Source: Rhodobacteraceae bacterium IMCC1335 (GTDB lineage: Bacteria; Pseudomonadota; Alphaproteobacteria; Rhodobacterales; Rhodobacteraceae). Taken from it: DNA of 64,000 nucleotides. A program made the translations under genes and the position numbers. The notes beneath the pieces were generated by a model. That model was not told the origin of the DNA. It worked only from the letters and a program-made list of their open reading frames with translations, and did no database searches. Shown here one piece after another: positions 1 through 64,000 of the stretch (positions are counted from its first letter, which is position 1; every line of letters starts with the position of its first letter). The stretch lies in NCBI GenBank assembly GCA_039640495.1, contig CP046864.1, positions 186,001 to 250,000 of the forward strand. The letters are read 5' to 3'.

Positions 1-801
1 GTTTTGGCGGGCGGCGTTGAAACCTATTCGCAGCGCCCGATTCGGCTGCGCAGCCGGCATGGCGCCGCTTTGGCATTGCCCTATGATCGCCCCGCTTTTG
101 CGCCGGTTGCGGATCAAGATCCGGATATGGATATTGCGGCGGATCAGGTTGCGCAGCAGATGGGGATCGATCGCGCGGCGCAGGATGCTTGGGCTAGGCT
201 AAGCCATCAAAAGGCCCAAGCAGCGCAAAAGGCTTTGGCTGCTGAGATCGTAGCGCTGGGCCCTAAAAACCTAGATCACGACAGTTATACCCGCAGGTTA
301 AGCCCGGAATTATGCGCCAGAGCGCCGATTTTATCGGGTAGCATTACGCATGCCAATAGCGCTGTTGCGGCCGATGCCGCGGCGTTTTGTTTGGTGGTCT
401 CTGATCAGATTGCAGCGCAGATCGCTGCGCCATCGGTTGCAATTTTACAAAGCGCGGCTTTGGCCAGCAATCCGGCTTTTCCCGCGCTGGCACCGGTTCC
501 CGCCATTCGCGAGGTCCTTCAAAAGGGCGGGGTGGACGCGCGCGATCTTGCTCAGGTTGAAATGATGGAGGCCTATGCCGCCCAAGCGCTGGCTTGCATT
601 CAAGATACTGGATTAGATCCGGCGCGGTGCAATATCAAAGGCGGCGCGCTTGCGCGGGGCCATCCGATTGGCGCATCGGGGGCGATTCTGGCCGTGCGCT
701 TGTTTCATGATTTGTGCCAAAGCGCTGGGCAAATCGGGCTGGCTGCCATTGCCGCTGCGGGCGGCTTGGGCAGCGCCTTGCTTTTGCAAAGCGGCGATTA
801 A
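1..801 (+). CDS. Thiolase-like protein, 5' end cut off by the window
   Basis: The reading frame is open from base 1, so the N-terminal half lies outside the window. The visible 266 codons look like the C-terminal two thirds of a thiolase: AGGVET at the edge matches the thiolase AGGxExMS region, and [15 protein letters not shown] near the end is the thiolase GHP motif with its histidine. Two other hallmarks are changed. The usual NEAF is [10 protein letters not shown], which lacks the asparagine, and the C-terminal C-x-GGG region reads AAAGGLG, which lacks the catalytic cysteine. Ordinary thiolysis or Claisen condensation is therefore doubtful. The region before GHP is also poorly conserved ([12 protein letters not shown] in place of GNASGINDGAAA). 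The gene converges on bioY with a 4-base overlap. It may be a divergent non-catalytic paralogue or an enzyme with altered chemistry. Confidence 0.75.
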
Positions 802-1430
802 TGCGCTTCGTCCTTTTGGGGCGGATTATCTGCCGCTTGTGCAGCCGCATCCGGATCCGGCGTCGGCTGGGGTGATTTTGCCAAGACCATCTGCGGGCGT
901 GCGCTATAGATCGCGCGCGTAATCACGGCGCAGAGGATCACTTTGATCACATCGCCGGGTAAAAACGGCGCCACCAAAGCCAATGAAGCCAAAAGCGGCT
1001 TATCGATCATTACGGATAGGCCAACAACGCCCGGGATATACAGCGCGATAATACCGCCAAGCAGGGCGGCCAGGGCGCTGGCTGGGCCAATGGAGAGCCG
1101 CGCCAAGCGTTGCATGCTCCATCCGGTGACAAAGGCGGCGATCGGAAATCCGATTAGGAACCCAACGCTGGGCGAGGCAAACACGGCCAAACCGCCGCGC
1201 CCGCCGGCCAAAAGAGGTAAGCCCAGCGCTGTTAAGCCAAGGAACAACAAGGCCGCTTGCGCGCCCGCGCGCGCGCCCAAAATGGTACCGCAGAGCATGA
1301 TCCCCAAGCTTTGCGCCGTGATGGGCACGCCGCTAATAAGGGTGATTTTGGGAATTAAGCCCAAAGCCGCAATCACCGCCGCAAACAGCGCCACCAAAAC
1401 AACAGTCTTATCCATATTTTTTTCAATCAT
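798..1430 (-). CDS. bioY: BioY, substrate-binding S component of biotin ECF transporter
   Basis: A 210-residue integral membrane protein with about six hydrophobic segments that binds biotin and passes it through the membrane when joined to BioM and BioN. BioY-type sequence includes GIMLCGTILGARAG and the GRGGLAVFASPSVGFL stretch around residues 75-95. A hydrophilic Pro/Ala-rich tail follows residue 180 and is longer than in many BioY proteins. The ATG overlaps the bioN stop codon (ATGA), which indicates translational coupling as the last gene of bioM-bioN-bioY. Its end overlaps the convergent thiolase-like gene by 4 bases. No biotin biosynthesis genes are visible, which fits uptake of vitamin from seawater (inference). 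Confidence 0.93.
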   Translation of the reverse strand: MIEKNMDKTVVLVALFAAVIAALGLIPKITLISGVPITAQSLGIMLCGTILGARAGAQAALLFLGLTALGLPLLAGGRGGLAVFASPSVGFLIGFPIAAFVTGWSMQRLARLSIGPASALAALLGGIIALYIPGVVGLSVMIDKPLLASLALVAPFLPGDVIKVILCAVITRAIYSARPQMVLAKSPQPTPDPDAAAQAADNPPQKDEAH

Positions 1431-2032
1431 CTGGGTGCCGCGCCGCCGCGGGCGTTCAAAGCCTCTGAAACATGCTCTGCATCATCAAGCGCGCTAAGGG
1501 CAAGCGGAAAAATAATCCGCCAAGTGCCGTGTTTGCTGCTGCGCGCGCGATGGGCAAGGCGCAGCAGGTTGGCCCGCTCGATGAAAACGGGAATGAAGCG
1601 CAATGTCAGAGCAATCATCAAACCAAGCTTTTTACCCTGCGCTCCGTTTTTGTCAAAAGGTGCCATGGCTTTCTCGATCAACGCGCTGAAATCAGCAAGA
1701 GAGGTGGTGGTGGTAACAAGATTGGCGAAGGTGAAGGCCGCTGCCAGTTTAAAAATAATAAAGAGGCCAGATTGCAAATCAGCCGTGTAGAAATGCCAGA
1801 TGAGAATAATCGCAACGAACGGCCAAAGCGGGCGAAGCAGTTTTAAACTGAACCAAAGATATCTCCTACCTTGACTGGCAATAAGACAAAAGGGGAGACC
1901 CACGGCGCATAGCAAAAGCATTTGAGACTGGATCAACATCAATCCGGTGGTAAAGGTCAGCAGCATGACCACTTTCAGGCTGGCGGGCCAGCGGTGAAAA
2001 ATCGTTTGATAGGGGGTTGTGAGCGCCAGCAT
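1427..2032 (-). CDS. bioN: BioN, ECF transporter T component
   Basis: A 201-residue CbiQ/EcfT-family membrane protein that couples the ATPase BioM to the biotin-binding BioY. It has several hydrophobic segments in the first 120 residues. A cytoplasmic C-terminal region ends in the Ala-Arg-Gly coupling motif characteristic of EcfT (NARGG, about residue 195). Its ATG overlaps the bioM stop as TGATG and its own stop overlaps the bioY start, so the three genes form a tightly coupled operon. The length is typical for the short BioN subtype. The bioN assignment rather than a generic ecfT rests on the neighbouring bioY. Confidence 0.9.
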   Translation of the reverse strand: MLALTTPYQTIFHRWPASLKVVMLLTFTTGLMLIQSQMLLLCAVGLPFCLIASQGRRYLWFSLKLLRPLWPFVAIILIWHFYTADLQSGLFIIFKLAAAFTFANLVTTTTSLADFSALIEKAMAPFDKNGAQGKKLGLMIALTLRFIPVFIERANLLRLAHRARSSKHGTWRIIFPLALSALDDAEHVSEALNARGGAAPR

Positions 2033-2733
2033 CAGATCTGTTCTACCTGCGCCATTGCGTTTTCAAAGGCTGGAATAATATTCTTGGGCAACCCATCGCC
2101 CGCAACCTGTCCTTTTTCAAGCCAAATCACGCGTTCATATTCCGCAAGGGCTTGTAAATCATGCGTGATGTGCAGCACCGATTGATCCAGCCCGTAGAGA
2201 AGGTTTTGTAAATAGGTTTTTGTGGGCAAATCCAACCCAGCAAAAGGCTCGTCTAAAACCAACAGCGGGGGTGCCATGGCCAAAACCGACAGCAAGCATA
2301 CCAAGTGACGTTGGCCCTGAGAAAGTGTTGCAATCGTGCGCTCAGCCCAGTCCAGCCGGTCAAACTGCTGCAAGATTTTGGTGGCATTTTGCATCGCCTC
2401 GGCTTTGCGCTGCCCCTGTTGCGTCAGACCGAAGCTGAGTTCTTCAAGAACCGTGGGAAAAATGATTTGATGATCCGGGTTTTGAAACAGAATGCCGACG
2501 GTTTTCAGCGCCGCAGCGCGGTGTTTAAACAGATCATTCCCGTTGACCTGCACCCGCCCTGATGAAGGAGCCAACAGCCCACAGAGCAGGCGTGCAAAAG
2601 AGGTTTTGCCCGATCCGTTACGCCCGATCACGCCCACGCGCTGTTCTTGAATATCAAGCGAAACCCCTTTTAGCAATTCACGCGCATTCAAGCTTAGGCT
2701 GACATTTTCAAATTGAATGGTGCAGTCGGCCAT
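2032..2733 (-). CDS. bioM: BioM, ATP-binding component of biotin ECF transporter
   Basis: An ABC ATPase of about 233 residues that powers biotin uptake with BioN and BioY. It shows Walker A GRNGSGKTS, a signature LSQGQRH, Walker B LLVLDEPFAGLD and a late H-loop histidine (THDL). The frame extends upstream to a TTG at 2754, but the ATG at 2733 (MADCTIQFENVSL) gives the usual ECF ATPase N terminus and is preferred. Neither start has a strong ribosome binding site. It is the first gene of bioMNY and ends with a TGATG overlap with bioN. Confidence 0.9.
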   Translation of the reverse strand: MADCTIQFENVSLSLNARELLKGVSLDIQEQRVGVIGRNGSGKTSFARLLCGLLAPSSGRVQVNGNDLFKHRAAALKTVGILFQNPDHQIIFPTVLEELSFGLTQQGQRKAEAMQNATKILQQFDRLDWAERTIATLSQGQRHLVCLLSVLAMAPPLLVLDEPFAGLDLPTKTYLQNLLYGLDQSVLHITHDLQALAEYERVIWLEKGQVAGDGLPKNIIPAFENAMAQVEQI

Positions 2734-2765
2734 CGCGCAGATCCAAGGTTTCAATTGCTTGCCCG

Positions 2766-2794
2766 CTTTAAGTCTGTGGCTATGCGCTTGTCAA
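2766..2794 (-). promoter_or_regulatory. Possible sigma-70 promoter for bioMNY
   Basis: On the minus strand an exact TTGACA (2794-2789) is followed after 17 bases by TTAAAG (2771-2766), a weak -10 match. It lies about 35 bases upstream of the bioM ATG. The perfect -35 and right spacing support it, but the poor -10 leaves it tentative. Bases 2795-2923 hold nothing else I can name. Confidence 0.3.
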
Positions 2795-2923
2795 TGTGCG
2801 CCCTGCTGGCATGCGCTTTAAAAATCTAAATGGGCGATTGATCAATGCAAAGGGCGTTGGCAGACGGGCCTTCGTGAGTTTTGGGCTGAAGGAAATAAGC
2901 GCAAGGCAGAAAGAGCGCTGTTT

Positions 2924-3508
2924 TCAGATTAGCAAGACCTGTGTTCCTATTTTGGTGAGCTGAAATAAGTCTTCGATATGCTCATTATAAAGCCCAATGC
3001 ACCCATTAGATGAGCGTCGCCCGATTTTGCGCGTATCATGGGTTCCGTGAATTCGAAAATATTGCCAGCTTAAATATAAAGCATGCGATCCGAGCGGATT
3101 ATCTGGGCCCGGGCCAATAAAATCTGGCCATTCCGGATTGCGTTTTTTCATTGCAGGGGTGGGGCGCCAACTGGGCCCAGTCACCTTTCGCGTGATCGAG
3201 GTGCGGCCGCGACGCGTCAGATCGTCTGTCATGGGAACGCTAGAGGGGTATAATTTATACGTATTCTCATCTTCAGACCAAAAATGCAGCGCGCGCGATG
3301 TGATATCAACCAGCACCGCCCCGTTTTTTAAATTTGAGAAATAAGGTTGCCACTCTAATGTTCGGAAGCTGGAGACATTATGGCGCACGCCTTGAGAAAT
3401 TTCCTGTTCAATTTCAGTTGAGCTATCATCAGCCTCTTGAGCAAGCGCGGGGGTGGCCAGCAAGGCTGCGCTGCAATGGATAAAATGGCGTCTGGTTAAA
3501 TTTGTCAT
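2924..3508 (-). CDS. Secreted L,D-transpeptidase (YkuD family)
   Basis: A protein of about 194 residues with the YkuD catalytic centre: HGTHDT, then SSNGCIGLYN, so the active-site cysteine lies about 18 residues after the HGT histidine. Such enzymes make 3-3 cross-links in peptidoglycan or attach proteins to it in the periplasm. The frame is open further upstream, but the ATG at 3508 is chosen. It has AAGGA about 7 bases before it, and it starts a signal peptide (MTNLTRRHFIH, then a hydrophobic run ending ATPALA). The RRHF stretch could serve the Tat route. It is divergent from the CAP lipoprotein at 3682 and probably shares that promoter region. A second family member lies at 4211. Confidence 0.9.
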   Translation of the reverse strand: MTNLTRRHFIHCSAALLATPALAQEADDSSTEIEQEISQGVRHNVSSFRTLEWQPYFSNLKNGAVLVDITSRALHFWSEDENTYKLYPSSVPMTDDLTRRGRTSITRKVTGPSWRPTPAMKKRNPEWPDFIGPGPDNPLGSHALYLSWQYFRIHGTHDTRKIGRRSSNGCIGLYNEHIEDLFQLTKIGTQVLLI

Positions 3509-3681
3509 GCCGAGATCCTTAAAATTTCCAGCCTTATACAGGCTTTTTGTGAAATATGCAGCTTGTGCTGGTTTTTCAACATCTGAGCAAGCATTTGTGA
3601 AGATAAAGCAAAACTGGGTTTGATTGGCAACGGCAGACATAGTAAGGACACCCAACTGTTACTAAATTATCCGAGGGATAG

Positions 3682-4221
3682 ATGGCTCGATTAAACTTTG
3701 CCGCGTTAATCGTTATTATGATTATGGCGGGCTGTGTCAGTGATGTGCCCCAGATGGCCTCAGATGGTAAGCCCGTACCCAAACCTTATTTTTTATCTCA
3801 AGTTGAGCCCGCAATTATAAAATTTCGTATGCTAGACGGGGTAAACGCGCTGCGTCAGTCGCGCGGCGCCGATGTGGTAAATTTAAATGCCAGCTTAACG
3901 GCTGCCGCGGCCACGCATGCCCGCGATATGTCTGTGCAAGACCGCCCATGGCATTTTGGGTCGGATGCATCATCGCCCATCGACCGGCTGGTGAGGGTTG
4001 GCTATTCTGGGCAGTTGGTTGGCGAGGTGATATCGGAAACCTACGAGACTGAGCTGGAAACGCTGGCCGCTTGGATGACAGATGAAGGTGCGCGTCGCAT
4101 TATTTTAGATGTCAAAGCCGATGAGTTGGGTTTGGCTTGGCATCAAGAAGCGGATGGAAAGATCTGGTGGGCAATGGTTTTAGGGGCCAGCCCCGCGCCA
4201 CAAGCCCCCGTCACGGAGTGA
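3682..4221 (+). CDS. CAP-domain (SCP/PR-1-like) lipoprotein
   Basis: A 179-residue protein with a lipobox near residue 18 (MIMAGC), so it is predicted to be lipid-anchored. The rest matches the bacterial CAP fold: VNALRQSRGA, then LNASLTAAAATHARDM, a central WHFGSDASSPIDRL, and GEVISETYETELETLAAWM where plant and bacterial members have their GEN and W motifs. The C terminus (ELGLAWHQEADGKIWWAMVLG) fits the final CAP strand. No enzymatic role is established for most bacterial members. Its position between two L,D-transpeptidases suggests a cell-envelope role (inference). It overlaps the convergent gene at 4211 by 11 bases. Confidence 0.88.
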   Translation: MARLNFAALIVIMIMAGCVSDVPQMASDGKPVPKPYFLSQVEPAIIKFRMLDGVNALRQSRGADVVNLNASLTAAAATHARDMSVQDRPWHFGSDASSPIDRLVRVGYSGQLVGEVISETYETELETLAAWMTDEGARRIILDVKADELGLAWHQEADGKIWWAMVLGASPAPQAPVTE

Positions 4222-4729
4222 TTAAGATTGGGGTGCCGATAGGCACCAAAGCGTAAATTTCTTGAATTTCGTGATCTTTTACGGCGATACAGCCTTCGGT
4301 CCAATCGCGTTTCCAAAAGCGCGGCTTTTTGTTTTGTCCATGGATAAAGATATCGCCACCTGCCGAAGCACCCATGCTTTGGGCATAGGCGCGATCCTGC
4401 GCATTCGGGTATGAAATCCCTAAAGACATATAAAATTTGCTGTTCGGGTTTTTGCGATCGATGTAATATAGACCCTCCGGGGTCTTTCCATCCCCTCTCA
4501 ATGATTTGTGACCATTTGGGGTGAACCCCAGACCAATCCGATAGCTGCGGATGATTGCGTTCTCGGATAGCAGATACATCCGGCGGGCCGATTTATCCAC
4601 GCTGATGCTGGTGATTTGTACATCTTTGGTGAGGGACGATTTTCCAGACATCGTGAACCCAGAAAAATCCAAGCACCCACTCAGCAGAAGCACCCCGCAT
4701 AGGGGAAGGAAAAACCGTTTTGAAACCAT
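4211..4729 (-). CDS. L,D-transpeptidase lipoprotein (YkuD family)
   Basis: A 172-residue predicted lipoprotein (lipobox LLLSGC ending near residue 19). The YkuD catalytic signature is visible as IHGQN followed by WTEGCIAVKDHEI, which supplies the His and Cys. The central segment (GDGKTPEGLYYIDRKNPNSK) is typical of the YkuD strand region that binds peptidoglycan stems. It differs from the transpeptidase at 2924 in anchoring (lipid anchor versus cleaved signal) and in active-site spacing. Its 3' end overlaps the CAP gene by 11 bases. It could alternatively trim or modify peptidoglycan stem peptides as an L,D-carboxypeptidase-like enzyme. Confidence 0.9.
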   Translation of the reverse strand: MVSKRFFLPLCGVLLLSGCLDFSGFTMSGKSSLTKDVQITSISVDKSARRMYLLSENAIIRSYRIGLGFTPNGHKSLRGDGKTPEGLYYIDRKNPNSKFYMSLGISYPNAQDRAYAQSMGASAGGDIFIHGQNKKPRFWKRDWTEGCIAVKDHEIQEIYALVPIGTPILITP

Positions 4730-4785
4730 AAATATGCCTGTTTTTTGACACCTTTTACCACAATTTCAAAGGTTTGAAAGTAAAT

Positions 4786-6009
4786 TCATGCTGCCCGTTT
4801 GTGGAATGCCCCTACCAGTTCTGCGTGATAAGACCAGCGGAACTGATCTACGGGGGTCACGGCCTCTAAACTATAGCCGGCATCTGTTAATATTTTCGCA
4901 TCGCGAGCAAAGCTCACCGGGTTGCAGGATACATAAGCCAGGGTCTTAATAGTAGTTTGGGCCAGCATCGTCACCTGCGCTTGCGCGCCCGCGCGCGGCG
5001 GATCGATGACAGCGGCCTCAAATTTATTCAGTTCATCTGGCAAAAGGGGGCGGCGGAATAGATCGCGTTTCTCATGGCTGATTTTCTTCAAGCCTGGCGT
5101 CTTGCGCCAAGCTTTATCAAGCGCTGCCAACATATCTGCCTCGCCCTCAACCGCGTGAATTTCAGCCATTTGTGCTAAGGGCAGACTGAACGTGCCGCAT
5201 CCGCTGAATAGGTCAAGCACAGGGCTTGCGCTTTTCAGGATGTCCCCTACCGTTTCGATCAGGCTGGTTTCCCCATGTTGGGTAGCCTGTAAAAAACTGC
5301 CCGGGGGCGGTGTGATTTTGGCTGGTCCAATGGGTTGTTCGGGCGGCGAAAGGGTGGCAACGACTTCGTTGTTCCAGCTTAGCCGGGCCAGCCGGTGTTG
5401 CAGTGCGGCGGCAGCCAAACTAACGCGCAATGCGTCATCCAATGGTTTGCCTCCAATGGCCAAAAGATCTAAGCCAGCGGCGGCTTGGGTTGCCTGTATC
5501 TTCAACGTCGATTTGCGGCTGCCCCCAAGTTGGGCAAGCGTTTCCAGAACGGGGCGCGCTTTTAACAAATCCGGGTGTAAAAGCGCGCAATTTGGAATCT
5601 CAACGATTTGATCCGACGCCTGTGCGTGAAATCCGATCAATGCGCCTTTTTTGGTCCGCCGCACAGCAAAGCTTGCCCTGCGGCGAGTGTTGGGCGGTGA
5701 GGTGAGGATGGGGTTCATCCGCGTTTTTAGTCCATGCGCGGCCAAAGCTTGCACGATAATTTCGGTTTTCCACCGGGCTACAAAGGCGTCAGATGCGTGC
5801 TGAACTTGGCAGCCACCACAGGTTTTAAAATGCGGGCAGGGCGGCGATACACGATCTGAGCTGGGCGTTAGGATTCGCCTGTCAATCAGGGTTTGGCCCT
5901 GTTGCTTGGCCTGCACAAGTTCGCCCGGCAGCGTGCGCGGCGCGAAAAGGCCCGTTTCGGTGATGCCATCGCCCAGATGACCCATGCGTTTAATTATAAA
6001 CTCTTGCAT
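4786..6009 (-). CDS. RNA m5U methyltransferase of the TrmA/RlmD family
   Basis: A 407-residue SAM-dependent uridine-C5 methyltransferase. Cysteines C58, C64, C67 (CPHFKTCGGCQ) and C141 (IPNCALLHP) can hold the [4Fe-4S] cluster of RlmD-type enzymes. The SAM-binding loop is LDLFSGCGTFSLPLA. Motif IV is VIDPPRAGA, and the catalytic cysteine lies in AYVSCNPVSFARD. A TRAM-like N terminus (residues 1-45) probably binds RNA. The target is most likely 23S rRNA, as for RlmC/RlmD, but the exact uridine cannot be read from sequence. It is monocistronic, between the LDT lipoprotein and the ABC exporter genes. Confidence 0.88.
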   Translation of the reverse strand: MQEFIIKRMGHLGDGITETGLFAPRTLPGELVQAKQQGQTLIDRRILTPSSDRVSPPCPHFKTCGGCQVQHASDAFVARWKTEIIVQALAAHGLKTRMNPILTSPPNTRRRASFAVRRTKKGALIGFHAQASDQIVEIPNCALLHPDLLKARPVLETLAQLGGSRKSTLKIQATQAAAGLDLLAIGGKPLDDALRVSLAAAALQHRLARLSWNNEVVATLSPPEQPIGPAKITPPPGSFLQATQHGETSLIETVGDILKSASPVLDLFSGCGTFSLPLAQMAEIHAVEGEADMLAALDKAWRKTPGLKKISHEKRDLFRRPLLPDELNKFEAAVIDPPRAGAQAQVTMLAQTTIKTLAYVSCNPVSFARDAKILTDAGYSLEAVTPVDQFRWSYHAELVGAFHKRAA

Positions 6010-6060
6010 GGTGTTGCTTTAGAGGATGGGCGGCCCCGTTAAAAGGACCAATTGCGCCTT

Positions 6061-7896
6061 TTATTCGGCCGCCGGTTGCAACCCAATAAAGCCGCCGGAT
6101 TGGCGGTTCCAATACCGCGCATAAAGCCCGCCTTGCGCCAGAAGGCTGTCATGGCTGCCGGCTTCGATGATTTTCCCTTGATCCAGAACGATGATGCGAT
6201 CCATCCGCGCAATGGTTGAGAGGCGATGGGCAATTGCCAGCACGGTTTTGCCTTCCATCACCGTATCGAGCGCGTCTTGGATATATGCCTCGACTTCGCT
6301 GTCTAAGGCGCTGGTTGCTTCATCTAGAACCAAGATGGGTGCATCCTTCAAAATTGCGCGCGCCAAGGCGATGCGCTGGCGCTGCCCACCGGATAATTTC
6401 ACCCCGCGCTCGCCCAAATGGGCCTCATAGCCGCGCCGGCCTTTAAAATCTTCAAGATCCTGAATGAAAGCATCCGCTTCGGCCTTTTGAGCGGCTGCGC
6501 GCATTTGCGCTTCGCTGGCGCTTGGCTGACCGTAAAGAATATTATCGCGGGCCGCGCGGTTAAACATCGCGGTTTCCTGCGTCACCGTGGCGATTGCGCG
6601 GCGAAGGCTTTCTTGGGTGACCTGCTGGATGTTTTGACCATCAATCAGGATCTGGCCGCTTTCGGGATCGTGAAGCCGCAAAAGCAAAGAAATCAAAGTG
6701 GATTTCCCCGCGCCAGAGGCGCCGATAATCCCCAGCTTTTCGCCGGGTTGAATGGTCAGAGAGATATTTTCAATTCCACCTTTTTCGCGACCATAGGCAA
6801 AAGAGGTTTGATCAAAAGTGATTGCGCCTTGGGTCACTTTTAATGGTTGCGCCGCAGGATCATCGGTTAAATCATGCGCGGAGGTGAAGGTTTTCATCCC
6901 GTTCTCCACCTCGCCCAAATTGCCATAAAGCGCCATCAGCGTGAAGCTGACCCAACCCGTCATCTGCGCCAGCCGCAAAGACACGGCACCGGCCGTCGCG
7001 ATCATCCCGACCGATCCACTGCCTTGCGACCAGCTGACCAGCGTGCTGCCAACCAGCACGATTGGCAAAATACCGGCCAGGCCCATAAGCCAAAAGCGAA
7101 ACACAACAGAAACCCGCGCATGGTCAAGCGCGGCGCCGCGAAAACCTTCCATGGCCGTTAAGGCGGCTTTATCCTCGTGCCCATCATGGGAAAATAGCTT
7201 GACCGTTTTGATATTTGTGACTGTGTCCACCACTTGGCCCGTTACATTGGCTCGGGCTCCAGCCCGCGCCGCAGATCGGGCTCGGATCAGGGGCATGAAA
7301 TGCCGGATTACCAATACATAGCTTAAAATCCACAGCAAAAGCGCCGAGCCCATAAACAGATTTATGGCGCCCAAAACCGCCAAGGCCCCCAGAACAGAGG
7401 CTAGCGCAAATAAAACCGTGTGTAGGATTTCGATCACCACATCGGTTACTGCGCGCGCGGTTTGCATTTCTTTTTGCGCAATCCTCCCGGCAAAATCATT
7501 TTCAAAAAAGCTGACCGAATGCCCCAAAACCCAGCGATGCAAACGCGAGAGCACCAGATTATGCACATTCGGCGCCACCACATAGCTTTGCATGATCGAG
7601 CTGGCGCCAAAGGCCAGCGGCCTGATCAATAAGAAAAACGCGATGGCGGCGCCTAGCATCCAAAAATTTTCTGAAAACAACGCCTCACGCGGGCTGGCCA
7701 TGCTGGCATCAATCACCAAGCCTAAAACCAAGCCGCTTAACATTTCGACGATGCCGGCGGTGATCGAGGCGGCGGCTGATAACAGCAAAACCGGCTCGCT
7801 GCCCCGCAACGCCCAGCGCAGGAAGGCGAGCAATGTTTTCGGCGGCGCGTGATCACTTTTGGCGTGATGCGAGATCCAATTGGCCAAAGGTGTCAT
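6061..7896 (-). CDS. ABC exporter half-transporter (membrane domain plus ATPase), second of a pair
   Basis: About 611 residues: an N-terminal six-helix type I exporter domain (about residues 35-330) fused to an ATPase. The ATPase has Walker A GASGAGKST, signature LSGGQRQRIALARA, Walker B ILVLDEATSALD with its catalytic glutamate, and an AIAHRLSTIA H-loop. The longer frame to 7941 is rejected because the ATG at 7896 overlaps the stop of the upstream gene as ATGA. It resembles MsbA/MdlB-type exporters. The substrate is unknown. Coupling with 7893-9731 suggests a heterodimeric exporter, although both ATPases look intact. Confidence 0.92.
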   Translation of the reverse strand: MTPLANWISHHAKSDHAPPKTLLAFLRWALRGSEPVLLLSAAASITAGIVEMLSGLVLGLVIDASMASPREALFSENFWMLGAAIAFFLLIRPLAFGASSIMQSYVVAPNVHNLVLSRLHRWVLGHSVSFFENDFAGRIAQKEMQTARAVTDVVIEILHTVLFALASVLGALAVLGAINLFMGSALLLWILSYVLVIRHFMPLIRARSAARAGARANVTGQVVDTVTNIKTVKLFSHDGHEDKAALTAMEGFRGAALDHARVSVVFRFWLMGLAGILPIVLVGSTLVSWSQGSGSVGMIATAGAVSLRLAQMTGWVSFTLMALYGNLGEVENGMKTFTSAHDLTDDPAAQPLKVTQGAITFDQTSFAYGREKGGIENISLTIQPGEKLGIIGASGAGKSTLISLLLRLHDPESGQILIDGQNIQQVTQESLRRAIATVTQETAMFNRAARDNILYGQPSASEAQMRAAAQKAEADAFIQDLEDFKGRRGYEAHLGERGVKLSGGQRQRIALARAILKDAPILVLDEATSALDSEVEAYIQDALDTVMEGKTVLAIAHRLSTIARMDRIIVLDQGKIIEAGSHDSLLAQGGLYARYWNRQSGGFIGLQPAAE

Positions 7897-9731
7897 TGCG
7901 CGGCATCCACATCGAGGAACCCACCCGATTGATGGGCCCAAAACCCGGCATAAAGCCCGCCTTTTGCCAGCAGCTGCTCATGGCTGCCCTCTTCAACGAT
8001 CCGCCCCTGATCCATCACAAGAATTCGATCCATATGCGCAATGGTAGACAATCGATGCGCGATCGCAATCACCGTTTTGCCGTCCATCATGCTGTAAAGC
8101 GTGGTCTGAATGGCCGCCTCTACTTCGCTGTCCAGCGCGCTGGTGGCTTCATCGAGCAATAATATGGGGGCGTCTTTCAGAATCACCCGGGCCAATGCAA
8201 TACGTTGGCGCTGCCCACCGGAAAGCTTTACGCCGCGCTCTCCTACATGCGCCTCATAACCGCGCCGCCCTTCTGGATCTTCCAGATCCAGAATAAAGTC
8301 ATGCGCTTCGGCCTGTTTGGCCGCCGCGATCACTTGCGCCTCGCTCGCGGCGTTATTCCCATAGCGGATATTATCGCGCACCGAGCGGTGCATCAGACTG
8401 CTCTCTTGCTGGACCATGCCGATATGACGGCGCAAACTGTCTTGCGTCACCAGGTCTATGCGCTGCCCGTCAATATAAATCTGGCCAGATTCAGCGTCAT
8501 AAAACCGGAGCAAAAGCTTGAACAAAGTTGATTTTCCTGCGCCAGAGCGCCCCACAAGGCCCAGCTTCTGACCCGCTGGAATACTCAGATTAATGCCTTC
8601 CAATCCACCAAGAGCCCGGCCGTAATGGTGCGACAGCTCGGTTATTTCAATCCTTGCTTCTTGCGGTTGTAAGACCTGCGCGTTCGGGTGATCAATTAAG
8701 GTGACGGGTTGCGACAAGGTCTGCATGCCTTCGGCCACCACGCCCAATTCGCGAAAAAATGAGGCGACGGCCCAGATGATCCAATTGCTCATGCCGTTCA
8801 GCCTTAAAACCAAGGCTGAGGCTGCCGCCACAACCCCAGCACTGGCGCTGCCCTGCGCCCAAAGCGCAATCCCCCACCCGATCACCGCCACGATCAAAAA
8901 GCCATTTATCAGATTTAATAAAATATCCATGCGGGTATAAATCCGCATTTCAGTAATGAAAGTGTTGCGGGTTTGCGTGATGCCCGCTTTGGCAAAGGCG
9001 ATTTCTTCGCCTTCATGGGCAAATAATTTTACCGAATGGATGTTGGTATAAGCATCCACGACCCGCCCGTTCAACTCGGATCGCGCGTCTGATGACGCTT
9101 TAGAGGCAGGGGCAACGCGTTTTACTGTGTAGCGCAGCAATAACAAATAAAGCCCGAACCAAAGCACCAAAGGCAGGGTAAGGCGAATATCTGCCTGCAT
9201 TAGTAAGAAGAAAGCGCCGATCACATAGGCCAGCGCATAGCTCATTGCGTCAAACACGTGAAACGCCACTTCGCCCGCAGCAGGGGGGGTTTGCATCACG
9301 CGGTTGGCGATGCGGCCGGCAAAATCGCCCTCAAACCAGCCCACAGATTGGCGCATTACGTGGCGATGCCCGCGCCAGCGCACCAATGTGGCCATATTGG
9401 TGAGGATCGTATTATTCACCAATGCGGTATCGAGAAAGGCAAGTATTGGCCTGATCAGCAATATAAACACCGCCAAGGCGATTAAAACCGGTCCAAGGCG
9501 CTGCAGCGTTTCCGCGCGATCGCCCTGCAACTGGTCCACCAGCCACCCCAGCGCATAGATCAATCCGATTTCGCTGCCAGCCACCAAAACCGAGGCGGTG
9601 AAAGCCAGCAGGAAGACCCATTTAAACGGTTGACAATAGGCCTGTAAAAACGGCCAAAGCCGTTGCGGTGGGTGATCAATTTCACTGTAATCGGCGAAAG
9701 GATCGATCAAATCTTCAAAAAACCGAAACAT
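7893..9731 (-). CDS. ABC exporter half-transporter (membrane domain plus ATPase), first of a pair
   Basis: A 612-residue type I ABC exporter with an N-terminal membrane domain and a C-terminal ATPase: GRSGAGKST, LSGGQRQRIALARV, ILLLDEATSALD and AIAHRLSTIA. A strong ribosome binding site (AAGGGGGAA) precedes the ATG at 9731. It is clearly a paralogue of the next gene, with the same layout and nearly the same ATPase motifs, and shares an ATGA overlap with it. A heterodimer is expected, as in MdlAB, TmrAB and BmrCD. Unlike many such pairs, neither subunit shows an obviously degenerate nucleotide site. The intergenic space upstream (9732-9895) shows no feature I recognise. Confidence 0.92.
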   Translation of the reverse strand: MFRFFEDLIDPFADYSEIDHPPQRLWPFLQAYCQPFKWVFLLAFTASVLVAGSEIGLIYALGWLVDQLQGDRAETLQRLGPVLIALAVFILLIRPILAFLDTALVNNTILTNMATLVRWRGHRHVMRQSVGWFEGDFAGRIANRVMQTPPAAGEVAFHVFDAMSYALAYVIGAFFLLMQADIRLTLPLVLWFGLYLLLLRYTVKRVAPASKASSDARSELNGRVVDAYTNIHSVKLFAHEGEEIAFAKAGITQTRNTFITEMRIYTRMDILLNLINGFLIVAVIGWGIALWAQGSASAGVVAAASALVLRLNGMSNWIIWAVASFFRELGVVAEGMQTLSQPVTLIDHPNAQVLQPQEARIEITELSHHYGRALGGLEGINLSIPAGQKLGLVGRSGAGKSTLFKLLLRFYDAESGQIYIDGQRIDLVTQDSLRRHIGMVQQESSLMHRSVRDNIRYGNNAASEAQVIAAAKQAEAHDFILDLEDPEGRRGYEAHVGERGVKLSGGQRQRIALARVILKDAPILLLDEATSALDSEVEAAIQTTLYSMMDGKTVIAIAHRLSTIAHMDRILVMDQGRIVEEGSHEQLLAKGGLYAGFWAHQSGGFLDVDAAQ

Positions 9732-9895
9732 GATTCCCCCTTCGTAGATATCAAAGCCTTCTAGAATATGCGCCTATTTCGTTCGAACCAAGCGTCAAAA
9801 TTGTCAAAGGCACCTCCGTTTTTCTGAGCTAAGCTGTTTATCAGGAGGGTCAATACAAATCTATCGGCGAAAATAGCCCTAAACTGGCAGGCCCA

Positions 9896-11062
9896 CTATT
9901 TAGGATCCAAGGCGCGCAGCAATGCCGCCTTATCCAGCCGGAACCCAGAGGTGATCCAGATATGTTCCAAGGCGCGCAGTTTTTTGCCGAGCGCTGAGCC
10001 AGTATAAAGGGGCATCAGATCATCTGTGGTTATTGGAAATTGCGCGCTGGCACCGGTTTGCACTGCGGCCAAGTCAGGCTCTGAGACCGGCGTTTCAAAA
10101 AGCGCGGCGCGCAGCAGTAAAACATCCAAAGCAATCGGCGCGCTGCACCGATAGGCCAATTCGCCCGCTTCTGTCATCGCCTCTATATGGGTTTTCAACA
10201 GAGCCAGGGTTTTGCTTTGGGCTTTGCTCAAGCGCAGATGTGCTTCAACCTGCCCCCCGCCCAGCACGGCAAGCCGCCGAAGCGGGTCAATCGGAGCTTC
10301 ATAGAGGCTTTCAAAGTAAACCAATGGCGCAAGGGCTCTATCATCAGATCCGGGCAAAACATTCTGCAGCACTCCGGTGATGCGCATCGCTGCCACCGCG
10401 GGGGCGGGGCTTGGGGCTGCCAGCAATTTCAACAATTCTTTGGTTATGCGTTCTTTAGAAAGCCCCAATAAGCCTTCGCCTTTGGTTGCAATCGCGGCCA
10501 GAGCATCAGGATCAAAGCCCAAATCTGGATTGGCATACCAGGCCGAGAACCTAAAAAACCGCAAAATGCGCAGGTAATCTTCGGTAATCCGCCGCTCGGC
10601 ATTCTCGATAAAACGCAGATGCCCTGCTTTCAGATCGGCAAGCCCATCCAGCGGATCGTAGATCTTGCCGTTTGCATCAGCGTAAAGCGCATTCATCGTA
10701 AAATCGCGCCGCTTTGCATCACTTTTAAGGCTATCGGCATATTGAATTGTGGCGCGGCGGCCATCGGTTTCAATATCTTGACGAAACGTGGTGATTTCAT
10801 AGGGCGTACCCTCGCTGATCACCGTGAGAGTGCCATGTTCAATACCGGTTGGAATGGTTTTTAGCTTGGCGGCGCGCGCCAAAGTTTGAATTTGTTCTGG
10901 CCGGGCGTTGCTGGCCAGATCGATATCATCGACGGGCCTGTTGAGCAGGCTGTTGCGCACGCAACCACCGACAAAATAAATTTCGAACCCAGCGTCGCTT
11001 AACAGCCGTGTAATTTTTTCCACGCCAGGCTTTTTGAGCCAGTCTGCCTGAATGATGTTCAT
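9896..11062 (-). CDS. CCA tRNA nucleotidyltransferase / poly(A) polymerase family
   Basis: A class II nucleotidyltransferase of about 388 residues. The head domain shows YFVGGCVRNSLL, the metal-binding DDIDLAS, and the RRDFTMNALYAD motif; the RFIENAERRITEDYLRILRFFRF segment belongs to the neck. It adds or repairs the 3' CCA of tRNAs. The ATG at 11062 overlaps the Nudix stop as ATGA, so the longer frame to 11221 is rejected. The pairing of a Nudix gene with a CCA-adding enzyme on one message is common in Rhodobacterales as far as I recall. Poly(A) polymerase activity cannot be excluded from sequence alone. Confidence 0.9.
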   Translation of the reverse strand: MNIIQADWLKKPGVEKITRLLSDAGFEIYFVGGCVRNSLLNRPVDDIDLASNARPEQIQTLARAAKLKTIPTGIEHGTLTVISEGTPYEITTFRQDIETDGRRATIQYADSLKSDAKRRDFTMNALYADANGKIYDPLDGLADLKAGHLRFIENAERRITEDYLRILRFFRFSAWYANPDLGFDPDALAAIATKGEGLLGLSKERITKELLKLLAAPSPAPAVAAMRITGVLQNVLPGSDDRALAPLVYFESLYEAPIDPLRRLAVLGGGQVEAHLRLSKAQSKTLALLKTHIEAMTEAGELAYRCSAPIALDVLLLRAALFETPVSEPDLAAVQTGASAQFPITTDDLMPLYTGSALGKKLRALEHIWITSGFRLDKAALLRALDPK

Positions 11063-11667
11063 ACCAGCCGGTCTGCCAACCCCCGAAGAATGCGCGCCGT
11101 TGCACCCCATATATAATACGGACCGAAAGGAATAGCATAGTATTTTCGCGTTTGCGATTGCCAGCGCCGTTGATGGATCGAAAAATTTTCCACCCGCGTC
11201 AGATGCGCCAGCGGAACCCAAAAGGCCTCGGCCACTTCGCAGGGATCAATCTGCGGCGTAAACGGGTTGGAAATAAGCCCGATTACGGGCGTGACGGAAA
11301 AGCCGGTAACGGTTTTATGCTGTGCCAAGCTGCCCAATATCTCGATATTTTCAGGATTGAGCCCAACCTCTTCTTGCGCTTCGCGCAGTGCGGCTGCGTG
11401 AATATGGGCATCTTTTGTTTCGACTTTACCACCTGGAAAAGCGACTTGATTCGGATGATGCTTTAAATGTGCGGCGCGGCGAGTCAGCAAAACATAGGGT
11501 CCATCAACGCTACTATACACACCGATCAACACGGCCGCGTCGCGCAGGGGTGCTGCGCGCTGTCCCCTTGAGACAGGGTTCATCAGATCAAAATCCGAAG
11601 AGGCGGCCTGCGAACGCCCTAGTGCTGTCAGTAAGTGCGCGCGCAGCTCATGCGGGGGCACTGTCAT
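11059..11667 (-). CDS. Nudix hydrolase, NudL/CoA-pyrophosphatase type
   Basis: A 202-residue Nudix protein. The Nudix box runs GGKVETKDAHIHAAALREAQEEVGL, shown here only as landmarks: GGK, E, REAQEEVGL at the expected G-x5-E-x7-RE spacing. Just before it is LLTRRAAHLKHHPNQVAFPGG, the extra conserved block of the NudL/CoA pyrophosphatase subfamily. This points to hydrolysis of CoA derivatives to 4'-phosphopantetheine and adenosine 3',5'-bisphosphate. The start overlaps the hslO 3' end by 20 bases and its stop overlaps the CCA-adding enzyme start, making a three-gene minus-strand operon. Confidence 0.87.
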   Translation of the reverse strand: MTVPPHELRAHLLTALGRSQAASSDFDLMNPVSRGQRAAPLRDAAVLIGVYSSVDGPYVLLTRRAAHLKHHPNQVAFPGGKVETKDAHIHAAALREAQEEVGLNPENIEILGSLAQHKTVTGFSVTPVIGLISNPFTPQIDPCEVAEAFWVPLAHLTRVENFSIHQRRWQSQTRKYYAIPFGPYYIWGATARILRGLADRLV

Positions 11668-12649
11668 CTTGCCCCGCCTGAAACCCTACACTGGTTGGGT
11701 CTAACTGATAATGTGCGCCGCAAAATTGACAATCTGCGGTTACCAGACCGTCTTCTGTGGTCATGCTGGCAATATCTTTTGCCGAATAAATCGATAGGGA
11801 TTGGCGCACCCGCTCTTGCGAGCACGTGCATCCAAAGCGTACGGCTTGGGCGTTGAACACTCTTGGCCGATCTTCATGGAACAACCGCAGCAGCAATTGC
11901 GAGGGTTGGATCACTGGCCCAATCATTTCCAGCTCTTCGACAGTGTCTAACAGGATGTTCACGCGGTTCCAGTTATCGCTGTCATCGGCATCTATAATAT
12001 CATTGGCCATTAATACACCGCCATCGCCCGATCCGCCCTCATCCATCGCAGGCTCAAGGCTGGATTTAGGCATATGTTGTATCATAATACCCCCTGCTCG
12101 CCACTGCGCGGGCTGATCGGGGGCCTGCGATTTTCCATAGCAGAGCTTAAACGTGGTTGGCAGCTGTTCTGATTGCGCAAAATAGGCCTCTGCACAGGCG
12201 GAAAGCGAGCCACCCACAAGCGGAGTTATGCCTTGATAGGGCGTCATATCTGCGCCTTGATCGATCAAAATCGCAAAATAGCCTTCGCCAATTTGGTCGA
12301 AAATCGGCCCGTCGGTCAGTCGCGCTTCATCAAAGCTGGCATAGGCGCGAATGCGCGCTGGCGCGCCTTCAGTTTCAGGGCCGTAATAATCGGTTGCGAT
12401 CATGCGCACAGCGCCTTTGGATTGCACTTGCAATGAAAGCTTCCAGCGCAGCTTTATACTTTCCCCGATTAAAGCTGTCAGTAGCGCCATTTCAGACACC
12501 AAAGCCTCGACCACGGGCGGATAATTATGTTGCTGTAGGACGCCATCCAAAACGCCATCAAGACGCGCTATCCGGCCCCGCATGTCACAGGCATCAAGTT
12601 GAAAGGGTAGGACAGTGTCGTCCCACGCAATTTGCGATCCGCTTTTCAT
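11648..12649 (-). CDS. hslO: Hsp33, redox-regulated holdase chaperone
   Basis: About 333 residues. The C terminus carries the Hsp33 zinc-binding thiolates as GCTCSQERV (CxC) and CQFCGAHY (CxxC). Oxidation there releases zinc and activates the chaperone against protein aggregation. Two ATGs lie close together at 12655 and 12649. The AAGGA motif abuts the first and sits 6 bases from the second, so 12649 is preferred. It is slightly longer than the 290-residue E. coli protein, mostly because of an acidic insertion around residues 190-215 (DEGGSGDGG...DADDSD). It is the first gene of the hslO-Nudix-CCA operon and is divergent from a second Nudix gene. Confidence 0.92.
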   Translation of the reverse strand: MKSGSQIAWDDTVLPFQLDACDMRGRIARLDGVLDGVLQQHNYPPVVEALVSEMALLTALIGESIKLRWKLSLQVQSKGAVRMIATDYYGPETEGAPARIRAYASFDEARLTDGPIFDQIGEGYFAILIDQGADMTPYQGITPLVGGSLSACAEAYFAQSEQLPTTFKLCYGKSQAPDQPAQWRAGGIMIQHMPKSSLEPAMDEGGSGDGGVLMANDIIDADDSDNWNRVNILLDTVEELEMIGPVIQPSQLLLRLFHEDRPRVFNAQAVRFGCTCSQERVRQSLSIYSAKDIASMTTEDGLVTADCQFCGAHYQLDPTSVGFQAGQDDSAPA

Positions 12650-12736
12650 AGGCATTCCTTATCTTTCTTGCGGAGCCATATCCTGTCTCGTAAGACTGGG
12701 CAAGCAGCCGCGGAGTTGGATCAAAAGGAGCTTGGA

Positions 12737-13198
12737 ATGATAAGACGCTATGGAGAAACCCCGCAAACCGATCGCCGCTATCAGATTCGGCGTGGCGTTT
12801 ATGCGATTTTGCCTTATGGTGATGCGCTTTTACTGACTCATCAGGCGGAACCTGAGCCCGAATTTCAATTGCCGGGCGGCGGTATTGACTCAGGTGAGCA
12901 TCCGATCACCGCGCTGCACCGTGAAGTGATGGAGGAAACTGGTTGGAAAATCGCCCGGCCGCGCCATATTGGCGCCTTTCGACGGTTTGTTTTCATGCCT
13001 GAATATGACCTCTGGGCTGAAAAGCTATGTTTGGTCTATCGCGCAGATCCTGTGTTGCGCCTTGGCGATCCAACCGAGGCTGGCCATGAAGATCACTTAA
13101 TACCAATCGAGGCGGCGTTTGAGCTTTTGGTGAATCCTGGAGATCGGGCTTTTATTCAGATGTTTCAGGCCCAGATGCGCCAGCGGCGCGATGCGTGA
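12737..13198 (+). CDS. Nudix hydrolase
   Basis: 153 residues with a complete Nudix box (GGIDSGEHP, then HREVMEETGW) around residues 48-72. Members of this size remove phosphates from nucleoside diphosphates linked to other groups; the substrate cannot be told. The start at 12737 is set by AAAAGGAG six bases upstream; the frame extends to 12632 without a comparable site. It is divergent from hslO and converges on the REC-PP2C gene with a 47-base overlap of the coding ends. Confidence 0.85.
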   Translation: MIRRYGETPQTDRRYQIRRGVYAILPYGDALLLTHQAEPEPEFQLPGGGIDSGEHPITALHREVMEETGWKIARPRHIGAFRRFVFMPEYDLWAEKLCLVYRADPVLRLGDPTEAGHEDHLIPIEAAFELLVNPGDRAFIQMFQAQMRQRRDA

Positions 13199-14450
13199 TG
13201 ATCAGCGCCGACAGGTCATCGACCAGGGGTGTTTGATCGCGGATGGCATGTATATTTTCTAAAATATTATGGGTGAGAGCGGGCCCATGCAGATGTTGAA
13301 CGCGGGCAAAAAGCGGCTGCAACCCTTCTTTTCCAAGCGCGGTATTTTGGTCATAGACACCATCGCTAAACCCGTCCGAATAAAGAATCAGACGCTCGCC
13401 CGCAGCCAACTGCAAGTGATGATCTTGATAGCGTACCGTTTGCGAAATGCCGATTGGCAGGCTGTCACGGCCAATATGGTGAAACATGCCCTTTTTTGCC
13501 TGCAGAATTGGGTAAGGGTGACCAGCCTGGGCAAAACAAAGGCGCCCCGAGGTTAAATCTAGCAGTCCCGATATCATGGTCAGGTAATGGTCGGTTGTAA
13601 CCTCCTTGAGTATGATTTGATTTATGCTTTGTAAAATATCATGCGGTTGGCGCGGGCATATTTGGCCCGTTTTAAGGCGCTGTACGGCGATATTTTGGCC
13701 AAAAGCCTCGGTCGAAAAAAAATTTGCAATGCGCACCGTCAGCATTGCTGCGCTGATATCATGCCCCGAAACATCGGCAATATAAAACCCTATATGCGTT
13801 GCCCCTATGGTAAAAAACCCCGCCAAATCCCCTCCAACAGGGCCTGCATTTTCCACCAGGGCTGTGAAGTCGAACCGACCAAAGCGGCGATGCTTGTTAT
13901 GGATAAGCGCGGTTTGAAGCTGCTGCGCGGCAAGCAGATCTTTATCCATTGCGGCATTCAAAGCTTGGGTTTTGCGCAGCGCCGCTTTGATCTGTCGGTT
14001 TTTGAGTTTCAACTTCCGCTGGGTGTAAAGAAGCCGCGCCGCTGCTGTGACGCGGGCGTGAAGTTCGATCACTGCGATCGGCTTGCTGAGAAAATCATCA
14101 GCGCCCTTTTGAAAGGCGTACAGCATCTCGGCTTTGGTCGAGCGCGAGGTAAGCAAAATAAAATAAATATACAGGTCTGGGGTAATTTGGCGCAGCGTGT
14201 CACATAAATCGAGCCCGTTCATTTCTGGCATCATCCAATCGCTTAGAATGATGTTGGGACGATGTTTTTTAAATAAGCGAATTGCCGCTTTGGCGCTGCT
14301 GGCTTGTAGGCTGTGAAGCCCCCAGCCGGTCAGAAAACCTGCTACGATGCGCCTTTGCGCAGCGCTGTCATCAACGATCAGCACCGTTTTGATCGCGCGC
14401 AGAACCGGTGGTGGTCTGCTGGCCTTAAGCTTCGGATATGGCTGACACAT
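13152..14450 (-). CDS. Response regulator with C-terminal PP2C/SpoIIE serine phosphatase
   Basis: 432 residues. A receiver domain (about 20-140) has acidic residues D27/D28, phospho-acceptor D71 (LSDWMMPEMNG) and K123 (SKPI). A linker with coiled-coil character (about 145-185) leads to a SpoIIE-type PP2C phosphatase with VGGDLAGFF, IADVSGHDISAAM, LYSDGFSDGVYD and DDLSALI, which supply the metal aspartates. Such RsbU/RbaY-like proteins dephosphorylate an anti-sigma antagonist in a partner-switching pathway when phosphorylated on the receiver. No antagonist or anti-sigma kinase is in the window. The divergent HPt protein at 14596 is a plausible phosphate donor (inference). In Rhodobacter capsulatus a similar protein, RbaY, influences gene transfer agent production; equivalence here is not shown. 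Confidence 0.88.
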   Translation of the reverse strand: MCQPYPKLKASRPPPVLRAIKTVLIVDDSAAQRRIVAGFLTGWGLHSLQASSAKAAIRLFKKHRPNIILSDWMMPEMNGLDLCDTLRQITPDLYIYFILLTSRSTKAEMLYAFQKGADDFLSKPIAVIELHARVTAAARLLYTQRKLKLKNRQIKAALRKTQALNAAMDKDLLAAQQLQTALIHNKHRRFGRFDFTALVENAGPVGGDLAGFFTIGATHIGFYIADVSGHDISAAMLTVRIANFFSTEAFGQNIAVQRLKTGQICPRQPHDILQSINQIILKEVTTDHYLTMISGLLDLTSGRLCFAQAGHPYPILQAKKGMFHHIGRDSLPIGISQTVRYQDHHLQLAAGERLILYSDGFSDGVYDQNTALGKEGLQPLFARVQHLHGPALTHNILENIHAIRDQTPLVDDLSALIITHRAAGASGPETSE

Positions 14451-14595
14451 TGCAAGCGCCCCTTATGTTGGGCGGTTGTAAACCCTAAGCTCTTAATCGG
14501 CTGTGAAAGACTAAAATTTGGCCTTTTAAAATTTTAGATATTCACTCCTGGTTTAATCTTTTGCTCAATCATAACGCTGGGATGGGAGTGAGAGC

Positions 14596-14925
14596 ATGAT
14601 AGATTGGGAGCGTATTGAAGATCTGCGCCGAGAGGTGGGACAAAAAGATTTTGCCGATGTGGTAGGGTTGTTTTTTGAAGAAATTGACTGCAGTTTACCA
14701 GAAGTATTTGAGCTTACAGAGCTGGATGAGATCCGCGATCTGTTACATTTCATTCGCGGTAGTGCGTTGAATTTGGGGTTTTTTGAACTGGCTCGGCTGT
14801 GTGAGCCCGATTTTTTTACGTTGGAAACGGGCTTATCTGCCGAAAAAATTCGGTCCTATTTCGAACGTTTGCAGCGCTCTTATGAACGGGCCAAGGCGGT
14901 CTTTTTTCAGAATATCGCATTGTAG
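14596..14925 (+). CDS. HPt domain phosphotransfer protein
   Basis: A 109-residue, all-helical protein. HFIRGSALNLGF (histidine H51) matches the HPt signature H-x-x-(K/R)-G-S-(A/S)-x-x-(L/I)-G, so H51 is the likely phosphorylation site. HPt proteins shuttle phosphate between receiver domains in a phosphorelay. It lies 145 bases from, and divergent to, the REC-PP2C gene. An A/T-rich inverted repeat in that gap (arms CTAAAATTT at 14511-14519 and AAATTTTAG at 14529-14537) may be a regulatory site or an RNA hairpin. The gene ends 8 bases before the convergent ilvA end. No histidine kinase is nearby. Confidence 0.82.
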   Translation: MIDWERIEDLRREVGQKDFADVVGLFFEEIDCSLPEVFELTELDEIRDLLHFIRGSALNLGFFELARLCEPDFFTLETGLSAEKIRSYFERLQRSYERAKAVFFQNIAL

Positions 14926-14933
14926 GTTCAAGT

Positions 14934-16160
14934 TTAAATGACAAATTGTGCCAGCGTTTCATCATTTGTTATGTCAGAATAAGTGTAGCCGGCGGCCTCG
15001 AGGCTGGCAAAAAAAGCTTCAAAACCATCGGTGTTTTTGGTTTCCAATCCGATCAAGATTGATCCAAAGTTTCGCGCAGATTTTTTCAGATATTCAAAAC
15101 GCGTGATATCATCATCGGGGCCCAATAAATTCAAAAACTCCTTCAACGCACCGGGGCGCTGCGGCATTCTTAAAATCAAGTATTTTTTAACGCCGGCAAA
15201 GCGCTGCGCGCGCTCTTTCACCTCTGGCAGCCGTTCAAAGTCAAAATTTCCCCCCGAAGAGACGCAAATCACTTTGCGACCACGGATCATTTGACCGAGA
15301 TCTTTCAGCGCATCGATGGCCAAGGCGCCAGCTGGCTCCAATACAATGCCTTCGATATTCAGCATTTCAAGCATGGTGATACAGATCCGATCTTCGGGAA
15401 TCCGCAGCACATTGGCCAATCCGATACTTTTTAAGCATTCGAACGTACGCTGGCCGATTTGGCCCACCGCAGCGCCATCGGCAAACGTATCCACCTTATC
15501 CAGCTTGACCGGTTTGCCCGCGATCAAAGCGGCCCAAAGGCAGGCTCCACCCAACGGCTCGACCAAAGTAAATTGGCTTGTGGTGCCAAAATAGCTGAGC
15601 AGACCTGAGGACAAGCCGCCCCCGCCCACAGGCAGAATAATATGATCCGGGGTGCTGCCCAATTGCCGTTCGATCTCTACGGCCACAGAGGCTTGGCCTT
15701 CGATCACATCCGCATCATCAAAGGGTGATAGAAAATGCGCACCTTGTTCTTGACAGAAATTTTGCGCGGCTTTCAAACAATCGTCAAAATAATCACCCAC
15801 CAATTGAATTGACACATTTTCGCCGCCAAAAATCTTTGTTTTCTGAATTTTTTGCTGCGGCGTTGTGACTGGCATGAAAATCGTGCCGGTCACATCAAAA
15901 TGCCGGCACATATAGGCCACGCCCTGCGCATGATTCCCTGCGCTGGCGCAAACAAAACTGCGTTGATCTGGGCGTTTGCGCATCGCATTAAATGCGCCGC
16001 GCAGCTTGTAGGAGCGCACCGGAGAAAGGTCTTCGCGTTTCAGCCAAATATCGGCGTCAAATATAGCCGAGAGATGCTCGTTTTTTTGCAGCGGTGTTTC
16101 GGCAAATACGTGGCGCATTTCGGCTTCGGCGGCGCGGGCAAGAGATTGAAAATCGGTCAT
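14934..16160 (-). CDS. ilvA: Threonine ammonia-lyase (threonine dehydratase)
   Basis: A 408-residue PLP enzyme that deaminates threonine to 2-oxobutyrate, the first step of isoleucine synthesis. K52 in [11 protein letters not shown] holds [11 protein letters not shown] binds the substrate carboxylate and VGGGGLSSG the phosphate of PLP. A C-terminal ACT-like regulatory domain begins near residue 325 ([20 protein letters not shown]), the short single-ACT form common in alphaproteobacteria. It is divergent from argG across 105 bases. The hydroxyectoine dehydratase EutB at 50149 is a related enzyme without the ACT tail. Confidence 0.92.
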
Positions 16161-16265
16161 TTGTTAGTCTTGCGGCAGATTTTGCGCGTGCGCAAGCCCA
16201 AGGCTCCCTTGCTCCTTTCGTCAAAACCCGATATCGCCCCGATCAAAACCGCAAAGGACTATGCT

Positions 16266-17489
16266 ATGAGTGCGCCCAAAAAAGTTGTATTGGCCTATTC
16301 CGGTGGCCTCGACACCTCGATCATTTTGAAATGGTTGCAGGTTGAATATGGCTGTGAAGTGGTGACGTTCACGGCTGATTTGGGGCAAGGTGAAGAGCTG
16401 GATCCGGCGCGTAAAAAGGCCGAGCTTTTGGGGATCGCTCCGGAAAATATTTTTATCGAGGATCTGCGCGAAGAATTTGTACGCGATTTTGTGTTTCCGA
16501 TGTTTCGCGCCAATGCGCTGTATGAGGGGCTGTATTTGCTGGGCACGTCCATTGCGCGCCCGTTGATTTCCAAACGCTTGGTTGAAATTGCCGCCGCGAC
16601 GGGCGCCGATGCGGTGTCGCATGGCGCAACCGGCAAGGGCAATGACCAGGTGCGCTTTGAATTGGCGGCTTATGCGCTGAACCCTGATATCAAAGTGATT
16701 GCGCCTTGGCGCGAATGGGATTTATCAAGCCGCACAAAACTGATCGCGTTTGCCGAAGAGAACCAAATCCCCATCGCTAAAGACAAGCGCGGCGAGGCAC
16801 CATTTAGCGTCGATGCCAACCTGCTACATACCTCATCGGAGGGCAAGGTTTTGGAAGATCCCGCCTTGGATGCGCCGGATTACGTATATCAGCGGACGGT
16901 TAATCCTGAAGATGCACCCGATAAACCCGAATTTGTTGAAATCGGTTTTACGGGGGGAGATGCGGTTTCGATAAATGGCGAAACGCTGTCGCCAGCGCAG
17001 CTGCTCACTCGGCTGAATGCTCTGGGCGGCGCGCATGGCATTGGTAGGTTGGATCTGGTCGAGGGGCGCTTTGTTGGCATGAAATCGCGCGGCATTTACG
17101 AAACCCCGGGCGGTACAATTTTGCTGGAAGCGCATCGCGGTATCGAGCAAATCACCTTGGATCGTGGCGCGGCGCATTTGAAAGATGAGCTGATGCCCAA
17201 ATATGCCGAGCTGATTTATAATGGGTTTTGGTACAGCCCCGAGCGTGAAATGCTGCAGGCTTTGATTGATAAAAGCCAAGAACATGTCACCGGCACGGTG
17301 CGTCTAAAGCTTTACAAAGGCTCGGTGCGCACGGTTGGCCGTTGGTCAGAACACTCGCTTTATTCCGAGGCGCATGTGACCTTTGAAGAGGATGCTGGCG
17401 CCTATGATCAAAGCGACGCGGCCGGATTTATTCAGCTGAATGCGCTGCGCTTGAAGCTACTTGCTGCCCGCAAGCGTCGTTTGGGCTAA
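16266..17489 (+). CDS. argG: Argininosuccinate synthase
   Basis: A 407-residue protein catalysing ATP-dependent joining of citrulline and aspartate, the penultimate step of arginine synthesis. The N-terminal ATP pyrophosphatase loop is [13 protein letters not shown], with further family sequence in [15 protein letters not shown] and [17 protein letters not shown]. The start at 16266 follows AAAGGA and is the standard ArgG N terminus (MSAPKKVV); the open frame running back to 15852 lies over ilvA and is not coding. Single gene, followed by the degenerate membrane-protein locus. Confidence 0.96.
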
Positions 17490-17562
17490 AAGTCTATTTT
17501 TAAAGTTGTTTTTTGGGGCAGCACTGCTAGGCTTTTGTCTATTGTTCAAAGGTGTATTTGGT

Positions 17563-18406
17563 ATGTTGGGGCTTCGGTTATTTACTTTTTCAATTTTACT
17601 ACTTTTGGGTAATTGAGGCGCTATTTGCGGCTTACCGCGGCGGTCTTTGCCGTTTATGCGCTGTTACAAATCGTGATGATTTGGAAAATCATTGGAACAG
17701 TATTGCAAGAGGAACGCGCAAATTCTCTAAATCTGATGGGTAATATAGGGCCTTTGGTCTGATCTTGGGCTTCATTTTAGTTGCCGCTTTTTTATTGGCA
17801 GTGATTGAGGTTCTCTGGCACAGCTATATTATGCTCGGCGTTGAAGGGCCGATTTTCAATCGGTCAGTCATTTGGCTTTAAATTATCAAAGTTATAAAAA
17901 TTACGCTTATCTTTATCGCCGTGACAATTATTTTATTGATTTTCATCCGAAATTTTATCGATCCGCAAGGCTTGGATGGTTTCCATAAATTACTAGCGCT
18001 TGTTTTTATGGCGCTTCAAGATCCCATTGCGATCACGGCGCTTAACGCCCTTTTATGGCTTGTTTGGTTTACAAAATCTGTTTCTTTTATATGGCTTGGG
18101 CGTCGGATCAGCCTGTGCCTGCCTGCCGCGGCTATTGGCAAAAATATGAGCCTGCGCGAAAGTTGGCGGAAAACCAGCGAGATAAAGGGCCAGATATTGC
18201 TGTTAGCCGGGGTTGAAGTGCTGGTGCATTTCGGCATTTCTGCCGCAGATTCCTGGGTTTCAGCTTTGAATGGCGCTGTAGTCCCCGCGATGATCCTTGG
18301 TTTGCTGTAAATTTGGACCCTCACCCTATATGGCGCTAGCGGTCTGAGCACGCTTTACGGATATCTTATTGAAAAACGGACTTTGCAGGGCGCAAGCCAC
18401 TCATAA
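17563..18406 (+). pseudogene. Decayed gene for a multi-pass membrane protein
   Basis: Hydrophobic protein sequence can be followed through three frames. Frame 1 from an ATG at 17563, with AAAGGT upstream, reads MLGLRLFTFSILLLLGN and stops at 17614-17616. Frame 3 (17616-17762) continues as RRYLRLTAAVFAVYALLQ... to NIGPLV before a TGA. Frame 2 then reads GLILGFILVAAFLLAVIEVLW onward to 18406, interrupted by TAA at 17879-17881 and 18308-18310. After the last stop the sequence still makes sense (LTLYGASGLSTLYGYLIEK), as expected of a former C terminus. An intact gene would encode about 280 residues. The longest surviving piece is 17921-18310. The pattern of two frameshifts and two nonsense codons argues for genuine decay, not sequencing error. 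It overlaps the rlmN 3' end by 6 bases. Function unknown; the family is a polytopic inner-membrane protein. Confidence 0.75.
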
Positions 18407-19576
18407 CCCGGTTTCTGCGGCGATCTCTTTGCGGCTTTTGCGGGCCCGCTCGGTCGCCGATTTTAACTGCCCACAGGCCGCCATAATATCCTCGCCGCGC
18501 GGGCGCCGGATCGGGCTGGCATAGCCAGCATTGAAAATAATATCCGAAAACGCTTTGATCCGCGCGCGGTCCGAGCGTTGATAGGGCGCGCCGGGCCATT
18601 CGTTGAACGGGATCAGGTTGATCTTCGCCGGAATTCCTTTGATCAGCTTTAGCAATCGGCGGGCATCAGCATCGCTGTCATTCACACCTTTCAACATCAC
18701 GTATTCAAAAGTGATGCGCTCTGAATTGGACAGTTTCGGATAGGCGCGCAATTCGCTGAGCAATGTTTCGATATTCCATTTCTTGTTGATTGGCACCAAT
18801 TTATCGCGCACCTCATCGGTCGTGGCGTGAAAGGACACTGCCAGCAGACAGCCGATTTCCTCGGCGGTTTTGGCAATTTCGGGTACCACACCGGATGTTG
18901 ACAGCGTGATCCGGCGCCGCGACAGGCAAATGCCCTCGGGGTCCATCGCGATCTTCATCGCATCGCGCACATTGTCAAAATTATACAGCGGCTCGCCCAT
19001 GCCCATCAGTACGATATTGGAAAGCAGGCGCACCGGGTTGGGCGGATTTCCCGGTTCCGGCCACTCGCCTAGATCATCGCGGGCCACCAAGACTTGGCCA
19101 ATGATTTCTCCGGCGGATAGATTGCGCACCAGCTTTTGCGTACCAGTATGGCAAAAAGAGCAGGTGAGCGTACAGCCCACTTGGCTGCTAATGCACAAAG
19201 TGCCGCGATCTTCTTCGGGAATATAAACGATCTCTACCTCATGCCCGCCAGCTATGCGCACCAGATATTTGCGCGTGCCATCGCTGGAGATTTGTCGCGT
19301 GATCACTTTGGGCACTTCAAGAGCGAAGGTTTCGGCGAGTTTGGCGCGATAGTCTTTTGACAGATTGGTCATCTGCGAAAAATCACGGCAGCCTTTGGCG
19401 TAAATCCATTGCCAAATCTGCCCGGCGCGCATTTTGGCCTGTTTATCGGGCGTGCCCTGCGCAATCAATGCCTCGCGCAAGGCGGCCCGGGTGAGCCCGA
19501 TCAAATTTATCGGGCCCTCTGGCAGCTTGCGGGGCAGGGTCAATACGTCTTGGGTGATCGGAGCGTTGACCGACAT
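18401..19576 (-). CDS. rlmN: Dual-specificity rRNA/tRNA adenine-C2 methyltransferase RlmN
   Basis: A 391-residue radical-SAM enzyme that methylates A2503 of 23S rRNA and A37 of some tRNAs. The radical-SAM cysteines are C135, C139 and C142 (CTLTCSFC). [10 protein letters not shown] and the C-terminal [11 protein letters not shown] supply the SAM-binding and methyl-carrying cysteine regions. Length and motif order are normal. It is monocistronic between the decayed membrane gene (convergent) and the IalB-like gene (same strand, 76 bases upstream). Confidence 0.95.
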
Positions 19577-19652
19577 CAGCTATAACTTTCCAACAGTTTC
19601 CCGGCCCGCATAGCCTATTTATACGGTTAGGCAAAGGCCGGGGTTTTGGAAA

Positions 19653-20186
19653 TTATTCGCTACAGTTCTTTTTTGCCGCGTCGCTGGCGGCGGTAAAGCC
19701 TTTTAGCGAAAACGTATCAACGGTCTGGGTGCCGCGTTTGGAGATTGCTGTTAACGTTGCCGTGCCCCCCGCTTTCATGGCTTTGACCAGTTGTGCATCC
19801 TCTTCAGAAGAGCCGGCCCAGGCCCATTCGCCTTGGATCAGTGACAATTTGAACGACTTATCATCCACTTTCAGCTTGATCGCTTTGTCCTCTGCGAAAG
19901 GATATCCCCCGGTGAAGGTCACCTGTTCGGATACTTTTCCTGCTGGGCTGAAGAATACAAATAATAAAATATCACTGCGTTTTACCGAAACGGTCCGACC
20001 GCCGCGCGTGTTGACGCTTTTCTTGGGCAGCGACACGCTCCAACATTCTTTTGGGCTTTTATCCACAAACACAGCCCAATCTCCATGTTCTGAGACGCGG
20101 GTTGCCTTACCCTCGGCTGTCCAACCTGCACCAGCAAAGCCCAAAAGGCTGGTGGCCAACACTGCGGTTCTTAACAGGCTCTTCAT
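19653..20186 (-). CDS. Exported IalB-like protein (invasion-associated locus B family)
   Basis: 177 residues with a clear signal peptide (MKSLLRTAVLATSLLGFAGAGWTA). The mature part has the sequence pattern of the IalB family: an early WAVF strand, a cysteine pair (PKECWSV near residue 48 and KKNCSE at the C terminus) that could form a disulfide, and FTGGYPFAEDKAIKLKVDDK. The family was named in Bartonella but is widespread in free-living alphaproteobacteria, where its periplasmic role is not established. It stands alone, divergent from the asparaginase gene. Confidence 0.78.
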   Translation of the reverse strand: MKSLLRTAVLATSLLGFAGAGWTAEGKATRVSEHGDWAVFVDKSPKECWSVSLPKKSVNTRGGRTVSVKRSDILLFVFFSPAGKVSEQVTFTGGYPFAEDKAIKLKVDDKSFKLSLIQGEWAWAGSSEEDAQLVKAMKAGGTATLTAISKRGTQTVDTFSLKGFTAASDAAKKNCSE

Positions 20187-20361
20187 TTCTTGCCTCCGTC
20201 ATAAGCCGGTAGCGCCGACCTATAGGTTCTATGGTGCTTAATGACCATTTACGGGAAAATCCCATTACATTCTCGACAAAACCACATTAGCCTTAAACTG
20301 TGTTTTAGCGAAAGCCCTCTTGGCAAGATTTTGCTGAAAAAATCACTATCTGGAGAGAAGA

Positions 20362-21360
20362 ATGCAAGCCCCTGAAGCTTTATGTGAAATCTGGCGCGGA
20401 TCATTTTTGGAAAGCCTACATCTGGGCCACGCTGTGATCTGTGATGAAACCGGACAAATTGTAAAATCATGGGGGGATCCTGACGCGGTTATTTTGCCGC
20501 GCTCTTCTGCCAAAATGATTCAAGCCTTGCCTTTGCTCAGCTCAGGCGCGGGCGATCACTATGGGCTTGCAGAGCAAGATTTTGCGCTGGCTTGCGCGTC
20601 GCATCAAGGCGGACAGATTCATACCAGCCGGGTCAGCGCCTGGTTACAGGCATTGGGATATGACCAAACAGCTTTGCGATGCGGCGCCCAGCCACCCCGG
20701 GACCGGGATGAAAAGCGGCGCGTGCAAGCGGCGCAGGAAGCACCCTGTCAAATTCATAATAATTGCTCGGGAAAGCATACCGGGTTTTTAACGCTGGGTC
20801 GGTTTTTAAAAGGCGATGATGCCTATACTGACATTGCGCATCCGGTGCAGCGCGCCTGCTTAGAAGCTTTTGAGCAGGTGACAGATGCCGCCAGCCCGGG
20901 GCACGCGATTGATGGATGTTCTGCGCCCAATTTTGCCACTTCATTGCTTGGATTGGCGCGGGCAATGGCTTGGTTCGCCAGCGCTGAGGCGCGCATTGAT
21001 GTTGCTTCACAGGCGGCTTTACGATTGCGCGGCGCGATGGCGCAGTATCCGGATTTGGTGGCGGGTGAGGGCCGCGCCTGCACTGAATTGATGCAAGCCA
21101 TGCAGGGCGGCACGGTGGTCAAAACGGGCGCCGAAGGCGTTTTCGTCGCCATTATCCCCCAAAAGCGCTTTGGCATCGCGGTAAAAATATTGGATGGCAG
21201 CACCCGCGCCAGTGAATGCGCGATTGCGGCTCTGCTCTGCGCTTTGGGGGCCTTGCCGCCCGCGCATCCTGCAACGCTGAAACGTATGCATGCGCCCATC
21301 GTCAATTGGAGCGGGCTGCACACTGGCGAGATCCGCCCCGCGCCAGGATTGACCCTGTGA
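20362..21360 (+). CDS. L-asparaginase of the Rhizobium etli type (ReAV-like)
   Basis: A 332-residue asparaginase of the PF06089 class, unrelated to E. coli asparaginases. SSAK places S48 and K51, CASHQGG places S80, and NNCSGKH places C135 and K138. These coincide in number with the reported catalytic serine/lysine pairs and zinc ligands of R. etli ReAV. A third cysteine ligand is probably C186 (DGCSAPN). The predicted reaction is asparagine to aspartate plus ammonia. The start has GGAGAG a few bases upstream. Its stop overlaps the GTG start of the next gene, so the two are co-translated. I see no signal peptide, so it is probably cytoplasmic. Confidence 0.88.
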   Translation: MQAPEALCEIWRGSFLESLHLGHAVICDETGQIVKSWGDPDAVILPRSSAKMIQALPLLSSGAGDHYGLAEQDFALACASHQGGQIHTSRVSAWLQALGYDQTALRCGAQPPRDRDEKRRVQAAQEAPCQIHNNCSGKHTGFLTLGRFLKGDDAYTDIAHPVQRACLEAFEQVTDAASPGHAIDGCSAPNFATSLLGLARAMAWFASAEARIDVASQAALRLRGAMAQYPDLVAGEGRACTELMQAMQGGTVVKTGAEGVFVAIIPQKRFGIAVKILDGSTRASECAIAALLCALGALPPAHPATLKRMHAPIVNWSGLHTGEIRPAPGLTL

Positions 21361-21926
21361 TCGTTTTATTCAACAAACCTTATAATGTGCTGTCGCAATT
21401 TACCGATAAGGGCAACGCGGGCAGTGATCGAAAGACGCTGTCAGCCTTTATCGATATCCCGTTTGTCTATCCTGCGGGGCGGCTTGATCGGGACAGCGAA
21501 GGTTTGTTGATTTTGACCGATGATGGCAAGCTGCAGGCGCGGATTTCCAACCCGAAACATAAAATGACCAAAACCTATTGGGTGCAAGTGGAAGGGGCGC
21601 CGCGGCAATCAGATCTTGAGCGGTTTGAACAAGGCATCCTGCTGAAAGATGGAAAGACCTTGCCTGCGCAGGCGCGCTTGATCGACCCGCCGGCCGATCT
21701 TTGGCCAAGAACCCCGCCGGTTCGGTTTCGCAAAACGGTGCCGGAGGCGTGGTTGGAGGTAAGTCTGCGCGAAGGGCGCAACCGTCAGGTACGCCGGATG
21801 ACTGCTGCGCTGGGCTTTCCGACGCTGCGCTTAATCCGGGCGCAAATTGGACCTTGGCAGTTGGGGGGGTTGCAACCGGGTCGGTTTGAAAAAATCCTGA
21901 ACCTGACCGCAAGCCCGCGCGATTGA
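21357..21926 (+). CDS. rRNA large-subunit pseudouridine synthase, RluE-like
   Basis: 189 residues of the RsuA/RluB/E/F family, without an S4 domain, as in RluE. Catalytic D44 is in AGRLDRDSEGLL; KTYWVQVEG and REGRNRQVRRM are family motifs. E. coli RluE makes pseudouridine 2457 of 23S rRNA; the same target is likely but not proven. The GTG at 21357 is the first codon of the family N terminus (VIVLFNKPYNVLS) and overlaps the asparaginase stop as GTGA. Converges on the aminotransferase at 21928 with one base between. Confidence 0.88.
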   Translation: MIVLFNKPYNVLSQFTDKGNAGSDRKTLSAFIDIPFVYPAGRLDRDSEGLLILTDDGKLQARISNPKHKMTKTYWVQVEGAPRQSDLERFEQGILLKDGKTLPAQARLIDPPADLWPRTPPVRFRKTVPEAWLEVSLREGRNRQVRRMTAALGFPTLRLIRAQIGPWQLGGLQPGRFEKILNLTASPRD

Positions 21927-21927
21927 G

Positions 21928-23280
21928 TTATAAATTGGCAAAGCCTTGGTCTAGTGCCTTGATAATGCCATCCACCTCTGCCTTTGTAATCACCAAAGGG
22001 GGAGACATCAGCACATTATGCATGCCCAAACGCACCAATGCGCCGGCCTCAAACGTGGCTTGATGCAGCCGCGTCATCGTTGCGCCATCCATCGGCGTTT
22101 TCTTGGCTTTATCGCTAACAATTTCAATGCCGACCATCAACCCTTCGCCGCCGCGTATATCGCCAATAATATCGTATTTATCGGCGAGCTTTTTCACCCC
22201 CTCAAACAATTGAGTGCCGCGCGCTGCCGCGTTGGTTTTTGTATCGAGACGCAGGGTTTCCTGCAGGCAGGCCACCACGGCTGCGGCTCCGACCGGATGC
22301 GCTGAATAGGTATAGCCATGATAAATACCTGCCTCGCCCGTTCTGTCCTTTTCGAACACCTCGGCGACCTTCTCGCTCATCAATGCAGCGCCGACGGGAA
22401 AATAGGCGCTGGTAATGCCTTTGGCCAAACACATCATATCAGGCTTTACGCCCCAATGGCGCGCACCCGACCAATCGCCGGTACGGCCAAAGCCGGTAAT
22501 CACCTCATCTGAAATCATCAAAATTCCATATTTGTCACAAATGTCGCGCATCAGCTTCATGAATGAGGCATCCGGCACAATCACACCGCCAGCGCCTTGG
22601 ATTGGCTCCATAATGAAGGCGGCGATGGTTTGCGCGCCTTGGAAAAGGACTTCATCTTCAAAACTGGCGGCGATTTTCTGCGCCAAAGCTGCTGGATCCT
22701 TTTCATCAAAGGGATTGCGATAAGTATAAGGGCTGGGCAGATGAAAGCAGCCCGGCATCAGCGGTTCGTAATTGATCCGAAAGCGGTTATTGCCATTGAC
22801 CGAGGCGCCCCCGAAATGCGTGCCGTGATACCCTTTTTTCAACGAGAGAAATTTGGTGCGGGTGGGTTCGTTGCGCAGTCGGTGATATTGGCGCGATAGG
22901 CGCAGCGCGGTTTCTACTGAGTCAGAGCCGCCCGAGGTGAAAAAGACCCGCGCCATCCCATCTTCGGCAAACATATTGCGCACCGCCAGTGAGGCCTCAA
23001 TCGCGCATGGGTTGGTTGAGCCGGCAAAATTTGAGGAATAGGGCAGATCGTAAAGCTGTTTGGCGATCGCGTCTTTGATCGGGTTGTTGGAATAACCTAG
23101 ATTAACGCACCATAGGCCTCCAACGGCATCAATCGCGGAATGCCCGTCAATATCATTCACATAAACGCCCTGCGCCCCGGTGATGATACGCGGCGGCGTT
23201 TCCAGCGAGTCGCCCGGATGGCCCATCGGGTGCCATAAATGGCGGGCGTTATTTTCTTTCAGAAAATTATCATCTTTCAT
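21928..23280 (-). CDS. Class III PLP-dependent aminotransferase
   Basis: About 450 residues with fold type I class III motifs: TSGGSDSVETALRL binds the PLP phosphate, SDEVITGFGRTG contains the PLP-pyridine aspartate, and CLAKGITSAYFPVGA contains the Schiff-base lysine. Enzymes of this group transfer omega-amino groups (polyamines, beta-alanine, taurine) to pyruvate or 2-oxoglutarate. The start is placed at 23280 (MKDDNFLKEN); the frame extends to 23337 without support. It is one of three class III aminotransferases in the window and stands apart from the two in the polyamine and ectoine loci. Substrate not assigned. Confidence 0.9.
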   Translation of the reverse strand: MKDDNFLKENNARHLWHPMGHPGDSLETPPRIITGAQGVYVNDIDGHSAIDAVGGLWCVNLGYSNNPIKDAIAKQLYDLPYSSNFAGSTNPCAIEASLAVRNMFAEDGMARVFFTSGGSDSVETALRLSRQYHRLRNEPTRTKFLSLKKGYHGTHFGGASVNGNNRFRINYEPLMPGCFHLPSPYTYRNPFDEKDPAALAQKIAASFEDEVLFQGAQTIAAFIMEPIQGAGGVIVPDASFMKLMRDICDKYGILMISDEVITGFGRTGDWSGARHWGVKPDMMCLAKGITSAYFPVGAALMSEKVAEVFEKDRTGEAGIYHGYTYSAHPVGAAAVVACLQETLRLDTKTNAAARGTQLFEGVKKLADKYDIIGDIRGGEGLMVGIEIVSDKAKKTPMDGATMTRLHQATFEAGALVRLGMHNVLMSPPLVITKAEVDGIIKALDQGFANL

Positions 23281-23473
23281 GCTGCGTATCTTTCTGGTTT
23301 GAAGAGGGGCTGGCGGGTGACCGCTGCGTAGATCCATCTTGCTGATAAACGGTTCAAGGTCTAGTTTTTTCTACTGGCGCAAACAGCGCATGCGCGATTG
23401 GGCGCCATAATTTTAGACAGTTTGGGCACCAGCCCATAGACACAGAAGCTGTGGCCGTGTATCTGGCCATGCC

Positions 23474-23950
23474 ATGGCAAATTCCAAATCTGACCCGAAT
23501 TATAAAGTGATCGCTGAAAACCGCCGCGCGCGTTTTGATTATGCGATCGAGGGTGATTTGGAATGTGGTGTGATGCTTCTGGGCTCTGAGGTGAAATCAC
23601 TGCGGGTAAACAGCGCCAATATTGCCGAAAGCTATGCAGGCGTGGATGCTGGCGAGTTGTGGTTGGTGAATTCTTATATTGCCCCTTATGAGCAGGCCAA
23701 GACCTTTGGACATGAAGAACGGCGGCGGCGCAAATTGCTGGTCAGCCGCAAAGAGCTGGCACGGCTATGGGCCGATACCCAGCGCAAAGGCCTGACTTTG
23801 GTGCCTTTGGTGATGTATTTTAACCATCGCGGCAAAGTGAAGCTGAAAATTGGTATCGCCAAAGGCAAAAAGAATCATGACAAGCGCGCCGATCAGGCCA
23901 AACGGGATTGGGGGCGACAAAAACAGCGTTTGCTGCGCCACAGCGAGTAG
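23474..23950 (+). CDS. smpB: SsrA-binding protein SmpB
   Basis: 158 residues, the usual size. SmpB delivers tmRNA to stalled ribosomes for trans-translation. Family sequence is continuous from [29 protein letters not shown] to the basic tail ([15 protein letters not shown]), which inserts into the mRNA channel. The start at 23474 lacks a clear Shine-Dalgarno sequence. No tmRNA gene is in the window. The 193 bases upstream hold no recognisable element. Confidence 0.95.
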
Positions 23951-24058
23951 CGTCGCGGAGCAATCGGTTTATTATAAAAGGGACAATTGCCGAACCCGCT
24001 CTTGCCCCTGTATAGAGACAGTAGTAGGCAAAAACAAAAGCAATAAGTGAGGTTTATT

Positions 24059-24916
24059 ATGACCCGCGATGACCCCAAAACCCTTGTCTCAACGCAATGG
24101 CTGGCCGCGCATTTAAAAGATCCTGATTTAAGGGTTTTGGATGCGTCGTGGTATTTGCCCGGCTCTAAGCGCGACCCTTTTGCCGAGTATCAGCGCGCGC
24201 ATATTCCGGGCGCGCGCTTCTTTGATCTTGATGATGTCAGCGACCACCGCTCAGATTTGCCGCATATGGTTCCTCCGGTAGAAAAATTTATGTCGCGTAT
24301 GCGTGCCATGGGCGTGGGTGATGGGCATCAAATAGTTGTTTATGACGGTTCTGGATTGTTTTCCGCGCCGCGTGTGTGGTGGTTGTTCAAATTGATGGGT
24401 CAAATGGATATTGCCGTTCTTGATGGCGGTTTTCCCAAATGGCAGGCAGAGGGCTATCCCGTAGAAGATTTGCCGCCTATTTTGCGCGACCGCCATATGA
24501 TGGTACGGCGCCAAAACCATATGGTTAAGGATGTCACGCAAGTTTCGGCGGCCTCAAAACTGGGAGAGTCTGAGATCGTGGATGCGCGCTCGCCGGGTCG
24601 CTTTTACGGCACAGACCCTGAGCCGCGCCAAGGTTTGCGCGCCGGTCATATTCCGGGGTCAAAAAATGTGTTCTACAAAGATTTGCTGAAGGCAGATGAT
24701 ACGATGAAATCACCGGATGAGATGCGGCAGGTTTTTGTGGAAGCCGGTGTCGATTTGGACAAACCAGTGATTACCAGCTGCGGTTCGGGCGTGACGGCCG
24801 CAATTCTCAGTTTAGGATTAACCCGTATGGGCAAAACAGACCATTCCCTATATGACGGCAGCTGGACCGAATGGGGCATGTTTCCAACCTTGCCCATAGC
24901 CACAGGAAAGACATAA
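24059..24916 (+). CDS. sseA: 3-mercaptopyruvate sulfurtransferase
   Basis: 285 residues with two rhodanese domains, roughly 1-135 and 165-285. The active loop of the second domain is CGSGVTA, with catalytic C241; this G-S-G-V-T-A form marks mercaptopyruvate over thiosulfate sulfurtransferases. It transfers sulfur from 3-mercaptopyruvate to thiols or cyanide. The start follows GTGAGG. The stop and the next ATG overlap by one base (TAATG), linking it to an aminotransferase that could make 3-mercaptopyruvate from cysteine; a joint role in cysteine breakdown is inference. Confidence 0.92.
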   Translation: MTRDDPKTLVSTQWLAAHLKDPDLRVLDASWYLPGSKRDPFAEYQRAHIPGARFFDLDDVSDHRSDLPHMVPPVEKFMSRMRAMGVGDGHQIVVYDGSGLFSAPRVWWLFKLMGQMDIAVLDGGFPKWQAEGYPVEDLPPILRDRHMMVRRQNHMVKDVTQVSAASKLGESEIVDARSPGRFYGTDPEPRQGLRAGHIPGSKNVFYKDLLKADDTMKSPDEMRQVFVEAGVDLDKPVITSCGSGVTAAILSLGLTRMGKTDHSLYDGSWTEWGMFPTLPIATGKT

Positions 24917-26100
24917 TGTTTCAAGACCTCGTAGAACAACCGGCAGATAAAATTCTGGCCTTGGTGCAAGCGTATAAAGAAGATCCGCGCGATCAAAAAA
25001 TTGATCTTGGGGTTGGGGTTTATAAAAATGCCGAGGGGATCACGCCGGTGATGCGGGCGGTTAAAACCGCAGAGCATCAGCTGTGGCAGCAAGAAACAAC
25101 GAAATCCTATGTTGGCCTTTTGGGGGATCCACGCTTTTCCGACGTGATGGTTGATCTGGTGCTGGGCGATGCGGTGCCAAGAGCCAGCGTGGCGGCGGCC
25201 GCAACCCCGGGGGGCACAGGCGCTGTCAGACAGGCTTTTGAACTGATCAAAATGGCGCATCCTAAGGCGCGCATTTTTGTGTCAGACCCGACCTGGCCAA
25301 ACCATTTGTCTATTCTAAAATTCCTTGGCATGCCGGTGATGCCTTACCGGTATTTTGATGGCGAGACGCGCGGTGTAGATTTTGAGGCTATGCTACAGGA
25401 TCTTTCGGCGGCCAAACCAGGGGATGTGATTTTGCTGCATGGTTGTTGCCACAACCCGACAGGGGCAAATCTGAACGCGGTGCAATGGCAGGCGGTGATC
25501 GATCTGCTGCACAAAACCGGTGCCACGCCAATGGTGGATATCGCCTATCAAGGCTTTGGTGATGGTCTGGAAGAGGATGCCGCTGGCACGCGCCTTTTGG
25601 CGCAATCGGTGCCCGAAACGATCATTGCGGCCAGCTGCTCAAAAAACTTCGGGATTTATCGCGAGCGCACGGGCCTGTTGATGGTGGTTTCACATGATCA
25701 AGCGGCGCGGGGGCTCAATCAGGGCACGCTCGCCTATTTAAACCGGCAAAATTTTTCATTCCCGCCGGATCATGGCGCAAGGTTGGTGACCATGGTTCTG
25801 AGCGATCCTGATCTGCGCGCAGATTGGGCCGCCGAATTGGAAGAGGTGCGCTTGTCGATGTTGGGGCTGCGCGAACAGTTATCCGAAGAGCTTCAGCGCC
25901 TGTCTGGTTCTGATCGGTTTGGGTTTTTAGCCCAGCATCGTGGGATGTTTTCGCGTTTGGGAACCACCCCGGATAAAGTGGCCCGGCTGCGCGAGGAACA
26001 TGCGATTTACATGGTGGGTGACAGCCGTTTGAATATCGCCGGCCTCAATCAAAAAACCGTACCCATCTTGGCCAAGGCGATCGTTGATTGTGGTATTTAA
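24916..26100 (+). CDS. Aspartate/aromatic aminotransferase (class I)
   Basis: 394 residues of the AspC/TyrB family. LGVGVYKN and SYVGLLGDPRF are N-terminal landmarks. HGCCHNPTGANL is the family motif before the PLP aspartate, SCSKNFGIYRERTG carries the Schiff-base lysine, and the C terminus has NIAGLN with the arginine of DSRLNIAG. The ATG overlaps the sseA stop, with AGGAAAG just upstream, so the two are one transcription unit. Specificity between aspartate, aromatic acids and cysteine cannot be settled by reading. Converges on the broken glpK. Confidence 0.9.
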   Translation: MFQDLVEQPADKILALVQAYKEDPRDQKIDLGVGVYKNAEGITPVMRAVKTAEHQLWQQETTKSYVGLLGDPRFSDVMVDLVLGDAVPRASVAAAATPGGTGAVRQAFELIKMAHPKARIFVSDPTWPNHLSILKFLGMPVMPYRYFDGETRGVDFEAMLQDLSAAKPGDVILLHGCCHNPTGANLNAVQWQAVIDLLHKTGATPMVDIAYQGFGDGLEEDAAGTRLLAQSVPETIIAASCSKNFGIYRERTGLLMVVSHDQAARGLNQGTLAYLNRQNFSFPPDHGARLVTMVLSDPDLRADWAAELEEVRLSMLGLREQLSEELQRLSGSDRFGFLAQHRGMFSRLGTTPDKVARLREEHAIYMVGDSRLNIAGLNQKTVPILAKAIVDCGI

Positions 26101-26109
26101 GCGGCAGGC

Positions 26110-27596
26110 TTAAACGCTGAGCGTCGCTTGAACCGCGGTTTTCCAACGGTTATATTTGGCGCTTTGCGCTTCTGCGTCCATAGCCGGTTCAAAGCGGCGT
26201 TGCAGGGCCCATGTTTTTGAAAACGCCTCTTGGGATGGATAAGTTCCGGCCTGCATGCCGGCAAGCCAAGCGGCGCCCAGCGCGGTCGTCTCCAAAACCT
26301 CTGGCCGATCCACTGCAGCGCCGATAATATCGGCTAAAAACTGCATGGTCCAATTGCTGGCAGACATTCCTCCATCCACGCGCAACACGGCCGTTGCAGC
26401 ATCGCCGGGCCAATCCGCCTGCATCGCCTCTAGCAAATCCCGGGTTTGAAACCCAACGCTTTCTAGGGCGGCTTTGGCGAATTCTGCGGAGCCGGAATTG
26501 CGGCTTAACCCATAGATTGCGCCGCGGCATTCGGCATTCCAATAAGGCGCGCCAAGCCCTGTAAAAGCAGGGACCAAAACCAAATCTTGGCCAGGATCAG
26601 CCGCCTCTGCCAGCGTTTGCGTTTGCGGAGCATCGGTTATTATTTTCAGCCCATCGCGCAGCCATTGCACCACGGCGCCGGCGATAAAAATAGATCCTTC
26701 AAGTGCATAAGTGGGTTTGCCGTTTAACTGATAGGCAATCGTTGTTAGCAAACGGTTGCTGGATGTTACAGGCGTATCGCCCGTGTTCAAAAGCGCAAAA
26801 CACCCTGTTCCATAGGTTGACTTCAGCATCCCGGGCTGAAAGCATGCCTGCCCAACCGTGGCCGCTTGCTGATCGCCCGCCACGCCTAAAATGGGAATCG
26901 CGCTGCCAAACAAATCCGGCGTAGTCTCGCCAAAATGATCGGCGCTGTTTAGCACCTCTGGCAACATCTGCACGGAATATCTAAGAGGGCGCAAATCTCT
27001 GTGCTCCAGGCCCCTTTATGGATATCATAGAGCATCGTACGCGCCGCATTTGTGGCATCAGTCACATGCGCTGCGCCGCCCGTTAAGCGCCAGATCAAAT
27101 AGCTGTCTACCGTGCCAAACAGCAAATCACCGGCCTTGGCTTTTGCTTTTGCACCCTCAACATTTTCTAAAATCCATTTCAGCTTGGTGCCCGAAAAATA
27201 AGGATCCAGCAGCAAGCCGGTTTGTGCGGTGACCATGGCTTCATGACCCTCAGCGCGCAACGTTGCGCAGAGCGCTGCAGTGCGCCGATCCTGCCAGACG
27301 ATGGCTTTGTGAATGGCCTCGCCAGTATGGCGGTCCCACACCACGGTGGTTTCACGTTGGTTTGTAATCCCAATAGCCGCGATATCGCGCGCATTAAGAT
27401 CGGCATTTGACAGCGCGGCGCGGCAGGTGCGCATTGTCGTATCCCAGAGATCTTGCGGCGCGTGCTCTACCCAGCCACTTTGCGGAAAATGCTGCTTAAA
27501 TTCTTCTTGTGCGTCAGAAATGGGCGTCATTGCCTGATCAAACACGATCGCCCTGCTGGAGGTGGTGCCTTGATCAATTGCCAATATATTACCCAT
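26110..27596 (-). pseudogene. glpK: Glycerol kinase gene split by one frameshift
   Basis: The N-terminal frame starts at ATG 27596 ([16 protein letters not shown], with AAAGGAA upstream) and is normal through [29 protein letters not shown]. It then runs out of frame to a stop at 26949. The C-terminal frame begins with MLPEV at 26967 and continues as normal GlpK ([19 protein letters not shown]) to 26110. The whole span is 1487 bases, one short of 496 codons, so a single lost base near 26967-26975 explains everything. No other damage is visible: both halves keep good family sequence, including the FGGY motifs. The choice is between recent inactivation and a sequencing or assembly error. GlpK would phosphorylate glycerol; no glpF or glpD is nearby. 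Confidence 0.85.
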
Positions 27597-27761
27597 GAAA
27601 ACGGTTCCTTTGCCTAATTTAGCCACTAATTTCGGCTGATTTGCACAGAAAGGCAACGGCTTTTACGGCGGTTTTTTCTACCTTATTGGTCGGGGGTCTT
27701 CGCCTGAGCCGCGCGCGGCTGCCAATAGTATGCGAGTTAGAGCGAAATCGGCGTTGCAGCT

Positions 27762-28676
27762 TTAGCTGCCATCATATCCCAGCATATGCGTTTCACCGCG
27801 CGCGCGGGCGAGGTGAATTTGCTTTTGACGCTCGCGAAAACGGTCTTTATCGCTCTCGCTGGTTTGAACTGAGCAGTGGTGGCACGCAACCCCATGCTCA
27901 TATTCTGGGCGCTTTTTATCATCGGGCAAGATCGGCCGCCGGCAGGCATAGCACAGCTGATGGGGACCCTCGGCCAGCCCGTGCTGCACCGATACGCGGG
28001 CATCAAACACAAAGCAATCGCCCTGCCATTTGCTATTTTCTTCTGGCACGTCTTCAAGATATTTCAGGATGCCACCTTTGAGGTGATAGACATTCTCAAC
28101 GCCTTGCCCGAGCAGGTAATTGGTTGACTTTTCGCAGCGGATACCGCCGGTACAAAACATCGCGATGCGTTTGTTGTGAAACCGCTCTTTATTGGCCTCC
28201 CACCAGTCGGGGAAGTCGCGAAACGAGTGTGTTTGCGGATCAATAGCCCCTTCAAAGCTACCGATCGCAACTTCATAATCATTGCGCGTATCAATCACCG
28301 CTACATCGGGGGCGCTGATTATTTCATTCCACTGCGCCGGATCTACGTAATGGCCAACCAGCGCCCGAGGGTTCACATTTGGTTGGCCCATGGTGACGAT
28401 CTCTTTTTTAAGCTTTACCTTCATACGGGGAAAGGGTGGCAGAGTTGCGGTGCTTTCCTTATGCTCTAAGGCTGCGCAACCGGGCAGTGCGCGCAAGGTT
28501 TTTAAGAGCGCTGCTATGTTGGACGCGCTTCCGGCAACCGTGCCATTAATCCCCTCTGCAGCTAGCAAAAGCGAGCCGGTGATCTGCAGGGATTCGCAGG
28601 TCGATTGCAGCGGCGCGCGTAAGCTGGCCGGATCGTCAAAACGGGTAAAATGATAAAGGGCCGCAATAGTAAACAT
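27762..28676 (-). CDS. trhO: tRNA uridine-34 hydroxylase TrhO (rhodanese family, YceA-like)
   Basis: 304 residues. An N-terminal acylphosphatase-like domain (AAEGINGTVAGS near residues 39-50) precedes a rhodanese domain with active-site cysteine in MFCTGGIRCEKS. A cysteine-rich C terminus follows (CYACRRP, CHHC). TrhO makes 5-hydroxyuridine at the wobble position of tRNAs using O2. Length and domain order are normal. The gap to glpK (27597-27761) contains a 14-base palindrome AGCCGCGCGCGGCT but no gene. Confidence 0.9.
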   Translation of the reverse strand: MFTIAALYHFTRFDDPASLRAPLQSTCESLQITGSLLLAAEGINGTVAGSASNIAALLKTLRALPGCAALEHKESTATLPPFPRMKVKLKKEIVTMGQPNVNPRALVGHYVDPAQWNEIISAPDVAVIDTRNDYEVAIGSFEGAIDPQTHSFRDFPDWWEANKERFHNKRIAMFCTGGIRCEKSTNYLLGQGVENVYHLKGGILKYLEDVPEENSKWQGDCFVFDARVSVQHGLAEGPHQLCYACRRPILPDDKKRPEYEHGVACHHCSVQTSESDKDRFRERQKQIHLARARGETHMLGYDGS

Positions 28677-28732
28677 GGCCGTTGCCCTACGATAAAAGAC
28701 CGAGGCAGTGCAAGCATTTTGACATGGCGGGC

Positions 28733-29434
28733 CTAACAGAGCGGGCGCATCGTCTTCTCGTTGAGGGCCACCGGCACCAGCGGCCGCCCGTATCCGGCGC
28801 CGCCATCAAGATTGATGCGATTGCCGAAATGCGCCGGGGCATCCAGGGCCGTATGCCCATGCACCACCATCAAAGGATGGCGATCTTGATAGCTTAAAAA
28901 GGGTTCACGGATCCATAAAAGATCATCTTCGAGCTGTTCGAATAAGGGAATATTGGGGCGTATACCTGCATGCACAAAAAACCAATTGGCATGCTGGTAG
29001 GTAAGGGGTAAAGCGCGCAAAAACGCGATTTGCGCTGGGGGAATTGCGTCAAACGCTTCGCGCTGCACTTCGTATAACCGCCGCCCCTCGCTTGCATCTA
29101 TGCCATAAGAGGCGAGTGTTTTATCGCCGCCCAATCTGGGGTGAAGCCAAGAATGGCCAATTTGCAAATGCGGATCCTGTCGCAAAGGCGTTTGCATAAA
29201 CCAGTCGAACATGCGGTCATGATTGCCTTTTAGAACTGTCCAATTGCGGCCCGCTGCCACCCCGTCCATGATCAACTCGATCACGCGGCGGCTGTCTTGG
29301 CCGCGATCCACAAGATCCCCGACAAACACCGTTTTTGCCTTAGCGCCGCCGTCTTTTTCAATAAGCGACAAGGCCGTTTCAAGCTGCGCCAATTGGCCGT
29401 GCACATCGCCGATGGCATAAAGCATATCACTCAT
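28733..29434 (-). CDS. Calcineurin-like metallophosphoesterase (PrpA/ApaH-like)
   Basis: About 233 residues with all metal-binding motifs of the serine/threonine phosphatase-like fold: GDVHG, GDLVDRG, KGNHD, a later VHAG and VHGH. Members hydrolyse phosphoproteins or diadenosine tetraphosphate; which applies here is not clear. AAGGAG lies 6 bases before the second of two adjacent ATGs (29434), which is chosen over 29437. It follows serA on the same strand, separated by a strong hairpin at 29492-29522, so it may be expressed separately from serC-serA. Confidence 0.85.
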   Translation of the reverse strand: MSDMLYAIGDVHGQLAQLETALSLIEKDGGAKAKTVFVGDLVDRGQDSRRVIELIMDGVAAGRNWTVLKGNHDRMFDWFMQTPLRQDPHLQIGHSWLHPRLGGDKTLASYGIDASEGRRLYEVQREAFDAIPPAQIAFLRALPLTYQHANWFFVHAGIRPNIPLFEQLEDDLLWIREPFLSYQDRHPLMVVHGHTALDAPAHFGNRINLDGGAGYGRPLVPVALNEKTMRPLC

Positions 29435-29491
29435 CATTTGCTCCTTTTGATTTCAGCATTTCACAGCCTAAAGCGAGAGGTTTGCCGCGCC

Positions 29492-29522
29492 ATGACAGGC
29501 GCAGATTTGCCGCGCCTGTCAT
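29492..29522 (-). terminator. Strong hairpin downstream of serA
   Basis: A perfect 11-base inverted repeat: ATGACAGGCGC at 29492-29502 and GCGCCTGTCAT at 29512-29522 around a 9-base loop. On the minus strand it lies just after the serA stop. No T-run follows, so it is either a Rho-assisted terminator or an mRNA-stabilising stem. The loop and left flank share TTTGCCGCGCC as a short direct repeat. Confidence 0.5.
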
Positions 29523-29530
29523 ATAGTGGA

Positions 29531-31132
29531 TCAGCTTTTAATAACCTCAAAGCTCAGAGGTCTGACCTGTTGGAACAAACCTGTTTCCTTCAGCTGCTTG
29601 ACCACGGGTGCGGGCACGCCGCTATCCACCGATAAAAGCGCGATGGCTTCACCGCCCGATGCAGCACGCCCCAGCGTAAAGTTGGCAATATTCACGCCAT
29701 TGGTCCCCAAGGTCAGGCCCAAAGCCCCGATAATGCCGGGCACGTCCTTATTGGTGGTGTAGAGCATATTAGACGCAATCTCGGCATCAATATTGATGCC
29801 TTTGATTTGGATAAACCGTGGTTTCTTATCGCTGAAAACGGTGCCCGCAATCGAGCGCTCGCGCGTATCCGTCACCGCGGTGACTTTGATATATCCCTCA
29901 AAAGCGCCCGATTTATCCTGATTGGTCGTGCTGATTTGTATGCCCCGCTCTTTGGCAATCACTGGCGCGCTGACCATATTCACATCAGGATTGACCTTTT
30001 TCATGATTCCCGAAATCGCTGCGCAATTTAACGCGTCTAGGTTCATTTTTGACACAGAGCCGTCATAAAGAATATTCACCGCTTTGATCGGCTCATCCGT
30101 CAATTGGCCGATGAAATTGCCAAGATGCCCCGCCAAAAGCAGCCAAGGCCCCATCACTTTGGCCTCTTCTGCGGTCACCGATGGCATGTTGAGCGCGTTG
30201 CTGACCGCGCCCGTTAAAAGGTAATCTGACATTTGCTCGGCCACTTGCAGCGCCACGTTTTCTTGCGCTTCGGTGGTGGCGGCGCCCAGATGCGGCGTAC
30301 AAACCACATTTGGCAGATTAAAGAGCGGGTTTTCAATCGCCGGCTCTACCGCAAAAACATCAAAGGCGGCGCCCCCGATATGGCCCGATTGCAACAGCTC
30401 AGAGAGCGCGGTTTCATCCACCAAACCGCCCCGCGCACAATTGATAATGCGCACGCCTTTCTTGGTTTTCAACAGATTTTCCCGGCTGAGAATATTGCGG
30501 GTTTGATCCGTGAGGGGCACGTGCAATGTGATAAAGTCGGACCGGGTTAACAGCGCCTCTAGATCAACTTTTTCAACGCCCATTTTATCGGCTTTTTCTT
30601 GGCCCAAATACGGATCATAGGCGATCACTTTCATCTTCAGGCCCAGCGCACGATCGCAGACGATGCCCCCAATATTGCCGGCACCAATCACGCCAAGCGT
30701 TTTGCCGGTTAATTCGACCCCCATAAATTTCGACTTTTCCCATTTGCCAACCTGCGTCGAAGCATTGGCTTCGGGGATTTGTCGGGCGACAGCGAACATC
30801 ATCGCCATAGCGTGTTCGGCGGTGGTGATCATATTGCCAAAGGGCGTATTCATCACGATTATGCCTTTTTTGCTGGCCGCTTCTTTATCCACATTGTCAA
30901 CGCCAATCCCGGCACGGCCAACCACTTTTAGGTTTTTGGCTGCCTTGATGATTTTTTCGGTGACTTTGGTGGCCGAGCGGATGGCAAGCCCATCATATTG
31001 ATCGATCACCGCAAGCAGGCGATCTTTATCCTTGCCCAAATCGGGTTGAAAATCCACATCAATGCCGCGGTCACGGAAAATTTGAACGGCGGTTTCGGAG
31101 AGTTTGTCAGAAACAAGTACTTTAGGGGCCAT
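29531..31132 (-). CDS. serA: D-3-phosphoglycerate dehydrogenase
   Basis: 533 residues, the long form. The NAD domain has GVIGAGNIGGIV. Catalytic residues lie in NCARGGLVDE (Arg), a Glu around VFAVEPA, and CTPHLGA (His). An intervening ASB domain is followed by a C-terminal ACT domain (ISTTNQDKSG..., then NKDVPGIIGALGLTLG), which usually gives feedback control by serine. It oxidises 3-phosphoglycerate, the first step of serine synthesis. AAAGGA precedes the ATG. Downstream of serC by 77 bases, same strand. Confidence 0.95.
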   Translation of the reverse strand: MAPKVLVSDKLSETAVQIFRDRGIDVDFQPDLGKDKDRLLAVIDQYDGLAIRSATKVTEKIIKAAKNLKVVGRAGIGVDNVDKEAASKKGIIVMNTPFGNMITTAEHAMAMMFAVARQIPEANASTQVGKWEKSKFMGVELTGKTLGVIGAGNIGGIVCDRALGLKMKVIAYDPYLGQEKADKMGVEKVDLEALLTRSDFITLHVPLTDQTRNILSRENLLKTKKGVRIINCARGGLVDETALSELLQSGHIGGAAFDVFAVEPAIENPLFNLPNVVCTPHLGAATTEAQENVALQVAEQMSDYLLTGAVSNALNMPSVTAEEAKVMGPWLLLAGHLGNFIGQLTDEPIKAVNILYDGSVSKMNLDALNCAAISGIMKKVNPDVNMVSAPVIAKERGIQISTTNQDKSGAFEGYIKVTAVTDTRERSIAGTVFSDKKPRFIQIKGINIDAEIASNMLYTTNKDVPGIIGALGLTLGTNGVNIANFTLGRAASGGEAIALLSVDSGVPAPVVKQLKETGLFQQVRPLSFEVIKS

Positions 31133-31209
31133 TGTGGCAGTCCTTTATATATAAAATTGGAGCAGCGGCAGATCAGAACCTGCGCTAAAAAAAGAGGGTT
31201 TAAACCGGT

Positions 31210-32364
31210 TTATGCGGCTTGCATGAGAGCGGTGATTTCCATCTGGAAGGCCCAGTTTAACCAAGGCAGCATCGCCTTAATATCATCGGTTTCCACCGTT
31301 GCCCCGCACCATATGCGCAGCCCAGCAGGGGCATCGCGATAGGCGCCAATGTCAAAAGCGACCGCCTCATCCGTCAAGCGTTTGGCAATTGCTTTGGCGA
31401 AAGCGCTGCCATCTTGAATGCGCGCATCGGTGAATTTCAAACAGACAGAAGTGGTTGAGCGGGTGGATGGATCCTGCGCTAGAAAATCGATCCAATCGTG
31501 CTGCGCAACAAATTCAGAAATGGCATTTGCATTGTTATTCGAACGGGCGATCAACCCGGTCAATCCTCCAACCGAGCGTGCCCAATCCAAGGCCACCAGA
31601 TAATCTTCAACCGCCAACATGGACGGCGTATTGATGGTTGCGCCGTTGAAAATTCCTTCATTCAGCTTGCCGGCTTTGGTCAGGCGAAAAATCTTTGGCA
31701 GCGGCCAAGGGGGCGTATAGCTTTCCAGGCGCGCCACCGCGCGCGGGCTTAGGATCAGCATGCCATGCGCGGCTTCCCCGCCCATTACTTTTTGCCAGCT
31801 AAAGGTTGTGACATCCAGTTTATCCCAAGGCAGATCCATGGCAAAAGCGGCTGAAGTGGCATCGCATAGGGTTAGACCTTCGCGCCTTGCCGGGATCATA
31901 TCTCCATTGGGCAAGCAAACGCCGGATGTGGTGCCATTCCAAGTAAAGCAAACGTCTTTGTCAAAATCGACTGCGCTGAAATCAACGATATCGCCGTAAT
32001 CGGCGATGCACACGCGAGCGTCCAGCTTCAGCTGTTTCACCGCATCGGTGACCCAACCGGCCCCAAAGCTTTCCCAAGCCAGCATTTCAACCGCGCGTTC
32101 GCCCAGTAAAGACCACATTGCCATTTCGTAAGCGCCCGTATCCGAGGCTGGTACGATGCCAATGCGATACTCATCCGGAATGCCAAGAATTTCGCGTGTG
32201 CCGTCAATCGCGGCTTTTAACTTTGCCTTGCCAATTGCGGCGCGATGGCTGCGCCCCAAAGGCGCATCAGCTAGGTTTTTTAAGTCAAATGTGGGGATTT
32301 TGGCGCAAGGGCCAGATGAAAAACGCGGATTGGCCGGCCGCGATGCCGGTTGTTTAATAGCCAT
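31210..32364 (-). CDS. serC: Phosphoserine aminotransferase
   Basis: 384 residues of the alphaproteobacterial SerC type. PLP-binding lysine lies in [15 protein letters not shown]; the N terminus ([13 protein letters not shown]) is the family landmark. It converts 3-phosphohydroxypyruvate to phosphoserine using glutamate. The gene forms serC-serA, with serB divergent on the other side of a 285-base gap, so all three serine-pathway genes sit together. The mRNA leader appears structured (32365-32450). Confidence 0.94.
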
Positions 32365-32450
32365 TAATGCTACCCTTTCAGATAATCGCCCCTCGTTGGG
32401 GAGGGGTGTCCCACCGACGTCTCTATAACGCTGGCTAAGCGCTCACAAGG
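32365..32450 (-). ncRNA. Structured leader of serC, candidate serC RNA motif
   Basis: The 86 bases before the serC ATG, read on the minus strand, contain a small stem (CGCT/AGCG, around 32429-32441). A conserved-looking single strand with TATAGAGACGTCGG follows, then a strong hairpin CCCCTC-CCCAAC-GAGGGG (32389-32406). The likely ribosome binding site (AAAGGG) sits directly after. A serC leader motif of this size is known upstream of serC-serA operons in Alphaproteobacteria (Rfam serC family); the match is from memory and not computed. It probably controls translation or early termination of serC-serA. Confidence 0.5.
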
Positions 32451-32649
32451 GCGAAAAGGTATTTTTGCTGCTGCGTGTCACATGCGGGGCGTGCATGCTG
32501 GCCGCAACAGCATCCCTGAAACTGCATCCTTTGGGGCGCGTGACAGTGTGGCCGCGGGGTGACAAGCCGGCGCCATTCGGGCATGAGGGGCGCAAAGACG
32601 AAACGGCAGCGTCAAGGCTGGTGGCCCGGCGCTTAAAAAAGGAGAGCAA

Positions 32650-33525
32650 ATGTTGATCTGTAGTTTGATCGCCCCCCCCGCTGGCTTAAGCGTTGATATG
32701 GCTGGAAATTTATTCAGCGCTTGGGGCGGGCGAGAGCTCACATGGCTGCACCCGCGTGAAGCGGCGGAATTTGAAATTGCTGCCATGCCTGAAAACCGGT
32801 GGCAGGTTTGGCAAGATCTTCAGGAGATGCGCGTTGATCTGGTTGTGCAACCAAAGGCGGGCCGGCGCAAAAAGCTGCTTTTGGCCGATATGGACAGCAC
32901 GATGATCCAGCAGGAATGTATTGATGAGCTGGCCGATTTGGCGGGTGTAGGCACGCAGGTTAAAGGCATAACGGCAAAAGCGATGAATGGTGAGCTGGAT
33001 TTTGAACAGGCTTTGCGCGCGCGCGTTGCGTTGCTCGAGGGACAGCCAGCATCTATCATTGATCAGGCGCTCAAAACCCGCATTTTCTTTACAGCAGGTG
33101 GGGCTGAGTTGCTGGCCACGATGAAATCCAACGGCGCTTACACAGCGCTGGTATCGGGTGGCTTTACCGCTTTTACGCAGCCAGTTTCGCAGCATTTGGG
33201 CTTTCATGAGCATCATGCCAACCAGCTTTTGGTGGATCAGGGCGTGGTAACAGGGCAGGTCAGCGATCCGATTTTGGGCCAGCAAGCCAAAGTTGAGGCA
33301 TTAGAGCGTTTAATCGCGCAGCTTTCAATCACCGCGCAGGATGTTTTGGCGGTTGGCGATGGCGCCAATGATCTTGGCATGTTGCAACGCGCTGGCAGCG
33401 GTGTGGCGCTGCATGCTAAGCCCAGCGTTGCCGCGCAATGCGATATAAGGATCAATCACGGCGATCTGACGGCGCTGTTGTTTCTTCAGGGGTACCCGCG
33501 CAGCGCATTTCGCACAGCGGTTTAA
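32650..33525 (+). CDS. serB: Phosphoserine phosphatase
   Basis: 291 residues. A divergent N-terminal region (1-70) precedes a HAD phosphatase. Motif I is LLADMDSTMIQ (nucleophile D80, acid D82), motif II SGGFTAF, and motif IV VGDGANDLGML. It releases serine from phosphoserine, the last step of the pathway begun by SerA and SerC. AAGGAG sits upstream of the ATG. The gap to serC (32451-32649) contains overlapping short open frames on both strands, which I consider spurious. Confidence 0.94.
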   Translation: MLICSLIAPPAGLSVDMAGNLFSAWGGRELTWLHPREAAEFEIAAMPENRWQVWQDLQEMRVDLVVQPKAGRRKKLLLADMDSTMIQQECIDELADLAGVGTQVKGITAKAMNGELDFEQALRARVALLEGQPASIIDQALKTRIFFTAGGAELLATMKSNGAYTALVSGGFTAFTQPVSQHLGFHEHHANQLLVDQGVVTGQVSDPILGQQAKVEALERLIAQLSITAQDVLAVGDGANDLGMLQRAGSGVALHAKPSVAAQCDIRINHGDLTALLFLQGYPRSAFRTAV

Positions 33526-33588
33526 CCCGCAAGCCTTTATTTTTGGAAATTTGATCCCATATTATGATTTAGAAAAAATGGGGATGAG

Positions 33589-34038
33589 ATGGCAGAGTAT
33601 CAGCGAAATCCGGATGTGATCGCCGCTTTAAGTGAAGAGCAATATTGGGTCACGCAGGAAAATGGCACCGAGCGTCCGGGCACGGGCGCTTTATTGAACA
33701 ACAAACAGCCCGGGCTTTATGTTGATATCGTCTCGGGTGAGCCGCTTTTCACCTCGGGTGCAAAATTTGACAGCGGTTGCGGTTGGCCCAGTTTCACCAA
33801 GCCGGTGGAAACCCAGAATGTGAAAGAATTGCGTGATAACAGCCTTGGCATGGTGCGTGTAGAAGTGCGCAGCTTGCACGGCGATAGCCATTTGGGCCAT
33901 GTGTTTCCGGACGGGCCGCAAGCACGTGGGGGGCTGCGCTATTGCATCAACTCGGCTTCGTTACGGTTTATTCATCGTGATGATTTGGAGGCTGAGGGCT
34001 ATGGCGCCTATCGCGATCGAGTGGAGGATGTGGTATGA
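33589..34038 (+). CDS. msrB: Peptide methionine (R)-S-oxide reductase, zinc-less type
   Basis: 149 residues. The catalytic cysteine is C119 ([13 protein letters not shown]), with a possible resolving cysteine C64 (DSGCGWPSF) and family motif GHVFPDGP. The two CxxC pairs that bind zinc in many MsrB proteins are absent: the first reads [11 protein letters not shown] and the second [12 protein letters not shown]. It reduces methionine-R-sulfoxide in proteins. Its stop overlaps the msrA ATG (ATGA). A weak -10-like TATTAT lies upstream at about 33560. Confidence 0.92.
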
Positions 34039-34532
34039 GCGCCCGGGCGGTTCTAGCGGGGGGATGTTTTTGGGGCATGCAGGATTTAATCCGCCGCCTG
34101 CCGGGCGTAATCTCGACGCGTTGCGGATATTCCGGGGGCGATGTGCCCAATGCCACCTATCGCAATCATGGCACCCATGCCGAGGCGCTCGAAGTCATTT
34201 ATGACCCGCAAGCGCTTAGTTTTAAGCGGCTTCTGGAAGTGTTTTTTCAAATTCATGATCCCACAACCCTTAATCGACAGGGAAATGATCGCGGATTATC
34301 TTATCGGTCTGCCATTTATTATGTGGATGAGGCTCAAAAACTGGAATCAGAGCGCATGATAGCTGCAATCAACACCAGCGGTATTTGGCCGGCCCCGGTG
34401 GTGACCGAGCTGGAACCGGTTGGCCCGTTTTGGGAGGCAGAACCAGAACATCAGGATTATTTAATGCGCGTTCCCAATGGCTATACCTGCCATTTTCCGC
34501 GCGCCGATTGGGTCTTGCCAAACTCAGCATAA
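34035..34532 (+). CDS. msrA: Peptide methionine (S)-S-oxide reductase
   Basis: 165 residues, with the catalytic GCFWG motif (C11) right at the N terminus and the family blocks [21 protein letters not shown] and [14 protein letters not shown]. It reduces methionine-S-sulfoxide. This short form lacks an N-terminal extension and appears cytoplasmic. Translationally coupled to msrB by a 4-base overlap, giving repair of both sulfoxide stereoisomers from one message. A DMT-family transporter follows 50 bases downstream. Confidence 0.95.
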
Positions 34533-34582
34533 AGCCGCAGAGAGGCTTGGCTATGCATCATTGCTAAAGAAGGAGGCGTGCC

Positions 34583-35503
34583 GTGCAACCTCTGCGAGGT
34601 ATTGCCCTTAAACTTTGCGCGGTGATGCTTTTCATTATTATGCTCTCGCTGGTGAAAGCGGTATCGGCGGATGTTCCTGCCGGTCAATCGGTGTTTTTCC
34701 GCTCGTTCTTTGCGATTCCGGTGATCGTGGTTTGGTTGCTCTTGCGGGGGGAATTATCTATCGGCTTGCGCGTGCGCTCGCGGATGGGGCATTTTTGGCG
34801 CGGCGTTATTGGCACCATAGCAATGGGGTTGAACTTTGCGGCGGTTGGGTTTTTGCCCCTGCCCGAAGTGACCGCGATTAGCTTTACAGCTCCGCTGCTC
34901 ACCGTCCTGCTGGCGGCGCTGTTGCTGGGCGAGACAGTGCGCATGTTTCGCCTTTGCGCGGTGGCGCTGGGGTTGATCGGCGTGTTGGTTGTGATCGAGC
35001 CGCGTTTGACCGTCTTTTCCAGTGGTCCATTTGAACCACGCGCCGCTTTTGGGGTGGGTTTGGTGCTTTTGGGCGCGGGGTTCATCGCGCTTGCACATGT
35101 ACATATTCGCAAGCTGACCCTGAGCGAACACCCCGCCGCGATTGTATTTTATTTCAGTTTAACCTCGACCAGCGTGGCACTGTGTACGCTGCCCTTTGGC
35201 TGGGTGCTGCCCAGTATGATGCAAACGGTTTTGTTGGTTTTGATCGGGCTGATTGGCGGCGTTGCACAAATATTTTTAACCCTGTCTTATCGCTTTGCGC
35301 CTGCCTCGGTGGTGGCACCGTTCGAATATACCGCCATGTTGTTTTCGCTGCTGATCGGATATGTGTTTTTCAATGAATTGCCGACATTGCAAATGCTGAT
35401 TGGCGCTGGGATCATCATAATGGCTGGTTTGGTGATCATTTTGCGCGAGGCGCAATTGGGATTAAAGCGCGGAGCGGCCAAAGCTGTCAAACCGCCCGCT
35501 TAA
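34583..35503 (+). CDS. EamA/DMT-family membrane transporter
   Basis: 306 residues with about ten hydrophobic segments in two EamA repeats (about 5-140 and 155-290). The start is a GTG at 34583 with AGGAGG seven bases upstream. Charged loop sequence such as RSRMGHFWRG is typical of the family. Substrates of DMT transporters are mostly unknown; some export amino acids or metabolites. It could be read with msrBA. Its 3' end overlaps the convergent FAD oxidoreductase by 4 bases. Confidence 0.85.
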   Translation: MQPLRGIALKLCAVMLFIIMLSLVKAVSADVPAGQSVFFRSFFAIPVIVVWLLLRGELSIGLRVRSRMGHFWRGVIGTIAMGLNFAAVGFLPLPEVTAISFTAPLLTVLLAALLLGETVRMFRLCAVALGLIGVLVVIEPRLTVFSSGPFEPRAAFGVGLVLLGAGFIALAHVHIRKLTLSEHPAAIVFYFSLTSTSVALCTLPFGWVLPSMMQTVLLVLIGLIGGVAQIFLTLSYRFAPASVVAPFEYTAMLFSLLIGYVFFNELPTLQMLIGAGIIIMAGLVIILREAQLGLKRGAAKAVKPPA

Positions 35504-36828
35504 AGGTCTTGTAAATATTTCAAAGCATAGGCCGGGGCCAAAAGGTGGCGCCGATACCGCCCCAAGGGGAATTTTGGCGGCTGCGTTTCCAGCAGTTTTG
35601 GACGCTCAAAATTCGGTGCGCCGCCAATCACCAAATCGCTGAGCACCGCTCCTGCATAGCTGGCCATCGCCACGCCATTGCCATGATAGCCAAACCCTGC
35701 ATAGGCTCCACTGAGGTTGGGAATGGCCCCGATAAAGGGAATTTGATGCCGAGTCATGCAGACCATCCCCGTCCAAAAATGTTGAATTTTGACGCTTTTC
35801 CAGGCTGGAAACATCGCGTGAAAATCGCGCATAATCAGCTTTTGTATCGCAGCCTCTGAACGGTCGGTTGAGAACAGACCGCCGCGCATTCCGAATAAAA
35901 ATTGCCGGTTTGGCATCAGGCGGAAATAATGCAAAAGCTGGCGGGTGTCATAGGCCATTTGCGCGCTGCTCCAGCCTTGCACCTCTATCTGCTTGGGCGT
36001 TAGCGGATCGGTGACAATCACGGAAGAATTCAGCGGCATAAAGCGCCCTGCCATCCAATCTGGCAGGTCTTCAGCGGCATATGCGTTGGTTGCAATAATA
36101 ACCCGATCGGCCGTTATCGAGCCTTGCGGCGTGGTCAATCGAAATGTCCCGCCTATTTTTTTGAGGTTAATCACCGGGCTGTTTGCAAACACCTTGCCGC
36201 CGTTTTTCACGGCAGAGCTCAGCAAACCATAGGCATATTTACGCGGGTTTAAACCAAAGCCGATGGGGATCGTTAAGGCGCCGTGAAACGGCCCTTGCAT
36301 CCCCAATTGACGCAGCTCGCTTTTGCTGTGAAACAGCGCCTCAACGCCATAATCTTCTTTGATCTGAGCGCGGCTGTTTTTTAATCTGTCGCAGTCTGAG
36401 GCGCGATGGGCCAATAGGGTTTCCCCGCTTGAATGCGTATCGGCCTGAAGGTCAAACTCGTCCAGTAAGGTTTTGACCAAGCCCACCGCGGCAGCTTCGC
36501 TGCGCCGATAGGCGAGGCGTTGCGCCTTGCCATAGCTCTTATCCAGCTGGACGTTTTCAGCCCGCGCGCCGCCCAGGCAGCAAAACCCGCCATTGCGCCC
36601 GGTTGCCCCAAAAGCGGGAAATTCTGCTTCGACCACCGTTACATCGGCGCCGCGCTTTGCCAGATGGTGGGCAGCCGATAGGCCGGTAAAGCCGGCGCCT
36701 ATAATGGCAATCTCTGTGTTGATATCTTGCGTCAGGTTCGCCAGCTCTGGCGTATCGGTTGTACTGGCCCAATAGCAGGCGGCAATGGGTTTTTTGCCAT
36801 AGGCGCGGGATTCACATAGGCGCTTCAT
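35500..36828 (-). CDS. FAD-dependent amine oxidoreductase, PuuB-like
   Basis: 442 residues of the DAO family. The N-terminal dinucleotide fold is AIIGAGFTGLSAAHHLAKRG and a later FAD motif reads GATGRNGGF. The C terminus has GAYAGFGYHGNGVAMASYAG, where DAO members contact FAD. Related enzymes include gamma-glutamylputrescine oxidase (PuuB) and other amine or imino-acid oxidases. It overlaps the permease gene by 4 bases (ATGA) and is the last gene of a Pot-type importer operon, which suggests it oxidises an imported amine. No puuA-like gene for gamma-glutamylation is in the window, so its true substrate is open. Confidence 0.82.
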   Translation of the reverse strand: MKRLCESRAYGKKPIAACYWASTTDTPELANLTQDINTEIAIIGAGFTGLSAAHHLAKRGADVTVVEAEFPAFGATGRNGGFCCLGGARAENVQLDKSYGKAQRLAYRRSEAAAVGLVKTLLDEFDLQADTHSSGETLLAHRASDCDRLKNSRAQIKEDYGVEALFHSKSELRQLGMQGPFHGALTIPIGFGLNPRKYAYGLLSSAVKNGGKVFANSPVINLKKIGGTFRLTTPQGSITADRVIIATNAYAAEDLPDWMAGRFMPLNSSVIVTDPLTPKQIEVQGWSSAQMAYDTRQLLHYFRLMPNRQFLFGMRGGLFSTDRSEAAIQKLIMRDFHAMFPAWKSVKIQHFWTGMVCMTRHQIPFIGAIPNLSGAYAGFGYHGNGVAMASYAGAVLSDLVIGGAPNFERPKLLETQPPKFPLGRYRRHLLAPAYALKYLQDL

Positions 36829-37646
36829 CCCTGATTGCGTTTGGCAATCGCGCTATCATCTTGGAGCTTGCGGGCGGCGCGCTTTGAAATCAACGAGGCG
36901 CTGATCACGCCAATGGTGACGATTGTGATCATAATCGTGGATAAGGCGTTGATCTCTGGGCTCACGCCAAGCCTGACTGCAGAAAATATTTTAATCGGCA
37001 ATGTGGTGGCCGAAGGGCCGGCAGTGAAGGAGGCAATCACCAGATCATCCAATGACAGGGTGAAGGCCAATAACCACCCCGAAATCACCGCAGGTGCAAT
37101 GATTGGCAAAGTGACCAAACGGAAGGCTTGAAGCGGGCTGCACCCCAGATCAAGCGCGGCTTCCTCGAGCGCGCGATCAAAACTGGCAAGGCGCGAGGAG
37201 ACCACCACCGAGACATAGCACATGGAAAACGTGGTATGCGCCAAGATAATTGTGAACACGCCGCGATCCAGCCCGATCCCGATAAACAGCAATAAAAGCG
37301 AGAGGCCGGTGATCACTTCTGGCATCACCAAAGGTGCGTAAATCATCCCGGAAAATAACGTGCGGCCCAAAAACCGGCCGGCGCGGATCAACACATAGGC
37401 GGCCAAAGTGCCAAGAATAGTCGCCAAAGTTGAAGAAATTAAACCCACTTTCAGCGTGACCCAGGCCGCGTCTAAAAACGCTTCATTTTTAAGCAACCGC
37501 CCATACCATTTGGTGGAAAACCCCGCCCAAACCGTGACCAGCTTTGAGGCGTTGAAGGAATAAATCACCAAAATCACCATCGGCAAATATAAAAATGCAA
37601 AGCCGAAGGTTAAAGCTGTGGCGTTGAACCAAGTGAACCTTTTCAT
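36825..37646 (-). CDS. ABC importer permease, PotI-like
   Basis: 273 residues with about six membrane helices. The inner-membrane coupling motif EEAALDLGCSPLQAFRLVTLPIIAPA (the EAA loop) lies near residues 163-190. It belongs to the PotC/PotI group of spermidine/putrescine transporters. It is coupled by 4-base overlaps to the preceding permease and the following oxidoreductase. Together with 37643-40824 it forms a complete binding-protein-dependent importer. Confidence 0.88.
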   Translation of the reverse strand: MKRFTWFNATALTFGFAFLYLPMVILVIYSFNASKLVTVWAGFSTKWYGRLLKNEAFLDAAWVTLKVGLISSTLATILGTLAAYVLIRAGRFLGRTLFSGMIYAPLVMPEVITGLSLLLLFIGIGLDRGVFTIILAHTTFSMCYVSVVVSSRLASFDRALEEAALDLGCSPLQAFRLVTLPIIAPAVISGWLLAFTLSLDDLVIASFTAGPSATTLPIKIFSAVRLGVSPEINALSTIMITIVTIGVISASLISKRAARKLQDDSAIAKRNQG

Positions 37647-38533
37647 TGTTCACCCTCGCGTTGTTTCTGCTCATTGCGTTGAAACAGAATAATCGGGATG
37701 ATTAAGATCAGCAGCAGGATGATCGCCACAGCCGAGGCCACGGGCCAATCCCGATTTGAGAAAAATTCTTCCCATAAGACCTTGCCAATCATCAAAGTGC
37801 GCGAGCCGCCAAGTAATGAGGGGATAACAAATTCACCAAGCGCGGGGATAAACACCAAAAAACACCCCGCAACAACGCCGTTTTTAGATAGCGGCAGCGT
37901 GATCAGCCAGAAGGCGCGCAGGCGTGAACATCCCAAATCAATCGCCGCCTCGAGCAAAGAATTGTCTAATTTTTCCAAACTGGCGTAAATGGGCAGGATC
38001 ATGAAGGGCAAGTAGGTATAGACAATCCCGATATATACCGCCCAATTGGTATTCAGAATGGTCAGCGGGGTTTCGATAAATCCGAGCGCCAATAACAGCT
38101 GGTTGAGCAGGCCTTCGGTGCCCAAAATGCCCATCCACGCATAAACGCGGATCAAAAAGCTGGTCCAGAAAGGCAGGATAACCAGCATTAGTAAAGTGGC
38201 GCGCCATTCGGTGTTGGCGCGGGCGATTCCATAGGCGATTGGATATCCGATCAACAGCGTCAGCGTGGTTGATATGAAAGCGATGCGCAGGCTTGACAGA
38301 TAGGCTTTCCAATAGAGATCATCCGAGGTTAAAAACACATAGTTTTCAAAATCTAGCGCCGCCCAAAAGCGTAGAAAACCCTGCCAGCCGGCGTTGAAAT
38401 CTAGGCGCGGTGTATAGGGGGGGATGGCCAGATCTATATCTGATAGTGATATTTTGAAAACGATCAAAAATGGCACCAAGAACAGCGCCACCAGCCATAA
38501 ATACGGCAGGCAAATCATCGCGAAGCGGCGCAT
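37643..38533 (-). CDS. ABC importer permease, PotH-like
   Basis: 296 residues, about six membrane helices and an EAA loop (LEAAIDLGCSRLRAFWLITLPLS, near residue 200). PotB/PotH-group permease that pairs with the PotI-like subunit to form the channel. The N terminus is short (MRRFAMICLPYLWLVALF). It starts 4 bases after the end of the upstream ATPase gene and overlaps the next permease by ATGA. Confidence 0.88.
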   Translation of the reverse strand: MRRFAMICLPYLWLVALFLVPFLIVFKISLSDIDLAIPPYTPRLDFNAGWQGFLRFWAALDFENYVFLTSDDLYWKAYLSSLRIAFISTTLTLLIGYPIAYGIARANTEWRATLLMLVILPFWTSFLIRVYAWMGILGTEGLLNQLLLALGFIETPLTILNTNWAVYIGIVYTYLPFMILPIYASLEKLDNSLLEAAIDLGCSRLRAFWLITLPLSKNGVVAGCFLVFIPALGEFVIPSLLGGSRTLMIGKVLWEEFFSNRDWPVASAVAIILLLILIIPIILFQRNEQKQREGEQ

Positions 38534-38537
38534 CTCT

Positions 38538-39674
38538 CTACCTTTTCAGCAGCACGCCAGCACTGCCTTGAAAATACACCCAGACCCTATCCTCCCAGGT
38601 CAGCCCGCGCTCAGACAGGCGCTGGGTATTCGCGGTTTGGGCCTTGATAATATGGCCAGAGGGCAGCTCGACATGATAGGTGGAAATATTACCCAAATAG
38701 GCAATATCCAGAATTTTACCCTGGTAGCTGTTTTCAGAAGCGGCGGGTTTTTCTGCTGAAATTCCCACTTTTTCGGGCCGGATTGCAAAATGAATGGTAT
38801 CATCTGTGCCGAAGCTGGCATCTGAGGGGGCGATGATCGGTGCGTGCTCGGCATCCCAAACAATTGAAATCTGGCGGTTTTCAGGCTTGGCTGTGCCGCT
38901 AATGATATTCACATCGCCAATAAAATCAGCGGTATAAATCGAATTTGGCGCTTCGTATATTTGCGAAGGCGTGGCCACTTGAACCATTTTGCCTTCATCC
39001 ATCAGCGCCACGCGCGACGAGACGGTCATGGCTTCTTCTTGATCATGGGTGACGATCACAAAGGTCGTACCGGTGCGCTCTTGAATATCCATCAATTCAA
39101 ATTGCGTTTCGCTGCGCAGCTTTTTATCCAGCGCGCCGAGCGGTTCATCGAGCAAAAGCAATTTTGGCGCTTTTGCCAAAGCGCGAGCCAAGGCCACCCT
39201 CTGGCGCTGGCCACCCGAAATTTGATGCGGTTTCCGATTGGCAAATTTGGCCAGGCGCGTCAGCCTCAGCATTTCCGCAACCCGCTGCGATATCACCTCT
39301 TTATCGCGCGTCTCGCGCCGCAAGCCAAACGCAATATTCTCCCAAACCGACAGATGCGGAAACAGCGCATAGGATTGGAACATCATATTTACAGCGCGTA
39401 AATTTGGCGGAATCGGTGAGATATCTTGACCATCCAGAAGAATGGTGCCGGCGCTGAGCGGTTCAAAGCCCGCAAGCAGCCGCATCAATGTTGTTTTTCC
39501 GCATCCTGACGGGCCCAAAAGCGCAAAAAACTCTCGCTCATAAATGCTGAGGTTCAAATTGTCGATGGCGGTAAAATTGCCAAAGCGCTTGCTGACGTTT
39601 CGAAACTCGATCAGCGGCTTTGCAGTTGGATCTGCCCAGGGTGCAAATATTTGCGTTTGGCCATTTGGCGCCAT
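38538..39674 (-). CDS. ABC importer ATPase, PotG-like
   Basis: 378 residues. Walker A GPSGCGKTT, signature ISGGQRQRVALARA, Walker B LLLLDEPLGALD and H-loop THDQEEAMT, followed by a C-terminal TOBE regulatory domain from about residue 290. It energises the importer whose permeases follow. A hydrophilic N-terminal extension of about 20 residues precedes the first strand. The gene is 64 bases from the binding-protein gene, and a large hairpin (39696-39727) lies between. Confidence 0.9.
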   Translation of the reverse strand: MAPNGQTQIFAPWADPTAKPLIEFRNVSKRFGNFTAIDNLNLSIYEREFFALLGPSGCGKTTLMRLLAGFEPLSAGTILLDGQDISPIPPNLRAVNMMFQSYALFPHLSVWENIAFGLRRETRDKEVISQRVAEMLRLTRLAKFANRKPHQISGGQRQRVALARALAKAPKLLLLDEPLGALDKKLRSETQFELMDIQERTGTTFVIVTHDQEEAMTVSSRVALMDEGKMVQVATPSQIYEAPNSIYTADFIGDVNIISGTAKPENRQISIVWDAEHAPIIAPSDASFGTDDTIHFAIRPEKVGISAEKPAASENSYQGKILDIAYLGNISTYHVELPSGHIIKAQTANTQRLSERGLTWEDRVWVYFQGSAGVLLKR

Positions 39675-39695
39675 TTAAAAACCCTTTTGGTTTGG

Positions 39696-39727
39696 TTTGG
39701 CCCGCGCGCAGATCAGCGCGGGCCAAA
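39696..39727 (-). terminator. Large hairpin between binding-protein and ATPase genes
   Basis: A perfect 12-base stem: TTTGGCCCGCGC (39696-39707) with GCGCGGGCCAAA (39716-39727), loop of 8. On the minus strand it follows the PotF-like gene, with no T-run, so it more likely protects the 3' end of the binding-protein mRNA or causes partial termination. This would raise binding protein over permease expression. A comparable element follows the other binding-protein gene at 54268-54298. Confidence 0.6.
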
Positions 39728-39738
39728 TCGGCGTGGTC

Positions 39739-40824
39739 TTAGGTGCCTGATTTAATTTTGGTCCACATCCGCGTCACTTGGCGCTGTATTTTTGGCGGAT
39801 AGGGCCGCGTTGTGAAGAGGTTTTCCAAAGTGGCTGCATCAGGGTAAATCGCGGGATCACCGATCACATCTTCTTCCAACATGGGCTGTGAGGCGAGATT
39901 GCCATTCGCGTAATATACATAGTTAGACGCATCCGCCATATTCTGCGCATCCATGATAAAGTTTAGGAATAAATGCGCGCCCTCTACATTGGGGGCATCG
40001 ACTGGAATGGCCATTTGATCGAACCACATTTGCGCGCCTTCTTTGGCCGCATTATACGCGATCTCTACGCCATTTTCGGCCTCATCTGCACGATCTCGGG
40101 CCTGCAAAATATCGCCAGACCAGCCGACGGCCACGCAGATATCACCATTTGCCAGCGCGTTGATATATTCAGAGCTGTGGAATTTTTTGATATGCGGGCG
40201 CACGGCCATAAACACCGCTTCGGCCTGCGCGATGACATCCGGATCATGGCTGTCAGGGTTTTCGCCCAAATATTGCAGCGCCGCTGGGATCATTTCGGAG
40301 GGAGCATCCAAGAAATATACCCCGCAGGCCGCCAATTTGGCCATATTATCGGCGTTGAACACCAGTTCTAAAGAATCAAGTGGTGCATCCGCGCCTAAAA
40401 TTTCCTGCACTTTGCCCACATTCACGCCAAGCCCCGTGGTGCCCCACATGTAGTTGATTGAATAGGCGTTATCGGGATCATACTGTTCGGTGCGCGAAGA
40501 GACCACATTCCACATATTGCTGTGGTTTGACAGTTTTGACATATCCAGCTTCTGGAAGGCACCGGCCACGATCTGGCGCTGCAAAAATGTTCCAGAGGGC
40601 ACAACCACATCATATCCCGAGCCGCCGGCCAGCATTTTGGTTTCGAGCACTTCATTGCTGTCAAACACATCGTAAACCAGTTTCAAGCCTGTTTCGGCCT
40701 CAAATTTACTAAGCAGGTTCTCGTCGATATAATCCGACCAGTTATAGACGCGCACTTCGTCTGCAAAAGCTGCGCTGGCTGTTAGCGTCAGGCCGGCAGC
40801 GGCCGCGATAAGGTTGAGTTTCAT
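39739..40824 (-). CDS. Periplasmic polyamine-type binding protein, PotF-like
   Basis: 361 residues with a signal peptide (MKLNLIAAAAGLTLTASAAFA). The mature start EVRVYNWSDYIDENLLSKFE is the typical PotD/PotF beginning. AVGWSGDILQARD and other aromatic/acidic residues line the site in this family. It likely delivers putrescine or a related diamine to the permeases. First gene of the minus-strand operon 35500-40824; TATAAGG-type sequence and a GGAG-like site precede the start. Divergent from the GntR regulator at 40994. Confidence 0.9.
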   Translation of the reverse strand: MKLNLIAAAAGLTLTASAAFADEVRVYNWSDYIDENLLSKFEAETGLKLVYDVFDSNEVLETKMLAGGSGYDVVVPSGTFLQRQIVAGAFQKLDMSKLSNHSNMWNVVSSRTEQYDPDNAYSINYMWGTTGLGVNVGKVQEILGADAPLDSLELVFNADNMAKLAACGVYFLDAPSEMIPAALQYLGENPDSHDPDVIAQAEAVFMAVRPHIKKFHSSEYINALANGDICVAVGWSGDILQARDRADEAENGVEIAYNAAKEGAQMWFDQMAIPVDAPNVEGAHLFLNFIMDAQNMADASNYVYYANGNLASQPMLEEDVIGDPAIYPDAATLENLFTTRPYPPKIQRQVTRMWTKIKSGT

Positions 40825-40855
40825 TCTGTGTTTCTCCTGTATAAGGAATGGGATA

Positions 40856-40869
40856 AGAGCGATCGCTCT
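40856..40869. promoter_or_regulatory. Palindrome in divergent promoter region
   Basis: AGAGCGATCGCTCT is a perfect 14-base palindrome about 32 bases upstream of the PotF-like start. It may be a regulatory site or chance; GCGATCGC cores recur by chance at moderate frequency. Confidence 0.3.
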
Positions 40870-40888
40870 GCATAGCTAATCTGATCAA

Positions 40889-40910
40889 ATATTGCCAGAC
40901 TTGGCAATAT
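40889..40910. promoter_or_regulatory. Candidate operator for the GntR regulator
   Basis: A perfect inverted repeat with arms ATATTGCCA (40889-40897) and TGGCAATAT (40902-40910) around a 4-base spacer. It sits midway between the divergent PotF-like and GntR-family genes. A 9-base perfect dyad in a 169-base divergent promoter region next to a GntR/FCD regulator makes an autoregulatory operator likely. Binding is inferred. Confidence 0.6.
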
Positions 40911-40993
40911 GTTTATGATTTCACGCGTGCAATGAACTGACAAGCTCTGTCGTTTCATTTGTATTTTTTTGGCGATCGTTTTGGACTATATCG

Positions 40994-41656
40994 ATGACGA
41001 ACCTAGATAAAAACCTTTCTGCTGCCGTTTTGCCGGTTCATGAAATTGTCTATCAGGATTTGCGCGCGCTGATTTTATTCGGTGAATTTATTCCCGGTGA
41101 AGCGGTGACCATACAAGGGTTGGCCACGCGGCTTTCCGCGGGTCGCACGCCCGTGCGCGAAGCGATCAGAAGGCTGACCGCTGAAGGGGCGTTGAACTTT
41201 AATGACAATCGGCGGGTCTGCGTGCCAACCTTAAGCCTCAAAGATCTAGAAGATGTATCTTTTGCGCGTCAATTTCTTGAGCCAAAGCTTATTTTTATGG
41301 CGGCGCAGCAGGTTACGGCGCAGGATATCACTGCGCTTATCACGCTAGATAGCGCGCTTGATCAGGCCATTTTCCGCGGCGATGCGCCGATGTATCTGCG
41401 GTTAAATTATCAATTTCATCACCAGCTTTACCAATTGGCGCGGGCTCCAATTTTGAGCGCCTTAACCGATGGTTTATGGCTGCGCTTCGGGCCGTCATTG
41501 CGCATCGTCTGTGGGCGGCTTGGAACGCTTCATCTCGTGGATCAACATAAAGAAACATTGCTTGCGCTGAAAGCGGGTGATCCGCAGGCGGCCTCGGATG
41601 CGATTTTACAAGATGTTTTGCAGGGGATGGAGCAAATTCGCCTCGGCATTGCGTAA
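40994..41656 (+). CDS. GntR-family transcriptional regulator (FCD type)
   Basis: 220 residues. A winged helix-turn-helix lies at about 20-85 (GEAVTIQGLATRLSAGRTPVREAIRRLTAEGAL, the TPVREAIRRL recognition region typical of GntR). An all-helical ligand-binding FCD-like domain follows (about 90-215). It is divergent from the polyamine-type importer and upstream of a class III aminotransferase on its own strand. It probably senses an amine or its breakdown product and controls both sides (inference). The palindrome at 40889-40910 is its likely binding site. Confidence 0.87.
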   Translation: MTNLDKNLSAAVLPVHEIVYQDLRALILFGEFIPGEAVTIQGLATRLSAGRTPVREAIRRLTAEGALNFNDNRRVCVPTLSLKDLEDVSFARQFLEPKLIFMAAQQVTAQDITALITLDSALDQAIFRGDAPMYLRLNYQFHHQLYQLARAPILSALTDGLWLRFGPSLRIVCGRLGTLHLVDQHKETLLALKAGDPQAASDAILQDVLQGMEQIRLGIA

Positions 41657-41677
41657 AGGCCGTGGGTGGTGATTCGA

Positions 41678-41705
41678 TTGACAATAAATAATTTGATCAT
41701 ATTCT
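41678..41705 (+). promoter_or_regulatory. Probable promoter of the aminotransferase gene
   Basis: TTGACA (41678-41683), 16 bases, then TATTCT (41700-41705), about 55 bases before the ATG at 41761. A consensus -35 and a fair -10 suggest that the aminotransferase has its own start of transcription apart from the GntR gene. Confidence 0.45.
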
Positions 41706-41760
41706 GCAAAGGCGCGCGATATTGCGCACATTCTGCCCCCGCAAAGTCAAAGGTACCACG

Positions 41761-43155
41761 ATGAATCAATTGACCAATTATTTGCCTACAGATGAATTGC
41801 AGAGGCGCAACGCGGCCCATCATATGCAACCATTTTCTGCGCAAGATGAGCTGTCGGCTCAAGGCGCGCGGGTGATAACCAGCGCCAAAGGTGTCTATAT
41901 CACTGATTCAGACGGCAACCAGTATCTGGATGCAATGGCGGGGTTATGGTGCGTGAATATCGGTTATGGGCGCAGCGAATTGGCCGATGTGGCGGCGCGT
42001 CAGATGCGCGAATTGCCCTATTATAACACATTTTTTCAAACCACACATGTGCCAGTGATCGAATTGTCAGAGCGCTTGGCCCAATTGGCCCCAGACAATT
42101 TGAACCACGTATTTTATGCCGGCTCAGGATCCGAGGCCAATGACACCAATATTCGGATGGTGAGGCAATATTGGGCGCTCAAAGGCCATCCTGAGCGCAA
42201 GGTTATCATCAGCCGGAACAACGCCTATCACGGGTCAAGTCTGGGCAGCGCCTCGCTGGGTGGAATGAGCGCGATGCACGCCCAAGGTGGCATGCCAATT
42301 CCCGATATTCATCATATCAACCAGCCCAATTGGTGGTCAGAAGGGGGCGATTTGGACCCTGAAGAATTTGGGTTGGCCCGCGCCCGCGAGCTTGAACAAG
42401 CGATTTTAGATATTGGTCAAGAGCACGTTGCGGCCTTTATCGGTGAACCCGTGCAAGGCGCTGGTGGTGTGATCGTGCCGCCGCAGAGTTATTGGCCCGA
42501 AATTCAACGCATTTGCCGTAAATATGGTATCTTGCTGATCGCTGACGAGGTGATCTGCGGCTTTGGGCGCACGGGTAATTGGTTTGGTAGCCAAACCTTG
42601 GATATTCAGCCCGATATCATGACCATCGCAAAAGGCCTTAGTTCGGGCTATCAGCCGATTGGGGGCTCAATCGTCAGCGACGAAATTGCCGCTGTTATGG
42701 CAACCGCGGAGTTCACTCATGGCTATACTTATTCCAGCCATCCGGTGGCCGCGGCGGTGGCTTTGGAAAATATCCGGATTCTTGATGAAGAAAATATCGT
42801 TACGAATGTGCGCATGCATACGGCCCCCTATTTAAAAACCCAATGGGAAAGCCTGAGCGATCATCCAATGGTGGGGGAAGCCAAGATTGTGGGAATGATG
42901 GGTTCAATCGCTTTGACGCCGGATAAACAGAGCCGGGCAAAATTTGAAGCCGATGCGGGAACTGCGGGCTATATCTGCCGCGAGCTCTGCTTTGCCAATA
43001 ATTTGGTGATGCGTCATGTCGGCGATCGGATGATTATTTCGCCGCCCTTGATTATTTCCACCGATGAGATTGATATATTGATCAGCCGGGCGCGCAAAGC
43101 CTTGGATGAAACCCACGCGGCGCTGATTGAAAAAGGCCTTTGGAAAGCGGCTTAG
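41761..43155 (+). CDS. Class III aminotransferase, probable polyamine/omega-amino acid transaminase
   Basis: 464 residues. GSGSEANDTNIRMVRQYW binds the PLP phosphate, IADEVICGFGRTG carries the pyridine aspartate, and TIAKGLSSGYQPIGG the Schiff-base lysine. It resembles putrescine-pyruvate and beta-alanine-pyruvate transaminases (SpuC-like). The ATG at 41761 is preferred over an in-frame start at 41722. The neighbouring importer, PuuB-like oxidoreductase and GntR regulator suggest that it deaminates the imported amine. Specificity is inference. Confidence 0.88.
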   Translation: MNQLTNYLPTDELQRRNAAHHMQPFSAQDELSAQGARVITSAKGVYITDSDGNQYLDAMAGLWCVNIGYGRSELADVAARQMRELPYYNTFFQTTHVPVIELSERLAQLAPDNLNHVFYAGSGSEANDTNIRMVRQYWALKGHPERKVIISRNNAYHGSSLGSASLGGMSAMHAQGGMPIPDIHHINQPNWWSEGGDLDPEEFGLARARELEQAILDIGQEHVAAFIGEPVQGAGGVIVPPQSYWPEIQRICRKYGILLIADEVICGFGRTGNWFGSQTLDIQPDIMTIAKGLSSGYQPIGGSIVSDEIAAVMATAEFTHGYTYSSHPVAAAVALENIRILDEENIVTNVRMHTAPYLKTQWESLSDHPMVGEAKIVGMMGSIALTPDKQSRAKFEADAGTAGYICRELCFANNLVMRHVGDRMIISPPLIISTDEIDILISRARKALDETHAALIEKGLWKAA

Positions 43156-43187
43156 CTGCGCGTTTCTATGCTGCGCATTTGATTTTT

Positions 43188-43207
43188 AAAACGCAGGTTT
43201 GCCTGCG
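43188..43207 (-). terminator. Intrinsic terminator downstream of the DUF1194 gene
   Basis: CGCAGG (43192-43197) and CCTGCG (43202-43207) form a 6-base GC-rich stem with a 4-base loop, followed on the minus strand by TTTT at 43191-43188. It lies between convergent genes and could serve both, although the T-run favours the minus strand. Confidence 0.55.
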
Positions 43208-43226
43208 AGCTTTCGGATCGGGTTTC

Positions 43227-43925
43227 TTAACGCATCCTAGGCGAATTTTCCGAGTAAAGCGGTGCAATTTCACGCTGGATTTTTTGGAAAATTGCGCGCG
43301 GGAAATCATCATAGCCATCGGCTATTTCCACGAAGGATAGCGGCCCGCGTTGGATATCATTTACATAAAACTCAAGCGGGTCTGGGTGATCTCCGCGGAT
43401 GACCAGCCCGTTAATCGTGACGCCCAAGCCAGCAATCAGACTGGCCATTTGACCCGTGCTTTCGCCTTGATTGGCCCTGCCATCGCCGGAAAGATCGATC
43501 ACTTTGCGCTCACATGGCGTGGGGTTTTGGGCAAACATTGAAAACGCGTGGCTCAGGCCCTGCGCGGGGGCAGTAAATTCAAAGCGAAAGGCGCGTTTCA
43601 TCTGATCGATCTCAGTTGCAAAGCGCGCGATTGAAGATTTATCTTGTAAATGCCGCCAAGGTAGCATGACGCGTTGTTTGTCTAGACCGCTCCATTGGGT
43701 GAGGCTGACCGCAATGCCCCCGTCCATCCAATTGATCATGTCGATAATTTCGGGATGCCGGAACGCATTGGCCGTGCCGCTGCGCATCAGGTCAAATTCA
43801 TATTGATCCACCGAGCGCGATACATCCATCGCGATCACCAATTCGATCTCGCAGGCAAGGGCTGGGTGAAACCCAAGAAACAGGCTGCAGATGAAGCTTT
43901 TTAATGGTGTGAAACGCATCTTCAT
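43227..43925 (-). CDS. Exported DUF1194 protein with von Willebrand A-like fold
   Basis: 232 residues with an N-terminal signal (hydrophobic FICSLFLGFHPALACE). The mature part begins ELVIAMDVSRSVDQYEF, whose D-x-S-x-S is the first part of a MIDAS metal site; VIDLSGDGRANQG provides a later acidic loop. DUF1194 proteins are common in Rhodobacterales and have no established function; periplasmic or surface adhesion is a guess from the vWA fold. It precedes a terminator at 43188 and lies 28 bases from the next gene upstream. Confidence 0.85.
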   Translation of the reverse strand: MKMRFTPLKSFICSLFLGFHPALACEIELVIAMDVSRSVDQYEFDLMRSGTANAFRHPEIIDMINWMDGGIAVSLTQWSGLDKQRVMLPWRHLQDKSSIARFATEIDQMKRAFRFEFTAPAQGLSHAFSMFAQNPTPCERKVIDLSGDGRANQGESTGQMASLIAGLGVTINGLVIRGDHPDPLEFYVNDIQRGPLSFVEIADGYDDFPRAIFQKIQREIAPLYSENSPRMR

Positions 43926-43953
43926 TCTGGCCTAATCTAACGCAAGAGGGCGG

Positions 43954-44454
43954 TTATTTTAACCCTGTTTGCAGCATATGTTGGCGATATTGCGAACATC
44001 CATAGATCGCGCCGCACACCTCTACCAATTCCGCAACGGAGGCATCCTTTTGCATCAGTTTTTGGCGCTTTATCACCAGATGCCCCTGTTCATTGGTAAA
44101 CACCATTTCAGGATGAAGGGCTTTAACATCCTGCGCGATAATCCCGAAACTAGGCAGATCGGCCATGCCAAGGGCTTTGGCCTCTGGCGTCCAGCGCCAT
44201 CTGCGCACAATCAAGCCATTGCGCAAGATCACCCGATCCACAACATAGCTTACCAGCCGCGCATCTGTGGAATAATCATCCGTACCGCCCGCCGCATCAT
44301 CGGTTTTCAAAGCAGAACCCTTGGCCTGTGGAACGATCTTGATCGATGATCCGGCTTGCGCGCCCTGCGCTGCGATCTGCCCCGCAATCAGTACGGCGCT
44401 CATCACGGCCCGTTTGAAAATAGACCGCACCCTCATCGTGTTCTCTGTTTCCAT
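43954..44454 (-). CDS. Small exported protein with S74/tail-fibre chaperone-like domain
   Basis: 166 residues; a signal peptide ends near residue 35 (AAQGAQA). The remainder resembles the intramolecular chaperone domain of tail spikes (peptidase S74 family): STDARLVSYV near the start, RRWRWTP, then FGIIAQDVKALHPEMVFTNEQGHLVIKR, which fits the GxxAQ-x-V-x-x-x-x-P pattern. The SDxRxK-like start is altered to TDARLV, and no tail-fibre stem precedes it. As no phage genes are nearby, this is a stand-alone host protein of unknown role. An internal ATG at 44436 is an alternative start. A C-terminal cysteine pair (CGAIYGC) is present. Confidence 0.6.
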   Translation of the reverse strand: METENTMRVRSIFKRAVMSAVLIAGQIAAQGAQAGSSIKIVPQAKGSALKTDDAAGGTDDYSTDARLVSYVVDRVILRNGLIVRRWRWTPEAKALGMADLPSFGIIAQDVKALHPEMVFTNEQGHLVIKRQKLMQKDASVAELVEVCGAIYGCSQYRQHMLQTGLK

Positions 44455-44491
44455 TCGATGCGCATCACGCCGCTTTCCCTTCTGTCATGAC

Positions 44492-44519
44492 ATAAATAAA
44501 CCTCGCTCGTCTTTGTCAA
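44492..44519 (-). promoter_or_regulatory. Probable promoter for the S74-like gene
   Basis: On the minus strand TTGACA (44519-44514), 16 bases, then ATTTAT (44497-44492), about 38 bases before the ATG at 44454. The -35 is perfect and the -10 is partial. Confidence 0.4.
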
Positions 44520-44548
44520 GTTTGGGTGCCAAAGGGCGGGTTTAGGCG

Positions 44549-45442
44549 TTAAAGCGCGCTGTTTTGCGCGTTTCTCTTTGTTTCGGGTTTGGCGCTGACT
44601 CGGGCAAATAGGGCGACCGATGCCAAAATTGTAAGACCTCCAGCCAGTTCGGTAGGGCTCATCGCTTCGCCCAAGAAAATCCACGGCCAGATGGGGCCTA
44701 GAACGCTTTCGATCAAAACCAAAAGGCTGACTTCGGCGGCCGGAACATAGCTCGCCCCCCATGTGACAAAGGCAATGCCGATGCCGATCCCAAAAGCGCC
44801 CATGATCAAAATGATCACTAAATCCTGCGGCAATATAGCAAAACCGGCCCCTGAAAAAAGGGTTGCGCCCGCGCCCATCAGCGCGCAGATCGCACCGCCG
44901 GTGAAGGTTCCACCCAGCACATCTTGTTTGCCGCTTTTGCGCGCCAGAACCAGCATTAAGGCAAAACAGGCGGCGGAAATTAAGGCCATCACATTGCCAA
45001 AGCTTTGGCCAAGCTGAGCCCCTTCGCGCACCATAAGGTAAACCCCGCAGGAGGCAAAGATCATCGCAATCCAAGTGACATTCTGCGGCTTTTCATTGAT
45101 CCAAACCCAGCCGATTATTGCCGCTATAAAGGGCGTGGCCGAGAGGATAAACAGAGTTGAGGCAATGCTGGTATAAAGCATGGCGAAGACATAGCAGGTA
45201 AAAGCCAGTGCCAGCGCCGAGCCCATTTTGAAATCTGCTTGATCCAAGCGCCGTAAAAACTGGACCGGTCCAATGCGGCGGCGCAAACAGCTGACAAGGC
45301 CCACGATTGCGCAGAGGCTCAGCGAGCGGTAAAATAAGATCTGAAAACCATTCGCATCGGTGACAAGGCGCATGTAAAGCCCCACAAAGCTCATAAATGT
45401 GCCCCCAAGAAGGATCAGCATTACCGCGTTTTTCTTGCTCAT
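44549..45442 (-). CDS. EamA/DMT-family membrane transporter
   Basis: 297 residues, about ten hydrophobic segments in two EamA repeats. The start at 45442 (MSKKNAVMLIL) has AAGAGG at the right distance; the frame extends to 45457. It lies 88 bases downstream of the DoeD-like aminotransferase on the same strand and may be the last gene of the ectoine operon. A role in exporting an intermediate or related solute is speculative. It differs in sequence from the DMT transporter at 34583. Confidence 0.84.
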   Translation of the reverse strand: MSKKNAVMLILLGGTFMSFVGLYMRLVTDANGFQILFYRSLSLCAIVGLVSCLRRRIGPVQFLRRLDQADFKMGSALALAFTCYVFAMLYTSIASTLFILSATPFIAAIIGWVWINEKPQNVTWIAMIFASCGVYLMVREGAQLGQSFGNVMALISAACFALMLVLARKSGKQDVLGGTFTGGAICALMGAGATLFSGAGFAILPQDLVIILIMGAFGIGIGIAFVTWGASYVPAAEVSLLVLIESVLGPIWPWIFLGEAMSPTELAGGLTILASVALFARVSAKPETKRNAQNSAL

Positions 45443-45530
45443 TCGAACCTCTTGCATTGGGGCTGCTTAGATATGCCCCAGATATTATTGCCTGCTCTAA
45501 TACTGAAAAATTGGGGAAACAAAAAATGTT

Positions 45531-46901
45531 TTACCCCAGCACCTCAATGATCGCATCGCGCAATTTGGCGATGATTTCATCAGCTTCGCTTTGCGTTAGG
45601 CAGAAAGGCGGCGCAAATCCTAAGATATCGCCTTCGGGCATCGCGCGACTAATCACACCGCGGTTGAGCAAAGCCGCGTTTACTTTTGCGCCAATCATCG
45701 CGCTTGGTTCAAAGAACACCCGGTCGTTGCGATCTGCCACCAATTCGACAGCGCCCAGCAATCCTTCACCGCGAATATCTCCAACATTTTTATGCGCCCC
45801 AAGCGCATCGCGCAAGCCGGCGGTAAAATAGTGCCCCATTGAGCGGACATTTTCGATCAAGTTCAAATCATCCAGCAAGCTTAGATTCGCCACGCCGGCC
45901 GCCGCACCAATCGGATGCGCCGAATAGGTCCAGCCATGTCCAAAGGGGCCAAATTCATCCGTGCCTTGTTCTAATACGCGCCACATGCGATCACTGACGA
46001 TTGAACCTGATAAGGGCGCATAAGCCGAGGTTAAGCCTTTGGCAATCGTAATCAAATCGGGTTTTAGCTCATAATGATCGCTGCCAAACATGCTGCCCAA
46101 TCGGCCAAAGCCAGTGACCACTTCATCGGCAATCAGCAAAATATCATGCTTTTTCAAAACCGCTTGAATGGCGGCCCAATAGCCTTTTGGCGGTGGTACA
46201 AGCCCCCCTGTGCCCAAAGCCGGTTCACCAATGAAGGCGGCAATCGTATCTGCGCCTTCTGTTTCAATCATCGCCTCCAGATCTGCCACGCATTGGCCGA
46301 CAAAGCCTTCTTCGCTTTGGCTTAGATCATCGCGGCGGTAATAATAAGGCGCGGTGGTGTGCAGGATCCGATCCAAGGGTAGATCGAATTTTTCGTGAAA
46401 TATTTTCAACCCGGTTAAAGATCCATTCACCAAGCCCGAGCCGTGATACCCCCGCCAGCGCGAGATGATCTTTTTCTTTTCAGGGCGCCCCAGAATATTG
46501 TTGTAATACCAAACCAGCTTCACATTGGTTGTATTGGCATCCGAGCCCCCCAACCCGAAATAGACTTTCGACATGTGGTCGGGTGCGCGCTCTAACACCA
46601 TTTTTGACAGGGTGATTGAGGCTTCGGTGCCATGGCCGACATAGGCGTGGTAATAGGCCAATTCATGCGCTTGTTTTGAAATCGCTTCTGCGATTTCTGA
46701 TCGACCATAGCCCACATTCACGCAGTAAAGACCGGCAAATGCGTCCAGCAGGCGGTTGCCATCGCGATCTGTGATATGGCAGCCCGACGCTGTTTTGATC
46801 ACGCGCTGGGCCAAATTACCGCGGGAAAACTCTGCCAGATGGGTGGAGGGATGAAAGAAGTTTTCGCGATCCCAGCTTTCCAATCGGTCATTTTTCAACA
46901 T
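45531..46901 (-). CDS. Class III aminotransferase, DoeD-like (diaminobutyrate transaminase)
   Basis: 456 residues. GLGGSDANTTNVKLVWYYN binds PLP phosphate, IADEVVTGFGRLG contains the pyridine aspartate, and TIAKGLTSAYAPLSG the Schiff-base lysine. In ectoine catabolism a class III transaminase (DoeD) converts L-2,4-diaminobutyrate to aspartate semialdehyde. This gene is 33 bases downstream of doeB on the same strand, which makes that role likely. Family sequence alone would also allow other omega-amino substrates. Confidence 0.8.
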   Translation of the reverse strand: MLKNDRLESWDRENFFHPSTHLAEFSRGNLAQRVIKTASGCHITDRDGNRLLDAFAGLYCVNVGYGRSEIAEAISKQAHELAYYHAYVGHGTEASITLSKMVLERAPDHMSKVYFGLGGSDANTTNVKLVWYYNNILGRPEKKKIISRWRGYHGSGLVNGSLTGLKIFHEKFDLPLDRILHTTAPYYYRRDDLSQSEEGFVGQCVADLEAMIETEGADTIAAFIGEPALGTGGLVPPPKGYWAAIQAVLKKHDILLIADEVVTGFGRLGSMFGSDHYELKPDLITIAKGLTSAYAPLSGSIVSDRMWRVLEQGTDEFGPFGHGWTYSAHPIGAAAGVANLSLLDDLNLIENVRSMGHYFTAGLRDALGAHKNVGDIRGEGLLGAVELVADRNDRVFFEPSAMIGAKVNAALLNRGVISRAMPEGDILGFAPPFCLTQSEADEIIAKLRDAIIEVLG

Positions 46902-46934
46902 GTTTATTCCTTATAAACGCCTTGTATAATCGCC

Positions 46935-47951
46935 CTAAGCTGGATCTGGCAAATCCACGTCACCGATTATTTCTGCGATTACGGTGGCGCAATCGCCCAT
47001 GGCAATCAACCCGGGGAAATGCCGTCCTACCAGAATACCAGAGCGGCGCGCATAGCAATGTTCGGGCGCGCGTCCGGTGTGATCTTTTGGCCATATCCGG
47101 GCGGTGATATCGCCTTTTTCCACAGGATCCCCCAAATCGACCATTGGTTCAAACAGGCCCTCGCCCGCAGCAAAGGTAAAGCAATCACCATCGGGCATAT
47201 CGATTTCAACAGAAGGTTCTAACGCTAAGGGCGCGTTCAGTATTTTAGCATGGATAAGCAGATTGCGCAGGCCTTTTTTTGCAATGGCAATCGATTTTGC
47301 AGTGGCGGACCCGCCGCCGCCCAGCTCGGTTGATACAAAGATTTTTCCCATATCTTCGGCGGCTGTATCATATAGGCCGGTCTTGTCAATTTCGAGCTGC
47401 ATCATTGAAAATGGCGCATTAAAGGCGTTGCGCGCCGCCACGCAAGCGGCTTGCTGGTCCGGGTTTTCCAAAATATGCGCCGCCGCGAAGGGAAGAAAAT
47501 CCAGCGTGCGCCCGCCGGAATGAAAATCCAGCACAATATCCGCCATGGGCAGTAAATAACGTTGAAAGTAATCCGCGATTTTCTCGGTGATACTGCCATC
47601 TGGGCGCCCGGGAAACAGCCGGTTCAGATTGCCTTGATCGATTGGAGAGGTGCGGGTGCCGGCTTTAAACGCTGGGAAGTTAAACGCCGGCACGATAATC
47701 ACGCGGCCCCTGATCGCGCTGGCATCCAGCGTTAAAGCCAGCTCCTGCAGCGCAACCGGGCCTTCATATTCATCGCCGTGATTGGCCCCGGTAAGCAGCG
47801 CTGTAGGCCCGGCGCCGTTGCGGATCACAGTGATCGGGATCATAATCTTTCCCCAAGCGCTGGAATCATGGCTATAGGGCAACGTGAGATGACCATGTTG
47901 CACGCCATCTGCGTCAAAGGCAACGCTGGCGCTTATCGGAGAGGCATTCAT
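46935..47951 (-). CDS. doeB: N-alpha-acetyl-L-2,4-diaminobutyrate deacetylase
   Basis: 338 residues of the AstE/AspA zinc deacylase family. Metal-binding histidine and glutamate lie in GANHGDEYEGP, with a later histidine in VLDFHSGGRT. Sequence such as DQGNLNRLFPG and TELGGGGSA is typical of DoeB/EutE. It hydrolyses N-alpha-acetyl-diaminobutyrate, the product of ectoine hydrolase, releasing acetate. It starts 3 bases after the doeA stop. Length is normal. Confidence 0.88.
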   Translation of the reverse strand: MNASPISASVAFDADGVQHGHLTLPYSHDSSAWGKIMIPITVIRNGAGPTALLTGANHGDEYEGPVALQELALTLDASAIRGRVIIVPAFNFPAFKAGTRTSPIDQGNLNRLFPGRPDGSITEKIADYFQRYLLPMADIVLDFHSGGRTLDFLPFAAAHILENPDQQAACVAARNAFNAPFSMMQLEIDKTGLYDTAAEDMGKIFVSTELGGGGSATAKSIAIAKKGLRNLLIHAKILNAPLALEPSVEIDMPDGDCFTFAAGEGLFEPMVDLGDPVEKGDITARIWPKDHTGRAPEHCYARRSGILVGRHFPGLIAMGDCATVIAEIIGDVDLPDPA

Positions 47952-47954
47952 ATC

Positions 47955-49142
47955 TTACTCCTTTACGAACAATTCACGGGGCACATCTGCCAAGCACTCA
48001 TAGCCGGTCTGTGTGATGCGGATGCTTTCGGTGATCTCAAAGCCCCAATCTTGCATCCACAGCCCGGTCATGAAATGGAAGGTCATATTTTCCTGCAGCA
48101 CGGTTTTGTCCCCTGGGCGTAAAGACATGGTGCGCTCTCCCCAATCGGGGGGGTAGCTGGCGCCGATAGAATAACCGGTACGGTTGTCTTTTTCGATGCC
48201 GTACTTTTTCAAAACACCAAAAAATGCAGTGGCAATATCTTCACAAAGATTGCCGGCGCGCGCCTGTTCAAGCCCCGCGTCCATCCCTTCCAAAACGGCT
48301 TTCTCAGCGTTCAGAAATGTATCGGTTGGTTTGCCCAAAAACATCGTGCGCGAAAGCGGGCAATGATAGCGATGCACCACGCCGGCAATCTCAAAAAACG
48401 TACCTTCGCCGCGCTTCAAGGGCTGATCATCCCATGTCAGATGCGGCGCGGCGGCATCTGGCCCCGAGGGCAATAAAGGCACCAGAGCTGGATAATCGCC
48501 ACCCGTGCCAATATCGGCATCATAGCGCAAAGCTGCATCATAAATCTCGGCCACAAGATCGCATTTGCGCATCCCAACCTCTGCGCGTTGTCGAATCCGC
48601 TCATGCATCCGGCCGACGATTTTGCCGGCTTGCCGCATATAGGCCAGCTCGGCCTCTGATTTGACCGCGCGCTGCCAATTCACCAGCGCTGTTGCATCTT
48701 GGAATTTACTATTTGGCAAATGCCTCTGAAGGGCTTGGTAGGCGGCGGCAGAAAACCAATAATTGTCCATTTCAACGCCAATACGCGCGCCATCAAGCCC
48801 CAGCGTGGTTATTTGCGCCGCAAGATAATCCATCGGGTGACGCTCGGTGGATTGTACATAGTGATCCGGATAGCCGATAATATTGCTTTCGGGCATGAAG
48901 ACTGTGCGCAAGGCGCCGCGGCCATCTTGCGCGCGGCCAAACCAAATCGGATCCCCATGCAAGCCCAAAACCACGCATTGATGGACGTAAAATGACCAGC
49001 CATCATAGCCAGTCAGCCAGTTCATGTTGCTGGGATCCGAAAGGATCAGCAAGGACAGGCCACGCGCCTCCATTTCCTGCCGGGTGATTTTAATGCGCTG
49101 TTCGAATTCGGCGCGGCTAAAATGTAAAACCGGTGCGACCAT
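47955..49142 (-). CDS. doeA: Ectoine hydrolase
   Basis: About 395 residues with a creatinase-type N-terminal domain (1-165) and an M24 aminopeptidase-fold C-terminal domain. EMDNYWFSAAAYQALQR and the GTFFEIAGVVHRYHCPLSRT segment match DoeA/EutD. It opens the ectoine ring to N-acetyl-diaminobutyrate. The ATG at 49142 follows AGGAG by 8 bases, so the in-frame extension to 49199 is rejected. It lies 4 bases after eutC and just before doeB. Confidence 0.88.
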   Translation of the reverse strand: MVAPVLHFSRAEFEQRIKITRQEMEARGLSLLILSDPSNMNWLTGYDGWSFYVHQCVVLGLHGDPIWFGRAQDGRGALRTVFMPESNIIGYPDHYVQSTERHPMDYLAAQITTLGLDGARIGVEMDNYWFSAAAYQALQRHLPNSKFQDATALVNWQRAVKSEAELAYMRQAGKIVGRMHERIRQRAEVGMRKCDLVAEIYDAALRYDADIGTGGDYPALVPLLPSGPDAAAPHLTWDDQPLKRGEGTFFEIAGVVHRYHCPLSRTMFLGKPTDTFLNAEKAVLEGMDAGLEQARAGNLCEDIATAFFGVLKKYGIEKDNRTGYSIGASYPPDWGERTMSLRPGDKTVLQENMTFHFMTGLWMQDWGFEITESIRITQTGYECLADVPRELFVKE

Positions 49143-49146
49143 TGGT

Positions 49147-50139
49147 TCAACTCCTAAAAACCGATCCCTGCTTGAATTCTTGGGCGCGTTGGCGCGCAAA
49201 AGCAGCGATTACTGTATCTTGAAGCCCGGTGCCGGTAAGATCGGCAATTGTAATTTGTTCGGCGGATTGCCGACCGGGGGCTGTACCAGCAACGATATCA
49301 CCCAGTTCGGGAAAGATTTTGGTATCTGCGACATGATTTGCCGCAATTGCGCTGCGCAATTCCCCCAATTTTTTGGTTTGTGATTGTCGATCCGGCACAT
49401 AGAGATCCGCGCGCGCCAAACAGGCCGGCTCTAATTCGCATTTATGATCCTGATCAGAGCCCATGGCGGTAATATGTTGACCCGGTTGCAGCCAATTGGC
49501 TTGGATGAGTGGTGACGCGGATGGGGTTGTGGTGACGATAATATCAGCCCCTTGCACCGCATTTTTGGCCGTTTCTGCAACCGTGATAGGGATGTTTAAA
49601 TCTGCGCTGAGGCTTTTGGCGCAGGCGGCTGCTTTTGCGGCATCGCGGGCCCAGATTTTGGCCCGCTTGATTTCGCGCACCAAGCATAGAGCTTTCAGCT
49701 GCAGCTTGGCTTGCGTGCCCGCGCCGATGATGCAGGCGGTTTTCGAGTTTTGGCGTGCTAAACAGTTCGCGGCCACAGCGCCCGCGGCTGCGGTGCGGAT
49801 ATCGGTGAGATACCCGTTGTCTAAAAGCAGTGCCTCCAGCATGCCGGTCTTTGCGCTGAACACCACCATCAGGCCTGAGGTGCTCGGCAGACCCAAGGCG
49901 GGATTGTCAAAAAACCCAGGTGACATTTTGATTGCGAAGGACGGAATGCCGGGCACATAAGCGGTTTTCACATCCACTTCGCCATTATGTTCGGCAATCG
50001 CCATTGACAGGATTGGCGGCATCACAACCTGCCCGCTCGCCAAGGCTTTAAAACCCTGTTCCACGCAGTTGATCGCGGCCAGATCTAGCGGCACCAATCT
50101 GCGCAATTCATCTTGGGTTAACAACGTGACTTCTGGCAT
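49147..50139 (-). CDS. eutC: Ornithine cyclodeaminase-family protein of (hydroxy)ectoine catabolism
   Basis: 330 residues of the ornithine cyclodeaminase/mu-crystallin family. The NAD-binding loop is ACIIGAGTQAKLQL; LPSTSGLMVVF and TDIRTAAAGAVAA are family landmarks. In the eut gene set EutC acts in conversion of 5-hydroxyectoine to ectoine-pathway intermediates with EutA and EutB. It is 9 bases downstream of eutB and 4 bases upstream of doeA. The assignment rests on family plus neighbourhood. Confidence 0.85.
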   Translation of the reverse strand: MPEVTLLTQDELRRLVPLDLAAINCVEQGFKALASGQVVMPPILSMAIAEHNGEVDVKTAYVPGIPSFAIKMSPGFFDNPALGLPSTSGLMVVFSAKTGMLEALLLDNGYLTDIRTAAAGAVAANCLARQNSKTACIIGAGTQAKLQLKALCLVREIKRAKIWARDAAKAAACAKSLSADLNIPITVAETAKNAVQGADIIVTTTPSASPLIQANWLQPGQHITAMGSDQDHKCELEPACLARADLYVPDRQSQTKKLGELRSAIAANHVADTKIFPELGDIVAGTAPGRQSAEQITIADLTGTGLQDTVIAAFARQRAQEFKQGSVFRS

Positions 50140-50148
50140 AGAATGCTC

Positions 50149-51144
50149 CTATGGGTCTGATATATTAATGTTTTCGCCAGAAATAATGCGGTGATGCACG
50201 GAAAGGTCAATATTGCCACCGGTCACACAGGCAATGGTATTGCCTTCGGGCTTGACCTTTTGGCTGAGCAAGGCGGCCAAACAAACGGCACCAGAGCCTT
50301 CGATGATTTGCCGTTCTTGCCAATAGGCATGGTGGATGGCCTGCGCGATTTCTGTTTCGCTGACCAAGATAAACTCGTCTACAAGGTTTTGGGTGATATT
50401 GAAGGTGATTTGATTATCAAGGCCAATACCGCCCCCCAGAGAATCCGCCAACGTGGCTTCTTCTTTCACCAAAATCGGTTTGCCGGCTTGTAAACAGGCA
50501 TGCATTGCGGCGCCGCGCTCCATGCTGACAGCAATGATTTTCACGTCTTTTTTTAACGCTTTCAATGCGCTGGCGACGCCTGAAATAAGACCACCGCCTG
50601 ATACGGGCACCAAAACGTTTTGAAGCTCGGGCAGTGCCTCAAACAGCTCAAGGCCAAGGCTGGCTTGTCCGGCCACAATATCAGGGTGGTCAAAAGGTGG
50701 AATCATCGTCATGCCCTGTGCTGCCACCAGATGATCGACTTCGATTTGTGCGTCATCTTGCGACTGACCGACAATCCGCACTTCTGCGCCCAGCGCTTTA
50801 ATGCCATCGATTTTATTTTGTGGAACCAATTGTGACATGCAGATGATGCAGCGGACGCCGTTTTCTCGCGCGGCATGGGCCAGGCCGCGGCCATGATTGC
50901 CGGTCGAAACCCCGACAACGCCGCGCTGCTTTGCCGCCTCGGGCAAAGCCATGACAGCGTTGCTGGCACCGCGTAATTTGAAGCTATTGGTGATTTGATG
51001 ATGTTCAAACTTGAGGTAAACCGGGCTATTGGTCAGCCTGCTTAAGCTTTCTGAGGCGACCAGAGGGGTTGTTCGAATGCAGGGCGCGATGCGTTGCGCC
51101 GCAGTTTTGATATCACTCAGCTCGATGGGGCTTTGAAAGGCCAT
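50149..51144 (-). CDS. eutB: Hydroxyectoine utilization dehydratase EutB
   Basis: 331 residues, a fold-type II PLP enzyme related to threonine dehydratase, without an ACT domain. PLP lysine in NSFKLRGASNA; STGNHGRGLAHAA and VPVSGGGLISGVA are the substrate and phosphate loops. The GNHGRG version differs from the GNHAQG of IlvA at 14934. The ATG at 51144 follows AGGAG; the frame to 51198 overlaps eutA and is rejected. It probably acts on hydroxylated diaminobutyrate derivatives from hydroxyectoine. Confidence 0.86.
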   Translation of the reverse strand: MAFQSPIELSDIKTAAQRIAPCIRTTPLVASESLSRLTNSPVYLKFEHHQITNSFKLRGASNAVMALPEAAKQRGVVGVSTGNHGRGLAHAARENGVRCIICMSQLVPQNKIDGIKALGAEVRIVGQSQDDAQIEVDHLVAAQGMTMIPPFDHPDIVAGQASLGLELFEALPELQNVLVPVSGGGLISGVASALKALKKDVKIIAVSMERGAAMHACLQAGKPILVKEEATLADSLGGGIGLDNQITFNITQNLVDEFILVSETEIAQAIHHAYWQERQIIEGSGAVCLAALLSQKVKPEGNTIACVTGGNIDLSVHHRIISGENINISDP

Positions 51145-51154
51145 TTGGGGGCTC

Positions 51155-51925
51155 CTATGGCATAGCATGCATGAACAATCGGCCCCATTTACCGGCATCT
51201 ACCCGTAAATTTGTATGATGCGCCAATTCCCAAGCACAGGCTTGATTCGAGGTCACAACCGGTTTGCCGGTTTGGCGTTCCAACTCGGCGACCACATCCG
51301 CAGCTTGCAGTGCGGTACAGGATAAAAAGAAGGCATCGGTTTGGTTGGTTTGGCTGGACAGCGCCGCTTTGATGATGCTTGCAGGATCAACGCGCGCCAT
51401 ATCCAAATCGCTTTCAAGCCCCAAACAAAGAAATTTCGCCAATGACAAACCTTGGGCTTGGAAATAGGCGGCCATGGGCTGGCTGGTTTCCACCAAATAG
51501 GGCGTCACCACCGAAATATGCTTTGCGCCCAGCGTTTTTAGGGCCCGGACTGCTGCCCCGCTGGGGGTCACCACGGGCAAATTTGGGCGCGCCGCATGCA
51601 CCAAAGCCTTGATCGCATCATCCCCAATCACCACCGAGGCGGCCGTGCAACTGTAGCAAATTGCGTCGAGCTGTTCCTCTGGCAGAATGAGCCCCGCCGC
51701 TTGGGTGATCAGCGGTGCCATTTTACGTAGATTTTCAGGCGTGGTTGGATTTTCAAACGCCACCCGCGTTACGTAAACACCCAGCGTTTCCATCGGCAGG
51801 ATACGCGCAAAATCGCGCTCTGCCGTCACATCTGTTGACAGAGCGATAACGCCAATTTTTTTGTTTTTATCAGGCGGATCATAGGTCAAATCTCCGTCAT
51901 AAAGGCCGATATTTATATCATCCAT
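51155..51925 (-). CDS. eutA: EutA, Asp/Glu racemase-like protein of hydroxyectoine catabolism
   Basis: 256 residues related to arylmalonate decarboxylase and maleate isomerase. Two cysteine motifs CYSCTAASVV and LSCTALQAADVV sit at the positions of the catalytic cysteine pair of this superfamily. In the eut gene set it acts with EutB and EutC to bring hydroxyectoine derivatives into the ectoine route; its exact reaction is less certain than that of DoeA/B. It is the first catabolic gene after the importer genes. Confidence 0.83.
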   Translation of the reverse strand: MDDINIGLYDGDLTYDPPDKNKKIGVIALSTDVTAERDFARILPMETLGVYVTRVAFENPTTPENLRKMAPLITQAAGLILPEEQLDAICYSCTAASVVIGDDAIKALVHAARPNLPVVTPSGAAVRALKTLGAKHISVVTPYLVETSQPMAAYFQAQGLSLAKFLCLGLESDLDMARVDPASIIKAALSSQTNQTDAFFLSCTALQAADVVAELERQTGKPVVTSNQACAWELAHHTNLRVDAGKWGRLFMHAMP

Positions 51926-52004
51926 GGGTCAGCTCCCAGCGCCGCGCTCGCTGCGGCAAAACGCCCAATTTTGAACGTAAACATATTGGGTAATCAGGTG
52001 GACA

Positions 52005-52022
52005 CGGCGCTTTACAGCGCCG
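52005..52022. other. Hairpin between importer and catabolic genes
   Basis: CGGCGC and GCGCCG flank a 6-base loop. A second weaker stem (CCCAAT at 51964-51969, ATTGGG at 51985-51990) lies beside it. The 144-base gap (51926-52069) is the largest inside the ectoine locus, so these stems could lower read-through or protect the catabolic message. No T-run. Confidence 0.4.
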
Positions 52023-52069
52023 CCTAGGGCCAAAACCTTTGTAAGGATCAACAGCCCCGTTCAATCAGG

Positions 52070-52966
52070 TTACCCCGGGCTTACGCCGCGCAGCCGCTCG
52101 GAGCGGCGGCGCAACAATTCCACCACCGTCAACAGAACGATTGAGATGATGACCAAGATCGTCGCCGCCGCCAGAATGGTGGGCGAGATTTCTTGGCGGA
52201 TACCGGCCCACATTTGGCGGGGCAACGTCAACTGGTCGGCCCCGGCCAGAAAAATCACTACAACCACTTCATCAAATGAGGTGATGAAGGCAAACAGTCC
52301 GCCTGAGATCACACCTGGCAAGATCAAGGGCATTTGAATTTTAAAAAACGTCCGCGTTGGGCCAGCGCCAAGATTGGCCGCAGCTTTGCGCAGATTGTCA
52401 TCAAAGCCAACCAATGTGGCCGTCACTGTGATCACCACGAAGGGCAAGCCCAAGATCGCATGCGCGATGACCAATCCAACATGCGAGGCGACAAGGTCGA
52501 AGCGTGCACCAAATATCGTGATTGAAAACAAGGCAAATCCAGCCGCAGTGATGATCAAAGGCACGATCATTGGTGAAATCAGCAGCGCCATGAAAAGCTT
52601 ACGCCCCGGCATATGAGAGCGGCTTAAGCCCAAAGCGGCCAGCGTGCCCAACACGGTGGATAACAGGGTTGCGAAAATACCGATTATGATCGAGTTTTTG
52701 AACCCGATCATCCATTTGTCGCTGCACACCGTGGTTTTAATATCCTCGCACATTCCAAACAGGTTTTGGTACCAGCGCACGGAAAACCCTTCGGCTTTTA
52801 GCGCCAACATTTCCGGTGTGAAGCTCAGGAAGGGGCTTGATGTGAAAGAGAGGGGGATCACGATAATCAGCGGGGCCACAAGAAAGAATAGCACCAACCC
52901 GCAGATCGTTAGATAAGTATAATGCCAGATACGCTGACCGGTGGTTGCATAAATAGGAAGCGCCAT
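52070..52966 (-). CDS. ABC importer permease, PotC/PotI-like, ectoine locus
   Basis: 298 residues, about six helices; the EAA-type loop reads RKAAANLGAGPTRTFFKIQMPLILPG near residue 195. It is of the spermidine/putrescine permease class but sits directly upstream of eutABC-doeAB. It follows the larger permease gene with 4 bases between. The predicted cargo is ectoine or hydroxyectoine from context; family similarity alone would say polyamine. Confidence 0.87.
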   Translation of the reverse strand: MALPIYATTGQRIWHYTYLTICGLVLFFLVAPLIIVIPLSFTSSPFLSFTPEMLALKAEGFSVRWYQNLFGMCEDIKTTVCSDKWMIGFKNSIIIGIFATLLSTVLGTLAALGLSRSHMPGRKLFMALLISPMIVPLIITAAGFALFSITIFGARFDLVASHVGLVIAHAILGLPFVVITVTATLVGFDDNLRKAAANLGAGPTRTFFKIQMPLILPGVISGGLFAFITSFDEVVVVIFLAGADQLTLPRQMWAGIRQEISPTILAAATILVIISIVLLTVVELLRRRSERLRGVSPG

Positions 52967-52970
52967 GTTG

Positions 52971-54239
52971 TTATCCCAACCTCATATTGTCGATACCGAC
53001 GATCTTATCATAAACCCAATATAGGATTAGAATTGCTGACAGCAGGATCACGCCCATAGCGGATGCCAGCCCCCAGTTCAGCGATTTTCGCAAATGATAG
53101 GCGATTTGGTTGCCGATCATCTGGCCATCTTTCCCACCGACCAATTCGGGCGTAATGAAATAGCCGATCGCCACGATAAACACCAAAATCACGCCTGCCC
53201 CAATACCGGGAATGGTTTGTGGCATATAGACCCGGATGAAGGCGCGCGCCGGGGTTGCCCCTAAATTCTGCGCGGCTTTCATATAAGTTGGGGGAATACC
53301 GCGCATCACCGAATAGAGCGGCAGGATCATAAAGGGCAACAAAACTTGCGTCATCACGATCAGCGTACCATTGAAATTATACATTAAGGGCAGGCGATTT
53401 TCATCGCTGATAATCCCCAAACCAACCAGCGAATCGTTCAATACCCCCTGCTGTTGCAGCATAATCATCCAAGCCACGATACGCACCAAAAGCGACGTCC
53501 AGAACGGCATAAGAACGCAGATCATCAGCAGGTTTGAAATCCGCAAAGGCAAGGTGGCCAGCAGATAGGCAACAGGAAAGGCCAAGACAAGGCAGGCGAT
53601 CGTAACGATGGTTGAGACCAGCAGCGTGCGTTTCCAAAACATGACGTAGACGCGGCGGTTTTCTGGCTGCATGATTACGTTTTTTTTATCATCATAGGTG
53701 CGGTCAATCGCGTTCCAATAATACCCGGCTGTGGTTCTGTCTTTCATAATTCCAAGAGATTTCCAGAACTCGACATCTCCCCAGCGCTTATCGGCCTTTA
53801 TCATTTGCGGTTGAATGGGTTGTTCAGCGTCGATCTTCTTGAATTTGCGGTTTGATTTTTTAATCAGGCTTTTCCAGCCTGATTTTGCATAGTTCATTCT
53901 GGTTGAGACTTTGCCGATTTCAAGTTTCTCGGCCGATGTAAGATCCAAATACATTGCCTCGAAATGTGGCTCGCCGGGTAGGTCAACACCATCCCACTGC
54001 TCATAAATCGCCATCGTTCGGGGCAAGACGTCATTGACAAAACTGTCATCAATACTTTTTTGAAAGAGCGCGTAAATCGGCCATACAAACAAAATTAGAA
54101 TGAACAGAGCCGGTCCAGCCACTAGGCCAAAGGCGCGAAGCTTTTCCCGCCTCAAAGAGGCTTTTAGGCTTTTTTTCAGCGGAATACCGTCCGCCGTCAT
54201 CATTTGTCCTGCTTGCGCGTTGGCTGCGACATCACTCAT
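52971..54239 (-). CDS. ABC importer permease, PotB/PotH-like, with large periplasmic insertion
   Basis: 422 residues, over 100 longer than the PotH-like permease at 37643. The first helix (about 35-58) is followed by a mostly hydrophilic segment of about 140 residues (FVNDVLPRTMAIYEQ... to MQPENRRVYVMFWKRT) before the second helix. The EAA loop is MKAAQNLGATPARAFIRVYMPQTIPG. A hydrophilic N-terminal tail of 30 residues precedes helix 1. The insertion presumably faces the periplasm and could contact the binding protein. Second-to-last gene of the importer set. Confidence 0.87.
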   Translation of the reverse strand: MSDVAANAQAGQMMTADGIPLKKSLKASLRREKLRAFGLVAGPALFILILFVWPIYALFQKSIDDSFVNDVLPRTMAIYEQWDGVDLPGEPHFEAMYLDLTSAEKLEIGKVSTRMNYAKSGWKSLIKKSNRKFKKIDAEQPIQPQMIKADKRWGDVEFWKSLGIMKDRTTAGYYWNAIDRTYDDKKNVIMQPENRRVYVMFWKRTLLVSTIVTIACLVLAFPVAYLLATLPLRISNLLMICVLMPFWTSLLVRIVAWMIMLQQQGVLNDSLVGLGIISDENRLPLMYNFNGTLIVMTQVLLPFMILPLYSVMRGIPPTYMKAAQNLGATPARAFIRVYMPQTIPGIGAGVILVFIVAIGYFITPELVGGKDGQMIGNQIAYHLRKSLNWGLASAMGVILLSAILILYWVYDKIVGIDNMRLG

Positions 54240-54267
54240 GCGAAAGAACTTTCGAAATAGTCGGAAA

Positions 54268-54298
54268 TTAAAAAAGGGCGCACGCTCGCGCGCCCTTT
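54268..54298 (-). terminator. Intrinsic terminator/attenuator after binding-protein gene
   Basis: AAAGGGCGC (54273-54281) and GCGCCCTTT (54290-54298) form a 9-base stem with an 8-base loop, followed on the minus strand by a T-run (A6 at 54270-54275 on the plus strand). It lies 21 bases after the binding-protein stop and before the permeases. It would end most transcripts after the ATPase and binding-protein genes, leaving lower expression of the permeases and catabolic genes unless anti-terminated. Confidence 0.7.
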
Positions 54299-54319
54299 GT
54301 AAAAGCTTACGTCAAAGGC

Positions 54320-55411
54320 TTATTGGCCCATCCACGCTTGGTAACGCTCTTGCAATTCATCACCGTTATCCGCCCACCAATCAGGGTCAGCAACGATTGA
54401 ATCTGCCATCACGTCGGCGCGGTTTGGCATATGCTCTAGGATATTCACACCCGTGTTGAACCAAGGCTCACCGGCGGCGATAATATCCAAAGCGGATGTC
54501 CGCATTGGGCCATAATTGATCCAGCGTGCTTGTTCTGCTTGCGCAGTGGGAGAAGAGGCAAAGCCAGCAAAGTCAAGAGCTGCGTCCATGTTTGGAGCGC
54601 CGGACACGATGCCGATCCATTCTTCTTCCAGAACTTGACCATGCCAAATAGACACAAACTTTGTGCCGTCATTCAGGTTTGCGCCGCCCACACGGCCGTT
54701 ATAGGCCAATGACATTGAGACTTCACCGGAAGAAACCAGCTCAAGCGGTTTTGCGCCAGCAGACCAGAACACAACGTCATCTTTGATTGTGTCAAGCTTT
54801 GCAAAGGCACGGTCTGCACCCTCTTCAGTTTCAAGCGTTGAATAGATATCTTCTTTTGCAACACCATCGGCAAACAAGGCCATTTCTAGGATCGCGTTTG
54901 CCCATGTGTGAACGCCGCGCTTGCCAGGGAAAGTTGCAGTGTCAAAGAAATCCATGATTGTGTCTGGCTGTTCACCAGAAAAGGTGCCTTCATTATAGAA
55001 CGCTTGATATGTCCACCAAATTTGTGGGATCGCACATTTATTAGGACGCGGCACCATCAGGTCTTCATCCATGGTTTTGCCGTCAGCAGTTTTTACAAAG
55101 ATTTCATCTGGTACTTCGATGAACAGGCCTTCGTCACAGCCGGTACGGATTTGGTCGGGAAGAACGTCAACGATATCCCAAGTTACATTGCCGCTTTCAA
55201 CCTGTGTTCTGACTTCGCCCAAACCACCATTGTAGTTTTCCCAATGGATTGACTTGCCGGTTTTGGCTTCCCATGGCTCACCATAGGCTTTTTGCTGCGA
55301 CGCCGTGTAACCACCACCCCATGATGTTACGGTCAGGTCGGATGCTAGCGCGCCGGTCGCCGTCAATGCGATCGTTGCAGCAGCCATTTTAAACGTATTT
55401 GATAGCTTCAT
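54320..55411 (-). CDS. Periplasmic binding protein of Pot-type importer, ectoine locus
   Basis: 363 residues. Signal peptide MKLSNTFKMAAATIALTATGALA; mature DLTVTSWGGGYTASQQKAYGEPWEAKTG is of the PotD-like binding-protein family. AAGGAGAG is well placed before the ATG. Ectoine-binding proteins of other systems (EhuB, TeaA, UehA) belong to different families, so if this protein binds ectoine it would be a different solution. Flanked by hairpins on both sides (55432-55447 and 54268-54298). Confidence 0.88.
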   Translation of the reverse strand: MKLSNTFKMAAATIALTATGALASDLTVTSWGGGYTASQQKAYGEPWEAKTGKSIHWENYNGGLGEVRTQVESGNVTWDIVDVLPDQIRTGCDEGLFIEVPDEIFVKTADGKTMDEDLMVPRPNKCAIPQIWWTYQAFYNEGTFSGEQPDTIMDFFDTATFPGKRGVHTWANAILEMALFADGVAKEDIYSTLETEEGADRAFAKLDTIKDDVVFWSAGAKPLELVSSGEVSMSLAYNGRVGGANLNDGTKFVSIWHGQVLEEEWIGIVSGAPNMDAALDFAGFASSPTAQAEQARWINYGPMRTSALDIIAAGEPWFNTGVNILEHMPNRADVMADSIVADPDWWADNGDELQERYQAWMGQ

Positions 55412-55431
55412 TTATACTCTCCTTGTTGGTT

Positions 55432-55447
55432 CCCCGGTTCGCCGGGG
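55432..55447 (-). other. GC hairpin between ATPase and binding-protein genes
   Basis: CCCCGG and CCGGGG around a TTCG/CGAA tetraloop, 16 bases, in the 76-base gap. It has no T-run on the minus strand and probably sets mRNA stability or separates expression of the ATPase and binding protein. Confidence 0.5.
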
Positions 55448-55487
55448 TTTCTAATGTGAACGGCAAAAGCCTGCTCACAAATCTTCA

Positions 55488-56624
55488 TCATGCATCAAGC
55501 GCACGACAATCACTTACATCCCAGCTGACGGTGGTTTTTTCACCCACATTCAAATGCGTGTGGCCGGCTGAGTTGGCAACTTTCACAACGAAATCTTCGT
55601 TGCCCATAACGTTCATGCGGCAGCGGATATGGTCTCCAAGATAAATGAGTTCTTTGACCTCTGCATCAATCGCATTTGAGCCGTTATTTTGCCCCAATTG
55701 TACCCGCTCGGGGCGGATCGACAAAACCGTTTTTGTGCCCACGCCACCGCAATTAATCGCCAGCGCTTGGCCTTTTGAACCATTGCCATAATCAACGATG
55801 GCGGTGTCGCCTTTCAGCTCGGAAACGGTGGCTTCAATGCGATTATTTTCACCGATAAATTGTGCCACAAAGGCGTTTTCAGGCCGTTCGTACAGATCGC
55901 TTGGCGGCGCCAGCTGCTGGATAATGCCATCGTCAAACACTGCGATACGGTCTGACATGGTGAGCGCTTCGGATTGATCATGCGTCACATAAACAACGGT
56001 GACGCCAAGCCTGTCATGCAAATGTTTGATTTCAAATTGCATATGTTCGCGCAGCTGTTTGTCAAGCGCCCCCAAGGGTTCATCCATTAAGACCAGATCG
56101 GGTTCAAATACCAAAGAACGCGCCAGAGCAATCCGTTGCTGCTGTCCGCCAGAAAGCTGTGCGGGGCGGCGATTGCCAAAGGCGCTCATTTGCACCATGT
56201 CCAGCGCTTTTTTAACGTTGGCTTCCCGCTCTGATTTGCTCTGTCCGCGCACTTCTAAAGGAAAGGCCAGATTTTCGTTCACCGTCATATGCGGAAATAG
56301 CGCATAATTTTGAAACACCATGCCAATGCCACGCTTGTGAGGGGGGATGTTATTGATCGGTTTGCCTCCCAATAAAATCTCACCATGGGTGGCTGTTTCG
56401 AAACCGGCCAACATCATAAGGCAGGTTGTTTTGCCCGACCCAGAGGGCCCCAGCATCGTTAAAAATTCACCTTTGCCGACACTCAGGTTTAAATCTTTAA
56501 CAACTAGATTTTCTCCGTCATAACTTTTTTGTACTTTGGTGAATTCTACGAATCCCGTTTCGCCAGAGTGAGTTGTCAAAAGGCACCTACCAGTGTGAAT
56601 TGTTTCTCGGTTGGGATAATTCAA
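55488..56624 (-). CDS. ABC importer ATPase, PotA-like, ectoine locus
   Basis: 378 residues as drawn. Walker A GPSGSGKTT, signature LSGGQQQRIALARS, Walker B LVLMDEPLGALD, H-loop THDQSEALTMS, and a C-terminal TOBE domain from about residue 285. Family sequence begins near GFVEFTKVQKSYDG. No ATG fits: the drawn start is a TTG at 56624, and another TTG at 56579 (LTTHSGETGF) is equally possible, giving about 363 residues. First gene of the importer/ectoine cluster, divergent from the HDAC-like gene across an A/T-rich 193-base gap in which I see no clear operator. Confidence 0.87.
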   Translation of the reverse strand: MNYPNRETIHTGRCLLTTHSGETGFVEFTKVQKSYDGENLVVKDLNLSVGKGEFLTMLGPSGSGKTTCLMMLAGFETATHGEILLGGKPINNIPPHKRGIGMVFQNYALFPHMTVNENLAFPLEVRGQSKSEREANVKKALDMVQMSAFGNRRPAQLSGGQQQRIALARSLVFEPDLVLMDEPLGALDKQLREHMQFEIKHLHDRLGVTVVYVTHDQSEALTMSDRIAVFDDGIIQQLAPPSDLYERPENAFVAQFIGENNRIEATVSELKGDTAIVDYGNGSKGQALAINCGGVGTKTVLSIRPERVQLGQNNGSNAIDAEVKELIYLGDHIRCRMNVMGNEDFVVKVANSAGHTHLNVGEKTTVSWDVSDCRALDA

Positions 56625-56817
56625 ACATATGGTTATAGATATGGCAATAGACAGCGCTTTTTAGGTCAAAAACGACATTGGCGTTGCGCATGAGCGTTTT
56701 TGCAGTTGATTGACGAGCCAATTTAAACGGAGTGTTGGGATGATTCTGCCTTGCTGTTGCCATTTTTTTTTCAATAAAATGTCGCAAATACGATAATTCC
56801 AAAAAGCGATTAAAATT

Positions 56818-57750
56818 ATGTCTTCAACCACTCTTCTGATCACGCATCCTGATTGCCTCGGCCATGAAACACCGCCAGGCCATCCGGAACAAATAGCCCG
56901 GTTAGAGGTAGTGTTAGAGGAGCTTAAGCGTTTGCCCGTGGCGTTTTTGTCAGCACCTTTGGCGCAAGAGGCCGATCTCTTGCGGCTGCATCCACAGCAA
57001 TATCTTGACGCGCTGCGCGCAGCGTCCCCGGTGCATGGCAACGCTGCGCTGGATGCAGATACGCATCTGTCGGCGGGTTCGTTGAAGGCGGCTTATCGGG
57101 CGGCCGGCGGCGTTTTATTGGCTGTCGATCAGGTTCTATCGGGCGCTGCGCAAAACGCTTTTGTGGCCACGCGCCCGCCTGGACATCACGCTGAAACCGC
57201 CAAAGCGATGGGGTTTTGCCTTTTTGGCAATGCTGCTTTGGGGGCAAAATATGCGCTAGATCGATATGGATTGCAGCGCGTGGCTGTGGTGGATTTTGAT
57301 GTGCATCACGGCAATGGCACGCAGGATCTGCTTTGGGAGGAACCGCGCGCTTTGTTTGTCAGCACGCATCAGATGCCACTTTGGCCAGGTAGCGGTGCGC
57401 CGGACGAGAAAGGTGCGTTTGACAATATTATGAACCTGCCGCTAGCGCCTGAAACCGATGGGCAAGCGATGCGGACGCTGTATCGCCAATCCGTCTTGCC
57501 GCATTTGCGGGCGTTCCAGCCCGATTTGCTGATTATTTCAGCCGGGTTTGACGCGCATTCTTCGGATCCTTTGGCGCAATTAAACTGGCGCGTTGAAGAT
57601 TTTGCGTGGCTCACGCAGGAATTATGCGCTTTGGCGGCAGAACTCTGCCAAGGACGGGTGGTCTCGGTGCTCGAAGGCGGCTATGATTTGCCTGCTTTGG
57701 CTGCATCGGCCAAAGCCCATGTTGAAAAATTATTGGAGGCGACAAAATGA
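56818..57750 (+). CDS. Histone-deacetylase-family amidohydrolase
   Basis: 310 residues. Zinc- and active-site motifs of class II HDAC/acetylpolyamine amidohydrolase enzymes: TRPPGHHAET, MGFCLFGNAALGAKYAL, VDFDVHHGNGTQD and ISAGFDAHSSDPL. Bacterial members deacetylate acetylpolyamines, acetoin-related proteins or other acetyl-amides. It begins a run with xseB, ispA and dxs, an order I recall as conserved in Rhodobacterales, so it is probably not specific to the adjacent ectoine locus, although an acetyl-amide hydrolase next to polyamine/ectoine genes is suggestive. No Shine-Dalgarno site is evident at the ATG. Confidence 0.87.
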   Translation: MSSTTLLITHPDCLGHETPPGHPEQIARLEVVLEELKRLPVAFLSAPLAQEADLLRLHPQQYLDALRAASPVHGNAALDADTHLSAGSLKAAYRAAGGVLLAVDQVLSGAAQNAFVATRPPGHHAETAKAMGFCLFGNAALGAKYALDRYGLQRVAVVDFDVHHGNGTQDLLWEEPRALFVSTHQMPLWPGSGAPDEKGAFDNIMNLPLAPETDGQAMRTLYRQSVLPHLRAFQPDLLIISAGFDAHSSDPLAQLNWRVEDFAWLTQELCALAAELCQGRVVSVLEGGYDLPALAASAKAHVEKLLEATK

Positions 57751-57989
57751 GCCAAACCCCTGTAGATCAAATGAGTTTTGAACAAGCAATGGCCGAACTT
57801 GAGCAGGTGGTTGGTCAGCTTGAGCGCGGGGATGTTGCCTTAGAGCAATCAATTCAGCTTTATGAACGCGGGGCTGAGTTGAAAAAACGCTGCGCGGATA
57901 AATTGAAAGAAGCCGAAGAAAAAGTGAATGCAATCACTTTAGACGCCAATGGCGCCGCCAGCGGCACCACTGCCGTTCCCGATCTTTGA
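57747..57989 (+). CDS. xseB: Exodeoxyribonuclease VII small subunit
   Basis: 80 residues, the normal size. MSFEQAMAELEQVVGQLERGDVALEQSIQLYERG followed by LKKRCADKLKEAEEKV is the family's helical core. It joins XseA to degrade single-stranded DNA. It overlaps the HDAC-like stop by ATGA and the ispA ATG shares the last base of its stop (TGATG). xseA is not in the window. Confidence 0.94.
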   Translation: MSQTPVDQMSFEQAMAELEQVVGQLERGDVALEQSIQLYERGAELKKRCADKLKEAEEKVNAITLDANGAASGTTAVPDL

Positions 57990-58858
57990 TGTTTCGCGCC
58001 GCACTTGAGGCCAACGCTGCGCATGTCCAAGCGCATTTGGATCAGCAATTGGCCTTGCTTAAAACCTCAGAGGTGACCAAAGCGATGGCCTATAGCCTGC
58101 AAGGGGGAAAGCGTCTGCGGGCGTTTTTGGTCATGCAGAGCGCGGCGCTGTTCGATATTGGCCCCAGCCAGGCCATTTGGCCCGCTTGCGCCATTGAAGC
58201 GGTGCATGCCTATTCCCTAGTGCATGATGATCTGCCTTGCATGGATGACGATGATCTGCGCCGCGGCAAACCAACGGTGCATAAGGCCTGGGATCAGGCC
58301 ACGGCCGTTTTAGCAGGTGATGCGCTGCACGCTTTTGGCTTCGAGCTCAGTTTAAACCCGCAGGCCAGCCCTGATCCGGCGATTCGCGCGGATCTGGCGC
58401 TGTCATTGGCGCAAGCCGGGGGCGCACAGGGTATGGTTTTGGGGCAGGCTTTGGATATCGCAGCCGAAACTGCGGCCCAGCCTTTAATGCTTGAAGAAAT
58501 TATCGCGCTGCAACAGGGAAAAACCGGCGCGTTGATTGCTTGGTCGGCAGAAGCCGGCGCGCGATTGGCAGCTGCGGATATCACGCCATTAACGGCCTAT
58601 GCCCGCGCAATCGGTTTGGCCTTTCAAATTGCTGATGACATTCTGGATATTGAGGGGGACCCGGAAAAAGCCGGCAAACGGTTGCAAAAAGATGAGGCGG
58701 CCGGCAAGGCGACATTCGTAACGTTGCTTGGTTTAGACGGTGCGAAGCGGCGCGCCAAAGCGCTGGTGGCCAGCGCCTGCGACGCATTGGCACCCTTTGG
58801 ATCTGAGGCAAACAGCTTGCAGCGCTGCGCCGAGTTCATTATTGCCCGCGACAATTAA
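57989..58858 (+). CDS. ispA: Farnesyl diphosphate synthase
   Basis: About 289 residues. The first aspartate-rich motif is HDDLPCMDDDDLRRG (DDx4D form for all-trans short-chain enzymes) and the second FQIADDILDIEGD. GGKRLRAFLV binds diphosphate. It condenses IPP with DMAPP and geranyl-PP to farnesyl-PP. Start is the ATG overlapping the xseB stop; a TTG one codon earlier is also in frame. It lies 17 bases before dxs. Confidence 0.94.
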   Translation: MFRAALEANAAHVQAHLDQQLALLKTSEVTKAMAYSLQGGKRLRAFLVMQSAALFDIGPSQAIWPACAIEAVHAYSLVHDDLPCMDDDDLRRGKPTVHKAWDQATAVLAGDALHAFGFELSLNPQASPDPAIRADLALSLAQAGGAQGMVLGQALDIAAETAAQPLMLEEIIALQQGKTGALIAWSAEAGARLAAADITPLTAYARAIGLAFQIADDILDIEGDPEKAGKRLQKDEAAGKATFVTLLGLDGAKRRAKALVASACDALAPFGSEANSLQRCAEFIIARDN

Positions 58859-58875
58859 CAAAGCGATAAGGCCAG

Positions 58876-60801
58876 ATGACTGAGCGCCCCTATACCCCTT
58901 TGCTGGATCAAGTGCATGAGCCGGCGGATCTAAATTCGTTCAGCGATGCTGAGTTGCGTCAATTGGCCGAGGAATTGCGCGCTGAAACCATTTCAGTTGT
59001 TTCCGAGACGGGGGGGCATTTGGGTGCTGGCTTGGGCGTGATTGAATTAACTGTGGCGCTGCACGCGGTGTTTCAGGCGCCCAAAGATAAGCTTATCTGG
59101 GATGTCAGCCATCAAAGTTATCCGCATAAGATCTTAACCGGTCGGCGTGCTAAGATGCGCAGCTTGCGCCAGAAAAATGGGATCAGCGGTTTCACCAAGC
59201 GCAGCGAAAGCCCCTATGATCCGTTTGGCGCCGCCCATTCCAGCACGTCGATCAGCGCAGCGTTGGGCTTTGCGGTTGCCGGGGATTTGGGCGGGCAAAG
59301 CGAGACTGGTCATGGGGATGCGATTGCGGTGATCGGCGATGGCGCGATGAGCGCGGGCATGGCTTACGAGGCGATGAACAATGCGGGCCATTTGAAGAAG
59401 CGGCTGATCGTGATTTTGAACGATAATGAAATGTCGATCGCGCCGCCCGTTGGTGCGCTGTCAACCTATTTGTCACAGCTATATTCTGGGGCACCCTTTC
59501 AAGATCTTAAAGATGTGGCAAAAGGCGCGATAAGTTTTCTGCCCGAGCCTTTTCGCGAAGGCGCCAAACGGGCAAAAGATATGCTCAAAGGCATGGCCGT
59601 CGGGGGCACTTTGTTTGAAGCGTTGGGGTTTTCTTATCTGGGGCCTATCGATGGCCATGATCTGAATCAGTTGCTGCCAATTCTGCGCACTGTCCGGCAG
59701 CGAGCCGATGGGCCAATTTTACTGCATGTGATCACCCAAAAAGGCCGCGGCTACGGCCCTGCAGAACAGGCGCGCGATAAAGGCCATGCAACGGCAAAAT
59801 TTGATGTGATGACGGGCGCGCAGCAAAAAGCGGCGTCAAACGCACCCAGCTATACGAAAGTTTTTGCCGATAGCCTGCTGCGCGAAGCCGGTGAAGATCC
59901 CCGCATCTGCGCCGTCACAGCTGCGATGCCAGACGGAACTGGATTGAACTTATTTGCGCAGCGTTACCCGTCGCGCTGTTTTGATGTGGGCATTGCCGAA
60001 CAGCATGGGGTGACTTTTGCTGCCGGTTTGGCGGCTGGCGGTATGAAGCCGTTTTGCGCGATGTATTCTACCTTTTTACAACGCGGATATGATCAGATCG
60101 TGCATGATGTGGCGATCCAAAATCTGCCTGTGCGTTTCGCGATTGATCGCGCCGGTCTGGTGGGGGCAGATGGTGCTACGCATGCTGGCAGTTTTGATGT
60201 GGCCTATCTGAGCAATTTGCCCGGAATGGTGGTGATGGCGGCCGCGGATGAGGCTGAACTGGTGCATATGGTGGCCACAGCCGCCGCCTATGATGCGGGG
60301 CCGATTGCTTTTCGTTATCCGCGTGGAGATGGCCAAGGCGTCGAGTTGCCCGAACGCGGAACGGTGTTGGAAATTGGCAAAGGCCGGCATATTCAAGCAG
60401 GCAACCGCGTGGCGATTTTGTCTTTTGGCACGCGGTTGGGCGAAGTGATCAAGGCGGCTGAACTTTTAAACGCGCAGGGCATCACCCCCACCATCGCCGA
60501 TGCGCGCTTTGCCAAACCGCTGGATCAGGCGCTTATTTTATCTTTGGCAGAAGACCATGAGGCGTTTATCACCGTTGAGGAAGGCGCTATTGGTGGTTTT
60601 GGCTCGCATGTTATGCAGTTGCTTGCCGATCACGGCGTTTTTGATGCGGGCTTAAAATTCCGCTCAATGGTGTTTCCTGATGAGTTTATTGATCAGGCAA
60701 GCCCGACGGATATGTATAACACGGCTGGTTTAAACGCGCAGCATATCGCCGAAAAAGTCATGGGTTTGTTGCAGCAGAAAAAAGCTATTGCGCAGGGTTA
60801 A
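58876..60801 (+). CDS. dxs: 1-deoxy-D-xylulose-5-phosphate synthase
   Basis: 641 residues. ThDP-binding [19 protein letters not shown]-terminal [15 protein letters not shown], catalytic-histidine region of transketolases ([16 protein letters not shown]), and C-terminal transketolase domain with [18 protein letters not shown]. It condenses pyruvate and glyceraldehyde-3-phosphate in the first step of the MEP pathway, matched here by ispA. Full length. Confidence 0.96.
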
Positions 60802-61129
60802 ACCGACGCGTCCTGCCTGTTTTATACTGAAACGAAAAAACCGTTTGCAGGTCTAAAGCATTGGCCGCATCTGGTTCGAGAGAATTTCAAAATTCCCAAA
60901 ACTCTGCTTGGGATGGATGGCGTTGACTTAAAACGGCCAAACCTTTGTAAAGAGGGCCGGCGCCGGTCTGGTTGAAAGGATTTCAGCTTTTTTAAAATAT
61001 TTTCTGAACGGCTATGAAAAGGAAGTTATGCGCCCTCTTTATCCGCCGTGGTGAAGCCTGGCGGCGTGGGCGTAAAAGCCGCGTTGATAAACGGCTATCT
61101 TCCATGGCGTCTTTGCGAGCGCCGTTCAG
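60802..61129. other. 328-base gap without a recognisable gene
   Basis: Between dxs and the convergent SDR-like gene. I see no open frame with family sequence, no tRNA shape and no clean intrinsic terminator. A bulged stem CTG-AAACG/CGTTT-G-CAG with an A-rich loop lies near 60828-60850, just after dxs. A palindrome CCGGCGCCGG lies near 60958. It may hold a small RNA or remnants of a lost gene; nothing firmer can be said. Confidence 0.5.
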
Positions 61130-61996
61130 TTACGATTGGTTGTTGGTTTCTTCTTCCAACAAGGCGGGCAAACCGTCACGATAGCTGGGATAAAGCAGGT
61201 TTACACCAAGCTCGGTTTTAATGCGATGGTTGCGAACTTTTTTGCTTTCGGCGTAAAAACTGCGCGCCATCGGGCTTAGATCGGCCTTTTCAAACGCGAT
61301 TTCCGGCGGCAAAGGCGTGTTCAGCAAGGCGGCCGCATGTCCGATCACGTCTTGTGGAGGGGCCGGATCATCATCGCATACGTTATAGATCGCGCCAGGA
61401 TTGGGCGAGTGCAGCGAGGCTTTTAACACTTGTGCAATATCGGCCACATGGATGCGGCTGAAGATTTGTTTGGGTTTTACAATGCGCTGGGCTGTGCCTT
61501 GGCGCACCTTTGAAAACGGGCCCCGGTCAGGGCCATAAATTCCGGCCAAACGAAAAATATGCAAAGGCAAATCTGGTATTGCCCGCCAGGCCTGCTCGGC
61601 GTTTAAACGCAGCTTGCCCCGGCGGGTCGACGGGGTAAGAGGCGTGGTTTCATCGACCCAATTGCCCGCATGATCGCCATAGACGCCCGTGGTGGATAAA
61701 TAACCTAGCCAGTCCAGTTTAGGCCCCTGTTTTTTAAAGAAAGACGAAAACCGGCCCAGAACCGGATCTCCCTGCGCCTCGGGCCCGGCTGAAATCAAAA
61801 CCGCGTCTGCACGCGCCAAAGCGGCGTCGATATCGGGGCTGTCCCAAAGCAGAGGGGTAACGTTGTTTTGGCGCATCTGCTCTTGCTTTTCAGGCTTGCG
61901 GGTGGTGCCCGTAATGGTCCAATCTGCTTTGGGTAGCATGCGTGAAAGCGCTTGCGCCGTATATCCATGTCCGAATGAAAAAAGATGTTTCTGCAT
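61130..61996 (-). CDS. NAD(P)-dependent epimerase/SDR-family protein, YeeZ-like
   Basis: 288 residues. A shortened Rossmann start LFSFGHGYTAQALSRML replaces the classic GxxGxxG, as in the YeeZ group. STTGVYGDHAGNWVDE carries the YxxxK-like region in modified form (no clear active-site lysine at i+4), and FRLAGIYGPDRGP and RIHVADIAQVL are family motifs. Sugar-nucleotide or other small-molecule substrate unknown. Divergent from the methyltransferase. Confidence 0.8.
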   Translation of the reverse strand: MQKHLFSFGHGYTAQALSRMLPKADWTITGTTRKPEKQEQMRQNNVTPLLWDSPDIDAALARADAVLISAGPEAQGDPVLGRFSSFFKKQGPKLDWLGYLSTTGVYGDHAGNWVDETTPLTPSTRRGKLRLNAEQAWRAIPDLPLHIFRLAGIYGPDRGPFSKVRQGTAQRIVKPKQIFSRIHVADIAQVLKASLHSPNPGAIYNVCDDDPAPPQDVIGHAAALLNTPLPPEIAFEKADLSPMARSFYAESKKVRNHRIKTELGVNLLYPSYRDGLPALLEEETNNQS

Positions 61997-62084
61997 AGGC
62001 TATTTGCCCATGTTCGCGCAAAGCCTGCAAGCGGCTTTGATAATTTTGCTTGATTTTTCACAACCGTCCTGCTGCACTGGCTGG

Positions 62085-62720
62085 ATGAGTGAAAAAGATC
62101 CTGATTTAGAAGCGGCTTATGCCCTGTCTGGCGCCGAAGAAAACAGGGCGCTCTATGCGCGTTGGGCGCCCGATTATGATCGAGGCTTTGCGGCGGATAT
62201 GGATTATATCTTACCCCAACACGTGGCATTATATTTTAGTAGGTTTGATTCTGAGGGGCCCGTTATAGATGTCGGGGCGGGCACCGGCTTGCTGGGCGTT
62301 TGTTTAGCGGATCAGGGTGCTGGCCCAATTGATGCGCTGGATCTTTCGTCTGAAATGCTTGAGGTTGCGCGACAAAAGAATATCTATCGCGATTTGATTG
62401 CAGCGGATTTACTTCAAGCTTTGCCGCTGCCGGCCGCGCATTATGGCGCGGTGGTCAGCGCGGGTACATTTACCAATGGTCATTTGGGCCCGGATGTTCT
62501 GGATGCGCTTATAGACCTGGGCAAACCCTCGGCGTTGTTTGTCGTTTCCATCAATGCCGCGCATTGGCAAAGCCAAAGCTTTGCGAAAAAATTTTCCACC
62601 CTGGCCGGCGTAATTTCGGATTTAAAAGTTTTTGAGGTGCCCATTTACGGCGCGCAGGCACGCGGGTCGCATAGGGCTGATCTTGCAAAGATTGCGGTTT
62701 TTCGGCGGGCGGCGCCATAG
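62085..62720 (+). CDS. SAM-dependent methyltransferase
   Basis: 211 residues, class I fold. GPVIDVGAGTGLLGVCLADQG is motif I, ALDLSSEMLEVARQK motif II, and VVSAGTFTNGHLG the later strand. ALYARWAPDYDRGFAADMDY at the N terminus is typical of small-molecule methyltransferases. The ATG at 62085 is chosen by family similarity; the open frame to 61863 overlaps the divergent SDR-like gene. It has no evident Shine-Dalgarno site. Substrate unknown. Confidence 0.8.
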   Translation: MSEKDPDLEAAYALSGAEENRALYARWAPDYDRGFAADMDYILPQHVALYFSRFDSEGPVIDVGAGTGLLGVCLADQGAGPIDALDLSSEMLEVARQKNIYRDLIAADLLQALPLPAAHYGAVVSAGTFTNGHLGPDVLDALIDLGKPSALFVVSINAAHWQSQSFAKKFSTLAGVISDLKVFEVPIYGAQARGSHRADLAKIAVFRRAAP

Positions 62721-62811
62721 CTAGGAATTTGTATGATAAGTGACGGAACGTTTTGGCTGACAGGTCGCGTTTTGGCTTTTAGCACTACGGGAAAGATAAC
62801 AGAGGTGGAAG

Positions 62812-63993
62812 ATGAACGAGATTGTGATTTTAGACGGCGCACGCACCGCAATTGGAACTTTTGGCGGGATGTTGGCCGGAACCTCTCCCATAGAATTGGC
62901 AACGGTTGTGAGCAAAGCGGCGCTGGAAAGATCCGGGGTTGAGGGCGCACAAATTGGCCAGGTTGTCTTTGGTCATGTGATCAATACGGAACCTAAAGAT
63001 ATGTATTTAAGCCGCGTTGCCGCCCTACAGGCTGGTGTGTCTGAAACGACAGCGGCAATGAATGTGAACCGGCTTTGCGGATCCGGGGCGCAAGCGATTG
63101 TTTCGGTTATTCAATCTTTGATGCTGGGGGATGCCGATTTTGGATTGGCTGGCGGTGCAGAAAATATGAGCCGCTCTCCGTTTATTTTGCAGGATCAGCG
63201 TTGGGGGGCAAAAATGGGCGATATCCGTACGTTGGATATGATGCTTGGGGCGCTGAATTGTCCTTTTGGCACCGGTCATATGGGCGTTACGGCGGAAAAT
63301 GTGGCCGCAGAGCATGATATTTCAAGGGCACAACAAGATGCGTTTGCGATGACCAGCCAAACCCGCGCGGCTGCGGCCATCCGTGATGGGCGTTTTGAAG
63401 ATCAGATCACCCCGGTATCGGTGAAAGTGAAGCGCGATAAGGTTGATTTTATTTGCGATGAACACCCCAAACAGACGGATGAGGCCGCTTTGGCCGGATT
63501 GCGCCCGGTGTTCCAAAAAGATGGTTCGGTGACGGCGGGCAATGCGTCGGGGATCAATGATGGCGCCGCTGCTTTGGTTTTGGCGCAAGCCTCCGCTGCG
63601 CAAATGGCAGGGCTACGCCCGCGGGCGCGGGTATTGGGATATGCGCATGCGGGTGTGCGCCCCGAGGTGATGGGGATTGGGCCCATACCCGCCGTGCAAA
63701 ACCTATTGCAGAAAACTGGTCTGACCGTTGAAGATTTTGATGTGATTGAATCCAACGAAGCTTTTGCAGCGCAGGCTTTGGCGGTTAATAAAGCCTTGGG
63801 GCTGAATGCGGCGCGGGTGAACCCCAATGGCGGCGCGATCGCGCTAGGCCATCCGGTTGGCGCCACTGGCGCGATTTTGGTGATAAAAGCTTTGCATGAG
63901 CTGGAACGCACCCAATCAAACCGCGCCTTGATCACCATGTGTATCGGGGGTGGTCAGGGGATCGCTTTGGCCATCGAGCGGATTGCGGCCTAA
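62812..63993 (+). CDS. Acetyl-CoA acetyltransferase (beta-ketothiolase)
   Basis: 393 residues, complete. Acyl-accepting cysteine in VNRLCGSGAQAI, NEAFAAQALAVN, GGAIALGHPVGATGA and the final TMCIGGGQGIAL with the second catalytic cysteine are all intact, unlike the thiolase-like gene at the window's left edge. It condenses two acetyl-CoA or cleaves 3-oxoacyl-CoA; biosynthetic PhaA/BktB type is likely but phaB or phaC is not in view. GAGGTGG precedes the ATG. Confidence 0.93.
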   Translation: MNEIVILDGARTAIGTFGGMLAGTSPIELATVVSKAALERSGVEGAQIGQVVFGHVINTEPKDMYLSRVAALQAGVSETTAAMNVNRLCGSGAQAIVSVIQSLMLGDADFGLAGGAENMSRSPFILQDQRWGAKMGDIRTLDMMLGALNCPFGTGHMGVTAENVAAEHDISRAQQDAFAMTSQTRAAAAIRDGRFEDQITPVSVKVKRDKVDFICDEHPKQTDEAALAGLRPVFQKDGSVTAGNASGINDGAAALVLAQASAAQMAGLRPRARVLGYAHAGVRPEVMGIGPIPAVQNLLQKTGLTVEDFDVIESNEAFAAQALAVNKALGLNAARVNPNGGAIALGHPVGATGAILVIKALHELERTQSNRALITMCIGGGQGIALAIERIAA

Positions 63994-64000
63994 TCCAGGC

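Follow-up and report, generated by a model that had tools for sequence, protein, structure and literature searches.

Ectoine is common in the sea as an osmolyte and a source of nitrogen, and a block of ten genes in Rhodobacteraceae bacterium IMCC1335 raises the question of whether it can be imported by a transporter annotated for spermidine and putrescine. We analyzed 64,000 nt of this genome (GCA_039640495.1, CP046864.1 positions 186,001-250,000), which we call the window; all coordinates are window positions. The block, at 45531-56624, is reasonably likely to be a single operon for the uptake and degradation of ectoine and 5-hydroxyectoine with a Pot-type importer. Our literature search, which covered titles and the beginnings of abstracts among the papers listed, found no description of a Pot-type ectoine importer. 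A survey from 2026 that covered 575 EutD loci names, in the accessible part of its text, only the Ueh and Ehu types among Alphaproteobacteria (PMC13188858), and the accessible part of PMC5924519 counts 122 of 539 predicted ectoine consumers that have no transporter gene beside their catabolic genes.

Gene content of the block

An earlier note had placed ten genes on one strand of this block, and we found all ten, on the minus strand and with the order and coordinates that it gave, as potADBC-eutABC-doeA-doeB-atf. The first gene encodes a potA-like ATPase (55488..56624; listed ORF with a TTG start) that matches a subfamily model, TIGR01187 potA, at 380.6 bits (cut-off 355.6) and also matches ABC_tran and TOBE_2. 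It is followed by the importer's periplasmic binding protein (54320..55411; SBP_bac_8), which is of the GABA/opine type and not PotD/PotF, by a PotB-like permease of 422 aa (52971..54239; BPD_transp_1; 159.4 bits to the PotB model, below the cut-off of 348, over residues 198-412), and by a PotC-like permease (52070..52966; BPD_transp_1; 145.8 bits to the PotC model, below the cut-off of 326). The combination of SBP_bac_8, an ABC ATPase and BPD_transp_1 permeases, none of them DctP-type or TRAP subunits, sets the importer of the block apart from the UehABC/TeaABC type.

The catabolic genes were identified with NCBIfam equivalog models for DoeB, DoeA, EutC, EutB and EutA and their curated cut-offs. 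They are eutA (51155..51925; TIGR02990, 303 bits, slightly below the cut-off of 318, in the expected place), eutB (50149..51198; TIGR02991, 484.2 bits, cut-off 413.35), eutC (49147..50139; TIGR02992, 521.2 bits, cut-off 471.65), the ectoine hydrolase gene doeA/eutD (47955..49199; TIGR02993, 746.4 bits, cut-off 613, and placement in a tree) and the N-acetyl-diaminobutyrate deacetylase gene doeB/eutE (46935..47951; TIGR02994, 537.7 bits, cut-off 402.7). The listed doeA ORF begins with TTG, and the true start is probably downstream. The last gene encodes a class III aminotransferase in the atf/DoeD position (45531..46901; Aminotran_3), with 68-80% homologues near doeA in other Rhodobacteraceae. 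As an eut/doe cluster, the block has DoeA and DoeB above the curated cut-offs and all three of EutA, EutB and EutC. Not every known eut/doe cluster has EutA, EutB and EutC.

On this reading of the block, the GABA/opine-type binding protein would capture ectoines in the periplasm, and the Pot-family ATPase and permeases would import them. EutABC would act on the hydroxylated form, DoeA would open the ectoine ring, DoeB would deacetylate the product to 2,4-diaminobutyrate, the aminotransferase would yield aspartate semialdehyde and an unlinked dehydrogenase would perform the last step. We infer from sequence that potADBC imports ectoine and, similarly, that the genes are co-transcribed, what the ligand is and that the pathway works in this organism.

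The usual, though not defining, partners of such clusters are largely missing. The earlier note had reported that EnuR and DoeC/Ssd were missing from the window, and we found neither there. It had also stated that control and the last oxidation step 'must come from elsewhere', which did not hold up for EnuR: we found no close EnuR homologue in the whole genome, where none of 23 GntR-domain matches reaches 100 bits to EnuR of the family. Two of the 23 have reading frames of sufficient length for a MocR regulator: one matches at 23% identity (82 bits), and the second has no match at E 1e-5. For reference, the 12 EnuR genes of clusters linked to Ueh or Ehu score 192-379 bits. According to the accessible part of PMC5924519, 456 of 539 known clusters carry EnuR. 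The genome-wide search for enuR and doeC that the note had proposed thus gave no close homologue of the former and, for the latter, an aldehyde dehydrogenase with 49% identity (442 bits) at best, whereas the 15 doeC genes that lie in doe loci have 58-76%. Matches of 25-37% in other loci are taken as other dehydrogenases and not DoeC. The last oxidation may be performed by the 49%-identical enzyme, encoded elsewhere in the genome. Our genome search for known ectoine importers covered Ueh and Ehu. None of the 12 TRAP binding proteins was close to UehA (highest score 89 bits, versus 446-478 for nine UehA of the family), and there was no EhuB above the cut-off (best 62.5 bits, cut-off 190.9).

An EnuR operator in the window was considered and rejected: the consensus ATTGTnnnnnnACAAT, taken from the accessible part of PMC8739950 and allowed up to 2 mismatches, had 18 matches, below the mean of 32 for shuffled sequence. 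The stretch upstream of potA, up to the divergent gene at 56818, contained no match. A stem-loop on the minus strand between the binding protein and permease genes (54273..54298; 11 pairs, 7 G-C, then TTTAATTTCC; a consensus match only) possibly lowers expression of the permeases relative to the binding protein. The 144 bases between potC and eutA, like the missing operator match upstream of potA, count against the operon reading; the gap is not unusually structured (z -0.56) and has no terminator-like site among those listed. Counts of terminator-like sites (20 versus 17.3 in shuffled sequence, sd 4.3) and promoter-like sites (19 versus 12.0, sd 3.4) in 44400-57000 were not used as evidence.

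Conservation of the importer with ectoine genes

We compared the loci of relatives by direct homology maps. The slot upstream of eutA that holds potADBC in the window holds enuR-uehABC-usp in L073 (enuR-uehABC-usp-eutABC-doeA-doeB-asnC-doeC-atf) and enuR-ehuABCD in L071 (enuR-ehuABCD-eutABC-doeA-doeB), and the Pot-type importer would fill the place of UehABC (TRAP) or EhuABCD (ABC) in these sister clusters. In the tree, the DoeA of the window falls with DoeA sequences from known ectoine clusters linked to Ueh or Ehu, joining L073, L072 and L076 with support of 100/92. A point against our reading is that, among the rows nearest to it, L072, L074 and L076 have none of the three importers (Pot, Ueh, Ehu) at the locus. 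Ueh adjoins doeA in 10 of 68 Rhodobacteraceae loci, which were not picked for a nearby importer; in contrast, within the set of roseobacters compared in the accessible part of PMC10130141, UehABC is described as 'unique or nearly so' to R. pomeroyi.

Of the three other genomes of the genus, two (G296 and G297) retain the block. MAG G300 has it on two contigs, with 62-84% identity to the window for eut/doe/atf and 85-91% for the four pot genes. Across these three genomes gene order is kept at 62-100% protein identity. The earlier note had asked whether the order importer-eut-doe recurs in relatives, and in these relatives the importer is kept beside eut/doe. Its central claim, that a different importer serves ectoine catabolism here, survives its own test at the level of sequence, since the importer is conserved next to eut/doe and no Ueh or Ehu was found in the genome. 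MAG L163 keeps the pot operon with only an eutA remnant behind it, and no DoeA was found in that genome; therefore the importer may do something else as well. In other Rhodobacteraceae, Pot-type importers are paired with DoeA paralogues, and L104 and L234 have eutB, eutC and atf in addition. We considered whether these DoeA proteins are orthologues of that in the window and rejected this, as nearly all fall in a separate clade of the tree.

The binding protein also co-occurs with DoeA in other groups. Among 21 genomes with a binding protein at least 60% identical, 17 have DoeA. In 83 genomes of the Thioglobus family, 16 have both, 2 the importer only, 11 DoeA only and 54 neither (Fisher p 3e-8, genome kinship ignored), such that DoeA is found in 16 of 18 genomes with a close binding protein versus 11 of 65 without one; in the first 33 genomes listed the p value was 0.03, again ignoring kinship. 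Many of the 11 genomes without importer, among 27 with DoeA, are small, partial genomes. The seven doe loci that we read in this family have eutA in six and doeB in four, and no Pot, Ueh or Ehu match at 60 bits. Among SAR11-type genomes with the importer, only 8 of 16 have DoeA, and in SAR11-type relatives an amino-acid-dehydrogenase-like flavoprotein directly follows the pot operon. The next-best binding protein among 295 sampled genomes of the family is only 50% identical, whereas identity rises to 60-68% in loci of marine gamma- and other alphaproteobacteria; the genes for the importer and for DoeA have therefore probably not shared one history.

The binding protein and alternative substrates

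The binding protein at 54320-55411 matched no NCBIfam model at E 0.001, including PotD, PotF and EhuB (TIGR02995). By sequence and fold similarity to solved structures it clusters with GABA and opine receptors (SAR11 PotD, Atu4243, MotA and AgtB) and not with polyamine receptors. The assignment of the importer to the spermidine/putrescine class in the earlier note is thus right for the ATPase and permeases and wrong for the binding protein. Its closest solved relatives of known ligand are SAR11 PotD with GABA (PDB 8jv1; 39-40% identity), on which we found no literature, and the GABA receptor Atu4243 (4eq7; 31%). In the alignment with Atu4243, Arg240 and Glu264 fall on its Arg203 and Asp226, which we take to be GABA-anchoring positions; Arg240 is present in 60 of 60 aligned rows and Glu or Asp at position 264 in 59. 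Pocket-aligned residues, read by eye, are unlike SAR11 PotD at several positions. Against the ectoine reading, homologues of the Thioglobus type, in which the pot operon does not adjoin doe/eut, have nearly the same putative pocket residues, His257 excepted.

About 5 kb from the block lies a polyamine locus with a separate, typical PotFGHI importer (36825..40824, minus strand), for which each named model scores best (PotF 431.5 bits, cut-off 636; PotG 444, 613; PotH 395.5, 489; PotI 328, 476) and whose binding protein (39739-40824) matches SpuD at E 8e-118. A second class III aminotransferase adjoins it (41722..43155, plus strand; PRK07480, 756.5 bits, cut-off 510), putrescine-type by position; similar enzymes adjoin PotF in L099, L100, L103, L108, L261 and L265.

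GABA is a product of putrescine catabolism, and the main alternative, which we regard as unlikely although worth weighing, is that the substrate of the importer is GABA or some other omega-amino acid (beta-alanine, diaminobutyrate or an opine-like compound) while ectoine enters otherwise; such amino acids would be handled by the putrescine pathway next door and by the class III aminotransferase, which would account for the location. The ligands of the nearest solved structures (GABA or opines), the putrescine locus next door, the flavoprotein behind the operon in SAR11-type relatives and the importer that L163 retained without eut/doe all fit this alternative. Against it stand the position of the importer in the Ueh/Ehu slot, its co-occurrence with DoeA even where the genes lie apart, and the differences from SAR11 PotD around the aligned pocket. 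A chance or transient neighbourhood, in which the eut-doe-atf block was inserted behind an importer of unrelated substrate, is consistent with the different histories of the two gene sets, but appears improbable given the order kept in two congeners and another MAG, the slot equivalence and the unlinked co-occurrence in the Thioglobus family. Polyamine import by a mere neighbour of the ectoine genes is very improbable: the annotation of ATPase and permeases and the nearby locus favor it, and a second system besides PotFGHI is possible in principle (the accessible part of PMC9038784 lists R. pomeroyi SPOA0381-0384 for spermidine beside potFGHI), but the binding protein is of another group and a typical PotFGHI is in the same window.

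Relation to known importers

An ectoine importer of this unusual class is probably an unrecognised uptake route of ocean microbes. A broader proposal, to which we give somewhat less than an even chance, is that importers annotated as PotABCD with a GABA/opine-type binding protein make up a third class of ectoine importer that is widespread, occurring in marine Rhodobacteraceae and, unlinked to the ectoine genes, in gammaproteobacteria of the Thioglobus/SUP05 type. On this proposal they would account for many of the consumers without a recognised transporter, and across Rhodobacteraceae a related Pot type would serve modules that combine a DoeA paralogue with an ArgE-type deacetylase. Such a class would help to explain how these consumers feed on ectoine, and it would be a warning that some of the 'PotD' counted in marine omics and read as polyamine uptake may be receptors for other compounds.

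Compared to the Ueh/TRAP-EnuR cluster, as ordered in the accessible part of PMC5924519, the window has the same eutABC-doeA-doeB order with atf and the same placement of transporter genes upstream of eutA, but differs in its Pot-type ABC importer, in having no EnuR and in missing asnC and doeC (ssd). Like ehuABCD-eutABCDE of Sinorhizobium meliloti (same source), it has an ABC importer directly upstream of the eut/doe genes, although Ehu is another ABC type and the binding protein of the window matches no EhuB model. SAR11 PotD and Atu4243 are the closest solved receptors, the latter sharing the alignment of Arg240 and Glu264, but differ by their limited identity and in several pocket-region residues. 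Finally, the ATPase and permease families are common to the PotABCD and PotFGHI polyamine importers, whereas the binding protein of the window belongs to another group.

Gene block, neighbourhood and other ectoine genes of the genome

The ten genes between 45531 and 56624 lie on the minus strand of the window (bases 186001-250000 of a complete chromosome of 3.74 Mb), and the gene content and order described in the earlier note are confirmed. In transcription order, the ATPase gene potA (55488-56624) is first and the binding-protein gene potD (54320-55411) second, followed by the permease genes potB (52971-54239) and potC (52070-52966), then eutA, eutB, eutC, doeA and doeB, and last a class III aminotransferase gene (atf) ending at 45531. 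DoeA, DoeB, EutB and EutC exceed their NCBIfam cut-offs, but EutA scores 303 bits against a cut-off of 318. Intergenic gaps are small; the largest, 144 bases between potC and eutA, holds none of the terminator-like sites listed for the region. A predicted stem-loop at 54273-54298 separates potD from potB; differential expression in ABC operons is commonly set between binding-protein and permease genes.

A typical putrescine locus (35500-43155), made up of PotFGHI, a flavoprotein, GntR and a class III aminotransferase, is 2-10 kb away from the ectoine block, and the same PotF-aminotransferase pair also occurs near Pot-type (spermidine/putrescine-class) importers in L099, L100, L103, L108, L261 and L265. 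At 26110-27656, two overlapping ORFs in different frames make up a split sugar-kinase-type gene (glycerol kinase by eye): the FGGY N-terminal domain falls in 26949-27656 and the C-terminal domain in 26110-26994.

A search of the genome for Ueh and Ehu systems found no known ectoine importer of either type; ectoine is also carried by some BCCT- and ProU-type transporters. The best of its 12 TRAP binding proteins matches the UehA of L073, a Ueh-linked Rhodobacteraceae cluster, at 89 bits (29% identity), compared to 446-478 bits for nine UehA genes of sister clusters, and the best EhuB match reaches 62.5 bits (cut-off 190.9). None of the 23 GntR-domain loci reaches 100 bits to EnuR, compared to 192-379 bits for 12 EnuR genes of family clusters; one of the two GntR frames of MocR length is 23% identical to EnuR (82 bits) and the other has no match. 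The best DoeC candidate (G000:C1:3347565) is 49% identical, compared to 58-76% for 15 doeC genes of doe loci.

Conservation and origin of the block

The same importer-eut-doe order was found in two congeners and, on two contigs, in the metagenome-assembled genome (MAG) G300. The whole block is present in three of the four genus genomes (the window's own and two others) at 93-100% protein identity; a congener in GenBank, Rhodobacteraceae bacterium SB2, has a binding protein 98% identical, which places the window in the Rhodobacteraceae. In the fourth, G295, the best binding-protein relative is 39% identical and adjoins a putrescine aminotransferase; this genome (2.7 Mb, 97% complete) is labelled as the same species, a label that seems odd. 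In G300 identity is 62-91% and doeA is in two pieces, with potA-potD-potB-potC on contig L164 and potC-eutA-eutB-eutC-doeA-doeB-atf on L318. In another MAG locus, L163, the pot operon is followed by a 132-aa ORF matching eutA (13340-13738) and then by the EamA gene, which in SB2 comes after atf; DoeA was not found in the L163 genome. The truncated ORF is probably a trace of a lost eut/doe block, and we read L163 as having kept the importer, although misassembly is possible in a MAG. Such a loss would make the pairing old in the group and the importer able to outlive it.

Among 295 family genomes, one per genus, the next-best binding protein is only 50% identical, whereas marine gammaproteobacterial and other alphaproteobacterial loci have binding proteins 60-68% identical that group with the window's. 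This difference suggests that the importer and the catabolic genes probably do not share one history, which would fit recruitment.

Pot-type importers and DoeA in other genomes

Searching with the binding protein gave 58 loci, and for 39 of them the genome was searched for DoeA (E value 1e-60). It was found in 17 of the 21 genomes whose binding protein is at least 60% identical, 8 of 16 SAR11-type genomes (54-57%) and one of the remaining two. In 83 genomes of the family to which the Thioglobus genome G307 belongs, DoeA is present in 27 and the binding protein (at least 61%) in 18, with both in 16 and neither in 54 (Fisher P value 3e-8); the first 33 listed, taken as nearest, include 16 with both, 1 with the importer only, 10 with DoeA only and 6 with neither (P value 0.03), and the 25 of these at or above 1.2 Mb give 13, 1, 6 and 5 (P value 0.04), all P values being only indicative for a set of related genomes, many of them partial. 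The seven doe loci read here, some truncated at a contig end, have eutA in six cases and doeB in four; none has a Pot, Ueh or Ehu match of at least 60 bits, and no doe or eut genes lie within 10 kb of the Thioglobus-family Pot-type operon. Unlinked co-occurrence is expected if the importer serves doe genes from a distance. In Pelagibacteraceae locus L182 (4860-13309), genes for EutA-like, M24 peptidase, carbon-nitrogen hydrolase and DoeA-like proteins and potADBC form a row on one strand.

Other Rhodobacteraceae have a separate DoeA clade (27 rows, one outside the family; support 100/99), in which a Pot-type importer adjoins DoeA in 17 rows, seven of them fetched for a nearby importer and a further two already known to have one. 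An ArgE-type deacetylase adjoins DoeA in 22 of the 27 (one member scores 377 bits with the acetylornithine deacetylase model, cut-off 297.7), and DoeB is absent beside DoeA in the loci listed. The trio of DoeA paralogue, ArgE-type (M20) deacetylase and Pot-type importer, seen in L098, L099, L102-L104, L234, L239, L248, L250, L255, L256, L259, L264 and L265, is possibly an alternative ectoine module with ArgE in place of DoeB; L104 and L234 also have eutB, eutC and atf. In locus L266, whose DoeA belongs to this clade, eutB, eutC, asnC, doeC and atf accompany an Ehu-like importer. Within about 8 kb, 40 hand-picked loci down the DoeA ranking, including two known beforehand to have Pot, comprise 10 Pot, 2 Ueh, 1 Ehu and 27 with none; the 28 top-ranked DoeA loci comprise 1, 8, 3 and 16, respectively. 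The binding proteins of the Pot-type importers in this clade form a second type, 35-41% identical to that of the window, which supports Pot-type importers in DoeA-family catabolism, but not the same ligand. At L317 (947-2672), two PhyH-family dioxygenases (Pfam PF05721), with a weak, below-cut-off match to ectoine hydroxylase, lie between eutA and doeB/doeA.

Ligand of the importer and comparison with known clusters

Judged from sequence, the importer has a fixed place in a known type of ectoine cluster and is neither Ueh nor Ehu; this part of the earlier interpretation stands, but the system is probably not one for polyamines. Import of ectoine or hydroxyectoine is the best explanation and seems fairly likely. 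The main rival, a rather unlikely one, is that the importer carries a GABA-type amino acid. Three observations speak against ectoine import: GABA is the ligand of the nearest solved receptor; half of the SAR11-type genomes have the importer without DoeA; and the putative pocket residues, read from the alignment, are nearly identical in the window and in Thioglobus-type homologues, so that both would be expected to use the same ligand. PDB 8jv1, a SAR11 protein named PotD, was solved with GABA, which fits awkwardly with the practice of taking SAR11 PotD as a marker of polyamine uptake (PMC8437039).

In the portions available, a 2018 review of 539 consumers counts 370 Ehu, 48 Ueh and 122 with no adjacent transporter (PMC5924519), a 2026 survey of 575 EutD mentions no importer types besides Ueh and Ehu for Alphaproteobacteria (PMC13188858), and a comparison of roseobacters found UehABC exclusively, or almost so, in R. 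pomeroyi (PMC10130141). By homology, the catabolic genes of the window are those of known ectoine clusters. Among the 91 DoeA proteins of a tree, that of the window forms one group (support 100/92) with those of Rhodobacteraceae loci L072, L073 and L076. The tree contains four Ehu-linked and ten Ueh-linked DoeA, of which three and seven, respectively, fall in the wider clade (22 rows); Pot, Ueh and Ehu importers are all absent near doeA in L072 and L076. The L073 cluster (enuR-uehABC-usp-eutABC-doeA-doeB-asnC-doeC-atf) shares the order eutA-eutB-eutC-doeA-doeB-atf with the window, but has asnC and doeC, which the window block lacks. The strongest argument that potADBC encodes an ectoine importer is that a transport module appears to have been swapped in the same slot: potADBC occupies the place of enuR-uehABC-usp in L073 and of enuR-ehuABCD in L070, L071 and L089.
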